Below are positions 1-64,000 of a DNA stretch of 64,000 nt, one piece after another. The stretch is taken from assembly GCF_000003815.2 (NCBI RefSeq), contig NC_049992.1, positions 16,030,658 through 16,094,657 of the forward strand, read 5' to 3'. Under the pieces are notes generated by a model. The model saw only the letters and a list, made by a program, of their open reading frames with translations, did not search any database and was not told the origin of the DNA. Position 1 is the stretch's first letter. Every line of letters begins with the position of its first letter. The stretch is from Branchiostoma floridae (lineage: Eukaryota; Chordata; Leptocardii; Amphioxiformes; Branchiostomatidae). The position numbers and the translations under genes are program-made.

Positions 1-36
1 TTTACATCGAGTATCGCACCTTATTGCTACTCACAA

Positions 37-44
37 GAACATAT
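37..44. repeat. Left target-site duplication of the foldback element
   Basis: GAACATAT directly outside the left terminal inverted repeat. It is identical to 8708-8715. The bases on either side of the pair do not match, so the duplication is exactly 8 bp. Confidence 0.85.
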
Positions 45-2580
45 GGCAGATGTTTCGTGTAAGACATCACGAAATCGCCGGCAAGCGCAGCCAGGCTTGC
101 TGGGGTCTGTCGGGGTCAATGCCCGATCGCGCCGTCCATGTGTACGCTACATCATCACGATGTACGCGTCGATAACGTCACGAATTGTCGGCAAGCGCAG
201 CCAGGGATACGGGGGCCTGTCGGGGCCCGTGCCCGATCGCGCCGTCCATGAGTACGCTACATCATCACGATGTACGCGTCGATAACGTCACGAATTGTCG
301 GCAAGCGCAGCCAGGGATACGGGGGCCTGTCGGGGCCCGTGCCCGATCGCGCCGTCCATGAGTACGCTACATCATCACGATGTACGCGTCGATAACGTCA
401 CGACAATGTCGGCAAGCGCAGCCAGGGATGCGGGGCCTATCAAGGTACATGCCCGATCGCGCAGTACATGTGAAAGGCGCATCATCGCGTATAAAATGTT
501 GTGCATGGCCGTTCCTACTGGTGTATTACACTATACATGTGATCTGAAATGCCCTGTAGTATTGTAGCAGGTCTTGCCGCTACAAGGGTATCGGGGCATG
601 CCACTGCTCGTGTGCGGGATGACCTGGGCTTTCAGCCGTATAAGATATTGTGCATGGTTGATCGTTTCGACTGGTGTGACATTATACGGAAGGTCTAAAA
701 TGTCCTGTAGTATTGTAGTAAATCTTGCCGCTGTGAGGCTAGCGGGGTACACCGCTGCTCACGTACGGGGCGACCTGGCCTTTCATGCCGTAAAAGATAT
801 TGAGGTTGACCGTTTCTACTGATGTATTACATTATACGAATGGTCTGTAATGCACTGTAGTAGTGTAGTATTGTAGTAGGTCTTGCCGCTACGAGGGTAG
901 CGGGGCACGCCACTACTGGTGTACGGGACGACCTGGCCGTTCATACCGTAAAAGATATTGAGGTTGACCGTTCCTACTGATGAATTACATTATACGGATG
1001 GTCTGAAATGCCCTGTAGTAGTGTAGTATTGTAGTAAGTCTTTCCGCTACAAGGGTATTTGGGTACACCGCTGCTCACGTACGGGGCGACCTGGCCTTTC
1101 CTGCCGTAAAAGATATTGAGGTTGACCGTTTCTACTGATGTATCACATTATACGAATGGTCTGAAATGCTCTGTAGTAGTGTAGTATTGTAGTAGGTCTT
1201 GCCGCTACGAGGGTAGCGGGGTACACCGCTGCTCACGTACGGGGCGACCTGACCTTTTATGCCGTAAAAGATATTGTGCTTGACCATTTCTACTGGTGTA
1301 TTACATTTTACAGATGGTCTGAAACGTCCTGTAGTATTGTAGTATTTTAGTAGGTTTTGCCACTACAAGGGTATCGGGGCATGCCACTTATTGTGTACGG
1401 GACTACCTGGCCTTTTAGCCGTAAACGATATTGTGGTTGCTGTTTCAACTGGTGTGACATTATACGGAAGGACTAAAATGCCCTGTAGTATTGTAGTATT
1501 GTAGTAAGTCTTACCGCTACAAGGGTATCGGGGTACACCGCTGCTCACGTACGGGGTGACCTGGCCTTTCATGCCGTAAAAGATATTGAGGTTGACCGTT
1601 TCTACTGATATCACGATTACATTATACGAATGGTCAGAAATGCCCTGTAGTAGTGTAGTATTGTAGTAGGTCTTGCCGCTACGAGGGTAGCGGGGCACGC
1701 CACTACTAGTGTACGGGACGACCTGGCCTTTCATGCCGTAAAAGATATTGAGGTTGACCGTTTCTACTGAATCATGATGTATTACATTATACGTATGGTC
1801 TGAAATGCCCTGTAGTAGTGTAGTATTGTAGTAGGTCTTGCCGCTACGAGGGCAGCGGGGCACGCCACTGCTGGTGTACGGGACGACCTGGCCTTTCATG
1901 CCGTGAAAGATATTGAGGTTGACCGTTTCTACTGATGTATTACATTATACGGATGGTCTGAAATGCCCTGTAGTAGTGTAGTATTGTAGTAGGTCTTGCC
2001 GCTACGAGGGTAGCGGGACACGCCACTGCTGGTGTACGGGACGACCTGGCCTTTCATGCCGTAAAAGATATTGAGGTTTACCGTTCCTACTGATGTATTA
2101 CATTATACGAATGGTCTGAAATGCCCTGTAGTAGTGTAGTATTGTAGTAAGTCTTACTGCTACAAGGGTATCGGGGTACACCGCTGCTCACGTACGGGAC
2201 GACCTGGCCTTTCATGCCGTAAAAGATATTGAGGTTGACCGTTTCTACTTAATTTATGATGTATTACATTATACGTATGGTCTGAAATGCCATGTAGTAG
2301 TGTAGTATTGTAGTAGGTCTTGCCGCTACGAGGGTAGCGGGGCACGCCACTGCTGGTGTACGGGACGATCTGGCCTTTCATGCCGTAAAAGATATTGAGG
2401 TTGACCGTTCCTACTGATGTATTACATTATACGGATGGTCTGAAATGCCCTGTAGTAGTGTAGTATCGTAGTAGGTCTTGCCGCTACGAGGGTAGCGGGA
2501 CACGCCACTGCTGGTGTACGGGACGACCTGGCCTTTCATGTATTGTAGTAGGTCTTGCCACAAGGGTGTCGGGGTATGCC
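45..2580 (+). repeat. Left arm of foldback element: outer 110-bp and inner ~158-bp tandem arrays
   Basis: The outer part (about 70-510) holds four GC-rich units with a 110-bp period; the shared motif GTCGGCAAGCGCAGCCAGG recurs near 80, 190, 300 and 410. The inner part (about 515-2580) holds about 13 units with a 154-164-bp period, marked by TAGTAGGTCTTGCCGCTAC and an internal TAGTRTTG microsatellite-like tract. Several unit variants alternate, which suggests higher-order amplification. Short reading frames here only reflect repetition. Confidence 0.85.
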
Positions 2581-5286
2581 ACTCCTCGGAACTTGCTAAA
2601 TGATGAGATGTACATTTTGCTGAACAACAACAGAATGTGTGAACTTCATTTTCATGTATCCTTATCTGCCTCGTTCACGACGTCAGCCAAGATATGCCTC
2701 ATGTAGCTCAACTCAATATTCCTATTCTACTCTAGCAATTTTTGATGATGCTACACACACAAAAATGACCATGAACCTGCCACCGAATGCAAAATTTTAC
2801 CTTGTATCATGATTCAAACCCGAAAAATATCCATAAAGTCTTCCTAACTGTGACGGCTCACATTAAGTGTTGTCAAATCATCATGTGTCTTGCTTTATAG
2901 CAAAGGTAAAACCAGCCATCAAGCTCACTGATTGGAGGTAAGGACCTTTGAAAACGACTGGAATTTAGAGAGATGAAAATTCTGTGTCCATTGCTTCTGT
3001 CAACTGCCTTCGGCACATGATGATGGGCACACACCATTTAAATTATCGTTGCTTAGTCTTCACTTTCTTAGTTATAAAAACAAACGAACCCATGCTAAAA
3101 CTTTTCTTGTCATGTCTTTATCAGAAATATCATTGAACGGAGTGGGTTTATAAAATTCCTTCAGTGATTATGCAAATAGGATTATACTAAAAATCATTAC
3201 GATTCGTCAAACCCTTCCTGAGACATTCCCTTTCAATGTCTGACACACGGTTCCAGCAGCCGCTAGGGTGCCAAACCTAAACCACTTACTCCCGGTCTTT
3301 AAGAGCTCACAAAAATCACGACCATTGCACGTCCAGAAATCGAGATATCAAACCAGGAAGTTCCGCTGTAGAACCAAAACAAACCGCTAGGGGCCCAAAA
3401 TCGAATCGTTTCAAGATCTAATAAAGACCGACCCACGTACCAAATATCAATACAGTCCATCCAGGCATTCTTGAGTAATGCTGGTCTTCTACACATACAC
3501 ACACTCATAAACACACATAACCTTATAGCGTGGGTAGACATAGCTTGAGGGTTTTAATTACATGGCTGTTTATAGTTTTACATACCTATCTCACACTCCA
3601 AGTATGAGCCGATTTGGTCGACTCCATCTTCCGATCGACCTCATTTTTTTCATGCAGTGACTTTTGATTATATACAGCCTTTCAATATTGAGCTAATATT
3701 TTCTGAGCTATATATGACATATATTTCAGATGTCATCTTCAGGGGTAATGTTACTACATGAACACTTCAAAATTGTATCTTCTATGGATGAAAGTGAATT
3801 TCATCTTCATTATCAATAAAATGCGATTGAGGTAAGCGAAAGGGTTTGAATTTTTTCTGTAGATATACATGTATAATTCCCACGAAATGCCTTGTCACAG
3901 AGCACGAAATCGATCGGCGGATGGGTCTTGGATCTCTAAATGACGTTTTGGACAGTAATACGCCCATCGACCGATGTTCGTATGTCTTCAAGCCCCGTTT
4001 AATGTGATCGGGTAGATAAAAATGAAAACATACAATGGGCCGAGAAAACGGTAAGAGGATGATCTCTAATAATAAACATTTTGAAGTAGAATAAACTGGG
4101 GACCGTGCTATACGCGCTACTGCTGTTTGGCTGGTGACAAGTAAAGTTAACTCGTAACTAACCGACTGCTCTGCAATTTTGTGTTCTAAGGTCGACACGT
4201 CAGTTAATTATAAGTCCGCCAAATTCGTTGCGAGATGCTTTGTCAGGGTGTTGTCTCTAGCTATTCGTCCTCTGTCTCAATAGATGATCCATAATGAAGA
4301 ACATCGAGAATCTAAACCAAACAACTTCAAATTCAAATGTTGTGAAAGAATATAGAACCTACTGCAACGGCGTGTCTAGATATCAACAACAGTGCGAAAA
4401 CATATAATGTGTTTTGTATTTTTTTTCTTGTGAAAGCCCGTGGATAGAAATAAGACTGGTTTCCATAACCTACATATAAACTTGGAGCTGCGCATGTACA
4501 TGTGCATTCAGGTAACGGTTTATCCGTCAGACATGTTAAACTTTGCATATTACATGCATTCGTATCCCATCGACAATACTGAAAAGTGTTACTTTTCAAT
4601 AAATAAAACAGAGGATTTCTATCTATGTATGGTACTCTACAGTGATACCAAAGTATCGAGCAAATGTTGAGAACATATGAAGGATTATTCCGACATGGTA
4701 AAAGGTCAGACGTATTTTAAACAGAACGTCAGTGATCCAAGTCAACTGTGAATTGTGTAAATCCAATGTTTTATTACACGCAGGATCCTTGGTCTTAGAT
4801 ATCATTATGGGGACTTAGGTTGCAAATAACAAGGTACTGTACCTATATTGAAACACTCATAGGATGAAAGAACTTTTAATACTCGAACGCAACATGACAT
4901 TCGAAGACTGCTTTCTGCCTTGTGATACAAATTGGAATCATTTTCTAATGATATGGGCAATCGTACGTTCTTGCCAGTTGGATGCTAATTTCAGTCTACA
5001 TGCGAAGACATGGGACAATAACATTTAAAGATTTAAAGTACAACAGAAAAATATGACACTTTCCATTAACACAACGCTACACTTTTCTTGTTCCTCCTTA
5101 ATACGCCATGCATAGAAATATAATTAATTATGGTGCGAATGTTCAACCCCTACGGTAGTCAATGCACAAACAAAACACTGATTTGGGATTATATAATTGA
5201 TGACTAGTCAAAGAGTCATTTCTTTTTACGGGCCCTAACGTAACAAAGTTCATGTCACTGACCTAATAGAATACGTACGTGAACGG
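2581..5286. other. Central non-repetitive segment of the foldback element, no recognised gene
   Basis: About 2.7 kb of AT-rich sequence without tandem repeats. The longest open frame is 138 codons on the minus strand (3782-4198). Its product has no domain I recognise and its composition looks random. I see no transposase motif. About 3340-3541 matches two other copies of a dispersed repeat in this window. The segment may be captured host DNA or the eroded middle of an autonomous element. Confidence 0.55.
3340..3541 (+). repeat. Dispersed repeat D, copy 1 (RTE/SINE-like 3' tail)
   Basis: The copy shares GGGCCCAAAATC, then CACGTACCAAATATCA, CAGTCCATCCAG and TTCTTGAGTAATGCT, and ends in an ACAC-rich simple tail. 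The same ordered motifs occur at 52141-52290 and 61652-61810. Tails of this style are common at the 3' ends of RTE-type LINEs and SINEs (inference). It is nested in the foldback element. Confidence 0.55.
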
Positions 5287-8200
5287 TGTGCCCGCTACCC
5301 AAGGCCTACTACAATACTACAAGACATTTTAGTTCTTCTGTATAATGTCACACCAGTCGAAACGACTAACCACAATATCTTCTACGGCTGAAAAACCAGG
5401 TTGCCCCGTACACGAGAAGTGGCATGCCCCGATACACTTGTAGCGGCAAGACCTACTACAATACTACAGGGCATTTTAGAACATCCGTATAATGTCGGCC
5501 GAGTAGAAACGATCAACCACAACATCTTCTACGGCTGAAAGGCCAGGTCGTCCCGTACACAAGAAGTGGCATGCCCCCATACCCTTGTAGAGGCAAGACA
5601 TACTACAATACTACAGGGCATTTTAGTCCTTCCGTATAATGTCACACCAGTCGAAACAACCAACCACAATATCATCTACGGCTGAAAGCCAAGGTCGTCC
5701 CGTACACGAGAAGTGGCATGCCCCGATACCCTTGTAGCGGCAAGACCTACTACAATACTACACTACTACAGGGCAATTCAGACCATACGTATAATGTAAT
5801 ACATCAGTAGAAACGGTCAACCTCAATATATTTTACGGCATGAAAGGCCAGGTCGCCCCGTACGTGAGTAGCGGTGAACCCCGATACCCTTGTAGCGGTA
5901 AGACTTACTACAATACTACAATACTACAGGGTATTTTAGACCATCCGTATAATGTCACACCAGTCGAAACAATCAACCACAATATCTTCTACGGCTGAAA
6001 GCCCAGGTCGTCCCGTACACGAGAAGTGGCATGCCCCGATACCCTTGTAGCGGCAAGACCTACTACAATACTACAATACTACAGGGCATTTTAGTCCTTC
6101 CGTATAATGTCACACCAGTCGAAACGGCCAACCACAATATCTTTTACGGCTGAAAGGCCAGGTCGTCCCGTAAACAAGCAGTGGCATGCCCCGATACCCT
6201 TGTAGTGGCAAGACCTACTACAATACTACAATACTACAGGGCATTTTAGTCCATCTGTATAATGACACATCAGTCGAAACGGCCAACCACAATATCTTCT
6301 ACGGCTGAAAGGCCAGGTAGTCCCGTACACAAGCAGTGACATGCCCCGATACCCCGGTAGTGGCAAGACCTACTACAATACTACAATACTACAGGACGTT
6401 TCAGACCATTCGCATAATGTAATACACCAGTAGGAACGGTCAACCTCAATATCTTTTACGGCATAAAAGGTCAGGTCGCCCCGTACGTGAGCAGCGGTGT
6501 ACCCCGCTAGCCTTACAGCGGCAAGACCTACTACAATACTACAATACTACAGGACATTTAAGACTATCCGTATAATGTCACACCAGTGGGAACGACCGAC
6601 CACAATATCTTCTACGGCTGAAAGGCCAGGTCGTCCCGCACGTGAGTAGCGGTGTACCCCGATACCCTTGTAGCGGTAAGACTTACTACAATACTACAAT
6701 ACTACAGGGCATTTTAGACCATCCGTATAATGTCAACACCAGTAGGAACGGTCAAGCACAATATCTTCTACGGCTGAAAGCCCAGGTCGTCCCGTACATG
6801 AGAAGTGGCATGCCCCGATACCCTTGTAGCGGCAAGACCTACTACAATACTACAGGCCATTTTAGTCCTTCCGTATAATGTCACACCAGGCGAAACGGCC
6901 AACCACAATATCTTCTACGGCTGAAAGACCAGGTAGTCCCGTACACAAGCAGTGGCATGCCCCGATACCCTTGTAGTGGCAAGAACTACTACAATACTAC
7001 AATACTACAGGACGTTTCAGACCATTCGTATAATGTAATACACCAGTAGGAACGGTCAAGCACAATATCTTTTACGGCATAAAAGGTCAGGTCGCCCCGT
7101 ACGTGAGAAGCGGTGTACCCCGCTAGCCTTACAGTGGCAAGACCTACTACAATACTACAATACTACAGGACATTTAAGACCATCCGTATAATGTCACACC
7201 AGTGGGAACGACCGACAACAATATTTTCTACGGCTGAAAGGCCAGGTCGTCCCGCACACGAGAAGTGGCATACCCCGATACCCTCGTAGCGGCAAGACCT
7301 ACTACACTACTACAGGGCATTTCTGACCATTCGTTTAATGTAATACATCAGTAGAAACGGTCAACCTCAATATCTTTTACGGCTGAAAGCCCAGGTCGTC
7401 CCGTACACGAGAAGTGGCATGCCCCGATACCCTTGTAGCGGCAAGACGTACTACGTATACGATACTACAATACTACAGGGCATTTTAGTCCTTCCTTATG
7501 ATGTCACACCAGTCGAAACGGCCAACCACAATATCTTTTACGGCTGAAAGGCCAGATCGTCCCGTACACAAGCAGTGGCATGCCCCGATACCCTTGTAGC
7601 GGTAAGACTTACTACAATACTGCACTACTGCAGGGCATTTTAGTCCTTCCTAATGATGTCACACCAGTCGAAACGGCCAACCACAATATCTTTTACGGCT
7701 GAAAGGCCAGATCGTCCCGTACACAAGCAGTGGCATGCTCCGATACCCTTGTAGTGTCAAGACCTACTACAATACTGCACTACTGCAGGGCATTTCAGAC
7801 CATACGTATAATGTAATACATCAGGAGGAACGGTCAACCTCAATATCTTTTACGGCATGAAAGGCCAGGTCGCCCCGTACGTGAGCAGCGGTGTGCCCCG
7901 CTAGCCTCACAGCGGCAAGATTTACTACAATACTACAGAAAATTTTGGACCATCCGTATAATGTCACACCAGTCGAAACGATCAACCACAATATCTTCTA
8001 CGGCGGAAAGCCCAGGTCATCCCGGACACGAGCAGTGGCATGCCCCGATACCCTTGTAGCGGCAAGACCTGCTACAATACTACAGGGCATTTTAGACCAT
8101 ATGTATAGTGTAATACACCAGTAGGAACGGCCATGCATAACATCTTATACGCGATGATGCGCCTGTCACATGTACTGCGCGATCGGGCATGCACCTTGAT

Positions 8201-8707
8201 AGGCCCCGCATACCTGGCTGCGCTTGCCGACAATTTCGTGACGTTATTGACGCGCATTTCGTGATGATGCAGCGTACACATAGACGGCGCGATCGGGCAC
8301 GGGCCCCGACAGGCCCCCGTATCCCTGGCTGCGCTTGCCGACAATATCATGACGTTATCGACGCGCATTTCGTGATGATGTAGCGTACACATGGACGGCG
8401 CGATCGGGCACGGGCCCCGACAGGCCCCCGTATCCCTGGCTGCGCTTGCCGACAATATCATGACGTTATCGACGAGCATTTAGTGATGATGTAGCGTACA
8501 CATGGACGGCGCGATCGGGCACGGGCCCCGACAGGCCCCCTTATCCCTGGCTGCGCTTGCCGATAATTTCTTGACGTTATTGACGCGTACATCGTGATGA
8601 TGTAGCGTACACATGGACGGCGCGATCGGGCATGGACCCCGACAGACCCCCGCAAGCCTGGCTGCGCTTGCCGGCGATTTCGTGATGTCTTACATGAAAC
8701 ATCTGCC
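5287..8707 (-). repeat. Right arm of foldback element (inverted copy of the left arm)
   Basis: This arm carries the same two repeat classes in reverse orientation. About 18 units of the ~158-bp repeat run from 5287 to about 8150, followed by five GC-rich ~110-bp units to the end (about 8160-8707). It is roughly 0.9 kb longer than the left arm, so unit number has changed independently in the two arms. A transcript or single strand through the whole element could fold into a stem of over 2 kb. Confidence 0.85.
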
Positions 8708-8715
8708 GAACATAT
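8708..8715. repeat. Right target-site duplication of the foldback element
   Basis: GAACATAT directly outside the right terminal inverted repeat, identical to 37-44. The perfect match suggests a fairly recent insertion. Confidence 0.85.
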
Positions 8716-9144
8716 TGTACAATTATAACATAAACAATACAATAAGACGTGTAGCATAAATATCATAATGGATAAATATTGCAGATTCGAGTGCAATGTC
8801 TAAAAGACAAGTTAAAATAGGGTTAAAACTATACATATTAAAAGACTAATCATGCTAAAACTGGTTGACTTGACCTATATACAACTTTAGCTAAAAACAG
8901 ATTGTCCTGACTCCTGGTGGAGTTTATGCGCAGAGTCTACAGTTCGTTCGATGATTTGATCATTGCCGGTATAGCGCTGGTTAGGTACAGATGTGTCATC
9001 AGCAGTAACACAAATTAAAGTCATCAGTAGCGCGTATGTTCAAGTGGCAATCCGCCAAAATGATCCCAAGCATGGAGTTAAATCCTATGATACATGTGAT
9101 CGCGAAAGTACCTCTTACTAATGAATCAATGTGATAGAGACGTT

Positions 9145-9690
9145 CTATCACATTTTTTCACCAACAGACACAATTTTTTCTTACTAGTGAATTAATGTGA
9201 TAGAGGGGTGCCATCACATTTTCACTAAAAGAAACATATTTTTCCTTTAAAAAACCGTCTAAATTTGCGCCTACTAGAGGAAAAATGTGATAGCACCCTC
9301 TATCACATTAATTCACTAGTATGTAGACAATTATTGAATTAGCAGTTCAAAGTTATCAAAACTTTTCCAACTATCGTGCACTGTCCAAAAATACTATTCA
9401 GGGCTAGATGAATGTAATAGTCAAATCTATCGCAACTGCCGTTTTTTTTTTCACAAAATGACACAATCTTTTTCCTAAAAAAAAGACTGGTCTAAATTCG
9501 TATTTACCAGAGAAAAAATGTGATCCCAACGCTTCGATCACATTAATTCACTACTATATAGACAATTGTTGAATTAACAGTTATCACTGTGGCAACATTT
9601 CCAACTATCACGTTTTCTGTCCTTAAATACTATTCAAATAAATGTGATACATAATCAGGTCTATCGCGACTGCCGTGCTCCAAATCCGCA
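9145..9690. repeat. Palindromic and tandemly duplicated MITE-like repeat
   Basis: A strong hairpin is formed by 9181-9222 and 9286-9326, built on ACTAGTGAATTAATGTGATA and its complement. A second copy of about 230 bp follows as a diverged direct duplication (roughly 9245-9455 and 9465-9680), ending in CTATCGCRACTGCCGT each time. The motif ATGTGATAG recurs at least six times. No coding potential was seen. Confidence 0.6.
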
Positions 9691-10036
9691 CTTCCCTAAC
9701 AGATGCGCGCACAAAGCACGAGGATGACAGCTTCATGCCTTGTGGAACCGACTTCTCTGCACACCTCGTCCCGGGAGACCTGCGCGAAAGCTGAGGAAGA
9801 TTACAGAGCTTCCCGCCAGAACAATCCTTGTGGTCCCGAAAGTCTTCATAATCAAACTCTTCAACATTCTCCTTCTCTCCTAAGAACGGGTAGGATGATA
9901 AAACCGTCTTATTGAAAGAAATGCTAATCCCCTTTGCTTAGGTTGGACCACCTGGTAGCAGCACTTTACGATTAATATGTAGGAGATGTCGGCAGGATCG
10001 CGTCTGTACAGCTTCCCGTATGCAGTCATACACCCT

Positions 10037-10400
10037 TTCCACTAGGACGGTACTCTCGCCGCGCTCTCTCTGCGACCTAAAATTTGACAGATCGCTCAAC
10101 GAATTCTTCACAAAAGAAACGAATCTTTTTATATTTTCTGTATTTTGTTGTTTTCTCAGTCACACTTTTACGTTTTGTATGATATACCCAGGATGAAATC
10201 AAAGGTTACACATATCCTATTTAGGTCGTAGTGAGAGCGCAGAGCGATCGCCGTCTAGTGGAAATTGGGCTACATATATCCTATTTAGGTCGTAGTGAGA
10301 GCACAGCGCGATCGCCGTCTAGTGGAAAGTGGGTTACACATATCCTATTTAGGTCGTAGTGAGAGCACAGCGCGATCGCCGAAACACATGCCACTAGTGG
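10037..10400 (-). mobile_element. MITE family A, copy 1, with tandemly amplified terminal repeat
   Basis: The left end (10037-10085) and right end are inverted copies of TTTCCACTAGACGGCGATC...CGACCTAAATA. The interior matches, in reverse complement, copies at 11.7, 18.9 and 21.6 kb (shared GACTGAAAAGACAACAAA and GAAATTCGTTG). The right terminal repeat is present three times with a 64-bp period, at 10206, 10270 and 10334. Confidence 0.55.
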
Positions 10401-11693
10401 AAAGTGGCATATCATAGACGGTTAAGTCTACCAGTCATGTACTTAGAAAGTTTGTATTGCATGAAGTCATCTAACCGGTAAACCACATGATGACCTAACA
10501 CTTCGGGTTTGTATTGAAGCTGTCATGAAGGGATTCACGCAGTCAGCATGGTACATATCTGCATCTCACAGACGGTGGCCTACCAGTCATGTACTTAGAA
10601 AGTTTGTATTGCAAAAAAAAATACCTAACCGGTAAACTACATCATGGCGTAACACAACATCTTTCTACTGAAGAGTGCAAGCTGCACATCTGGACAGATA
10701 GCCTTATTTAACACCAGGACGGTCGATAGAAGTGGAGGGCCCTGAACGTGTGTGAGGTGTGGCTTTCCACAGATAAACGTCCTATTCGAGGGATGTCCAT
10801 ACCTGAAGCTAGGTAGCCATTTAAACATAAGTAGAGCTAGTAAATTGGTATAAAGTGCCTTTTCCAAGTACACAATGTCAGGGATTCGACCTCAGTACCT
10901 CCAGACTTTGAGTCAGCAACCCTAATCACAAGGCCACCGTGTCATCGAAGAGAAGTACCAGAATAAGCAACAAGCCCCTTGGATACTTCAGAAACATGCT
11001 GTTTCTCGTATTGTTTTCTATGAAAAGACTCGGGTATGCAGTGACTCCTCTCCCTCATGCTCTAAATGTAAGTTTAGCCATTTACGCCTTCGCTTCGAGT
11101 CAAATCGTCTCTTGGTCAGCGAAATACGACGAACGCAGCAATTGGCGACGCACCCAATTGGTCAGCTTTAAATCACAGCACACAACTTCACTCTACTGTT
11201 CCGTCACTTTCATCTTATATAACAGAATTTATATGCTGTGAGTGAAGCAATTTATCATTAAGATCAATGAAAAAGCAAAGTATGATTCAGGCAAGGAAAA
11301 CCATCTCTATTCCCCCGTTGAACCGACTCTCCATTCTTGTGCCATTCAACACCACTTAAAGTCGCAAAATCATTCGCTCGGGAAGACGAAGCGAACGTTC
11401 ATATTCCCCATAGATGTATTTCCCTGTGACCTTTGTTGATAGAAATGATTCTTAAGTATCAGGTTGCAAACTGTAAAACGTTTTTCCTGCCTTGATGCAT
11501 TAGTAACGGCCGTATCACTGACGCTGGTGCAGCTCTTAGGCCGGCCATTTAAAGGGACCCCGTACTTTTATGTGTCTCCTGGTGTGTGTGTGTGATCCGT
11601 CACTAGCGAATGCTACATACTCTCCAACCAGAATGGGGATATCGTAGCCTTCTCAAACGTGCCTCGTTAGACTGGCGGTTGCCAGGACGGCAG

Positions 11694-11998
11694 CCATTCC
11701 ACTAGACGGCGATCACTATTGCCTTCATATTGAAATAGTATGCAAAATGTTAACATATGACTGAAAAGACAACAAACCACACAAAGTGTAAAAAGAATTT
11801 CGTATTTTATCTATCAAACTCGTTGCAGTGATATGTCAAACTTAAGGTTAATATGTGCCATACTCAAACTTGCTTAAGTATGGCACCACACACCACTGTG
11901 TATGTATGTATGTATTTCGTATTTTGTGTTAATAAAAAAAATTCATGTTGCAGTGAGGTCTCAGCTCTATTGGAATGGGGGCGTAAGCGGGGCAAGTC
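11694..11998 (+). mobile_element. MITE family A, copy 2 (diverged)
   Basis: Starts with CCATTCCACTAGACGGCGAT, then ATGACTGAAAAGACAACAAA and ACTCGTTGCAGTG. It ends with GCAGTGAGGTCTCAG and GGAATGGGGGCGTAAGCGGG. The middle holds an inserted or duplicated stretch with a TATG tract. Confidence 0.45.
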
Positions 11999-14900
11999 TG
12001 GGAGATCCTAATCCAACCTATCTTCGGAGAGTGGTGAATACAGCTACAGAGGTCTACGTGCGCTAGAGGGTTCAATAACTAAAATGTTGCGAAATTATCT
12101 AATGAAACTCATAACTTTCACTGGTCTAAGTGGATTGTTTAGCATATCTGTAACAATCTTCAGGTCTGAAAACGTAAACCCTAGATTCGATTCTAAAAGA
12201 CCTTAACATTTTCTCATAAACATGTATCATGTACATAAGCACCTGCTTCATTTCCCACAGCTAGATCAAAATGCTCGTTGATCAACGTATCAACATTTAA
12301 GATTGACACTTCATTGGAATTGAAATGAAATCACTAAATTCACAGGGTTGGAATGTACCCCTAAATGGGTGATCAGCGTGGTCTAAGTTCCATAACACCC
12401 CCCATATCATCCATTACAAGCACATTTCTGGCTAACGCAAACTTGATGGATTTTCTAATGTGCACAATCGAAAACGGGAAGTTCACCAAGGTCGTTGTGG
12501 AGATTTTCCGTGGGCGGAACATATCTGGTAGACAACTCAATCAGCTTGTTTGAAATCGTTTGGATTTGGATTTCAGCATGGTTTATTGTGTTGGTTTGAC
12601 AGATTGGCATAAATTCCCAAAGTACAGCTATATCTACATTTATAACTCATCTCGATCGTAAAGTTCAAGAATTTTTAATAATCTATACACAACGTTAACG
12701 CTTAACGGGACAAAGACCTGACAATTTAGGACAATAGTACAAAGTAGAATTGTCCGTTACAGAATGGGGATTCTAAATTTGTTAAGATGTGTTAAAGTAT
12801 CTATCCAAGGATGAAACAATATTCATTTTCATTCCTCATTTTAACGAGCAAATTGTTCTTTGTCTGCAGCAACAGTTAGATATTGCTGTCGTTATCACTA
12901 AACATATATATACGACTGGTATAATAATTAACGGGACTGTTAATGCCATAGAATTAGGATATTTTTAAAACAAAAGGCCATCAAATGCCTTCTTAAAATG
13001 CACAAAAACACACAACATGTTGCTGGACATCATCTCTGGTGGATAGGATTTCAATAATGCAACATTTGGTCATTCTTCTGTCTTAGATCTGTTGGTCTGG
13101 CGGAACTAACCCATCTATTATGAAGAAGGAAGTATTTCCGATCTTTGGAAGCTAGCCAAACTTCGCTTGTGGTTTTATTTTTAGACACGCAATTTCCCCA
13201 TACTGCTCAATAAACAACCTACATACAGAAGCATAACGAATTGCCTTAATTCCTCTCCACCGATAATTTTCTTTGAATGTCATCGTATACGTCATGTGCA
13301 TATCACCACTTGATTATCTTTTGTAGCCATTTGGCGACCCAGAAACATTAAGCGGTAATAGAACTATTCTTCTTCTCTTTCCTCTTTCTCTTCAGCACAG
13401 AACAATGGGTGTTTGGTGTCCGTGCTTAATGGAAAAAGGAAGTTGTACAAAGGAATATATTGGTGAAGGCCTTCGCACGCCTAGTTTAATCTACTTCCCA
13501 TCCTTACATTATTTTCTAATTGCTCCATTACTTAGCTCTCCAAAAGACATGTCTCTTAAAAGAAAGCAATTATCAGAATGTTGATTCTAATTCGAAGAGG
13601 ATGATCAGAGTTATCAAACCGTAAACATTTGCTAATTGCTTTTCTAATTTAACCAGGACGAGTACGTGATTTTGCATTGACGATGGCTTTGTTCTTGGAA
13701 ACCATTCGCTACATTTGAGTGTTGCGAGATGTCACAGACTTGTGTTAGCCTTTATCATTTATCAAGTAGAATTTTATGATTCATTTATTTTCTTTTTGAC
13801 GTTGACCATAAGAAAGTTGCTCTACTTCTTGTTGCGTTATAAAGATTCTTTCTTTTGCTTCAGCATTTTGTTTATTGAGATTTTACAATGTAATCTGAGA
13901 GGTGTGGGCAACAGGGCTAGTATATTCTTTACAAGGCCGACACCTCCAACAAAATCTTAAGAAATATGTCGTGTAAAGTTAACAGGAATAAACATGTTGA
14001 TATTGGCAATTTGCGGTTTTGACTGATCTTTGGGTCCAGGGTCCAACTACAAAACCTTCTATAGCTTAGTGGCCAAAACTTGTTAAATGTTACACAATAA
14101 TTGTATAATGGGATTTTAACTGTATTCTCTAAAAAGCATTTCTAGGTCGACAAGCCCCAAAAAAATTGAACGTTACTGGAACCTGTCTTCTCTTATGATC
14201 TTGCTCACTCTCTCTGGCATTCAATTCCCTGGAGGTCCCTGTACTTCGCTACGACGGCAAGTTTTCAGAACACCGGGCTTGTTTCAAAACGCAATACTTA
14301 TCCTAATTGTAATCTCTCACAGAAATATGAAGCTCTTGTAACGTGAAACAGATGCTTGTCAGGTGTGAAGACAGACGAATACAATAACTGGTAGGGTTTG
14401 ACGACACACCGGCTTTCTCGTGAACGGCCTGTATTGTCTCTATAACTACAATATTCAATAGAAGCAATCCTTCAAGGTTGTCAGGCGAAGAAATGAAGTG
14501 GGCCAACAAATAGCACGGGACGAGAGGATATCGAAAATTTCGTGCCGTGTAATATGAATGGTTCCCACGACGGGTAATAAAGCAATATGTGATGGAACCT
14601 TTTCAAATTCATCTTTCCTGATCGACCTGATATTGTTCGGGCCGGTTCCTGTAGGTGCAATCGCCATAGCATTAGCCATAGCTATAGATGGCAGCCTGGC
14701 ACACTAGATTTCTTTTAACGCAAACTGATCAACCTTCACCAGGCCTTCCTCCTATTAAGGGATTAAGAACGGTAAAATTCGGCAAAAATTGGGTGACTGA
14801 TTAGCCAAGAGAGTCAGTCCGCTGGATGGGCAACATTTACAATGATGTCCTTTAGTGACTAAACTCCCTTGGCAAACAATTCTCCATACAGTCAGTGTAG

Positions 14901-15847
14901 TTAGTTTGGCAGACACTATAAAATGTCCAATAGAAAGTCGCTTGCAGTCCGAAGTTGATTGATTGTAGAATTATAACAAGACCTTTGTTGTGCAAGATGG
15001 TTTCCACTGTCGGAGATCAATATTTAGTGGAAATAAAGACATAGCCTGATAACGTTGACCAAAGAAAATACTCCATTTTGCCATAGCCAACGGCCATTAT
15101 AACTCCACATGGACGCATTTTACCATGTGTAGAGTTGGGGCCAAGCAAAACAAGTAAAAAAAGAGAAATGATGTTCTTATCTACAGAAGGTACCTACAAA
15201 ATAGATTGATGTACTAGAAGTAGGACAGTTTCTTTCAACTTGACCTACAACCCAACAAATGCTTCCAGTTGTGAGATGTAGGACTAAAATATTTTAAATT
15301 AAACCGCATTTGTCTTAACCATGTGCAAGTTATACAATAATGGCAATATAATATATAATGACTTCCCTCACTCGGTGGTTTGTTCGGTGGTTACAGAAAC
15401 CTACCATACCTTACGATCCGATACTGTATACTCCCCAGGGTAGGTCATTAACCCTATTACTATTACGTATAGCACAGATGATTATGGCAAGAGATGTCCC
15501 ATAAACAGCATTACTAATACTAGTTCAAAAGAGAACTAACCAATATTATTGACTTTGAACAACCGTCTTGCTGCCTTCGAATCAATCTATATCCGTACAA
15601 ATTGTTTATTAGTCAATACAAATAAGAGCTCTCTAAATACGACGGATGGAGTTATGAAGTATCCATGAAAACTGTTCAATACTTGGAGAAAATCTGCAGG
15701 ACTACGATAAAAATAAGGTATGCTCTATAAATATAACATTTCTACTTGCCACCTTTGAGGCTAAGAGTGCGCTTTGTGTGGTTGATGTACTGACGGTGAC
15801 AGACTTGATCCTGCCCGTTGTCATTTCGTGTTTCACTCTCCCCAATA
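11999..15847. other. No gene recognised
   Basis: AT-rich unique-looking sequence. Open frames are short and stop-rich, with no domain similarity and no convincing paired splice sites. Confidence 0.4.
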
Positions 15848-16194
15848 TTAGCGACACTTAGGCGAGAATGACGTGAACGGACGAACACTTCCCATGATCA
15901 TGATTCCACGCATTATCGCTGGTCGATCATGCATTAAACGCACATTCGAGAGAGGACAATCACGCGTGACAACATCCAATGTAACGTTGATCAGCACTGA
16001 ATCATTTATTTTACACGGTTTTTGATTGTTAATCACATCTCGGGATGCTTCACTTCCACCATGTCTTATCTTCCAGTGCACGTAATCTCCAGAAGACTTA
16101 CAGATGGCGACGTTTCCCTTTAATTTTTCATGTAGAATATCTAATATAGGAAGACCATCTGGAACTGAAGATGGCACTGACTTAAAGCATCTAA
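15848..16194 (-). CDS. Candidate terminal exon, cysteine-containing protein of unknown function
   Basis: The minus-strand frame stays open for about 115 codons and stops at 15848. It enters in phase 1 from CTCAG (exon start 16194) or 18 nt later from GTCAG (start 16176), so either choice keeps the same frame after exon 16447-16534. The peptide includes NVAICKSSGDYVHWKI, a spacing loosely like the Cys-Trp core of an Ig-type fold, two NxT/NxS sites and a C-terminal Cys. A canonical AATAAA lies downstream on the minus strand (15605-15610). No confident family assignment. Confidence 0.35.
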
Positions 16195-16446
16195 CTGAGT
16201 ATATTGGAGAGCATTGCGATAATGTACTGTATCGGTATAGTATAGTTCAGCATATGTAGAACGTGAAGCAATTTACATTCGGCCCGTTCGACAGTTGTTT
16301 CCTCAGAGACCGTTGAGTATTACGCTGATCTGACGGAATCAGCCGAGGATATGTATTGACACCTGAGGGCACCGTCATCAAGAATCGATACATGTGAGCC
16401 ACCATGAGGAGATTTACTCGTCCCCAAACGAGATAACAAGACTTAC

Positions 16447-16534
16447 CGAAGTTGTGCTGGGTGATGAAGACAGCTAGCCGTAGAAACAACACCATGGCAG
16501 GTCGGGGTGGAGTCATCTTGCGGGAGTGGGCGCG
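16447..16534 (-). CDS. Candidate internal exon, function unknown
   Basis: An 88-nt open segment lies between a strong acceptor (pyrimidine tract and CTCTCGCAG) and a consensus donor, CG|GTAAGT. In phase 0 it encodes RAHSRKMTPPRPAMVLFLRL and then AVFITQHNF. That could be read as a hydrophobic or signal-like segment if translation began at the internal ATG (16516). It ends in phase 1, which matches both possible acceptors of the next exon. Confidence 0.35.
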
Positions 16535-16613
16535 CTGCGAGAGGGCGACGGCGGAAATGAGAAAGTCAGACTGCTCGGTCTATGGTACACTTGGGCGTCC
16601 AGTCTTCCTCACA

Positions 16614-16880
16614 CTAGAACTTCTTGTTTAGAGTATAGACTATAAACAGGAAGATGGATTGCACGATTGCAGAGAAGGATAGCAATATAGGGGTACACAC
16701 GTGAAGCCCGCGATGCTGTGAGAGCGGGTATTGGGCGGAACTTGGGCTGGCACGAAGCCGAGATGACGTAGTCTGGCGGCAGCTCCGAAGTGCAGAACAG
16801 GTCAACTGCAATGAAGACAAGTCAAGGCGTAAATCTTCACTGGCATAGAAACATAAGCTGATACAGCGGTCGGCAGGGCG
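16614..16880 (-). CDS. Candidate exon with uncertain frame
   Basis: A good acceptor with a pyrimidine tract (TTGTCTTCATTGCAG) ends at 16838. One frame gives a hydrophilic peptide starting DLFCTSELPPDYVISAS. Another frame, entered from an earlier acceptor near 16866, ends in a hydrophobic stretch (LLSFSAIVQSIFLFIVY), a basic tail and a stop at 16614. The second would be in phase with the donor of 17183-17427 and would give a C-terminal membrane segment. I cannot choose between them, and this may not be coding. Confidence 0.2.
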   Translation of the reverse strand, partial: RPADRCISLCFYASEDLRLDLSSLQLTCSALRSCRQTTSSRLRASPSSAQYPLSQHRGLHVCTPILLSFSAIVQSIFLFIVYTLNKKF

Positions 16881-17182
16881 GTCAGTTTGGTTCACGGAAA
16901 GTCAGGACTATAGAGTGTATATTGCCCTATTACTGTCGTCGTGAAGCAAGAAGATTAATACCTGGGCTGCTTGCGCTGTGACAGGCGCAATACGTCAAAA
17001 AGACACGGGCAATTGTTCATTTATATTTGGCAACATTTCCCCATTTCCATTCCTAGCGGCTTTCAGTCCCTAAGAGAGTACTCTCTTACACACTGCTGAC
17101 GCCGCTATTCATAGTAAGAAACTCCATCATCTACCTCCCTTGCTGCCCCAAACTCGGTCATCGTCCACTAGATTCCACTTAC

Positions 17183-17427
17183 GCGGGGAGGCCCCACATC
17201 ACGGCACATGGCAACCTGTCAGGATTGGAAAGTAATGCTTCAAGGGCAATCTCCACGACGGCACAGAAGGAAGTTATAGGCGTTATCGTCGTCTCTTTGA
17301 ACAGCAGCTTTGATGTGGTAACCACCTGTCCTAGTTCGTGTGTGCGGAAAGCAGGTGGCATGTTCCCGCTGACATACAGGAGGTCCAGGTTACAGAGCCA
17401 ATTTTGGCAGTCCAGCGGAGTGACGTT
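17183..17427 (-). CDS. Candidate internal exon, possibly integrin alpha-like (calf region)
   Basis: On the minus strand an open exon of 245 nt sits between acceptor CGCTAG and donor GTAAGT (17177-17182). It starts in phase 0 and ends in phase 2, and encodes about 81 residues beginning NVTPLDCQNWLCNLDLLYVS. The motif C-x4-C followed by N-L/F and a serine-glycine, then SFCAVVEIALEALLSNP, resembles the cysteine pair and last beta-sandwich of integrin alpha ectodomains, best with alpha-4/9 types (membrane adhesion receptors). This family match comes from memory of the pattern and is weak. Neighbouring minus-strand candidates lie at 16447-16534 and 15848-16194, and a possible intervening exon at 16614-16880. 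I could not join this exon to them without ambiguity, so the gene model is incomplete. Confidence 0.35.
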
Positions 17428-18934
17428 CTAGCGACACGGAAACCATTGCCTTGTGGGGTGGCTATGGTGAAGAATGAACGTCCATATTCGAATTGCTTTT
17501 TCATGATAATGTAAAACAAAGAAATGTCGCATCAGAAACAGCAGGAATACATGGGGGGGTCTATATTTCTACGATAAGCTGATTATGTGTCTAAGCAACG
17601 GATGTAACACAGATGACACCAGATGTTTCAGACCAAGCTACCACGTTTGCTCAGGAGAGCCATAATAAGAAATGCTATCTGTTATCGTATGCGGATTCTA
17701 ACGAAGACAGCATTACACACGTGCTCGTAACAATGATTTCCAAACACATCTTAAGGTGGACATCTCACTGCACTTGGGGGAAAATGTGGCACTGTGGGGT
17801 CCGAAAGATACTCAACAAATTTCAGAGATAAAGAAAGTTATCTTCTAACTCATACTTTTACGTATTACGCAATAAAATCATAAAGAAATCGGACACAATA
17901 ACACATCAGTGCCGCACCAGTGCCCCAAGTACAGTGAGATACCACCTTCAGTCTGACCACCCAATTCAGCTACTGTATAAAAGTCATGATCGAGAGTTAG
18001 AAGTTGTCTCAGTTGGCCGTTGGGGTCTCCCGCCTACGTGTACAGCTACAGAAAGGACATTTTCTGTAATCAATGCTTTGGAGACGAACGGTGCCAAGTA
18101 GACATTAAGTATTGCTATTTCCGTCTCCTTTGAAGCATCTTTGACATGAGGGACCTGATTCTTCATCAGCCTCTCTGATCACAACAGTAATTCCCGACCG
18201 GACGGTCTCTCTCCTTAACGAACAGACGTCGACATTGCCGGCTGCAATTAATCTTACTAACTTGACCTCTGTTGGGCGCCTTCCTCTAAACTATCTCATT
18301 CGTCCAGACCCACCAGATTCTCAATCCGGGGCAATTGATCCCCTGGAAAAGTTTTAAGCCTACGTTTTTACCCAAACGCACTGGTGCATGCGCATGTATG
18401 AAATAGGATCCGTGGCAACGCCATCTGCACAAAAATTCTGGGATTCTCACAATCTTGTCTTCTGGCGGAAATGAGAGCCGAAATGCGGCCACTCGGGGGA
18501 AAGTTAAGCCTTCCTTTCGTTCACTATCCCGAGTTTATGTCGGCGAAGATCATAATCACTCAATAAAGTGGCATGGGTATTCTACGAGATAGTCATGAAA
18601 ATCCTTGGGAAAAAAACAGCCCGTAGGGCTCTCCACCAACTGGGAGATTGATGATAATGATGTGCAAAACGCCCCATGATGAGGGCACTTATATCAGGTT
18701 GGTCTGTGCACGGAGAATGGCAATGGCAGCTGCAGCAGAGGCGACTGGGGATTGGCTGCGTGACGGTGCCCACAGGCCAAGCAGAGTACCACTCGCTACA
18801 ATCTTAAGTCGTTCTTCCATCAAACGGTTATAAGAACTGTAACAGAATAACAGCCTCTGGTTCAAGACGTGGATACTGAACATTCAACAGAAATGACCAC
18901 CCAGACCTTAAGAGCTGGCGACGTCGAGTCGTTG

Positions 18935-19170
18935 TATGCCTCCATTCCCATAGACAGCGACCGAGGGGAACCTAGCTGTGACCTGAATTGTAACATTTTA
19001 AACCTTTATGATAGAACAAAACACACAAAGTGTATGTCAAAGTGTGAATAGGTTCGTTTTGTATGGATGAAATTCGTTGTGAGCTTTGTCAAGTCTCTCG
19101 GTGGCAGTGTGGTCTCATCGGGGTCGCCGCCCTGGAATGGGGATGTAACTGTAACTGTAAGCATTACAAA
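18935..19170 (+). mobile_element. MITE family A, copy 3 (diverged)
   Basis: Shares ACACACAAAGTGTA, TGAAATTCGTTG, GCAGTGTGGTCTCA and TGGAATGGGGATGTAA with copies at 11.7 and 21.6 kb, in the same order and orientation. The terminal repeat is poorly preserved. Confidence 0.4.
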
Positions 19171-21571
19171 GTATTCCCCTGGTGACCTGGCATTATGGAG
19201 CTAGCATAGCCTAGCTGGGGTATACGTAGTACCATCTGAATATCATCCTTGTCTTGGCAAATGCCAGTGACACATTGATAGACCACAGAGTAAGCTTCGA
19301 CACGGCGAAAGAAAATACCAGTTAGTAAGATATTCTCCAATCTCCACCATTTTCACATTGGAAAAGCAAAGTTTCTAGTGTTGTTTTGACATTACTTTCA
19401 CCTATAAAGAGGACTTAAAGATCTAGGTTCACCCAAACAATTTCCCGTTAGATTTACGACCCTTCACCTGCAGTGTTCTGAAATCGACCATAAAATTGAG
19501 TCCAGTCTAGGCAGTCCGTGGCATGAATAAAAGTACGGAAATATGTGATGTGCCAGGCAAAGAGACCTTCAGCCTTTGTACAGACCGCATACAAATAAGC
19601 TTAAGTGCTCGCTTATGATTTGTATCTCCATTATAGCCGCTCTGGCAGAACAAGTTGAACCCTATCCACTTTTGTCTCCATCCCCGCTGTAGGCAATAAA
19701 ATATAATTTCCGGACTTCCCTTATAATAAGTTTAACGCTAGAATTACACCGCACAGCCGCCACTTCCAGCTATCAAAGGAGCAGAACCGTAAACCACAAA
19801 GGCACAATTTGCACAAAGAAACGGTCCAGTGGCTCTTTTAATAATACGCCTCCGCTGTAAAAGAAAAGCTGATAGATGGGCCTATATCTTAAAGTGGTGC
19901 AATCGTATCCTATTACAGCGTTTATCTTCGAGCTCGTAACATTATCTTTGTCATTTCAGAATAAAAAAGACCAAAGCTATGCCTTATACTTCTACTCATA
20001 TTATAGCATTTAAGGAACTACCACTGCAATATGCCTATTGCGAGCACTACATATAGATTGCTCCACGGCAAAGTATAATTCACTCAAACCGTCCTCTGTT
20101 TCAGGAGATAACAAACGTTTTAACAGATAGCGACTCGAATACTCGAGAGGAATATTGGCCATGACAAATATACGAGACTAGTTACGCCAGCAATTGATAA
20201 GGTTGTTTCAAGTTTCAGACTCATAGTTGTAATCTGTCTACCAGATCCCCATGTCTCCAGCGAGAGACATGGAACAATAAATCTTCTGGCCTCTTGAAAG
20301 GTCTTAAACCTGACATCTTGTCTCCACAAAATTGTTTTAACTAAATTTATGAAGGGAACTAGAACACGTCATTGGAAACTTTTACTTAGAAAGATGGTAA
20401 GAAGTAAGAAACATCTTCTGCGATGCAAGACATTAAGCAGTCCCGAATCATGTAATCTTCGTGAACCCATTGCACTTGGAGGACAAAGTTGCCCTTGTCA
20501 GCATGTCAGAACCGTATAGAGCTAACCCAGGGCACAGTTGCCGAGGAATAAGTCATTTGTTCTGCCGTTCCCTGAACGCTACTAATGGAGGTTCAATATG
20601 CCTATTGTTCCCACTGGGAACGTAACGTGAGCTCGACTCCAGAGCTTGAAAGGCTCATGTAGACCTGTCTTCTAACAAGGAATGTTAGATAAAGCATGGA
20701 GTTGTCCTCGTCCCTTTGTCGCTGTTCAGAACGATAACGCTTCCCAATGACAAACTGCAGATTACTTTGTGAATCGGGACTGACGGCAGGGATTCACCAA
20801 AGCTCATCAAAGTCACGACAGGCAGATAAATTTTCAGACATTCCCCTTACATAATTTATTAAACGTATAATTAATTAATCACAGCGGGTGATGAATAGAG
20901 TGCAGTGAAGTTTGAACGTGTGGGCAGGGCTTGTTTGATTGTACTGTGGTGTAAAGCTGATGTGGGGTCAGCAGAAAAACCTACGGACGTGTTAGCAATC
21001 ACAATGATAGTGGCGCGACTATCAATTATAAATGAAAGCGCTGTGAAGAGCTCTCGTTCAAAATGAAAAGTCTATTCATGTTACCTCAGGCATAAAACTT
21101 GAAATGTTAAAGAGCTTTTAGTCAAGGCTTTGCCAGGATAAACTCATGTTTTCCATCACACAAAAAACACTTAGTTCACAATTAAGTCGATCTGTCAGAA
21201 AATGGGTATTTCAAAAAAATAGTTTCAGACACATGGACACGGACGTTTATTGTGCAGCTTGATGCAAATAAGCAACATTCAGAAGTATTTTAAACAATTT
21301 GTATTAACAATTAGTATCAACAGTATTCACCTGTAGTATCTACATAGCATATGCTACAATATATTGCAACACTTTCAAATATTGCAATCGACTTTTGTAG
21401 CATACAGAATAATTCATGCCAATTTCATCTGAATGCAGGCAAAGCATCAGAGTTATCCTGACAGGGCTACTTTGCCACGAAATTACCAGCCATCACGCTA
21501 GATTTTGAAAGCGAATTGAATTATGTAATGAAAAATAACCATTCATTTTAGGCAAGAACAGCACATTCCAC

Positions 21572-21760
21572 TCGACGGCCATCACGATGCGAGCTAGATG
21601 TGATGGTTTCATACTTGTAATCCGATGTAAAATGTAAAAGTATGACTGAAGAGACAATGAAATGAATACACAAAACGCAAAATCAGTTTCTCATCTATGA
21701 AATTCGTTGAGTGTTCCGTGTCCAATGTTAGGTGGTATGGGGTATAAGTGGGGTATAAGT
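21572..21760 (+). mobile_element. MITE family A, copy 4 (diverged)
   Basis: Begins CATTCCACTCGACGGCCATC, with AGTATGACTGAAGAGACAAT, then CTATGAAATTCGTTGAGTG and GGTATGGGGTATAAGTGG. The order matches copies 1-3. Confidence 0.4.
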
Positions 21761-24700
21761 GAGGTTCATTCCATTTCAAAAGGCATGACTTTCAGAAGAT
21801 ATAGCTCAACTGTTCGTAGTTAAACCTTGCTCTTACACATGTGTCTTTACCGACCATTTTTCAAAGTAGAGCGTTTGTCCCGTTCTTAAACTGTCTAACG
21901 GGACTACTTTGTTGTAAACGTAGCAGCGCAAGCAGTATTTTCTTCGAACTCCTCTCTTTGCTCCAGCTTTCGTACACTTCTTACATGTTTTTAGTCCCTC
22001 AACTTGTAGATTCCCCGGGTTCTCACGTATATAAAGCCCATTTCAATTTGGCGTCTCAAAGGGAAGACGTCGACAATCTTTACGCACGTACAAACTTTGA
22101 GGGGACAAATTTAACTTATCTGGGTAAATATTACGTATAGAATTTCTATATTTATCCTACTTCCTGACTTCCTATTCGTGACAGCTGATTTTGCACCAGA
22201 TACAAAAGAAATGCCCATAATCTTGTGGTACAATAGAGAAGTATTTGCTATCACTAGATCTCGGGACTGAAAGCAGTAGATATGTTTGTCGTTCATTAAT
22301 CTTGCTCCAAAGGCTATGTTTCTAATATATCACCACCATACATCTGTATACACTCTTCCCTTTGGTTTTTGTCCAGGCTTAAGGTTCTCTTTTATGGCTT
22401 TGTTGCCCTTCTCTCCACAGGGTTTACAGCCATGAATAGGTTTCTATATGCATACAAGTTTTTACTTGAGTGACTTTATCGAGCCAGTTTCATGTGGATG
22501 TTGTAAATCAAATTCATGCACAGATATAATAAACATTGGTACAACATACACAAAGGTTGCGAGATATGAAACTTTAATTACATCGGCCTTAGCAGTAAAC
22601 TTTATGGTGACTATGGTATCTTTATGCAGTCTGTCATCTCAACTTTTGAATCTTACTGAGTCTGCAATATTTTTTCAACCTTTATTTATCCTTGAGTACA
22701 AAAACCATTGGCCTAAGTCGTTTTTAAGGGTTCAAGGTTTCTACAATTCAATGTAAAATTGAAGAAACATTACCATTGAGACAGCAAGTACCCACCATCA
22801 TGTCAAATTTATGAATTCAATTGAAAATGGAAAGAAAATCATACCTTTCAGAAAGTCCCGGGGGAGCAAATGATTGCTTGTGAAGTACAAGGACAATGCA
22901 TGGAGTGGTTAAGTACATACAAACTGTATTTGTAATAGGCCAATTACAGCAGTCTGGTCATTGCCTCCATAACGTCATCTGCTCTCTTTGAGTATAGACT
23001 GCTAATAGGACCTGCAGTACATGCATTTTGACGTCTAGAGAGAACCTTTCACAAAGCAGAAGTGCATGCTTGTCATAACAGATGTTGAACTAATTGTGCA
23101 GATCCAAAATGACATCTACTAGTACACATTTTCAAGTACGCTAAGTGGATAGATAGTTCCGTGACACGTACGTATGATAATAAAGTGTACTACATGTAAC
23201 GTTACGTGCATAATTGCAGCACAAATAAGTACAAACTCCTATGATAAAATCTACTCCACCAACCCCAGATTCTATAAAATGAACACATATTTAAACACAA
23301 GACAAGAAATGAATTTAAAAATTCCAAACAATAAAGAGATACTGAAAACAAAACTCCTTGAACATGGAACAACTTTAACAGTAAAGAAACAAATATGACA
23401 GCACTTTCTTACAGTTTTAATGAAATTTTTCCTTTTATGTACTTCCAACTCAGCTATCAAAACTTCTATTAAGATACATGTATGCTCCATTTCCTCAAAA
23501 TCAGCGACTCTCAGCTTCAAACTAAGCAACTACACGAGTTAGATTTATGCACATTCTGTTGGAAGTAATATATAGAAATTGCATCAAAGTGGATCCTGAA
23601 AACACAAAGTGTGCCTGACCACCGGTTTGGTCACCCAACGGCTGAAGGCCAGGATCTGTTCAAGTGTTCACCCGATGGTTATGGCTTCTTTTAAAAATGG
23701 TGGCTTATGTAGCCAGATTTGCTTAAAGCATCTCCACAGCCAGATGGCTTTTTATATTAGACACAACTCATTATTGCACAATATGCAGTATTGTATGCAT
23801 TATGTCTTATTCTGAACTATATGTATATCATCCGGTATCTAGCTTACTGCACTTTGGCACATCACACTCAGTCATATAATGCATTGTAAACCTCTGTAAA
23901 GTATGGAATGGCAAATAGATTCCAATGAAGTCTTTAAACATATATGATCACAGCCCACTATCTAAGCTTCAGCCTCAAGCTTTTATTACAAGAAACAGGA
24001 GCAAATGACAGGACTCCAACCACGGGAAACGTAAGGCCTGGCAAGCATTAAAGGCCTTACCACTTTACTACAAATTGCTCCTGATATTTAAGAGGGGCAG
24101 GGAAAGAGAGACCTCCTTCTCTTGGCTAATGAGTGGCTGTCCAGTTCTTATCAAAGCAGTAATATCACACAGCAGGGCATCCCAGATTTATGGCCTTGCA
24201 CATCACTTCTGACAGAGACCGTAGCAGGTGGGAAGTGCACTAACTACACATATTGATTTACCAATAATTATATAGTCCCTGAGTAAAGGCTATGTCATCA
24301 GTTCAGGGAACTCATAGTTGATGCAGTGCCTGAACTATTCAGTGCTTTTATCTAACACATTGTTTAACTAGTATGATTTTATGATACTGTCCAATTCTTT
24401 TTATCTGACAGTGTACATCGTTTCTGACAGAGACCGTAGCAGGTGGGAAGTGCACTAACTACACATATTGATTTACCAATAATTATATAGTCCCTGAGTA
24501 AAGGCTAAGTCATCAGTTCAGGGAACTCATAGTTATAGATGTTGGCCAGATGCAGTGCCTGAATTATACAGTGCTTTTATCTAACACATATGAATCTTTC
24601 TTAACCCTTATGATCTTTATGATGATACTGTCCAATTCTTTTTTATCTGAAAGTGTACCTGCCTTAAGCTTGTTCCTTTATAAATTAACTGCCTTTTTCA

Positions 24701-25470
24701 CCATAAGAACTTTTATAACATGCAATCTAACATTTACTTAGATATAAGCTCAACCAAGAAGACAATTTGTATCAACTACAGCTTAATTCGGCAGACAGAA
24801 CTAGTTCTGCATTATTACAGACTGTAGTCTTGAGAACTGTATGTATCACTTCTTATGTTTCTAATGTATGTTATAAGATTTGTATCATTTTATCCAATCC
24901 AAGAGTGGCTTGAAATTTTAAGAAATCCATTTGCTTTGGAAAATAAGATTATATATTATTTGTACATCTTCAAACATTATAGATATGTACAACACATCTC
25001 TTGACTCTATAATTTTTTATAGTAATCAAAAAACTTTTGAGAAGTTAATAATAATATATACAGTTAAAATATACTTAAATGTAATGCAGCAATACGGCAA
25101 TATTACACATAATACACAACTTACATTAGTGAGGTAAGGTCATCACTCAAGATATTCCAATATTTCCTTCTAGGTAACTTAAAATACTTTCCCCTAAAAT
25201 ATCTGATGCATAATTTATATTTTCATACACTCATGATAAAATCTCTCAAGGACTATCAAGAATATCATTTTGATAATAAATTTTTAGCATAGTTTCAAAA
25301 GACAGATTTCGAAAGGACCTGAGTTTCTGGCAACTATGAACTATCATTTTGTTAGTTGTTAGAGCGTTAGTGCAAGGACGTCCTTGGTTAGTGTTGAATG
25401 TTTTCAATTATCTTCTTCAAGACTGCAAAATTTTAAGCAACCAATAAACAAACAAAGGTATAGGTAAGAC
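21761..25470. other. Intergenic region downstream of the ABCA5-like gene
   Basis: AT-rich sequence without a supported gene. It contains a direct tandem duplication (24206-24660). No canonical minus-strand AATAAA was found within about 800 bp of the transporter stop codon; only TATAAA-type variants (for example near 25213) are present, so the 3' UTR end is not defined. Confidence 0.4.
24206..24660 (+). repeat. Direct tandem duplication, ~214-bp period
   Basis: TTCTGACAGAGACCGTAGCA starts at about 24208 and again at about 24422. The following ~200 bp are near-identical apart from small indels near CATAGTT and TTCAGTGCTTTTATC. Confidence 0.75.
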
Positions 25471-28400
25471 TCAGACCAGCTCAGTATTTTCATCTAGACT
25501 CCTCCCACTAAGTGATCTCTGCCGTTTGATGCTCTTCCGTCTGATACCCTGGTCCTCCTCCCCATCCTCATCCTCCTGAAGACGGGCAAACTGGAGGAAC
25601 ACCTAAAGATACAGGAACAGGAGTTCAAAGACCTCATACCTCTATGAAATATTTTTGTAGATTTGCATGACACAACCATGTCTATGTCATCAACAGCGAC
25701 ATTCATTTTCTGGCATTCTAAAACTGACCAGCACAAGTGGATAGAAAACTTAATATACACTTTTCATACTCCATGATACAAAAGTCAAATGCTTACTAAA
25801 AATTCCCAGAAATAAGCAAATATCATCAGACACTTAATTGATTTCAAAGGTTATTGTTACCTGCTCCAAAGTAGACTGGCTGAAACTGTATTCTTCTATT
25901 CCAACATTTGTCTTTCCTGTAGAATAACAAAAGCTGCACATAAGGATTCCACATAGGCAAGAATAAAACTAACAGTGTACTGTAACAATATAACTCATCT
26001 ATTGCCAAAATTATGATACTTCATGCCACTCCACTGATATTTCTAGAAGAACTTAGTTCCAAACTCCTATCAACATTTTGATGCCAACAACAGGTTCGTT
26101 CAGTATCTTATGAGGAATACCGTAAGTTAGAATGATCATTTGTTGTGACATATTCTCAATAACAAAGACACAAGGGATTGGTACATTGTCAACAGAAATG
26201 CTCTGCAATGATAGATGACATTCATTAGGTACTCCTTATCACACATAGGAAATCAGTGACAGAAACATTTTCCTCACATTGCTCATTGATGACTAATTTT
26301 TGTATATGCAATAATTGATATCACAAATATATTAGATATATATCACTATAGTAAAGTTACAGAATGATATATCTAATTCTCTTGTTTGCAGGTTGGCAAT
26401 TCTAAAGTTTGGCAGCCTGTATGTAACCTGTAGTGACTATTATTATCATTGGACTGAGCAGAGCACTTTGGACTAATGCTCGTAGCCTTTCGCAGCTTAA
26501 ACGTAATACATAATCTGATATTTTGTCAGAAATTTCTCTGGTACTCAACCTATCATAATGACCCCCAGTGAGGGTCTTCATGCTTTGTTGAAAATCAAAC
26601 AATCTTGAGGTTTGTACCAAACATCTTGAGATTTTGTCTTAAATCTTGTGCTGTTTTGACTTGATCTTGAGATGTTTTGACTTAATCTTAAGATATTTTC
26701 AAATTTGCTTTGAAAAAGAATCTTCATATCATTTCAAAGTATCTTGTGACCTTCTGAATGATCTTTAAGATTGTTATGAAAAATCTCAAGATTGTTGTGA
26801 AATCTCAAGATTTGTCTCAAAAGATCTCAAGATTGTCTAAAAAAAATATTGAGATTTAACGTTACCGAAAAATCTCGAGATTTTTTAAAATTTTCAATGA
26901 GACGTTAGGACTCCTGCTGGGGGTTACATGATCCACTGTGTAACAAAAGTTTTTCCCAAAAATCTGATGTGTACCTTTAAGCTGTAAATGTCATTAGTCC
27001 AAAGTGTTCTGCTACGTCCATCAACAATCTGCTTGCTGTTAGTCTTTTTATCAAAATGTGGACACTTGGATTCTTCTATTATCATATGATTCTGTGGAGC
27101 ATTATTTAACCTACCCTCTTCTAGAGCTGTGAAGACTCTAGCTAAGGACCTGACATCTTCCTTGGGGATGTTGTATGTCACATGGTTACTGATGACCTCT
27201 GCCTCAGCAGCATCAGGGAAAAGGTCGTGGACAAAACTGTCCAGTCGATCAAGGCTGCAAATAGTCAGACAAGTGATATATCACAATTAAAGAGGGTGTC
27301 TGATAGTGTTATGTATTTTGGATGTATTTTTGATGTATATTTGATCGATGTCTGTTCAGTACATTTGTACATCTTGTTCACGGAGTGACCTAGTCCCACA
27401 ATGATGGCTGGGAGCTGCCCACTCTGTGAACAAGATGTACTGAATAGACATAAGAAATTTGGTATGTGTTTATGCCTTCGAAGTGTCACTGTTTGTAGAA
27501 TAATTGCTATCAAGTAATTTAATAATAATAATAAACCAATAAACATAGATTGGCATCTAACGCTGGTTTGCCTTTATCCGAGGGTAACCTATATTCGTTG
27601 CTTGTAAGAAAAAAAAGTATTTAGGGATATGAACGCGTAGACGGTGGTTTCAAATCAGAAAATTTTGAAAATATTGAAATTTGAAACTACAGTCCACAGA
27701 CTTAATACTCCTAAATGTGTTGTTTTCAAATGCAACGAATAAAGGTCACCCCACGGATAAAGGTGAACTAGCGTTATACTGTATCACAAAAACATACATG
27801 AAAGTAACATATACATGTAGAGAGAAAACATGTAATGTAGGGAAAAAGGGAGCAGCAGACATCTCTATGATTAGCCCACTCTACAGTAATACTATACCAA
27901 AGAATTATGTTAGCCCTTATTGTTATGCTAACTAGGTTGCTAAGCTTTATCCTATACCTCTGTTTTGTACTTTGTGTAATAGTTGTTGCCATACATTGTA
28001 TCATGTACAATTGTCGTACAATAAAGTTCTATCTCTATCCTAAAGCTCAATAATGTTCATGTACATCAGAAATGTGCTCCTCTTCAGCTGCAGGTATGGT
28101 AGTTTTGTCATATCATCACTAAACAGCTGTCTAAGTCTAAAGCACAGCTTTCCCCTTAATTGGTCCTTGATGACTTCTGACAAAATACCTGTGACCTTCA
28201 AGTTAAAAGAGCAGGAAATTGTATTACTTAATACATTATGGCTATTCATGCATTACCACCAAGGATGGGAAATCCACTCGTATCTCATAGTCTCAGGCAA
28301 GCTAGTATGACATGATTGACAGGGCTCAGGTAAAGGATTGACAGCAGGGATCAAGTTCTTAAGGGACTGTGCTGGTATGGTAAATATGATGTGTTGCAAA

Positions 28401-31400
28401 TGGCTGTAATACCTCATTACACTGTTTAGACTTCTTAGACTGTAGGGTAACTGGATGGACTTGACTTAAGCAAGCAAGACAATAGGGTTCTGCCATAGTG
28501 GACCAAATACAAGGTGGAAATAGAAAAGCAGACTTGTGCAGTATTCCAACCAGATCTAGATCTGTCTCCAAGACCAATTCTTCTGCCAAGGGGACAGACA
28601 TTTACTTGTTGAGACAGACAAAAATGTCACCTCATCTGTCCCAAAATCATGACATAAAACTGATGACAGTGTATATTAATGAGCTTAAAATGACAGATGT
28701 TAAACTGTACAAAAATCAATCATATACTATTAAGCTCCACAATAATAAGTAGGATGGAAACAAATTAAAACTGGAGACAGCCCAGATTCTTACCTTCTGC
28801 TTACTAGATTTCTCTGTACCCACCTTGCGTCAAGGTCATTATTGATGTCTTCTGACTGTTCCTTGACCTTGACTTCTAGAATGTACCCACTTCCATACTT
28901 GTTCTTTAGATGCTGGGTAGAACCAAGACACCTGAAAGAAAACAGACCACATCCTCAAAATTTCTATTTTTATTTCCAATTTGATTTTATATGGGCTCGG
29001 CTCTGGATTTTGTGCACCAAGCATGAAATGTCATTTCTCAATACTTCAAATGGCATTACACTCAAGGGCTAATCTGTGAAGAGCCAGGGTTCAAAATCTA
29101 CATTGGTTAATGTCACATCAGCTTGTCCTATAAGGAGAATATCAAATGATTTTATCAATATTGTAAGTTATATATGATATTACAAAATGTGGAATAGAAC
29201 TCATACTATCATCCATCTACAAATTGTAGGACATAATGTGCACATAATTTGCTTACTGATTTATATGTACATCCAATAAATTATACTTTTATCAAATGTC
29301 AGAATATGAAGCTTACTATGCTTCCACTTAATTTGTATAACCTCCATTAACATTTATCTGCCAGGTTACATAATTCAGCCACTCTAATTGCAGCAGCCCC
29401 GGGCATGCACAGGTTAAATTATACAGGAGTGCCCTACACTAGTATTGCACTGGACATCTCTTTGGGTGGTGGATATACAATGTGACCTAGTGGAACTATG
29501 GTAGAAGATGTTATAGATCTTTATTAGAAACATATAACATTTAAGAGACTAAAGTAAGACACTATTTGGTTTTCAAACCTACTTGAGCTGACCATTGACC
29601 ATGATCCCAACACGGGAGCACAGAGCATCAGCCTCCTCCATGGAGTGAGTCGTGAGTATGGCTCCTCGGCTGCTATCTCTGAAGGCAGCACTGATGGTGT
29701 TCCTATGTGCAGTAAACAAAAGGACTTATTGTTTGATAGAGGAAAGGTCAATTAGCATTAAATAAATGTTGTGTGGTCATGCCATTAATCAATCAAAGAT
29801 AGTAGGATTGACTAGTAGGGCAATTGTAGAAAATTACGTTGGAGGAAGTGACCCTTGCTTGACCTACACTTGTGCGACATCCGCCGCGTGATTGATTGTT
29901 ACTTGTACAATGTTACACTAGATAGTTAACTTGATCTAGTACAGTCTACACATAGATTCTAAGGTATACAATATTGATAAATCAAGACAAGTTACCAACT
30001 GAGCTATCTGCAACTTTATGCAAGGCCAGGCAAGTCTTCTAATTTTAAAAGTTTCTTTTAAATCAGCTTCTTTTGTTATTTTTCTTCATACAATTATAAA
30101 CAAAAATGATTACACGTCCTTTGGGTGCCTCCTTTCTTCTCATCTAGTACAACAGAATAGTGTAAAATCTATCTTATTTGAAATGATCATAGCAGAAACC
30201 ATCTACTCCAGATTAAGAACTGACATCACTGCCAATGACTGTAGCTGCAAAATATATTATTTTCACCCTCCAGAAAGATACTTGTGGTGGAACTTCTAAC
30301 TGCATGGAGTGCCCTCAGAGCTACTGACAGCTACATGTACATGATCAGTAAGTATATGATCTATGAGGGGTGACAAAAGTCAGGGATAAGGATGACAAAT
30401 TGTGGCAGATTATCAAAAACAACAATTAATCTCAGCATGACTTCAGCTGTCAGGGTTCCAGGGGGACTAATCTGCTATGAAAAGTTTTAAAACTCAAATA
30501 CATTAATGTATCATATATATTACAGATGCACAAGTTTCTCATTCCCTTCTGTATGTGCTAGTGAGAATAACTCAACACTTTGGCAACAAGCATAATTATT
30601 CTTTTGGGACTAAATTTCTACCTAAGAAGTTATTCCGCATTTAAGGCAGGTACATTCATACTGTGATACATACTTAGATAGTTTTATTGCACAACAATTG
30701 TACGGGGTACAAAGTATGGCATCTACATAACTACAGTTCTATAACTTAACGCTTATCTAACTAATACAGAAGTTGCAGTATGGGATAAGTTTCTTACAGT
30801 TATTAGAGGCTTTTTCAATCATTGGAGGAATTTCTAATGTCTAAACCTTCTTTGACATATAATAACACCCCAGGTATTTGGGGGGAGGTAAACATATTCT
30901 TTAACTTCCTCTTAATCCAGCCATAGTTTGCAGAACATGGATCCGTCTATGAATAAGTCTAAAATTTGTGACAAGATGAACGATTACATTGTGGCTTGTT
31001 ACTTTCAAGATCTTTCTATAATTTCGAGTTCACAAGGGGAAACAATGCACACAGTTGGAAATAATGTGATTTATGATGAGGATCATCTCAAAGCACATGA
31101 TATTCCTAACCATCAATATCAATATCTTAAACCCCTGATTCATCATTTCTTAAGACAGAATAACGGGTACTTGACAAATGAGCTGGCAGTCCCATGCAAC
31201 AGAACATTTATCTTGAAGACAAATGGATAGAAATGTGTATCCAACCATTGTATAGATGTGTAGTCACCTAAGCTTCACTAAGTCTTCTTGATATTGTTTA
31301 TTGTTAATTAGAAACTACATGTAGGCTTTAGTTGTTATTGGGATAAAATATTAAAGAGTGGGATTTATCATCACCTAGCACAGTAGGGGCGGAGTAGTTT

Positions 31401-34400
31401 TAAAGAACATTTGTACGAGGGGCGTGCAATTAGTAATGGTCCTGACCCATTTCCCATAGCAGGAGATTAATGAAACTTGGCACAGTTATTAGTCTTTCTC
31501 TTCATAGGAGTCACCCAGAGTTATGCATTTCTCCCATCGTTTGATGCAGCTCTGGACACCGATTTTGTAGGACACCCCAGGTTGGTCCTCCAACTGATGC
31601 CTCATCAATGGCACAAGAGGGACGACCAGGTCTGGGAGCTGTTTCCACAGACTTCCAGCCACGTTTGAATTCAGGATGCCAGCGTTTTACAAGGTCATAT
31701 GATGGGGCATCATCACCATAAGTTTCATTTATTTCATCAAAAGTCTTCTTTGGTGTGCGTCCTTTCAAATACAAAAACCGGATCACTGCGCGACACTCAA
31801 CTGGTTCCATTTCACACCTGGTCCATTTCGCACCTGACTAAGTTCAAACACCAGTAAATCAGAAACCACAATTAGTTCAGAGCTGTCTTTTGCAACATAA
31901 CCCATAGAGATATGAATTATTACACATACAAAATTTCATCTAGATCAGACAACTGGAAGTGGGTCAGGACCATTACTTATTGCACGCCCCTCGTAGCTAT
32001 AGACGTGCAAAAGTTAGGTCTGTGTCATAGAACCAGTCACTGCCACGCCGCACGTCTGCAAAACTGGTGCATTTTGCTGAAGCGCAGTTATGACAACTAT
32101 ATAGACACAGACACAGGTACTAGCAAGAAATGATTCTAGCTGCAGTGCATGATAGAACCAGTTTTGCCCTGAGGAATGTCACAGATGGTCACCTAAACAT
32201 TGGTCTTGAATAAAACACTTTGTTGTGTGGAAAGAAAATTCAATTTGTTATTCATCTCTTGATACATCACTGGGTTCTTTGACCCCTTATTCAGTTTTAT
32301 TACTTTGGTAAGTCACAAGACCAAGGAATGTATTTCAATGTAGTGTGAAATAAATCTACAAATTTGAAGAAAGTTATTATTATTATTTCTTTATTTCAGG
32401 CTCTCACTGGCCCATATGACAGAGGGACATACATGAAAAACAAAAAATATATACAACATTTCAAGACAAACTGACAATACTATGGCTATGTGTAGAGGCG
32501 GCGCCAGAGATTGGTGAAAAATGAGTTCTTGTAAAAAGAGTCGGACCTAAGTACGGACTGTATAATGGTATTAGTAGAATTGAAAAGCCTATGTACAAAG
32601 GAGTGGCACTGTTTACGCCATCTGGCGTCAAAGGTATCGGTATGATTGCACACGAACATTTCACTTGCGCTGCAAGATCTAGGGAAACTCATAATGATAC
32701 GAAAACAATTATTGTAGGCAATTCGACATTTCGACAGAACACATGAGCGAAAAGAATTCCACAACTGCCCACCAAATAGTTGAGAACAATGGGATGTGAA
32801 CAGTTGTTTCTTAATAGCAGGTGAACAAAGACAAAATTTTCGAATTATAGTATTAGCACGACAGTACAGACCCCTTAGCTGGGCAAGAATACAGTCATCA
32901 TCACTCAGTCTGTCATTAATAGCAATTCCAAGATATATAAATGATGTCACAAATCTCAAACACTCTCCATACAATTTGATCGACGGGAGCGGATGTAGAA
33001 GTGGCAAACTAGCGCTCGGGAAGTACATGCAGCAATGTCTTGTTTACATTGAATAACAAATCATTTTCTAAACCAAAGTCCTCACAAGTACTTACAAGTT
33101 TTTGCAGAGACTTAAGGCTAGGACATAACAAACACATGTCGTCAGCATAAAAAAGATGGTTCACAAGAAAACCTCCTATATAGCAACCTACTTTAGTACT
33201 ACTGAGTCTCGAACTTAAATCATCTATATATGCATTGAATAGTAGCGGGGATAGCAGACTCCCTTGCCTTACACCATTTGATACATAAAAGCAGGGAGAC
33301 AAAACATTGTTCCATCTAATACACATTGTTTGGTTCTGGTACCAGTAAACCAGAAACCTCACCAAATACACCGGGACCTTTCTGTCAAGTAGTTTTTTAA
33401 ATAGGGTCCAATGGTTTACCCTATCAAAAGCCTTGGAGGCGTCCAAAAAACAAGCAAAAACTGGAGAGCCGAGACCCCGGTAGTACTCAATTGTCTGTTT
33501 TAAAGTAAATACACACATGTCAAGACCATGTCCTCGTTTGAAACCGAACTGATGAGCAGTGGTTTGAAGATATGGCTCTAGCCTGTTCAATAAAACAGCC
33601 TCCAGAACTTTGGATAATGCTGATGCAATTGCTATTGGTCTATAGTTATCACTATCAGAAATATTACCAGTTTTGTTTTTAACAACCGGAATGATGGTAG
33701 TATCTAACATACTTTTCGGAATGAAGTTATGGACAAGCCCGGCTGAAAACAATAGTGATATGCATATGCTAAGCTTAGGCCCCGCATATTTAAGGTGTTC
33801 ATTACTGATTCCGTCAGACCCTACCGCTTTTCCATTGGGTAAGTTTCGAATGATATCATATACTTCCACAGGAGAGATTTGCATCCCCGAATCAAATTCA
33901 AAAGGACAACCTGTCGACAAATCAGACATAACAGCAGGTCTATGTACCTCACTATTGACAGAGTTCAGCAGTTTTTCAAAATGACTCCTCCACATGTCTG
34001 CGATCTGCTCAGTCCCAGAGCAACCATCTATAGTATTAGGTATTACAGAATGAGAGGATTTAGTACTACGGACCTTTGTCCAGAATTCTCTAGTATGGCC
34101 GGCATTGAAACTTCTTGCAGTCGAGTCAGCTCTTGCCCTGTTTTCCTCCTGTCTACACTGTCTTAGGGCATACTTAAACTTTGCCCTGGCTTGATTCATT
34201 AAGGAAAAAATTGGACCAGATCGAGGGCGGCCACTTTCCCTCCAAAGAATGTAGGCCTCACGTGCAGCCGTATGCAAATCCTTAACAACCTCATTCCATC
34301 CGGGGACAGGTGTGAAGGAATTGCAACACGTTCTTTGAGTTATAGTGGAATTCGCAGAATCTTTTAGAATGGCAATTAATTGGCAGGTAAACAGGTTGAG

Positions 34401-37400
34401 GGCATTAGTATGCGCTTGATCCTGACAATTCGGATCCTTACAAATCATTGCGTCTAGTGGAATTTCCACGTTTGACAGAAAACTGTCCACAGATAAACGA
34501 TACATGTCGACTTGGCCTGGCATCGCCCTGGCCCAGTCAGTGATTTTGCGAGGAATCTCGGAGTATGCAGCCTTAGCTATGGCTGGGAAATTTGCATCTA
34601 AAGAGATACAGAGTGGAAAGTGATCAGAGGAGACATAATCATGCAACACCTGAATATTGTTGATGTTTTGGTGAGCCGTGTCACTTGCCAGACAGTGATC
34701 GATCCATGATGTGGAAGCATGGACATCACTGAGGTAAGTGTAAGAATCGGCCGGAAGAAGTTCCCTGTCTGAGCAGTGTAATCCAGTTTCCTCGCAAAAC
34801 GTCTGTAACAATACACCAAATCTACTTGTAGGTGAGGCATTAAAATCGCCCAAGATTACCGTAGCATACGAATTATAATCCTCCAAGAGTGCCTCAAGTT
34901 TACCCAGCTTCTCAAGAAATGAGTCAGTATTTGCTGGCATATCACAAGGCATATATACACATACACAGAGTAATTGACATCCATTCAAATCTATTCTAAC
35001 AGCAATGAGACTATCATCATCAATGTCAACAGGAGATATGACAGAAGATAGGGTCTTTCTCCACATGATCCCCACTCCCCCATACGGGCGTCCTTGTAGC
35101 ACCCCTGCTTCAAGATTTACTGGGGATTTCCCGGAGGCCATAAACTCAGGACTAATACTGCTTAGAAAAGGGATATCATCAGGCAGAAGCCAGTGTTCTT
35201 GCAACATAATAATGTCATTTGATTCACATAGACTTTTGATTGTTCCAACTGAGTTCTTGACAGAACGGCAGTTATATGATGCAATCCGCAGTTTCTGTTT
35301 CAAGTCCATGGTTAAGAAGTGGAAGAGCGTCGCCTACTGTGAAAGCGGCGCACTAGGATCCCACATGGCCAGAAAGATGGGGACAGGACTTCCGACACAG
35401 CATTGCAGTCAACAGAGACGCGGAACGAAGAATACCCATCGTATTTTGTGGTCAGTTTAGAACAGGACACTGTGAATTTCTGCGACAAGTTATCAGTCAA
35501 GTACCTTTCAACATCCTGAGTCAGTGTGTCCGGTTCAAGGCGCGTCACAAAGATCTCCGCTGGTCTTGACTTAACCGCAGACAGACTGGACGACACCGCC
35601 GTACCCACCACTGCCCTAGACCTCTGCTTCTTTCTCTGCACCAGGCGGAAGCCCTCAGAGTCAAGGTCACTGTGGCCACCAGCTGAGGTGGACTGCGGTC
35701 GGGGAACAGCCCTAGAGCCACTCGAGTAGCCACGACGTCGGGATGCCTGCGATGACTTTGTGGCAAGCGCCCTCTCCACCTGCCGACCAGGGTCGCCCGC
35801 GTGCAGGGACTTAGGGATAGTCTCCGACGGGCAGGTGTCAGACACGGCATTGGCGTAGGATTCCTTCGGCCTGGCGAGAGTCGACGTTGCCGGCGGAGCA
35901 GAACTCGACGCTGCCGGCGGAGCAGAACACGACGCTGCCGGCGGAGCAGAACACGACGCTGCCGGCGGAGCACAGCTCAGCCTGTTTTTCAATTCCCAGA
36001 TCTCTTTCCTGAGGGCCACAAGCTCAGTCTGGACTCTAACCGAATCTATGGAGCAGTCCCTAATCAGTTTCATCTCCTGCCTCACGATCTGAAGCTCTTG
36101 CATGCAAACCGAGATGTCTACATGTTCCAGATTCACAGCGGGGAGGTGGAGAGTTGCGGACACGAAAGTAGGTAACGACGGAGGAGCAGTAGAATGCAAA
36201 ACTCGCTGAATATCCTCCATATTGGCGGTAGACTTGTCTGCTCCCTTTCGCTTTATGTAGCGTTCGTCTGGCTTACATGTATCAAATACAAGTCTCTTAG
36301 CCGTCTCTATTTCCTCTTCCATGTACGTCTCGGTACACAACTTCGTAATGATGTCGAACGGAAGAGTGTCCATCTTGTTAACAGTAAAACATAACAGATC
36401 GTTGATGATAACATCTTTACATACCGCTTCGGATCCAGACCCACTAGGGGGGAAACGCTTGTCTGAACAGCACTGGCAGAGAACAAGATCCCCCTGACAG
36501 TAAAGTAAATTATGAAAAAATGAAAGAATAAAAAAATAATGATTAAACTCTAAAAAAAATTTTAATTCATCTTAGAATCGTACATTTGAATTTTTAAAAC
36601 CTTTTTTGACCATTGTGTTGTAAAAAACCTCACCACAGAAAGCGCTTGGCTCCAGGGTCCATACCAGTGGATGGCTCGTCCATCAGAACAACTTGAGTGT
36701 TTCCCAGCATGCTCATCGCAAAACTCAGCTAGAAGAAAAAACACTAATATTCAGAAAAGTGTTACAGAAAACTTCTCTGGCATTCTACAACTAAAATGGT
36801 AAGTTCTTGCAGATAATATAATGGCACTGTCTGAAGGAAGAAGAAACACACTTTTTAACTTTCTCTGCTGGGTACCATTTTGCAAACAACTTTGTATTGG
36901 TGAGAAGCTAAAACCGCAGAGAAAAGAATTATTATAATATAGTACATTGTACATGTACATCAAGCAACTTAAAATATAGGAATAGCAACAAAAGGTTTTC
37001 CTTACACACTAAGTTAAAATTGCATATGAGATAAACGTCTTTTACAATGATACAATATGAATTGAGTCAAATATGGGAAAGTAGAAAAGTTTAACTACTA
37101 AAGCCTACCTTTCTTTTGGTGCCACCAGACAAAGCTGAACTTCTCTTCTGTGCATGTTCCTCTATCTCCATAGACTCAATAAAGCTGTTTTGGGGATAAA
37201 CAACACCTTAGTATACTACAAAGCTCTCAAATTGCATTGTGTGCAATCAAAGACATTCATAATTCTTTATTCTGTATATACTGACAGTCTGCACTCTTTG
37301 TTCTCACATTATCACGACATGTTTCACCAAACACATTCAATGCTGTAAACAATTTATATCACATGGAAGAGTACATTCTGGGGCCCACTATGCATACATC

Positions 37401-40400
37401 CAATATACGATACACTTGGATGGTAACCATTGTGTTGTGAAGAATGAAAATAGCCAAAATTTACCATCGAACATAAAGTTTATAGTCTGTTCATCATTCC
37501 TGTTTCATGTGAAAGCTTTTCTTCCCTGCATATACCTCGTATCTTCTACTTTTATTAGCTCTTCTGAAGTCAGGTTACGACACTCCATATGCAATATATC
37601 AAGCCCTGCCTATACAAACATACGTGAGGTAGGATTTTGACCTTTTGTCGACCGAGGCCTATATTGATTTAGGTGTAAAAAGCAAAACACTATTGTGTTG
37701 ATATGATGAGTCAAAAGACTGGCACAGGTAGACAAACAAAGGGGTATTGGCTTTGTGTGAGAAATATATTATATACATTGTGGAATACGACAAAGGGCAT
37801 TCCGTATGGCCCAACCGCAGATAGGTTCGCCGAACGGTAGAAGGTTGAAGGTATATGTGGAGAAGGAGACCTCAAGCCAACCGTTCACACTTAAGCCACA
37901 TCTTCAGAAAAGAAGCTGGAGCCGCATGTTCCCCGTTTAGGAACTTTATTCGAACCGACACACAACAATGTTTCGCCGTGTGGCTTCCTCAGTGTTATGG
38001 GCTCGAATGTAGAAGGGCTACCCAACACACGGGGGGGCTGGGACGGAGGGCAATACGGAATACCCCCTGTTGCATCTTATTTATAGCATGCCAACCCTAG
38101 GAAACTCAAGATTATAAAAAAAAAAGAGCAAAAGACATGATGTCAATGCACATCACGTCAACAACTTTATTTCTTGATTCAAAAAAAGAACTGATGCTGT
38201 GCCAGCTAGCTTCAGGGTTAAAAAACAGTTGTTTGGATTTTTGACAGCAGCACACACAATAATATTGAGGTTTTAAAAAAGTTGTTGGAATTGAACTATA
38301 TGGAACCCCAGGCCACTATAAAATACACATTTTTCAGGATAACAAATTCTGTTTTTCCTTACTGGTCACAGATGACCTTGATGTCCTTGTCCTTCATGCC
38401 TCGCATGGCTGCGTAGATCTCCAGGTGTTCGCGCAGCGTGACCAGCTCCCACAATGCATCTGTCTGCGGACAGTATCCCATGGCTTGGAAAGCCTCGGAC
38501 AGACTGGACAAGATATCATGCCCCGCTACACACACCTGCACGGGTGATTGAGGGATAAATGGATTAGAACTGAAAGGTCAACTAACTTCTACATGAAAAC
38601 GTAACCTTTTCCTACTCTTATGTCTAGACATCACGGCTGGCAGGATGTCACGGGTGACAAGTCCGTAACTCTTGAAGGTCTGGAAAGGGGGGGTTGGGAC
38701 ATATAACGTTAGTTCACCTTTATTTGCAGGGTAACCTTTATTCGTTGTAACCTTTATTCGTTCAGGGTAGATCGGGATATCAAGTTGACGGAGGAGGTCT
38801 CAAACTGCATTATAATGAAGAAAAAAATGCAATTTGAAATCACTCAGTCCATCGACGTGGTACCCCTAAATATCCTATTTTTAGGTACAACGGATATAGG
38901 CTACCCCGCGAATAAAGGTGAACGATCGTTACAGATTACTGGTTTTATCATGTGAGATTTTGTTGATAATAAATACCTGCATGCTATGAATAGTTTTATC
39001 TGGTTGGTGAATCGCTGGTAAATATATCTAACATATTGGTTGTTTACAAAGAACTTTGATTTCAAATTCTTTGTGAACAACCAGACTACATAATCATCTA
39101 TAATATTCATCAGGGCAATACTGACTGAATGTCAGCAGGTGATTATATAACATGCACTGGCATAATACTGGCCGTAAGACTTATACCGGCCGATCAAAAA
39201 TAATGGAATTGAAAGAGATCTAAACATGCAACAATAGTTATTTCTGAGGTGTGCACACTTCAGACATCTAGGTGTCCAATACATCATTTACAAAGCATCG
39301 ATAACAATGCATTCGAAGACAACAAGGCCAAAAGTTTTCAGTATCTTTTTCGGGGTAGGCAGCTCGTCGTGGGACGAACACACTGTCACATTCATTGCCA
39401 TATTTGTACATTGTAGATCATAATTACACATGCTCACAGCACAAGACGAACATGATTCAACAACAATCTTGAATTTCTGTTGGTGACCTACAACTCATGT
39501 AAAAGTGTGAAGAACCGTTGCATAATAGCCCGGATCTACGACTGAATGTGCAAAATTGAACGTACGCAGCCATTTTCCCGCCATTTTTATATCTACGCTA
39601 GCAGTGAAGTGTTACGTCATAGCGGTTGTGATGGAGAAGTTAAATGAAAATTCTTGACAGTATATGTCCGTTTTCTCATGACATTTTGTGTATGCTCATG
39701 CAGGTTTATGTTTTATGCATTTACTAACAGAAAAGGAAGGAACATCAGAGGATGTATAAAGGTACATAGCGACAGTTAATTGTGCCGTGTTTCTTCCGGC
39801 CGGTATTTTTACCCCCTCCAGCCACGCGCCCGTTCGCCATGTAATTCCGCGGCGTCTTACAATTACAATATTGTGCTTTTAGCGGGACAGGAGTGGCAGA
39901 AAAGTTACACAGAAGAAGTGGCATGGGTAACCTATAACAGCAACATGTAACTGGAGAAAATGATGCGTTGACAATTTGTCAAATCAGTATGGCTAGAGAA
40001 ATCGTCGTAAACGTACCGGTATTATGATAATAGATGTTACTGCTTGTGTGCAAATAAATGTAAGTCAAAGTTCTCTGTAAACAACCAATATATCAAATAT
40101 ATCTACTAGTGATTCACCAACTATTCAAGGCTTGCGGGCAACAACATCTCACATGTACATGTATTATTGTTGCTGGATGTCCATCGCACTGCGATGATGA
40201 CGTCAATGGCACACCTGCTCGTATGTATTATCAACAACATCTTAACAACAAGAAGGAAACAGTAACATGTATATGTTGACCAGTAATGCCTGGCAGTGAA
40301 CAGGATGTTATGGCTGACAAAATGTTCATGATTGTATAACAGTCTGAAAAATGTTTTAAAGCATTTATCATAGTTTAGTGTAGTTTTGTTTGATTAATCT

Positions 40401-42830
40401 ATTGATGATGCACAGAGAAAAGAGGGATCTCCTAACAAGAATTGCTTTTAGCTTTTAGATGATTAATGAAAACAGGAGAATCTGTGCCTCACAAAATGGA
40501 TGGTTTGGACAACATAACAAACTTTCAGCAGCTTCAAGAAGCCCCATCAACCAGCAACTACCTCTGATCCAATTAGAAATTAGATCTAATTCATGTACCA
40601 CTTTGTTGCACTTTGCTTTATCTAATTTGAGCACTGGCATCTTGGGAGTTGCTTGAGTTAATGTTCACATTCCTCAATAGCTGTAGTCATTCTTTAAAAT
40701 ATCATGTTACTGTATAATGCTGTGACACACTGTTAGATACGGAACCATTGCCAGTGTTCTAGCCAGCCTGATTTTTTTTCCGTCCCCTGGGTTTAACTTT
40801 TGAATGGAGAATCCTGTCGAAGGCGCAAAGATCCTTGGGGGGGTTTGACGTCATGCTCCCCCCAGAAAATTGTGAAATATAGACCCTCTGAAACGCTTTC
40901 CTTTATTTTGAGGGGCACATTTTGCTGGCAAACTCAACTTGGTTCAAGGTTCAGTTAATATCTTTATATGCTGATTTTTGTCCATCACAGGCAGAATGGG
41001 CAAAATTTTTGTCCATCCCCGCAGCAGCAAGAATCCGTCAAAAACGGAAGGATGAACCCTGGTTAGAAACCTGAACCAACCTTAAAGAAAATGTATAGCC
41101 TCTTATTTACAAAATTGCAGGAACTTGAACCCACAGGCAACTAACCAGAGAGTTCATAAAACATAGAGAGGCAAGTGATCCATAAAATGGGCAAAGGCTT
41201 TCCTGAGGAAATAACAGGATACAAGATTATACTGTTTAAAGGCCATGGCTGAATATCATGCTGATCCCTAGGATTAAATACATTTTGAAAAGGGCAGAAC
41301 GGATTTTACAGATATGGATGTCCTACTGCAGAGCTTAAGTCATCATGTGAAAATGCTGCTTTGGAAGCCTTTATCAGATTAATACTTTTTCATCATAACT
41401 GTGTGCTTAATCTAATTGTTATGTATCATATTTTGTGAAATGTTTTCCATTCCCAACTTTTTCCATAGAATGGCTCTTCATTTATAATTATAGAAGGTCA
41501 AGGGTAAGAAATATAATAAAGGTAGTTCCATAGGCCTTTTGAGGCTGTAGGGGCAGTGGGTTGTTATCCAATGTGTCTGAGGGCACAATATTGGAAGGTT
41601 GAGCCCATCCATCTCTCTTGACTGCCTCTTAACTCCCCAGGTGAAGCTAAGTGCTCATTTTTACATCTGAGTGAAGATCCAGAGGTTTTCCCAAGGACAC
41701 AATGTCTAGCCAGAAGGCAAACCCATGACCTTGATTTCCTGTCTACTAGCCTACCCACTCAGCCATTTCACCAACCTGGCAAAAATCACTTTCAATGTTG
41801 GCGGTTGAATGACTAAGAAAGAGAATGCTCTCCACAGCAATTATTTCGACCTAGTTTTTAAGCCATCTATCAAATTTGATTTAATGGCGGAGGGTTGCTT
41901 TTCATTCTTGCCCTTTTCAATCTTCCCCTGGTAGTTTTCTAATCTGTAAATCCTACAACACCTGCGCAGCCTGTAAAACAATGGCCTTACTTATAGAGCC
42001 CTGACACTCCCATTTATCAAACATTGTTCAAGCCTGACATGATGCTGGTATTAATCAATATCTGTCTACTTTACTGACTAACTGACTGCTCCACTTATTC
42101 ATGTCTACCTCTGGTGGAATTTCTCTGCTTTCTGATGAGGCCTTGTCTGTACGTTACTTTGAAGAACATCACACACATTGAATATGATCGGTCTCTTTTT
42201 TTACCATCCTTGTTGTCTTTGTTCAAAGTAACTATTACATTCTTTCTTGCCTTATCCAAGAAGAGAAAGATTCATCTTCAGCATTCATTTTTGTTCTCCT
42301 TTTGTTGTCCACTCACTCACTCACTCTCACTCACTGATCAATCACTCACTCACTCACTCACTCACTTACTCACTCATGCACTCCTTGATTCATTCAATAA
42401 TCCACTCACTCAGTCTTTCACTCACTCACTCACTCACTCAGTCAGTCAAGCACTCTCACTCACTTACTCATTCATTCAATCATCCACTCATTCAGTCTTT
42501 CACTCACTCACTCACTCACTCACTCACTCACTCACTCAACCAATCACCCACCCACCCACTCACCCACCCACTCACCCATCCATCTGCTCATCCATCCCCT
42601 TCCCTTACCCTGCCCTCTGATGGAGCCATATCAGCTGTAATGACGTTCATGGCTGTAGTTTTCCCTGCACCATTGGGCCCCAGCAGGCCAAACACCTCCC
42701 CAGACTCCACCCCCAGGGTCAGCTGACTCACGGCAGTCTTGTACTGTTCTTCCTTTGTCTTCTTAAACAACTTGAAGCCACCATCTTTGGGGAACGTCTT
42801 GGTCAGGTTCTGGAGTGTCACAACAGGTGG
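25471..42830 (-). CDS. ABCA5: ABCA5-like: exons 27-35, nucleotide-binding domain 2 and C-terminus
   Basis: Exons: 42609-42830, 38363-38535, 37109-37184, 36634-36728, 29583-29702, 28824-28931, 27115-27254, 25861-25916 and 25471-25602. Walker A is GPNGAGKTT (exon 27) and the Q-loop region is [20 protein letters not shown] (exon 28). The signature reads LSGGTKRK (exon 29), with Thr in place of the usual Gln. Walker B plus D-loop is [13 protein letters not shown] (exon 30) and the H-loop is [10 protein letters not shown] (exon 31). Exon 33 has [15 protein letters not shown]. Exons 34-35 have [20 protein letters not shown] and a polar tail ending ENTELV. The introns are large: the exon 27-28 intron (4.1 kb) and the exon 30-31 intron (6.9 kb, with LINE and mariner) hold most of the transposons. 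Confidence 0.92.
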
Positions 42831-45800
42831 CTAAGGAGGTGAAAAAGGCAAGAAAAACTCTTAAATCACAATGTGTCCTTTGTAGCTTGTAGCATTATTG
42901 CGTGTTTGAATATGATACAGCCAATGACTCTTTACGATCCATATATACCCATATTTGACTTCAACAATGACATACGATGTTCCAAAGAAGAAATTCTATT
43001 ACATCAGTTAAGCTGTATAACAAAAGAATGTCCAGGATGGGCTACAGCAGCATTACAGCTACAGTATAGCTCATTAATCTTCTTTTACAGTATTATGTAA
43101 TTGCTTATGATGCAAAGGTAAGCCATTATAATTATGACAACCACCTTGCCATAATTTGAACCTGACAGGACTTGGCTGACTCTGTGTCGCTCTTTGACGA
43201 TGTCGTCATCCTCCTTCCCAGTGTCCACAGTAGAGAATGTGTTGTAGGAGGGGTTGGTGAAAGAATCCAGCAGCTCATGTGACTTCCTGGATTTCTGAGA
43301 CCCACATCTAAAGTATGGACAAAAAACATTGTCCTGAGATATCCTGGTGCCGAGAGTCCCTCTAGCATAGCAAACATGAACTGCAACAAAGATTTGACAA
43401 TGCCTAAGATAACAGCTATCAAGCTACAATACTGGCATGTAACACAAGGAAATGATGGTTATAGTCTTTTGCCAGATTGGTGTCAATTGATTCTTACCAG
43501 AAATTGCCATGGATACAGGTAAACAAGCATAACACCACAGTATGGACTTTACCCAGTGCACAGAGTCTCTTGTTTTTTGAAGCCAAAAAACAAGAAAGTA
43601 GATTGGTGTACTGATGTATTGGTATTGCTGAAAGACTATTTCTTCTACCACTCACCTACAGATATCCACAGGGTCTCCTCCAGTACTCCTGACATCCAAG
43701 AATCTCAGGAGAAAGTACAGCGGCACACATCCCAGCAACAACTAACATCACAGCAGCAACATTAGTGTAATCAGCATATGGTAGTAAGCAAGAGAAGAAA
43801 AATGCATCTTCTTCAGTCTTTCATCAACCTGATGACATTAGTCCCATATTTTGTAGAATATGTGTAATAATAAACCAAGTTGAGGGTGCTTGCCATCACT
43901 GGACCTTTTGATCAGACACAAGCATAGGACCTTAAGTTTTTAAAAAATGTTCTAAAAAAAACTTTTTTGAACTCACAGACACATAGCAGATGGGGATGTT
44001 GCTGGACCATTCAAAATAGTCTGAGAACGTCAAAGGCCGTCCAACTATGGCATAACTTCTGTGCAGCTGGAAAATAAAAATAACACTTGTTTTTCACACA
44101 TTGCACATGATCTATTTTCTCTGAGTCAGCAATACAATGTAGTCAGCAATACAACATAAATATTTTTCATTTCAATATATTCCTGAGTCACAAATTGCAG
44201 GGACGTATTATGAATCTAATACAACAGAAGAGAAAGAGAAGAATGAAAGGGATTGTAGAAGTACAATGAATAAGCCAAGAAATAAAGAACAAGAGAGAAA
44301 GGAAGAAAGTAATTGAACTGGCTTACCCTGTCAATGTAGTACAGACCACCAAATATGGCATATGAGGGGTCAATGATGGCAAAGACATGGTGGACGATGG
44401 AGGCTACGTCTGGCTTCTGTGCCAACAGGTCAATGGGCCACACCACAAAGTAAGGAATAAAGGCAACCTGGATAGAAAAATAGATAATTTTTGTCACCTC
44501 TATTTACATTTTTCGACTGTAAAATGGGGAAAGATGATACTGGAAGTATTCCAACTATCACTTTTGACAGAGATTAAAGAATCTATCAATTTTTTTATGA
44601 TTAAAAAAACTGTAGTGATACTACTGGAATTCTAAAGTATGGAATCATAGTGTACACATCTTTACTACATACATGTGTAGATATATGAATCTAATTTCTT
44701 CAGGTAGGTCATTGATTGGCTTTCCTCCATACACAGTAGGTCAAAAACACAATGGAAACACTTACCAGTTGCAGAACTCCCGGCCAGACACTCTGACAGG
44801 TTTCAAACTTGTCGAACATGAAGGATCCACAGAAGGTCAACAGCAGCTGGTTTGGAATGTACAGCAGGCAGATCAGGGCCAAGGACAGCATTGCACCTGG
44901 GCTGCTCAGGGTTTCCAGCTGGGTGGGAAACAGACAGCAAAGGTTTTTGACATAGCATTTCTGTACAACAGAGAAATTAGCACTGTTGATAGCTCAGGGT
45001 TTCCAGTTGATCGGGAATTATTGTGGCATTTCTGCGCAACAGAAAATTCAGTACCAAGGACAGCATCATGGCTACACGGTTCAGGATGTCCAGGAAACAG
45101 ACATTAAAGGTTAATTAATAATTAATATGGCATTTTTGTACAGCGGAGAAATAAGCACTGGCAAGAGAATTATCTACAACAGCTCAGCCTTTCCAGTATT
45201 TCAGAAAATAGTTGCCAGTGGTTATTAATGTGGCGTTTCTGAACAACAGAGAATTCAGAACCAAGGACAGCATCATGCCTATACAGTTCAGGTTGTATAG
45301 TTGCACAGGAAACAGACATCAAAGGAGGGAAATCCTCACTGAGGCGAGCATAATTTTTGGCTACCTCGTGTGATATTTCTGTACAATCTGAGAAATCAGC
45401 TTCAATGACATCATTCATGGATTGCTTAGGGTGTCCATTCAGTAAACAGATGAATGTTAATGTGATGTTACTGTACAACAGACAAATCAGTACCAAGGAC
45501 AGTATCATTCCTGCATAGCTCAGGCTGTCCGGTACTGTACGAAACAGATATCAATCATTCCAATATGACATTTCTGTACAACAGACAAATTAGCACCAAG
45601 GACAGTATCATTCCTGTTCAAGTCATGCTGTCCAGTACTGCAGAAAACAGATATCAATCATTGTCAATGTGATATTTCTGTACAACAGATAATTCAGCAC
45701 CAAGGACAGTATCATTCCTGTTCAACACAGGCTGTACAGCACTGCAGAAAACCATCCACTTGCTGTACAGATCAAATCAGCACCAATTACAGGACCACCA

Positions 45801-48800
45801 TTCTCTTTTGATAACACCAGTTGGGGCATCTTCTCTGGGTAGTTTTAAAGAACGCTTGCAGATAGATGTGCAAAAGTTAGGGGTAACGAGTTGTTCGGTG
45901 TAATATAACCAACTGCTGCCGCGCCACGTGCCTGCAAAGCTGGTGTGTTACGCCAAACGGCGGTTATACCGGCTATATAGATACAGATACACTCCTAAGG
46001 CTTACATGTAACATGTTTCCAGTTAAAGCAATCACTCCAACATACAGCATAAATCCTTCTGATGTCGCACTCACCTGCAGTGCAGCAATGATGATAAGGG
46101 TACACATTGCAGGGATGGCAAACAGAATGGCATCAAACAGGAATATAGATCCCCAGTACATGTTGGATGTCACTCCAGACACCCGAAGCTGGGCACGAGC
46201 CTTTACCTGGAATCACAGGATAAAGTCAAAATGACAGTTACCCAAGCAACTAGATGGATTTTTTTTAACAGTCAGACCTTTCAGGTAGCGTCTACTACCT
46301 TTTGTCAGTGGCTGAGAAGGAGTGTAGTCCTACAGGAATTTAACTACAAATGTTGGACTATCTTAGTCACTAACATTTGACTGTTTACAAAAGCAATCGA
46401 GTTGCTTGAACAGTTGTTATCTTGTGATCTTATTACCTGCATGTTTAACCTTCATCAACACAAAACATACTGATGGAATTGTGCATTATGAGCTGAACTA
46501 CTGAAATATTTGCATGACTGAGCTCCAAGTAACTGCATTTTCATTCTTGTTGGAACGGTTGGTTTGGTTGTCTTGACTGCAAAGACATGTCTTAAAATTA
46601 TATGACAGCAAAAGAATGATTTCAAAATTACCATAAACAGAAGTTTGTATCACATATGATAATATACTAGTACTGACCTCTTTGTCCTTCACAATGTCCA
46701 TTGCAAAGCCTGCTGGGAGTATAACCAATGTGAAGCCAAGGACCATAAGAATGCCAAAGGCTCCATTAAAATTTATCTGTAGAAACATAAGAAAAAACAC
46801 ATTTAAGTCATACTTCTAAACTAGATAATCATTAGGAATAATTATGATTATAGATAAGCTTATGATAATTTGACCTGGGTAAAAAGGCATTGCAGCACAG
46901 ATAGGCTATCAAAATATCATTATCATTATTAGCCTCAAGTGTGAAAAAAAAAACTAATTTCATAAACATTTGAATAGTCAAACACACAAAAACCTACTGT
47001 TGGGTTGACTTCTGGAAAGGGCTGAGCTGCAGTCCTGATCACTGTACCAGAGGGGGCACTTCCGTTGCTTTGCACAGCCAATCCATATATGGCATTACTT
47101 AAAATGTTAAGCAGAACTGGTATGGAGTGGATGGCTGAGTCATTGTAGAGTGCCACAAAGGATGCTTCAATAGCCTGCAGAAACACAAAGAGATAAAGTA
47201 TGGACTTTAGATAGTTGTCCTGGTACATTATTTGGTATCGTTATGTATTTTTCAGATACCTGTTATTACGGGACAGGTATATGATTTGGATTAATGAATA
47301 AGACCTCATAAAAGTTTGATTTTTCATGTATACAGAAGAGAATACTGTTACCTGTGTGGAAATGTTCAGGCCCTGCACATCCACTGCTAACATGTGAGGT
47401 GCAGTATGGGTCAGGTTGTCCAATGACCCCTGGACAGAGCTGAAGCCTTGGCTCTTAAAGTTCACCAACAGATGATCCAGGTTTGACCCTGTCAATTATA
47501 TGGACATTGCAGTCTTACCAGTGGTGGATTAATGTCAAATCTCATTAAAAATGCACTCTTTTATGCAAGAGAAAAAAAAGTTCTAAAAATAAATATTCAT
47601 GGAGAAACAACTTTTCTCAAATTATCATGGAAGCTCATCTATGTTGGGATTAACCATAGTACAATGCTAACTTTCTTCCAATACAAAGGTATACACGGAT
47701 CAATATTTCCAAAGACCACTACCACCTTCTTCTATATTAATACTGATGACCATCGCTTCAGAACGTAAACTCACAAGAATACAGACATGTGATCTTATTA
47801 CCATGTGATCTTGCATATATGTGACATCAGCAATTGGTCAAACGTGCCAGGAAGTTTATAAGGCCCACTTTTCTCAAGTTCCTTTCTACTTTTCTAACAA
47901 AAGAGTGACCTTTCACTATGAACATTTTGGTTGCAATTTTGGGCCATTAGTGCCTCAAGATTGCTGTCCTCTAGATTGTCCCGTTTGGCAACATTTTTGG
48001 TTTATGTTTTTTGGACGTTACAAACCTGTGCTATTCTGGTAGAGTAACGAATCTGCAGAAGACTGAGGACCAGTTCTTCCCCTCAAGTAGAGCCCAGGAC
48101 TAAGGTCCAGTCTGGTTGGGTTTGAGGCACCCTGGACACCGCTGGGGAGAACTTTGAGGAGGACCACCCCAATGACAAGGAAAATGATTGGCATAACCAA
48201 TCGAAAAAAGATGGCAGCCTTATTCCTGTAAATGAATGGAAGAATTCATTCTAAAGGAAAGGTAACACTAATGACAACACTTCTTATTTTGCCTAAGACT
48301 CCCTCATAAAACATCTTAATGCAGCAACACTAATCCCTGGGGTATGCACACTTCAGATATTCAGGACCTGGTGTATTCTTGAGAATGCCTGACAACTTTC
48401 AATGTGGGGGTCATAGGGTACCGGACAGATTTATGAGACTTGATGTTGCAGTATATAAAATGTAAGAATGGTTGCTTGCTTTTACTGCAATGCTACTGTG
48501 CCTCTGAAAATTTGATCAAGCAAACAATCATATAATGTTTGGTTCAAATGTCTACGGAAACAAGAAGAAGACATCATCAAAAGGACCAACATACAGCTAC
48601 ACTTCTTCATTTCTGTACAAATATGAAACAGTCTACTGGAAGATGTAATCACGGTACTGAATGTAAGCTCCTTCAAGTCAAGATTTGACAAGCATAAGGA
48701 GTCCCACCATGTAGTCTTCAACTACATGTACACTTAGCACTGGATGATCCAGATAGGCCAACAATGACAATCAACATTACTGAATAAAATGAGTGGCCAA

Positions 48801-51800
48801 AACTAGAGCCAAAAGCTCCTACATACCTTATCTACTCTACTCTGCTCTACAGAAGTTACAACTACATCTTCATAACTACAGAACTGGATAATGCTTTGAC
48901 CCTGATATATACCTGATATTGTTGATAAAATACACCCGAAACATTGCAAGCAGTCTGCGCTTGGTCAGCTCCGTGTCTGTGTAGAGTTCATACCCTTCCT
49001 GTGGGCTGAGGTGGGGGGTCTGGATGTTCACTTCACTCATCATATCTGCATCCAAACTAGTAGATGTCACAGAACCTTTAACAAATATACATCAATTTGG
49101 TATTAGCAAAAGATTTCCGAACCCCACAGGAAGTTTTTTCTATCAGGGAACAAGTGTTGACTGTAGCGTTTATGCAACTGTATTGTATTCCACTTACTAA
49201 GTGAACTTTCATCTAAACATCTAGAATGAAAGTAAAGGAATAAACTCATTGGTTGACTACTTAATTATCTTCATGTACAAAAATTTATGTTCATCTCCAC
49301 GTATGGGTGGATGGTGATACAACAACAAATATACTCTTGTCACAGAACTCCAATGGTAATCAAATAAAGACAACACCAAAAAGGATAGTACAAAGTTAAA
49401 CAATTACAAACACAATGGCTACCTTATTCATATATATGCTTCCTCTGCAGTGCATAATTTTGTTACAGCTACACACTGAAGTTGGACTCAGCTTTTAAAC
49501 ATTTTTCTCACAGACTTACTCATATCTAACTGATGAACCTCTTTAACAAAGAGCTCAGTAATTTCTTCTAACAATTTCATAAAAAGCCATTATATAATGA
49601 TTGTTTCAGACCTGATACTGTCCCATTGAGTGATTTCTTGTCCTCCATGTTTACATCATCTCTCAGTTTCAGAAACACTTCCTCCAAGGTTGTCATGGAG
49701 ACACCGTAGTTCTGAATGCCAAGGTCATCAGCGCTGCTGTCTTTGGTCTCAAGGTCAGCAAACAAAGCTGCAAGGATGCATTAAAAAGGGAATACTGTAA
49801 CATCAAGCATGTCTTATACTGTAAAGTATACTTGATTATCTTGAAATATCATAATATGATATTCAAGGGTTATGATATGATATTGGAGAAAAACTACAGG
49901 GATTTAAAAATGCTGTCACTACAGAACAAATAAAACGAAAGTGATCTAGATCCAGTGTTAACTCAATAAAGAGCTAGTCTTCCACTGGTGGTGGCAGAGA
50001 GGACAGACGCTATATACATTGTACAGTATTTACAGGTTCATTGTATCGGGGAAAATTTCAACAAGCACAATGAACATAATGAACAGTGGACCATGACATA
50101 ACGTCCTGTCCAAAGGACTGCAACCACTTCTGGTAGTGTGCATGTCGGGTGAGCGACACAGCCGGAATCAAACTCACGGCTTCTACTTCTAGTTCCAGAG
50201 GCAGGACCGCTAACGACTGGATTACGGGAACTACGCTCACTACCTTAACAGTAGTCAGCAACCACTCTAGAGACTGTGTAAAAATGGTTGTTGAGGACAG
50301 GCTGTTGCTCAGGACAGGGTCCAAGATAAGGTACGTATTCTCTAGCTTTGAACATGATGAGCACCCATTTACCCACCAGCAAACCTGTCCACTCTGTGGA
50401 GAGGCAGCGTGTAGGACAACTCCAGCGCATGGGAGCGGACCAGCGAGGCCTCTGGTATATGACTCTGTATCATCTCTGTCACCCCAGCAGTGTTGCACCT
50501 TGGTGTGGTCACAATCCTGGCAAGGAAGGGATAGTTCAGACTGAGAGGTGGGCATGCTATAGCCAAAAGTCAGGTTTCCCCTTTGGGCCTGGTCACATTC
50601 CTCACATAATTGTCATACTAAACCATAAAACCGAGGACTTTTTCGTTCATGTGTCTCCGTAAATTTGCTGAGAGGACAGAAGAGACTCGGGACCTATAAT
50701 GTGGCTGGATACCAGGCTACATGTGTCATACAAAATTTGCCTTTCTTCTGATAAAAAAGACTGTGAAAGTTTACGATCCTTGTTGGCAGTTAGTTCTGTC
50801 TCTGCCTATTTTGAAATTTGATGAATGTGCCAGCCAGCATCTCTTGTAGTACTTATTGCCAAGATACATGTATGATGTGTAAGAAAACCAGAAAGGGAAG
50901 GAGACCATGAAGGAAAGAAAAGATGTCTACCTACCCCAGGTGATAGCCAACCCCAAATCGGTTCTTCAGGAAGAGGGACGAACCTGCACACCTGAGGGTT
51001 CCCTTGGAGATGATAGCCTTACGATCTGAAAGATATTTCACATAAAACACATTCCTGTCAACTCTGTTACACTCTGTTATACAATCTATGCCTATTCATG
51101 AAACAGTAGGCAATGTTAAATCCCTGCAATGATACAAAGTTTTAAATCACAACTCTTTTAACTACTTTTGTATATGAGATCCCTTCATATCATGCATGAT
51201 ACTGTTTAATTGATTTCTTCATATTACCACGTTTATCTATGTAGAGAAACAGACAAACTTCTGGTCTAAAGTACCCATGCAAATGGCGACCATGATCAAA
51301 GGTTTATAATTGAATGATGCATCAATCATGTATATGAACAACATGGAAGGTAAAAAAAGAATATTTGTCATATTCCATATTCAATGCTTATACTACAAGT
51401 ATAACGAGATATACATTGTACAGTTCTAACTGGAGATACATGTATATTGCAACAACAGTCTCCTTTGATTAACCATTGGACAGAATAGAAGGTTATATGA
51501 AACCTTAACTCAATGGATTATAGGAAATTAAGGTTAAACCAGCCTGTTGAAATTTGATACCCCTGACCTGCCAGAATGTCAGCTTCATCCATGAAGTGCG
51601 TTGTCAGGACGATGACCTTCCCTTGCCTCTTCCTCTTCAGCAATGTCCATATATGGCGTCGTGAGTAAGGGTCCATCCCACTCGTTGGCTCATCCAAGAA
51701 GATGACCTATAATTGGTAAAATTTGAATCAAGAATTCTACCAATTTTGTAAATCAAATCATAAAATATTAGTGACATCATATAATATGTATCCTCTGAGC

Positions 51801-54800
51801 CTGATTTTCCTTTCAAGCTTTTAAGATTTCCCTCCTCAATTATGTAAATCAGGACCTTATTTGCATAATTTGCATTTTATTAGATTAATCTATACATGAG
51901 CTACTTGCATACAAAATATCATGGGTATCTGTCTTTCCTTTGCTCTATTATATATCCTCATTGAAAGATTTTATCAAGATTTCGACAAAAATAACCCCAA
52001 AGTTCAAGAGCAAGCTGTCAGCAATCTATACTTCTTCTCCCTTACATCAAAAGCTATCTGCCACCGAACGAATCAAGACGATAGCATGTACAAGACAAAA
52101 GATACAAATGCAGGAAGTTGTGCTGCAGTACCAAGGCCATAAACCAGGGGGGCCAAAATCAAGCTTAATCTTCATCTTCCCAAGACCTACCCACATACCA
52201 AATACATGTATCATTACAGTCCATCCAGAGGTTCCTACATGTATGTTATGCTGACTACAAATATCTGAAAACACACACATGCATTGAGGACACACAGACA
52301 GACTTCCATTTTTCATTGAAGTAATGATGCACCCACACAATGTAATGTTGCATGTACCTTTGGGTCTCCAATCATAGCTATCCCTACACAGAGCTTCCTC
52401 TTCTGTCCACCGCTCAGGTTCACAGAATGGACGTCTGCCTGCTTCTCCAGATCAATTTCCCTTAGGAGTTTCTCAGTCTGGAAAAAAACAGTTGTAACAG
52501 TTTAACGCTGGTATAATTCACCTTTATCCGTATAGTAACCTATATCCGTTGCTTTTGATAACAGGGTATGTAGTGATATCATGTCAACTGGTGGTGGTTC
52601 CAAGCTGCAATATCCTGAAAATATTGCAATTCTAAACCAACCTGCCTCGACTCAATATCTGTTCATACCCTGTTTTAGAAACAATGGAAATAGGTTACCC
52701 AACGAATAAAGGTGAATTAACGTTAATAATTAATTTACATTTCTCCTTGACATATCAATAAGGGTCATTGCCAGAGACAAAAATATCTAATTTACTTCAA
52801 TCGTGCCTGCCAAATGTGTGTTTTGATGTAACAGTTACAGTTTTACAATAACAAAGTGAGTTGCATGTTGGGGGGTTACAGACTTCAGACAAACTTTGAC
52901 CCAGTGCTGACGTCACACGTGCATAAAAATCAAATGTCTGCATGACAGGTTAGATAGCTAAGGAAGACTGAGTGATTCCATTGAAAATTACAATGAAAAA
53001 TTCCTTGAGTTAGAGAAAACCTTCATTTTTTCATTATGTTGCATCAATCTGTACCTCAGAATCCACCAGCTCCTCAGGAATGCCCTTCACACCAGCAAAG
53101 AACCTGAGATGCTCTCTAGCAGTCAGTTTGTCAAACAGGATGTTCTGCTGTGGGCAGAGTCCCGTCATTCTGCGGATCCCCTGCATCTCGTTGGGTTTGG
53201 TCACATGATGGCCAAAAATGGTGGCAGTACCAGAAGTGGGAGGGAGTAACCCTGTTAGAGCGTTAACAAGAGTGGTCTTTCCTGCACCGTTGTGTCCCAG
53301 GAGGGCAGTAATCTGGTCCTCGTAGATGTCAAACGATATTCCTAAATGAGAGTTGAGAACATTGTTACATGTACTGTAAGCATTACAACTGTCTTTATTT
53401 TCAGTTTTAGTCAAGCTAAGACCACCAATCCATCTATTCTCTTTGTTCACATTGTATCTGTTATAATTATTGACTAAGGTGATTATTTAGATAACATTAC
53501 GAAAACAGAGGGTAGAGAGGAAATTTACATACATTGTATGGCTGTATTCGCTGGCCATGAGTATACCACAGCATAAACCTGGTTCTCAAGCTGTGTTTTC
53601 CTAGAGTTGTTTTTCCAGTTAAGCACATTTCTCTAAAATTTAAGAACCAATTAATCAAAGAAGTGTGGGCTACTTTTAACTCTTATTTCAATCTTCATGG
53701 AAGAGAACTTAAAATCAAAAGGCTCAAAGGTCCTCCAACGTTTAAAGAATTAACGACATTCAAAAGCATATCTACAGCCAAAGACTGCCAAAAGGGAACA
53801 ACAAAACTATGAAGAACAGATTCTGAAGAAAACTATGTGACTACTTGAAGGATGATATTACCATTAACGGCCACCACATCTTCATCAACTTCCCCTGTCT
53901 TCTTCTTAAACACCTTCTGGAGCTTTTCAATTCTGTGAACATCATCAAACCTTTGTAAACTTGTAAGGAATGAATTGAAATCAAACATAAAAACATTAGT
54001 TACATGCAACTCATTGTGAGCCATAACAAATTCTTTCCTTTCAAGTAATTCCTTCAATTTCCTGTCATATGATGCTTGACATCAAACATTTGTCAAGTAA
54101 AAAGGCTTAAATCAAAACAATTTGTCATTACTAATAAGCAGTGTTGATAAGTTGGAGTTCACCAGGGCTTTTATTTCATACACATCAGAGCTCTTATTTC
54201 ATTTCACCATCCACACAGAGGTGAACATACCTGTCCCATATGCTGAACACCATCTGCACACAAACACGCCTGTCCTTGGTGCTGAACACCTTCCACACAA
54301 AACACACCTGTCCTTGGTGCTGAACACCTTCCACACAAAACACACCTGTCCTTGGTGCTGAACACCTTTCACACAAAACACACCTGTCCTTGGTGCTGAA
54401 CACCTTCCCCACAAAACACACCTGTCCTTGGTGCTGAACACCTTCCATACAAAACACACCTGTCCTTGGTGCTGAACACCTTCCACAAAAAACACACCTG
54501 TCCTTGGTGCTGAACACCTTCCACACAAAACACACCTGTCCTTGGTGCTGAACACCTTTCACACAAAACACACCTGTCCTTGGTGCTGAACACCTTCCAC
54601 ACAAAACACACCTGTCCTTGGTGCTGAACACCTTCCACACAAAACACACCTGTCCTTGGTGCTGAACACCTTCCACACAAAACACACCTGTCCTTGGTGC
54701 TGAACACCTTTCACACAAAACACACCTGTCCTTGGTGCTGAACACCTTTCACACAAAACACACCTGTCCTTGGTGCTGAACACCTTTCACACAAAACACA

Positions 54801-57800
54801 CCTGTCCTCGGTGCTGAACACCTTCCACACAAAACACACCTGTCCTTGGTGCTGAACACTTTCCACACACAAACATGGCNNNNNNNNNNNNNNNNNNNNN
54901 NNNNNNNNNNNNNNNNNNNNNNNNNNNNNNNNNNNNNNNNNNNNNNNNNNNNNNNNNNNNNNNNNNNNNNNNNNNNNNNACAACAAACATGGCTGTTCCT
55001 TGGTGGCGAGACACCTTGACCACCCAAACACTTGTTCTCCTGGATCCGGAACATCATCCGCACGCAAATATAATGTTTATGAACTGTTCGGAAAGTTGTA
55101 ACAGAGGGGTGTCTAAGTTTTCTCCATCAAGTTCATCTATGAGATTGCCGATGCACAGGTTGAATAAGGTGGGAATTAAAATGCACCCTTGAGTCTCATC
55201 TGTTAGAAGTCCAAGTGATTACCTGATGGCTCGCTTTCCCTGCAGGTGTGTTGGTACCCTCTCCACATCACCATTTTCATCTTCATCTGTCTGTCCCTGC
55301 TGCTCCCCCTCCCAACTGACTCCTGCTCCCTGGCTAGTGTCATCGCTCGCCCAGAAGGATGGCATCAGACAGAAGTACCAGGGCTGCTGTTGCCCATACT
55401 CCCCTGTTCAAGGATGGTATAAAACATGTCATGTTTTGTATTCAGTAGGAATATCCAATCTTTCTTTGTGTGGAAGGTGTTCAGCACCAAGGGCAGGGAT
55501 GTTTGTGTGTGGATGGTGATCAGCACCAAGGACAGGTATAAAACATGTCATGTTTTGTATTCAGTAGGAATATCCAATCTATGAAGACCCCATGATTGGG
55601 ATGTGGACTGCCATTCCACAAACTTGTCATTGGTGTAGAGATGAATCTATCTTTTCAAGCTTATAAAGCAAAATGCCTAGACTCAAATAAAATCCATTTC
55701 CCAATGTAGGAGTTCCTCTTCCGATATGGAAGGCTCCTTCTCAGATTTTGCAAACATAGTCAAACAATACCTGTTTAATGCGGCCAAACATAGCAATCAA
55801 GTGCCTTGTCAACTATTGTTAAAACCATCCAGTCTTATACTACATGCATTAATGCATGGCTACAATGATTCATGATTCAAACTGTACATCTTTTGTCTTT
55901 TTCAGTGATTAATGGTTATAAAAGATATACAAAACGTGCAGCCAACTAGATACAGGTTGTTTTGCCTACAATAAGGCTTAATACAATTTCTTGACCCACC
56001 AGGTATGACATTATCCAGGTAAAAGGCCAGCAGTAGGTACAGAACTGTGTCCACAACCAGCATGATGATAGGATACAGGACAGGGAAGTTGGGCGGAAGG
56101 GTCGCGATGTTGTCAAACTGGGTACCAGATGTGGTTTCCAGGTTAACAGCCTTGGAAAACAGAGGAAAGACTTACCAAAATGACATATCATCACATATGC
56201 TTATGAGACTGCCATCTTTGATTAAACATACAGTGTATATCATACAGTGACATAATACACACAGTGAACACCTTACACAGTAGATAATCATTTACAAAAT
56301 ATATCGTGGAACAGCATTGGAAAACTCCAGCAACATTCACACTGACTTAAGCTAACTCAAAATAACAATGACAATTCTTGAAGTTTAACACATCACCGAG
56401 TTGATGAAGCATTTGTGCATGAAACATTTATATGATTGTACACGTATTACGACAATTCTTTCTTTGGATCACACTAGAGGTGGGTACCGGTACAGAAAAT
56501 TCAGGTCCAGGTCCGGTGCAGGTCCAAACGATCAGGTCCAGGTCATGACCTGAACCTGGACCTGATGCAGTATGACTCATACCAATGGTCAATTTCACTA
56601 CAAAGAAATCGGTTTGGTGGAGTATTAGACTTACACTGGCGTTTTAAAATCCTACAACGCTAACTGCACCTGTACAATTGGCTGTAAGACTTAGTAGAAA
56701 ATACTATAAACTCTACTCTACTTCACTCTTGTTATTTTCTTCCTCCTGCAAGCGCCAAAACGTTTGAATGCCTGATAAAATAATGTGNNNNNNNNNNNNN
56801 NNNNNNNNNNNNNNNNNNNNNNNNNNNNNNNNNNNNNNNNNNNNNNNNNNNNNNNNNNNNNNNNNNNNNNNNNNNNNNNNNNNNNNNCCGACAGACACCA
56901 CAGACACCACAGTGATGGCAATCATATACACAACAAGCCAACTGACCCTAGGGGGAAAATGACAGAAAGACTCAACCATTACAGAAAAAGCAAAGATTTT
57001 TGTTCCTTGTCTTTACTGTTATTTCATTCTATCCTATTGCTTCATCTCTCTGTTATTCATTCTTGAACTTGAGATATCACCACAGAAATATATTACAGAA
57101 TACACACAAATAGGCAGCAATTAATCAACCTGTACAAGCTAGCCTCTACTAGGCTCTGCAGATCACTGGTCAAGCAGTAGAAATTGGACAAATAGAGGGA
57201 ATGGTATGCTAGGGAAGACGGCCAACCAGAGGAGTCAGTACTTAACCTACAGAGTCTTTGCTCTTTGAAGTCCACTAATTGCTATAATCTAATAGGTGCA
57301 AAGTTGCTAAATAATCTTTTTATTTCCATCAAACTCACCCGTGACGGACCTAACAGCAGCATTCAGGCATCAAACATGTGACGAAAGTTAAAAATTGTAA
57401 CTGGTCGCGTACTGGCTCCTCTGGTCAGCCAACTCCTCTAGCATACCATTCCCAGCTTCTACCAAGCGCTGCAGATTGCTGATCAGGTAGTAGAAATTGG
57501 ACAAATAGAGGGAATGGTATGCATATGATTCAATATACAAATGTACTTTCTATGACCTACCAGAAAGCCATTCCATTGAGCCCCATAATCTTCATGGCTT
57601 CTTTGATCTTTTTCTCTTTCTCTGACACCAGGTTGGTTGTCAGGATCCCCACAAAGGGAGTGAAGGCCAGCACAAAATAGATGGATGAGATGATACCGAA
57701 GGGGTAGCCACCACTGTAGGAAGGTTTGGGCATCATCTCCACTTGATAGTTTGGCAGTGCCATGTTCGACACATTGATTTGCCACTGGGCATGGGGAAAG

Positions 57801-60203
57801 GCAATCTAGTTTAGATTTGAATGTACAATATACTTGAGTTAAGATTTCATAAAGATTACTGTAATTCACTTTATCTTCACGGTACCAAATTTTCACGGTC
57901 TGAGAAAATTGAACTTGTTCTCGGAACTAAATGTTCACTGTCGAGGCAAGTGCGCATGAAAAAAGTCTATGAATTATTTTTTATCGGTAATGATAAGTTC
58001 ACGTTACAGTTGTCACCGTGAAAACCGTGAACATAACATTACAGTGAAAAAATCAGGAATTACAGTAATCAATCCATCTCAAAACATGTGAATGTATAGC
58101 AATAATGTTATTACAGTTAGAGGCTTTGACTTGACTTCCATAATGCTTACATACAATGCTTGCTAGCATAATTCCACATTGAAAAGATGCATGCAATGCA
58201 AGGTACCCAGAGTAATGCACTCCTGCATATCTAAACTGTGCAGACATGAGGGGTGCTGCACTAGAAATCTCTCAAACACACTTCTTTTTCAAAGTAGAGG
58301 ACATAGTACATAATGCAGCAAATAAATATTAGATTGCATAGCTAAATGCAGTTGCCTATTGAATACAACCTTATCTATGTTATACATGAAAATAAAACAT
58401 TCAAGCCATATAGTTAATGCTGTGTGTCTCATATGCCCACAACTCTGATTTCAAGTTTGTTACAATTGGAGTGTATCTGATACTTTGAATCTTGCAAGTA
58501 TTTCTTACACTCACATTTATAAGAGCAGTGTCTATGGCTGCCTGCAGTGCAGCAAACCCTGTGTATAAGTATGTGTTGGCTGGACAGCTCACTATATCCA
58601 GCCCATCCCCCTGTCTGCATCCATCTGAAGATGAAATAAAAAGTGTAGATTTTCACACAGGTTGAAACCTGAGGTGCTGTAGGAACAATCTTTTGTGAGT
58701 TTAAATTGTCACAACTCAAAGTCAAGTGTCATGAATGGAGATTATGGCAGCTTTCAGTCATAGTCTGTTGGCAAAAAAAGGATGTTCCAAGGACATTTTC
58801 AAATGCAATGTACAACAGTTCCTTTTCATAATGTTAAACTGCTCTTGAGTCTAACAATGTGATCAGTGAAGACCCACACATACCTTGTCCCACAGTTGTT
58901 GTTTCTGTAGAGGCTCCATATGAATAAGGCAGGTGAATGGTGTAGTTGAGGTCACCAGTTGACTCCAGGTCAAACACAACCCCAATTGAGTAAAGACTTG
59001 AATTGGCTTTATATGCTTCTTGCATTGCCTAAAGTCAAAACAAATTGGCATTTTGTGTCATCATCATACAATTGTTCTGCAATCCCATTCCAAAAAGTCT
59101 GTAAAATGTCTGGTTACCGAAAAATGGAACTATTCAGTCATTACTTTCAATTAAAAATGCAAAATTTTGAAATGCTTAAACCAGCAAACCAGTAAATGAT
59201 TTACTTCCAGCTGTACATGTGCCACAGTCTAGTTGTAAACTCTTATCATGCACATGTTCCAGCTGCAACTATTTTAAGTGTATCAACAATTTTAATTTCT
59301 AATTTGTTCAATTTTTGTATTGTATAATTGTATATAGGTATGTGGTCACGATATCAGCCTTAAAATAACTGCCTAGTGTCCACACACATTGCTTTTGACG
59401 CAATTTGAATAAAGTCAAAGTAAACAAGGAAATTGAAAAGGTAAATATTATACCTCCTCTGTAGCAAACATGATATGCTGGAGGGGGAGGTGTGTGGCAT
59501 TGCTCAAACTTTGCACAGCTCTCGTCATGATGTCAGCCACGTCTGAGCTGTTGGGGGCCACAGCGATGGACCCTGCTGTCATGGCCTGGATAAATCTGCC
59601 GCTGAAGAGTGGCGTGCTGTTAAAGCGGCTGCCGTTGATGGGGAGTGGGGGGTCAGCTACTGTTGTTGTGATGGCACGAACAAAGGCCAGGATGCCAACA
59701 AAATACAGCGGGTAGAATATTTCCTGTGGAACACAGAGTATCAAGCTTTGACAAAATAGCATGTCAGAATCATTACCAATGGTATTGATGCACAAACACT
59801 CGCTTGCTTGCTTGCTCACTCACTCACTCACTCACTCAACACACACGCACACACACATATATACATAACATCAGTACCTTTAATGAATCACAGTGTTTTA
59901 ATCTTATGCATTTTATTTACTTCACTCAAACAATATATGAAAGATGAGACTCAGTATAGTATTATTTTTATCTTGATCGGTGCATGGAAGTGCTCATGTT
60001 TATATACAGAGGAAAAGTATACTGTCTACTGAAGCTCAAAACAAGCATCATATTTTCACCTAACGTTACCTGAAATGTCTCCTTCCTGTGCCGCATCTTC
60101 AGCAGACAGTTTCTGCGGACCAGCGCCTTCAGCTGCTGCCAAAACCTCGCCATTTTAACGCCAGGTAAAACTGCTTGTGGCAAGTGTTCAATAAGCCGGC
60201 AGT
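25471..60203 (-). CDS. ABCA5: ABCA5-like full-size ABC transporter (whole gene, 35 visible coding exons)
   Basis: Minus-strand gene from ATG at 60151-60153 to TGA at 25471-25473. I could place 35 coding segments with GT-AG sites whose phases all agree, giving about 1,630 codons plus a missing piece in the scaffold gap at 56788-56887. Human ABCA5 has 1,642 residues. Order: N-terminal helix and lumenal loop, membrane domain 1, NBD1, second lumenal loop, membrane domain 2, NBD2, short polar tail. Family-specific stretches include [35 protein letters not shown] and [18 protein letters not shown]. These place it with ABCA5 and the related ABCA6/8/9/10 group rather than ABCA1 or ABCA3. Human ABCA5 is an endolysosomal/Golgi protein linked to sterol and lipid handling; the same role here is inference. 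A single pre-duplication copy is expected in a non-vertebrate. No stop or frameshift was found in any exon. Confidence 0.92.
26590..26890. repeat. Long imperfect inverted repeat built from ATCTTGAGAT units
   Basis: The left half repeats ATCTTGAGAT-like words (26606-26760) and the right half repeats the complement, AATCTCAAGATT (26760-26890). The whole is an AT-rich self-complementary tract in the intron between exons 33 and 34. No coding potential. Confidence 0.6.
27349..27450. repeat. Strong hairpin-forming inverted repeat in intron
   Basis: The 5' arm 27349-27387 (TGTCTGTTCAGTAC, an 8-nt extra piece, then ATCTTGTTCACGGAGTG) pairs with 27420-27450 with only two mismatches outside the bulge. 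The loop is about 32 nt. It begins about 95 bp upstream of exon 33 of the ABCA5-like gene in gene orientation. Confidence 0.65.
27558..27776. mobile_element. MITE family B, copy 1
   Basis: A 219-bp element with ~45-bp terminal inverted repeats, TAACGCTGGTTTGCCTTTAT and complement, and an AT-rich middle. It is flanked by TA at both ends, as in Tc1/mariner-type MITEs. Related copies lie at 38704-38931 and 52503-52725. Confidence 0.7.
31414..31995 (-). mobile_element. Internally deleted mariner-family element
   Basis: Terminal inverted repeats of about 35 bp start CGAGGGGCGTGCAATTAGTA (left, 31416) and read inverted at the right end (31993). A TA dinucleotide flanks both ends, the standard mariner target duplication. 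The element is ~578 bp instead of about 1.3 kb. Confidence 0.88.
31491..31810 (-). pseudogene. Mariner transposase remnant: N-terminal HTH joined to C-terminal end
   Basis: The frame starting at 31810 encodes the paired-type helix-turn-helix region of mariner transposases ([20 protein letters not shown], then [18 protein letters not shown] and the linker RPGRPS). Just beyond, in another frame, comes the typical mariner C-terminal end, [19 protein letters not shown], around 31491-31545. The whole catalytic D,D34D core between them is missing. It could bind ends but not transpose. It lies in the exon 30-31 intron of the transporter gene. Confidence 0.85.
31996..32125 (+). repeat. Dispersed repeat C, copy 1
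   Basis: Motifs in order: ACGTGCAAAAGTTAGG, CACGCCGCACGTCTGCAAA, CTGGTGCATTTTGC, CAGTTATGACAACTATATAG, ACACAGACACAGG. The same order is found at 45850-45995. It abuts the mariner end. Origin unknown, possibly a SINE or MITE. Confidence 0.5.
32486..33028 (-). pseudogene. LINE ORF2 C-terminal part, out of frame
   Basis: About 180 codons encode the post-RT region ([20 protein letters not shown], then [20 protein letters not shown]) in a frame offset by one from the upstream RT. One inserted or lost base near 33030 explains it. This copy is therefore unlikely to make a complete enzyme. Confidence 0.75.
33009..35309 (-). CDS. LINE ORF2: endonuclease-reverse transcriptase
   Basis: 766 codons. The N-terminal apurinic-type endonuclease spans about residues 8-235, with [31 protein letters not shown] and the catalytic SSDHFPL. 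The RT domain spans about 470-760: [20 protein letters not shown], the first aspartate in [30 protein letters not shown] and the active site FYADDMCLL. Catalytic residues appear intact. The frame then stops at 33009, while the remainder of the protein continues in another frame, so a small frameshift lies near 33030. Confidence 0.85.
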   Translation of the reverse strand: MDLKQKLRIASYNCRSVKNSVGTIKSLCESNDIIMLQEHWLLPDDIPFLSSISPEFMASGKSPVNLEAGVLQGRPYGGVGIMWRKTLSSVISPVDIDDDSLIAVRIDLNGCQLLCVCVYMPCDMPANTDSFLEKLGKLEALLEDYNSYATVILGDFNASPTSRFGVLLQTFCEETGLHCSDRELLPADSYTYLSDVHASTSWIDHCLASDTAHQNINNIQVLHDYVSSDHFPLCISLDANFPAIAKAAYSEIPRKITDWARAMPGQVDMYRLSVDSFLSNVEIPLDAMICKDPNCQDQAHTNALNLFTCQLIAILKDSANSTITQRTCCNSFTPVPGWNEVVKDLHTAAREAYILWRESGRPRSGPIFSLMNQARAKFKYALRQCRQEENRARADSTARSFNAGHTREFWTKVRSTKSSHSVIPNTIDGCSGTEQIADMWRSHFEKLLNSVNSEVHRPAVMSDLSTGCPFEFDSGMQISPVEVYDIIRNLPNGKAVGSDGISNEHLKYAGPKLSICISLLFSAGLVHNFIPKSMLDTTIIPVVKNKTGNISDSDNYRPIAIASALSKVLEAVLLNRLEPYLQTTAHQFGFKRGHGLDMCVFTLKQTIEYYRGLGSPVFACFLDASKAFDRVNHWTLFKKLLDRKVPVYLVRFLVYWYQNQTMCIRWNNVLSPCFYVSNGVRQGSLLSPLLFNAYIDDLSSRLSSTKVGCYIGGFLVNHLFYADDMCLLCPSLKSLQKLVSTCEDFGLENDLLFNVNKTLLHVLPER
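35312..36490 (-). CDS. LINE ORF1 protein
   Basis: 353 codons from the first ATG (36373). The frame is also open upstream to about 36490 with a cysteine-rich start ([15 protein letters not shown]) that may be part of a zinc-finger-like domain cut by 5' truncation. A predicted coiled stretch ([20 protein letters not shown]) is followed by four tandem 7-residue APPAAS-type repeats (about 35870-35975), a basic Ser/Arg region ([13 protein letters not shown]) and an RRM-like C-terminal part ([20 protein letters not shown]). ORF1 proteins bind element RNA. The stop codon lies 2 nt before the ORF2 ATG, so ORF2 is probably translated by re-initiation. Confidence 0.75.
   Translation of the reverse strand, partial: DLVLCQCCSDKRFPPSGSGSEAVCKDVIINDLLCFTVNKMDTLPFDIITKLCTETYMEEEIETAKRLVFDTCKPDERYIKRKGADKSTANMEDIQRVLHSTAPPSLPTFVSATLHLPAVNLEHVDISVCMQELQIVRQEMKLIRDCSIDSVRVQTELVALRKEIWELKNRLSCAPPAASCSAPPAASCSAPPAASSSAPPATSTLARPKESYANAVSDTCPSETIPKSLHAGDPGRQVERALATKSSQASRRRGYSSGSRAVPRPQSTSAGGHSDLDSEGFRLVQRKKQRSRAVVGTAVSSSLSAVKSRPAEIFVTRLEPDTLTQDVERYLTDNLSQKFTVSCSKLTTKYDGYSSFRVSVDCNAVSEVLSPSFWPCGILVRRFHSRRRSSTS
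37800..38100 (-). mobile_element. Retroelement terminal fragment, possibly Penelope-like, with hammerhead-like motif
   Basis: On the minus strand, 38007-37949 contains TTCGAGCC, then CTGAGGA, a GCC-ACAC-GGC hairpin, GAAAC, a short ACA/TGT stem, GTC and GGTTCGAA (pairing with TTCGAGCC), followed by AATAAAGTTCC. This order of conserved blocks is that of a hammerhead ribozyme, which Penelope-like elements are known to carry in their terminal repeats. Departures from the consensus (an extra A before stem II, no pairing next to CTGAGGA) suggest a decayed or divergent copy. No RT frame is nearby. Confidence 0.4.
38704..38931. mobile_element. MITE family B, copy 2
   Basis: 228 bp, starting TAACGTTAGTTCACCTTTAT and ending with the complement of TAACGATCGTTCACCTTTAT. 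Internal GGTAACCTTTATTCGTTG is shared with the other copies. It lies in the exon 27-28 intron, 170 bp upstream of exon 28. Confidence 0.7.
38935..40287. mobile_element. Element with ~130-220-bp imperfect terminal inverted repeats
   Basis: Left arm 38935-39065 (ATTACTGG..., GTTGGTGAATCGCTGG, ATATTGGTTGTTTACAAAGA) recurs inverted at about 40065-40287, with insertions in the right arm. The 1 kb between the arms has no recognised gene. It starts 3 bp after MITE B copy 2. It lies in the exon 27-28 intron of the transporter. Confidence 0.55.
40751..41070. mobile_element. Possible hAT-type MITE
   Basis: The left end, GTGTTCTAGCCAG followed by a T-run and CCGTCC, and the right end, CCGTCAAAAACGGAAGGATG then AACCCTGGTTAGAA, are roughly inverted copies. 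Weak evidence; boundaries are approximate. Confidence 0.3.
42307..42600 (+). repeat. (CACT)n microsatellite next to exon 27 donor
   Basis: About 290 bp of imperfect CACT repeats, changing to CACC-rich near the right end. It ends about 10 bp from the 5' splice site of exon 27 (exon end 42609). Plus-strand open frames across it are artefacts. Confidence 0.9.
43145..49075 (-). CDS. ABCA5: ABCA5-like: exons 16-26, second lumenal loop and membrane domain 2
   Basis: Exons: 48913-49075, 48026-48225, 47352-47488, 46998-47174, 46678-46776, 46075-46206, 44766-44918, 44327-44467, 43977-44066, 43656-43741 and 43145-43307. Exon 17 gives the re-entry helix ([14 protein letters not shown]) and then a loop with NxS/NxT sites. 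Exon 19 has [19 protein letters not shown], the ABCA-type segment before the helices. Exons 20-25 encode the hydrophobic core, for example [19 protein letters not shown] and [20 protein letters not shown]. Exon 26 is a hydrophilic linker ([16 protein letters not shown]) to NBD2. The donor of exon 26, GTGGTT, is weak but is the one that keeps phase. The intron between exons 21 and 22 contains decayed copies of the start of exon 22. Confidence 0.9.
44853..45752 (+). repeat. Intronic tandem array derived from the start of exon 22
   Basis: About eight diverged ~100-bp units follow the 5' part of exon 22. Recurring blocks are ATTTCTGTACAACAGA, AAATTAGCACCAAGGACAG, ATCATTCCTG, a CAGG-TGTCCAG block and GAAACAGACATCAA. 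The GCCAAGGACAGC block in exon 22 (44766-44918) is the coding version. On the minus strand the exon reads [12 protein letters not shown], and a unit near 45508-45470 reads [12 protein letters not shown]. The array thus carries decayed copies of exon 22's beginning and its acceptor side. Confidence 0.7.
45850..45995 (+). repeat. Dispersed repeat C, copy 2
   Basis: Shares GTGCAAAAGTTAGG, CGCGCCACGTGCCTGCAAAG, CTGGTGTGTTACGC and CGGCTATATAGATACAGATA with 31996-32125. It lies in the exon 21-22 intron, just after the exon-derived repeat array. Confidence 0.5.
49612..53932 (-). CDS. ABCA5: ABCA5-like: exons 9-15, nucleotide-binding domain 1
   Basis: Exons: 53862-53932, 53055-53341, 52358-52477, 51568-51706, 50935-51025, 50377-50516 and 49612-49767. 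All NBD motifs are present. Walker A is GHNGAGKTT and the Q-loop is [12 protein letters not shown] (exon 10). The signature is LSGGQKRKL (exon 11), Walker B plus D-loop is [13 protein letters not shown], and the H-loop is [10 protein letters not shown] (exon 12). Exon 15 carries [15 protein letters not shown], the regulatory segment typical of ABCA proteins. Catalytic residues needed for ATP hydrolysis are intact, so this half-site looks functional. Introns here contain a MITE (52503-52725) and a repeat-D copy (52141-52290). Confidence 0.93.
52141..52290 (+). repeat. Dispersed repeat D, copy 2
   Basis: AACCAGGGGGGCCAAAATCA, then CCCAAGACCTACCCACATAC, AGTCCATCCAGAGGTTC and an ACACAGACAGAC-type tail. 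The blocks are in the same order as 3340-3541 and 61652-61810. Confidence 0.6.
52503..52725. mobile_element. MITE family B, copy 3
   Basis: 223 bp, with TAACGCTGGTATAATTCACC at the left and the complement of TAACGTTAATTCACCTTTAT at the right. Internal AGTAACCTATATCCGTTGC is repeated inverted. It is located between exons 10 and 11. Confidence 0.7.
54233..54879 (-). repeat. 38-bp minisatellite, ~17 units, truncated by scaffold gap
   Basis: GGTGCTGAACACCTTCCACA recurs with an exact 38-bp spacing (54278, 54316, 54354 ... 54848) without any indel. Because 38 is not a multiple of 3 and the unit has no stop in the minus direction, all three minus frames stay open; these are not genes. It lies in the exon 8-9 intron. 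Confidence 0.95.
54880..54979. other. Assembly gap (100 N)
   Basis: Exactly 100 Ns, a placeholder length. It probably reflects a collapsed or unassembled extension of the 38-bp minisatellite that runs into it. Confidence 0.95.
55223..57784 (-). CDS. ABCA5: ABCA5-like: exons 5-8, membrane domain 1 (interrupted by scaffold gap)
   Basis: Exon 5 (57561-57784) holds [20 protein letters not shown] and the cytosolic [17 protein letters not shown] loop. Exon 6 (56888-56947) begins [20 protein letters not shown] and runs straight into 100 Ns. Exon 7 (56000-56150) resumes with the last helix of the domain, [20 protein letters not shown], then DNVIPG. Exon 8 (55223-55403) is the linker to NBD1, with an acidic run (TDEDENGD). 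About 100 residues expected between exons 6 and 7 (roughly three membrane helices) are absent, most simply because their exon or exons fall in the gap. Sequence on the far side of the gap is intron-like. Confidence 0.88.
55416..55580 (+). repeat. Short duplication and inverted minisatellite units beside exon 8
   Basis: GGTATAAAACATGTCATGTT and the following ~25 bp occur at 55416 and again at 55533. Between them lie two units of the 38-bp minisatellite in the opposite orientation (TGTGGAAGGTGTTCAGCACC at about 55470). Exon 8 is therefore flanked by inverted copies of the same minisatellite. Confidence 0.7.
56473..56580. repeat. Palindromic repeat, possible hAT end
   Basis: Starts TAGAGGTGGGTACCGGTAC, with CAGGTCCAGGTCATGACCTG and then AACCTGGACCTGA, which are self-complementary. 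The GGTGGGTACCGGTAC start resembles hAT-type ends. Low certainty. Confidence 0.3.
56788..56887. other. Assembly gap (100 N) cutting exon 6 of the ABCA5-like gene
   Basis: The right side of the gap is open coding sequence of exon 6; the left side is intron-like. The true length is unknown. Confidence 0.95.
57125..57520. repeat. Composite direct and inverted repeat in intron 5
   Basis: CAGTAGAAATTGGACAAATA and GAGGGAATGGTATGC occur as direct copies at 57172-57210 and 57489-57522. CCAACCAGAGGAGTCAGTAC (57221) pairs with CGTACTGGCTCCTCTGGTCA (57409) in inverted orientation. It is a MITE-like remnant ending about 40 bp from the donor of exon 5. Confidence 0.5.
57854..58070. mobile_element. 217-bp MITE with GATTACTGTAATTC ends
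   Basis: Perfect 14-bp terminal inverted repeats, GATTACTGTAATTC at 57854 and its complement ending at 58070, with a further inner inverted block (TTTTCACGGT / ACCGTGAA). It lies in the exon 4-5 intron, 70 bp upstream of exon 5. Confidence 0.7.
58515..60203 (-). CDS. ABCA5: ABCA5-like: exons 1-4, N-terminus, TM1 and first lumenal loop
   Basis: Coding exons are 60070-60153, 59454-59723, 58884-59028 and 58515-58624 (phases 0, 0, 1, 0 at their ends). Translation starts [20 protein letters not shown], a basic amphipathic start typical of ABCA proteins. An acceptor-like TTTGTTACAG just upstream (exon start 60203) suggests that the 5' UTR is spliced. Exon 2 opens with a membrane segment, [18 protein letters not shown], followed by a lumenal loop with NxS/NxT glycosylation sites. 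Exon 4 carries [14 protein letters not shown], which matches the conserved loop segment just before the second membrane helix in ABCA5. The start codon choice is supported by the alignable basic stretch and by the absence of another ATG with better context in the exon. Confidence 0.88.
59812..59838 (+). repeat. Short (CACT)n tract
   Basis: Six to seven CACT units followed by an ACAC/ATAT tract, in the first intron of the transporter. Confidence 0.7.
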
Positions 60204-61651
60204 CTGTAACAAACATTTTGAAAATGTTTCAATATTCAGGGAGATTGAGGTACATTTAAACACAGTCTGACCGAGCTTATTATAGTATCATACCATATCA
60301 TGTCTACAAGCATGTACCGTTATTTACGTGGAATCAACGCCATTCCTTTAAGCACAAAATGTCACCAACAGGGAATACGAACACTTCACCTCACTACACT
60401 GGTCTCACCTCACCCGAGCCCTTTGGTAAATATCTGGTGCGTTTGACTGGACTTTTATTTTGATCCACAGCACCAAAGCTACAGGTCAATAACCGCATGT
60501 AATTTCTGACGAAACCACTATGTGAGGGGGGCGTGAACATACTTTGTACATCCCTGGCGTATAGATCATAGCTTTCACGGAAAATGTAGACATTATAACA
60601 CTTAAATTAAGTAAATCAAATATATGGATACTTATTTTATGATCTGTGCACTATGGGATGAAAAGTTTGAGACTAGCATAAATGCACAAAATTTAGTTGC
60701 GCCCCACAGCTGTGGTTGCGCCCCAGGTGTTTAACCATGTGTTTCTCATCACATGGGTCTGATCGCATGCCGTAAACAGCCAATGGTTATGTGCATGATC
60801 TGTTGTCAGGCGCTAAAAATACCATCTCTCGTATTGAAAATACACGTACAATGTACTAGTATATTCATGACCACGCGTCTGAAATGTAAATATGACCATA
60901 TTGTTTTTTAAAAACAAAATACCTCTTCCTGGTAAACAATAGAGAGAGACCAGCGAAGGTATTTTAATCGGTGACGGAGCATAGTCGATCTTTTGTGTTA
61001 CCCATGTATTATGACGGACCTGTAGGCAAGGTTTGGTTTATTCAAGGTTAAAAATGGTATTTTCTTAACAGCCTTGGTTTATCTTATGTTGATAATGCTG
61101 TATTCAGAGAGTGGATCCCTCGCAGTGCAAAATTGGCACGATTTAACAGGACCCTGTCATGACAGTAATGTATGAATGTAAGCACGAAGTTCAACAACAC
61201 GGCAACGCTTGAAATAAGTGTGGCAATAAAAACTATTGTTTTTTTGCGACGGTTTTATTGTTTATAAATATTAATGATTGTTGTTGTAGGTGTGTTGTAT
61301 TTGTGTTCTATCATTTCGTCTGGCTGTATGTATGAATAAAGATTGTTTTATGGATGTTTCTAGAGCATTGCTGTTAACAAGAAAGGTGATCTCTTGTGAC
61401 GAGTGACCTATCATAAATGTTTTTCATTGATTATACAACTGGGTTCAATTCCAGCTCTGAGTGCTTTGGCCAGAATGCATCAATTCTGTGGTATAAATGG
61501 AGGATGGGGGGTTACAAGCAGTATCCACTACAGGAACTCGCAGTTCTTTAAAACAAAACGTACTCAACATAAGACAACAGTTGATCCCCTGGAATGTCGG
61601 ATATGGCAATGAATAATTTTACCAAGACTTTAAGAAAAGCTAATATAAACC
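60204..61651. promoter_or_regulatory. Region upstream of the ABCA5-like gene, promoter not located
   Basis: No open coding segment. This stretch must hold any 5' noncoding exon and the promoter, since the next gene on the same strand appears to end at about 62.28 kb. I see no clear TATA box or CpG-rich block, so no transcription start is proposed. Confidence 0.3.
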
Positions 61652-61810
61652 AGGGGGCCCAAAATTGACCTTGACCTTCGTCTTCCCAACATCTACCCAC
61701 ATACCAAATATCATCTTAATCCATCCAGAGCTTCTTGAGTTATGCTCACTACAAAGATCCGGACACACAGACAGATACACAGACAGACAGACACACACAC
61801 AGACACACCC
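61652..61810 (+). repeat. Dispersed repeat D, copy 3, with (CAGA)n tail
   Basis: AACCAGGGGGCCCAAAATTG, then CCCACATACCAAATATCATC, AATCCATCCAGAGCTTCTTG, AGTTATGCT and ACACACAGACAGATACACAG microsatellite. This is the best preserved of the three. Confidence 0.65.
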
Positions 61811-61911
61811 AAAACTATATTTCTATTTTCATGGAGATAAATACTTACCAAGTCTACCAGAATGTACTGGAAATGTTAAGATTGAAGGGAAGGGGTACAA
61901 TTATGAATTGC

Positions 61912-62250
61912 CTTTTCACATGGGGTTAAGGATCTGGGGAAAATGAGACCATCCATTAACAAGGGGTTAAGGGTCTGGTAAGGGAGGGACCAGCCATTTG
62001 ATATGCATGGTGTATACACGACGTTAAAGATCTAGGAACGGGGACCATCCATTTCACAAGGGATTGAGGATATGGAATGAGAGCCATCCATTTCACGTGG
62101 GGTTAAAGTTTCTTGGAAAGGAGGGACCAACCATTTCACGTGGAGTTAAGGGTCTGTGGAAAGGAACCCAATCTTTTCATATTGGGAGGTAGGACTATCC
62201 ATTTTGCGTCTAGTTGAGGGTGTGGGGAGAGTGAAACAATCCATTCCTTT
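61912..62250 (+). repeat. Degenerate minisatellite, ~50-bp unit, about 7 copies
   Basis: TTCACGTGGGGTTAAGG and GGGACCATCCATTTCAC-like blocks alternate with about 50-bp spacing, with substitutions and small indels. Confidence 0.65.
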
Positions 62251-62284
62251 CAATTCGACTAGTGTAGAATAAACACTACACATT

Positions 62285-63640
62285 TGATTTCAAACTGTTT
62301 ATTTGATAGCAATTATTGACAAAATAGATATATACAAATATATGTGTGCAAATCTAAAAAAACACACAATGAATTGAGAAAAATAAACTTTAAAAATCGA
62401 ACTGAAATCTTAACATCTTCCATACATAGATTAACAATTACCCTTACTCTAGGACACGGTGGCCAACAGAGCCAAAAGCAGGTCAGTACATGGTATAGAG
62501 GTAGCTTGGCGCCTTTGTAATTGACGAAGAATAGAAAGTTATTTTGCAGTCTAAGGCTTAGGCAGAGCTGATTATTAGTGTTCGACAAAAAGATGTTGCA
62601 TCAGTATGTTAGTGTGTGTTTGGAAGGGTTAGTTTGTTAATGTGTGCTCGTGCCTGTGTCTGCGTGTTAGTGTCAGCGTCAGCCTAAGCCTTAGGTAGGG
62701 ATTTTTCCAAATGACTGATTTAAAAGGCTACCAACAACCTATACTCATCAATAAACGGGCAATATTAACATCGATCTACTGAATTACAATAATACAATTG
62801 AAATACATTTTTAACACAAAGGCTAAGTGACAACAAACTGAGACAGTCACCCTGTACTGGAATGGCATGATATGATATATTCAAAACAAAGACTGCTTAC
62901 AAAAGACGCATGTCTACACAGCTCAGCATCTCCAAACCTCTTTGCAAGACGAGACCAACATGAAGCTTGACTCAAAAATATGGGAATTGGCAAGCTTAAC
63001 TACATGAATCTAACATCTTGATATACATAATGTACACTTTGCATTCTGTCTGCAATGATTCGGTTTCTGTGTCGACACCAAAAAGTATAGTGTGTCTAAA
63101 GGACTAAACTACTAATATCAAATAGGCTCTTCAATCACCTGTCTTCATTTCTGGCCTGTGTCGTTCTCTTGGTTCGGGACCCAAGATAACGACACGAGGC
63201 AGATTATGTAATGGTCTAGGTCCCCGACAACCACTGACCACGACATAAAACAGATATGACACCAGATGGTGAACCAGGAAAGTTCCTGTTTTCTAAAAAA
63301 CAGAATTTAGAGTAACGCTAAAAACAATGCCGACCATCGACACAGCCACAGAAACCAAACCAGTCACACATTGGGCCTGTATAACACAGAAACGGACTGA
63401 AGCCCTGCGTGCAAAAGGAGCCTTGGAGAGACTGAATGACTCCTTGGCTTGGTGATGAACTGGATGTTGCATGCCACGAAGCACCGTCAGTGATGGTAGC
63501 ACCTGAAGCCTCCATTCCCAGCTCCTTCGCCCTTAGCAAGTCCAGGCATTTCTGCCAAATCGGTAGAACAAACATATATGCATCAGCAGCCTCACACAAA
63601 CTGTTCAACCAGTCATAATTTTGATTATAGAAATAAAACT
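62285..63640 (-). other. Probable 3' UTR of the gene entering from the right
   Basis: Non-coding sequence downstream of the TAG at 63641-63643 on the minus strand, ending with a canonical AATAAA (62298-62303). The only long open stretch, 63318-63743, is an alternative frame through the same exon, considered under findings. Confidence 0.4.
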
Positions 63641-63712
63641 CTACAAAGCATTGTTCGGGTCCAGACATTGAAACTGTAAGCCTAACTTTACCAGCACAAA
63701 GGAAAAAGACTG
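63641..63712 (-). CDS. Last coding exon of an unrecognised gene (one of two frame options)
   Basis: From acceptor GACAG, phase 0 entry fits the preceding 69-nt exon and gives QSFSFVLVKLGLQFQCLDPN, then NAL and stop. An acceptor 5 nt earlier (TTGTAG, exon start 63717) would instead open a frame running to 63318 with a Cys-rich tail, but in phase 2, which the upstream exon does not supply. I favour the short option. Confidence 0.35.
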   Translation of the reverse strand, partial: QSFSFVLVKLGLQFQCLDPNNAL

Positions 63713-63904
63713 CTGTCCTACAATTAAGAAAAACTACTTTCACAAAACACAGTACAACACAATTAGAACGTTTCGGGTAGTCCTACAATTGTTACTACTG
63801 TCGGTTTATACAGACTGACAATACTGCGCAAACAAGATACAATGCTACAAACATGCCTAGCTATAGGCCGATTGCCTAATTTTACACAACACACTGTGCC
63901 ATAC

Positions 63905-63973
63905 CTTGTCATATGTCCGTGAAAGACTGATGTCCATCAGGTCTTGAGAGATGATTGACATACGGACTGTCCC
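63905..63973 (-). CDS. Penultimate exon of an unrecognised gene (continues off the right edge)
   Basis: 69 nt between acceptor ATGTTTAG and donor AG|GTATGG, with phase 0 at both ends. It encodes GTVRMSIISQDLMDISLSRT and then YDK. No family recognised. It lies on the same strand as, and upstream of, the transporter gene. Confidence 0.4.
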
Positions 63974-64000
63974 CTAAACATCGCGTGTCAACTTAAATCT

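Follow-up and report, generated by a model that had tools for sequence, protein, structure and literature searches.

Is the inverted structure near the left end of this window an intact mobile element, and if so, what moves it? Foldback elements such as FB and TU carry tandem repeats inside their long inverted arms, and such elements are often known solely as defective copies that lack an enzyme. The window analyzed here is a 64,000-nucleotide stretch of amphioxus (Branchiostoma floridae) DNA, C14:16030658-16094657, and the genome searched comprised 513.4 Mb in 431 contigs. The original prediction of an intact foldback with exact ends and a perfect 8-bp target-site duplication was confirmed (Table 1). 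The element at 45-8707 has GAACATAT on both sides, and its terminal 56 bp are identical between left and right at 55 positions, the lone mismatch being G/A at position 13.

Table 1. Features of the foldback element in the window (window positions; strand given where assigned).
Feature	Positions	Strand	Evidence or remark
Left target-site duplication GAACATAT	37..44		Single copy in joined flanks matching paralogous sites
Whole foldback element, 8,663 bp	45..8707		No gene recognised
Left terminus GGCAGATGTTTCGTGTAAGACA	45..66	+	Non-tandem; 20/22 positions invariant across the 30 best aligned ends
Left outer array	67..470	+	110 bp x 3.7 units
Left linker between outer and inner arrays	471..554	+	Non-repeated
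Left inner array	555..2587	+	13 units of 134-174 bp
Array-middle junction	about 2587	+	Deletion junction common to the window copy, C12, C5b and C13b
Middle domain	2588..5299		No recognisable gene; corresponds to 43,383 to about 46,200 of the 50-kb copy
Right inner array	5300..8084	-	About 18 units
Right linker	8085..8166	-	Non-repeated
Right outer array	8167..8685	-	111 bp x 4.7 units
Right terminus (complement of GGCAGATGTTTCATGTAAGACA)	8686..8707	-	End alignment
Right target-site duplication GAACATAT	8708..8715		Exact match to left

Each arm starts at its outer side with a short stretch free of repeats. An outer array built from ~110-bp units follows, then an 82-84-bp linker and, innermost, an array whose units measure ~150 bp. 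Long, largely tandem-repeat inverted arms thus surround a middle domain, as in the foldback class. The arms had been predicted to be purely tandem repeats, which holds for most of their length but not for the ~20 terminal bp or for the two linkers. Tandem-repeat measurement gave 12.5 units of 158 bp for the left inner array (555-2540) and 18 units of 155 bp for the right one (5307-8084), and the middle of the element (about 2588-5299) was not tandem-repetitive. The outermost inner-array units pair as mirror images (L1/R2 and L2/R3, both 95%), whereas the inward parts of the arms diverge by multi-unit duplications (e.g., R7-R9 versus R11-R13: 92, 97 and 93%). Given these two patterns, we infer that the arms had a common origin and then grew separately, largely via duplication of several units at once.

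Several other features were recorded in the window. A diverged dispersed repeat (67-69%) occurs at 3314-3464, in the middle domain, and again at 52071-52228 and 61654-61781. A non-LTR retrotransposon on the minus strand (32486-36373) contains a frame of 766 codons encoding both an endonuclease and a reverse transcriptase domain, adjoined by frames at 35312-36373 and 32486-33028. Two matches to the mir-2060 microRNA family, a name that appears in work on Branchiostoma belcheri and is in keeping with an amphioxus source, lie in opposite orientation and scored just above the curated threshold (54790-54874, minus; 55458-55546, plus). The frames at 42114-42726 and 54194-54745 encode simple protein repeats and are probably translated tandem DNA repeats.

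The flanks of the element (1-36; 8716 onward) are part of a dispersed repeat, of which the genome contains at least 26 further near-full matches, seven of them at 98%. To search for empty sites, the two flanks were joined with one GAACATAT (205 nt) and matched against the whole genome. Among the 40 scored rows (63 candidates), 26 covered 200 or more of the 205 bases in a single match; 7 of these were at 98%, 7 at 92-96%, and the others at 75-87% with length differences implying small gaps. The best rows are equal in length on both sides and so contain the duplicated stretch just once. At the locus of the window copy itself the match breaks into query 1-86 and 79-205, with an overlap of exactly the 8 duplicated bases. 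A site with a single GAACATAT and no element, as the original prediction had anticipated, does therefore exist; the evidence takes the form of a match table rather than letter alignments, the sites are paralogous rather than orthologous, and they concern the window copy only. At the level of sequence matches, these results show that the window copy inserted into a dispersed repeat, other copies of which display the empty target. With both a target-site duplication and an empty site, the window copy has the mobility expected of the foldback class. The tandem arrays, and the assembly gaps within several copies, might instead suggest a satellite or an assembly artefact, but the exact 8-bp duplications at unrelated sites and the paralogous empty sites make this highly improbable, and the joined-flank matches refute it in practice.

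The prediction also called for further copies in the genome. A search with the 32-bp end, allowing up to 3 mismatches, gave 88 occurrences (44 per strand) against 0 for the reversed-pattern control, so the end pattern is not due to chance. Among these 88 ends there are 26 pairs of inverted neighbours less than 60 kb apart, spanning 300 bp to 50,661 bp and including the window copy; the two ends are accordingly found together in 25 other places, 13 of which were read. The 30 best aligned ends are identical at 38 of their first 40 positions. A second subfamily has the ends GGCAGATGTTCC. Pattern scans of viral and prokaryote collections returned 0 matches.

In the 14 of 26 pairs that were read, outer and inner arrays are present on both arms without exception, the 50-kb copy included, and parts of the middle domain recur in nine other fetched copies (87-97%) as well as in the 50-kb copy. 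The duplication agrees at 8/8 positions in seven pairs (the window copy, C15, C13a, C5a, C13b, C7a and C7b) and at 7/8 in three (C235, C7c and the 50-kb copy), and is poorer in four (C12, 6/8; C9, 5/8; C5b, a 6-bp match offset by two bases; C234, none). C5a has a second right end within its right arm, directly followed by another inner and outer array, and its duplication TACAAAGA agrees with the outer right end. The interior of C13a is mostly assembly gap (9,762 N). In the middle domain of C13b, an insertion of ~2.9 kb (concatenated 6276-9227) has ~120-bp direct repeats near its ends.

By size, the copies form a series from the 50-kb copy through C235 (20.5 kb), C15 and C234 (near 15 kb, partly owing to later insertions) and the ~8.7-kb derivatives, which have a single deletion junction in common, to a 300-bp end pair. 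The long middle insertions of C15 and C234 were considered as a transposase source and rejected, as their translations, judged by eye, indicated two different reverse-transcriptase elements.

The longest copy (C12:17473452-17524112; 50,661 bp, with 2,469 N) has ends and arms as in the window copy. Its flanks are CAGAGGTT and CAGAGGTG, and agreement at 7 or more of 8 positions has a chance probability of 3.8e-4 at equal base frequencies. The window copy, C12, C5b and C13b pass from inner array to middle domain at one identical base, at which C7a, C7b and the 50-kb copy run on into other sequence; C9 starts further in, so that the junction is outside its span. Relative to the 50-kb copy, the deletion common to these four copies removes about 40 kb. 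Its presence at four sites that differ in their flanks indicates that the deleted form itself moved. Two other copies have separate deletions of about 35 kb in the coordinates of the 50-kb copy, i.e., 9,175 to 43,873 in C15, with AATTA microhomology, and 9,016 to 44,177 in C234, with CTC microhomology. C235 retains parts from both sides of the long interior. We consider it very probable that internal deletion of a large amphioxus foldback DNA transposon gave rise to the window copy, a non-autonomous and apparently gene-less derivative.

Alternatively, the 50-kb unit could be a short foldback enlarged by captured host DNA, or a composite in which a segment lies between foldbacks, as recorded for the Drosophila Ising composites (PMC6431247). 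The stretch from 9.2 to 39.3 kb, which includes the large open reading frame (ORF) described below, had no counterpart in the other fetched loci at E 1e-10, except for 46 and 96 bp of its borders in C235, as such an origin would allow. However, the unit has two arms, one per end, and not four, and the Ising type, with two complete foldbacks bracketing a segment, was rejected for this reason. Moreover, the left interior (to 9.2 kb) and the right interior (from 39.3 kb) recur elsewhere, joined by different deletion junctions, and the exons of an ATPase-like gene cross the 39.3-kb boundary and keep the same order on C17. We regard a composite or host-DNA origin as unlikely and retain the large foldback transposon as the source of the shorter copies.

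The copies differ in apparent age. Substitution distances are 0.6-2.4% among the 50-kb copy, C235, C15, C7c, C7a, C7b and C5a, and 0.7-1.5% among C12, C9, C13b and C5b. The window copy differs by 3.2-3.7% from nine relatives and by 5.3% from C7a, and C234 by 2.8-4.1% from most copies and by 7.6% from C7a. Judged against the allelic differences given for sequenced amphioxus (3.2-4.2%; PMC12500494), the two low-divergence groups look recent, and the window copy looks less so, being among the older ones. The recent activity originally proposed for this locus thus applies better to the two young groups; for the window copy the case is weak, and a perfect 8-bp duplication outlasts much divergence. 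Dating the window copy by the identity of its inverted ends was rejected, since end identity in DNA transposons is no clock.

The original prediction assigned no superfamily to the mobilizing enzyme, for which there is now a candidate. Between the same ends, the 50-kb copy carries an intact 952-codon ORF on the minus strand (21013-23868). By eye, its product has N-terminal Cys/His pairs followed by a DDE-like core (SIDHTFK, FLDQCC, LDLFHA, RNEALHR), with putative DDE residues, likewise picked by eye, at D227, D299 and E428 (P0001). An OTU-like stretch (PF02338, E 0.0017 on a fragment) falls under the Pfam cut-off, and there is a C-terminal CXC-like stretch (E 0.46). The ORF begins with a signal-peptide-like stretch, which is odd for a transposase. 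Searches of the core against Pfam gave no transposase family and only unrelated sub-threshold matches (the best being SPL, E 0.0096, and cyanate lyase, E 0.08), and none was found in NCBIfam or PHROGs. By sequence the ORF had no meaningful match in the PDB, and no relatives in viral contigs were confirmed. A single-sequence AlphaFold2 model had a mean pLDDT of 36.5 and was unusable.

A split ATPase-like gene with P-loop exons (AAA_22, E 0.032, under the cut-off) lies at 37.3-40.9 kb of the 50-kb copy, on the strand opposite the ORF. The ORF has one long stop-free relative in the genome (C17:16459354-16461789, 61%), inside a 3,889-codon open frame; the remaining matches (39 in all) are short pieces, mainly on C6. 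Relatives of the ATPase exons occur on C17 (16442836-16446244, exon order kept), on C6 and in the foldback copy C235, where the matched stretch (89%) contains stops. On C17 the relatives of the two genes lie together within about 19-20 kb, in convergent orientation as opposed to divergent in the 50-kb copy. As the two genes accompany each other at both loci, with about 60% identity between the loci, they look like one mobile module as far as these comparisons go, but the changed orientation and the lack of this family's ends on C17 speak against it. On C6, at about 14.9-28.1 Mb, many short ORF and ATPase pieces are found and 4 of the genome's 27 Mutator matches fall at 26.3-27.3 Mb, a region with the look of a transposon graveyard.

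Three candidate end pairs for a nested transposon around the ORF were rejected as artefacts, though an old nested element could still be present. At 4 bp there was a single candidate, a poly-T run, and at 8 bp likewise a single one, with none in five shuffles for either; at 7 bp a single candidate compared with controls of 1, 1, 0, 0 and 0. One pair of inverted dispersed repeats contains or adjoins both the 7- and the 8-bp candidate, and the latter looks palindromic.

Whether the 952-codon ORF encodes the transposase of the foldback family is, in our judgment, evenly balanced, and it is put forward as a candidate and not as proof. A known superfamily with duplications of about 8 bp (hAT, Mutator, Zisupton/KDZ, Merlin or P) may instead move the family in trans, with the ORF and the ATPase-like gene as cargo or as parts of another element, a reading we rate as quite possible though short of an even chance. 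Several superfamilies are compatible with the 8-bp duplication, and the ORF relatives on C17, C6, C165, C10 and C245 lie outside ends of the window-element family, with no such end on C17 at all in the 88-end genome scan. On the other hand, the ATPase gene is present in two copies that have the ends of this family, and the few frames scanned gave no match to a Pfam transposase.

Among these superfamilies, Mutator is the one to which most foldbacks are thought to belong (PMC4079207), and the 8-bp duplication observed here is within the 8-11 bp range of Mutator-like elements (MULEs; PMC6446971). The genome yielded 27 MULE transposase domain matches (PF10551) above the Pfam cut-off, while PMC6446971 reports no evidence of MULE transposases in the Florida lancelet. 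All 27, however, lie outside the 26 pairs and more than 100 kb from every one of the 88 ends (123 kb at the closest), and the ORF has no PF10551 match, so Mutator was rejected as the mover on present evidence. The 8-bp duplication also fits hAT and KDZ; the hAT transposase domain (PF05699) had no match in the frames scanned, and the ORF had no Pfam match to a KDZ domain, searched by domain and at E up to 10.

Going by their descriptions, FB, Tetris and Galileo of Drosophila and TU of sea urchin resemble the window family in having long inverted arms with internal tandem repeats. Tetris also shares a non-coding middle domain with the window copy; it has ~220-bp tandem units and complete copies with 8-9 bp duplications, and reportedly no autonomous copy was found (PMC4079207). 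In the amphioxus family, by contrast, one copy of 50 kb has an intact large ORF together with a linked ATPase-like gene. The Tm1 Mutator/Foldback elements of root-knot nematodes likewise have composite inverted repeats with variable motif numbers, and coding and MITE-like forms within one family (PMC3169594). Tm1, however, has 9-bp duplications, ~14-bp motifs and a Phantom-like Mutator transposase (PMC3169594), in contrast to the 8-bp duplications, the ~110- and ~150-bp units and the lack of a Mutator match in scanned frames of the amphioxus family. Zisupton and Dileera (KDZ) share the 8-bp duplication (PMC12730594), but the ORF lacks a Pfam KDZ match, and tandem-repeat arms are not described for KDZ elements in the accessible text of that source. 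Teratorn (41-182 kb) and Polintons resemble the 50-kb copy in having tens of kilobases between inverted ends (PMC6431247), but none of the seven frames scanned in the 50-kb copy matched a herpesvirus, polymerase or capsid gene. Structurally, then, the window element is a foldback, and what is unusual is the long gene-bearing form with its unmatched candidate enzyme. No description of an amphioxus foldback family was found among titles and abstract openings in the open-access literature; Repbase may catalogue it.

Regarding how such a system might work, the transposase would bind the terminus and probably the repeated units, cut at GGCAG and insert with an 8-bp stagger, possibly helped by the linked ATPase-like gene if the 952-codon ORF is the enzyme. 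The numerous arm units may serve as binding sites, as is reported for the Galileo THAP domain (PMC3688188). The window copy would have moved by cut-and-paste with the enzyme supplied in trans. Long copies would decay to short ones via microhomology deletions, as in incomplete gap repair, and the arms would lengthen and shorten by multi-unit duplication.

Tentatively, the 50.7-kb copy could be an autonomous giant foldback of a new cut-and-paste superfamily, in which a fusion of a DDE-like transposase, an OTU-type protease and a CXC domain forms a two-gene machine with the linked ATPase and binds arms that combine two kinds of tandem repeat, and the short foldbacks are its deletion derivatives. 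Should the ORF prove to encode the transposase, its core would fall outside every family recognisable with the library searches performed here. If the fuller reading is true, foldback arms would here be a property of a complete, gene-bearing element and not a sign of decay. A series from 50 kb to short copies within one chordate genome makes it possible to test directly how foldbacks originate, what the repeat arms do and how large a cut-and-paste element can be.
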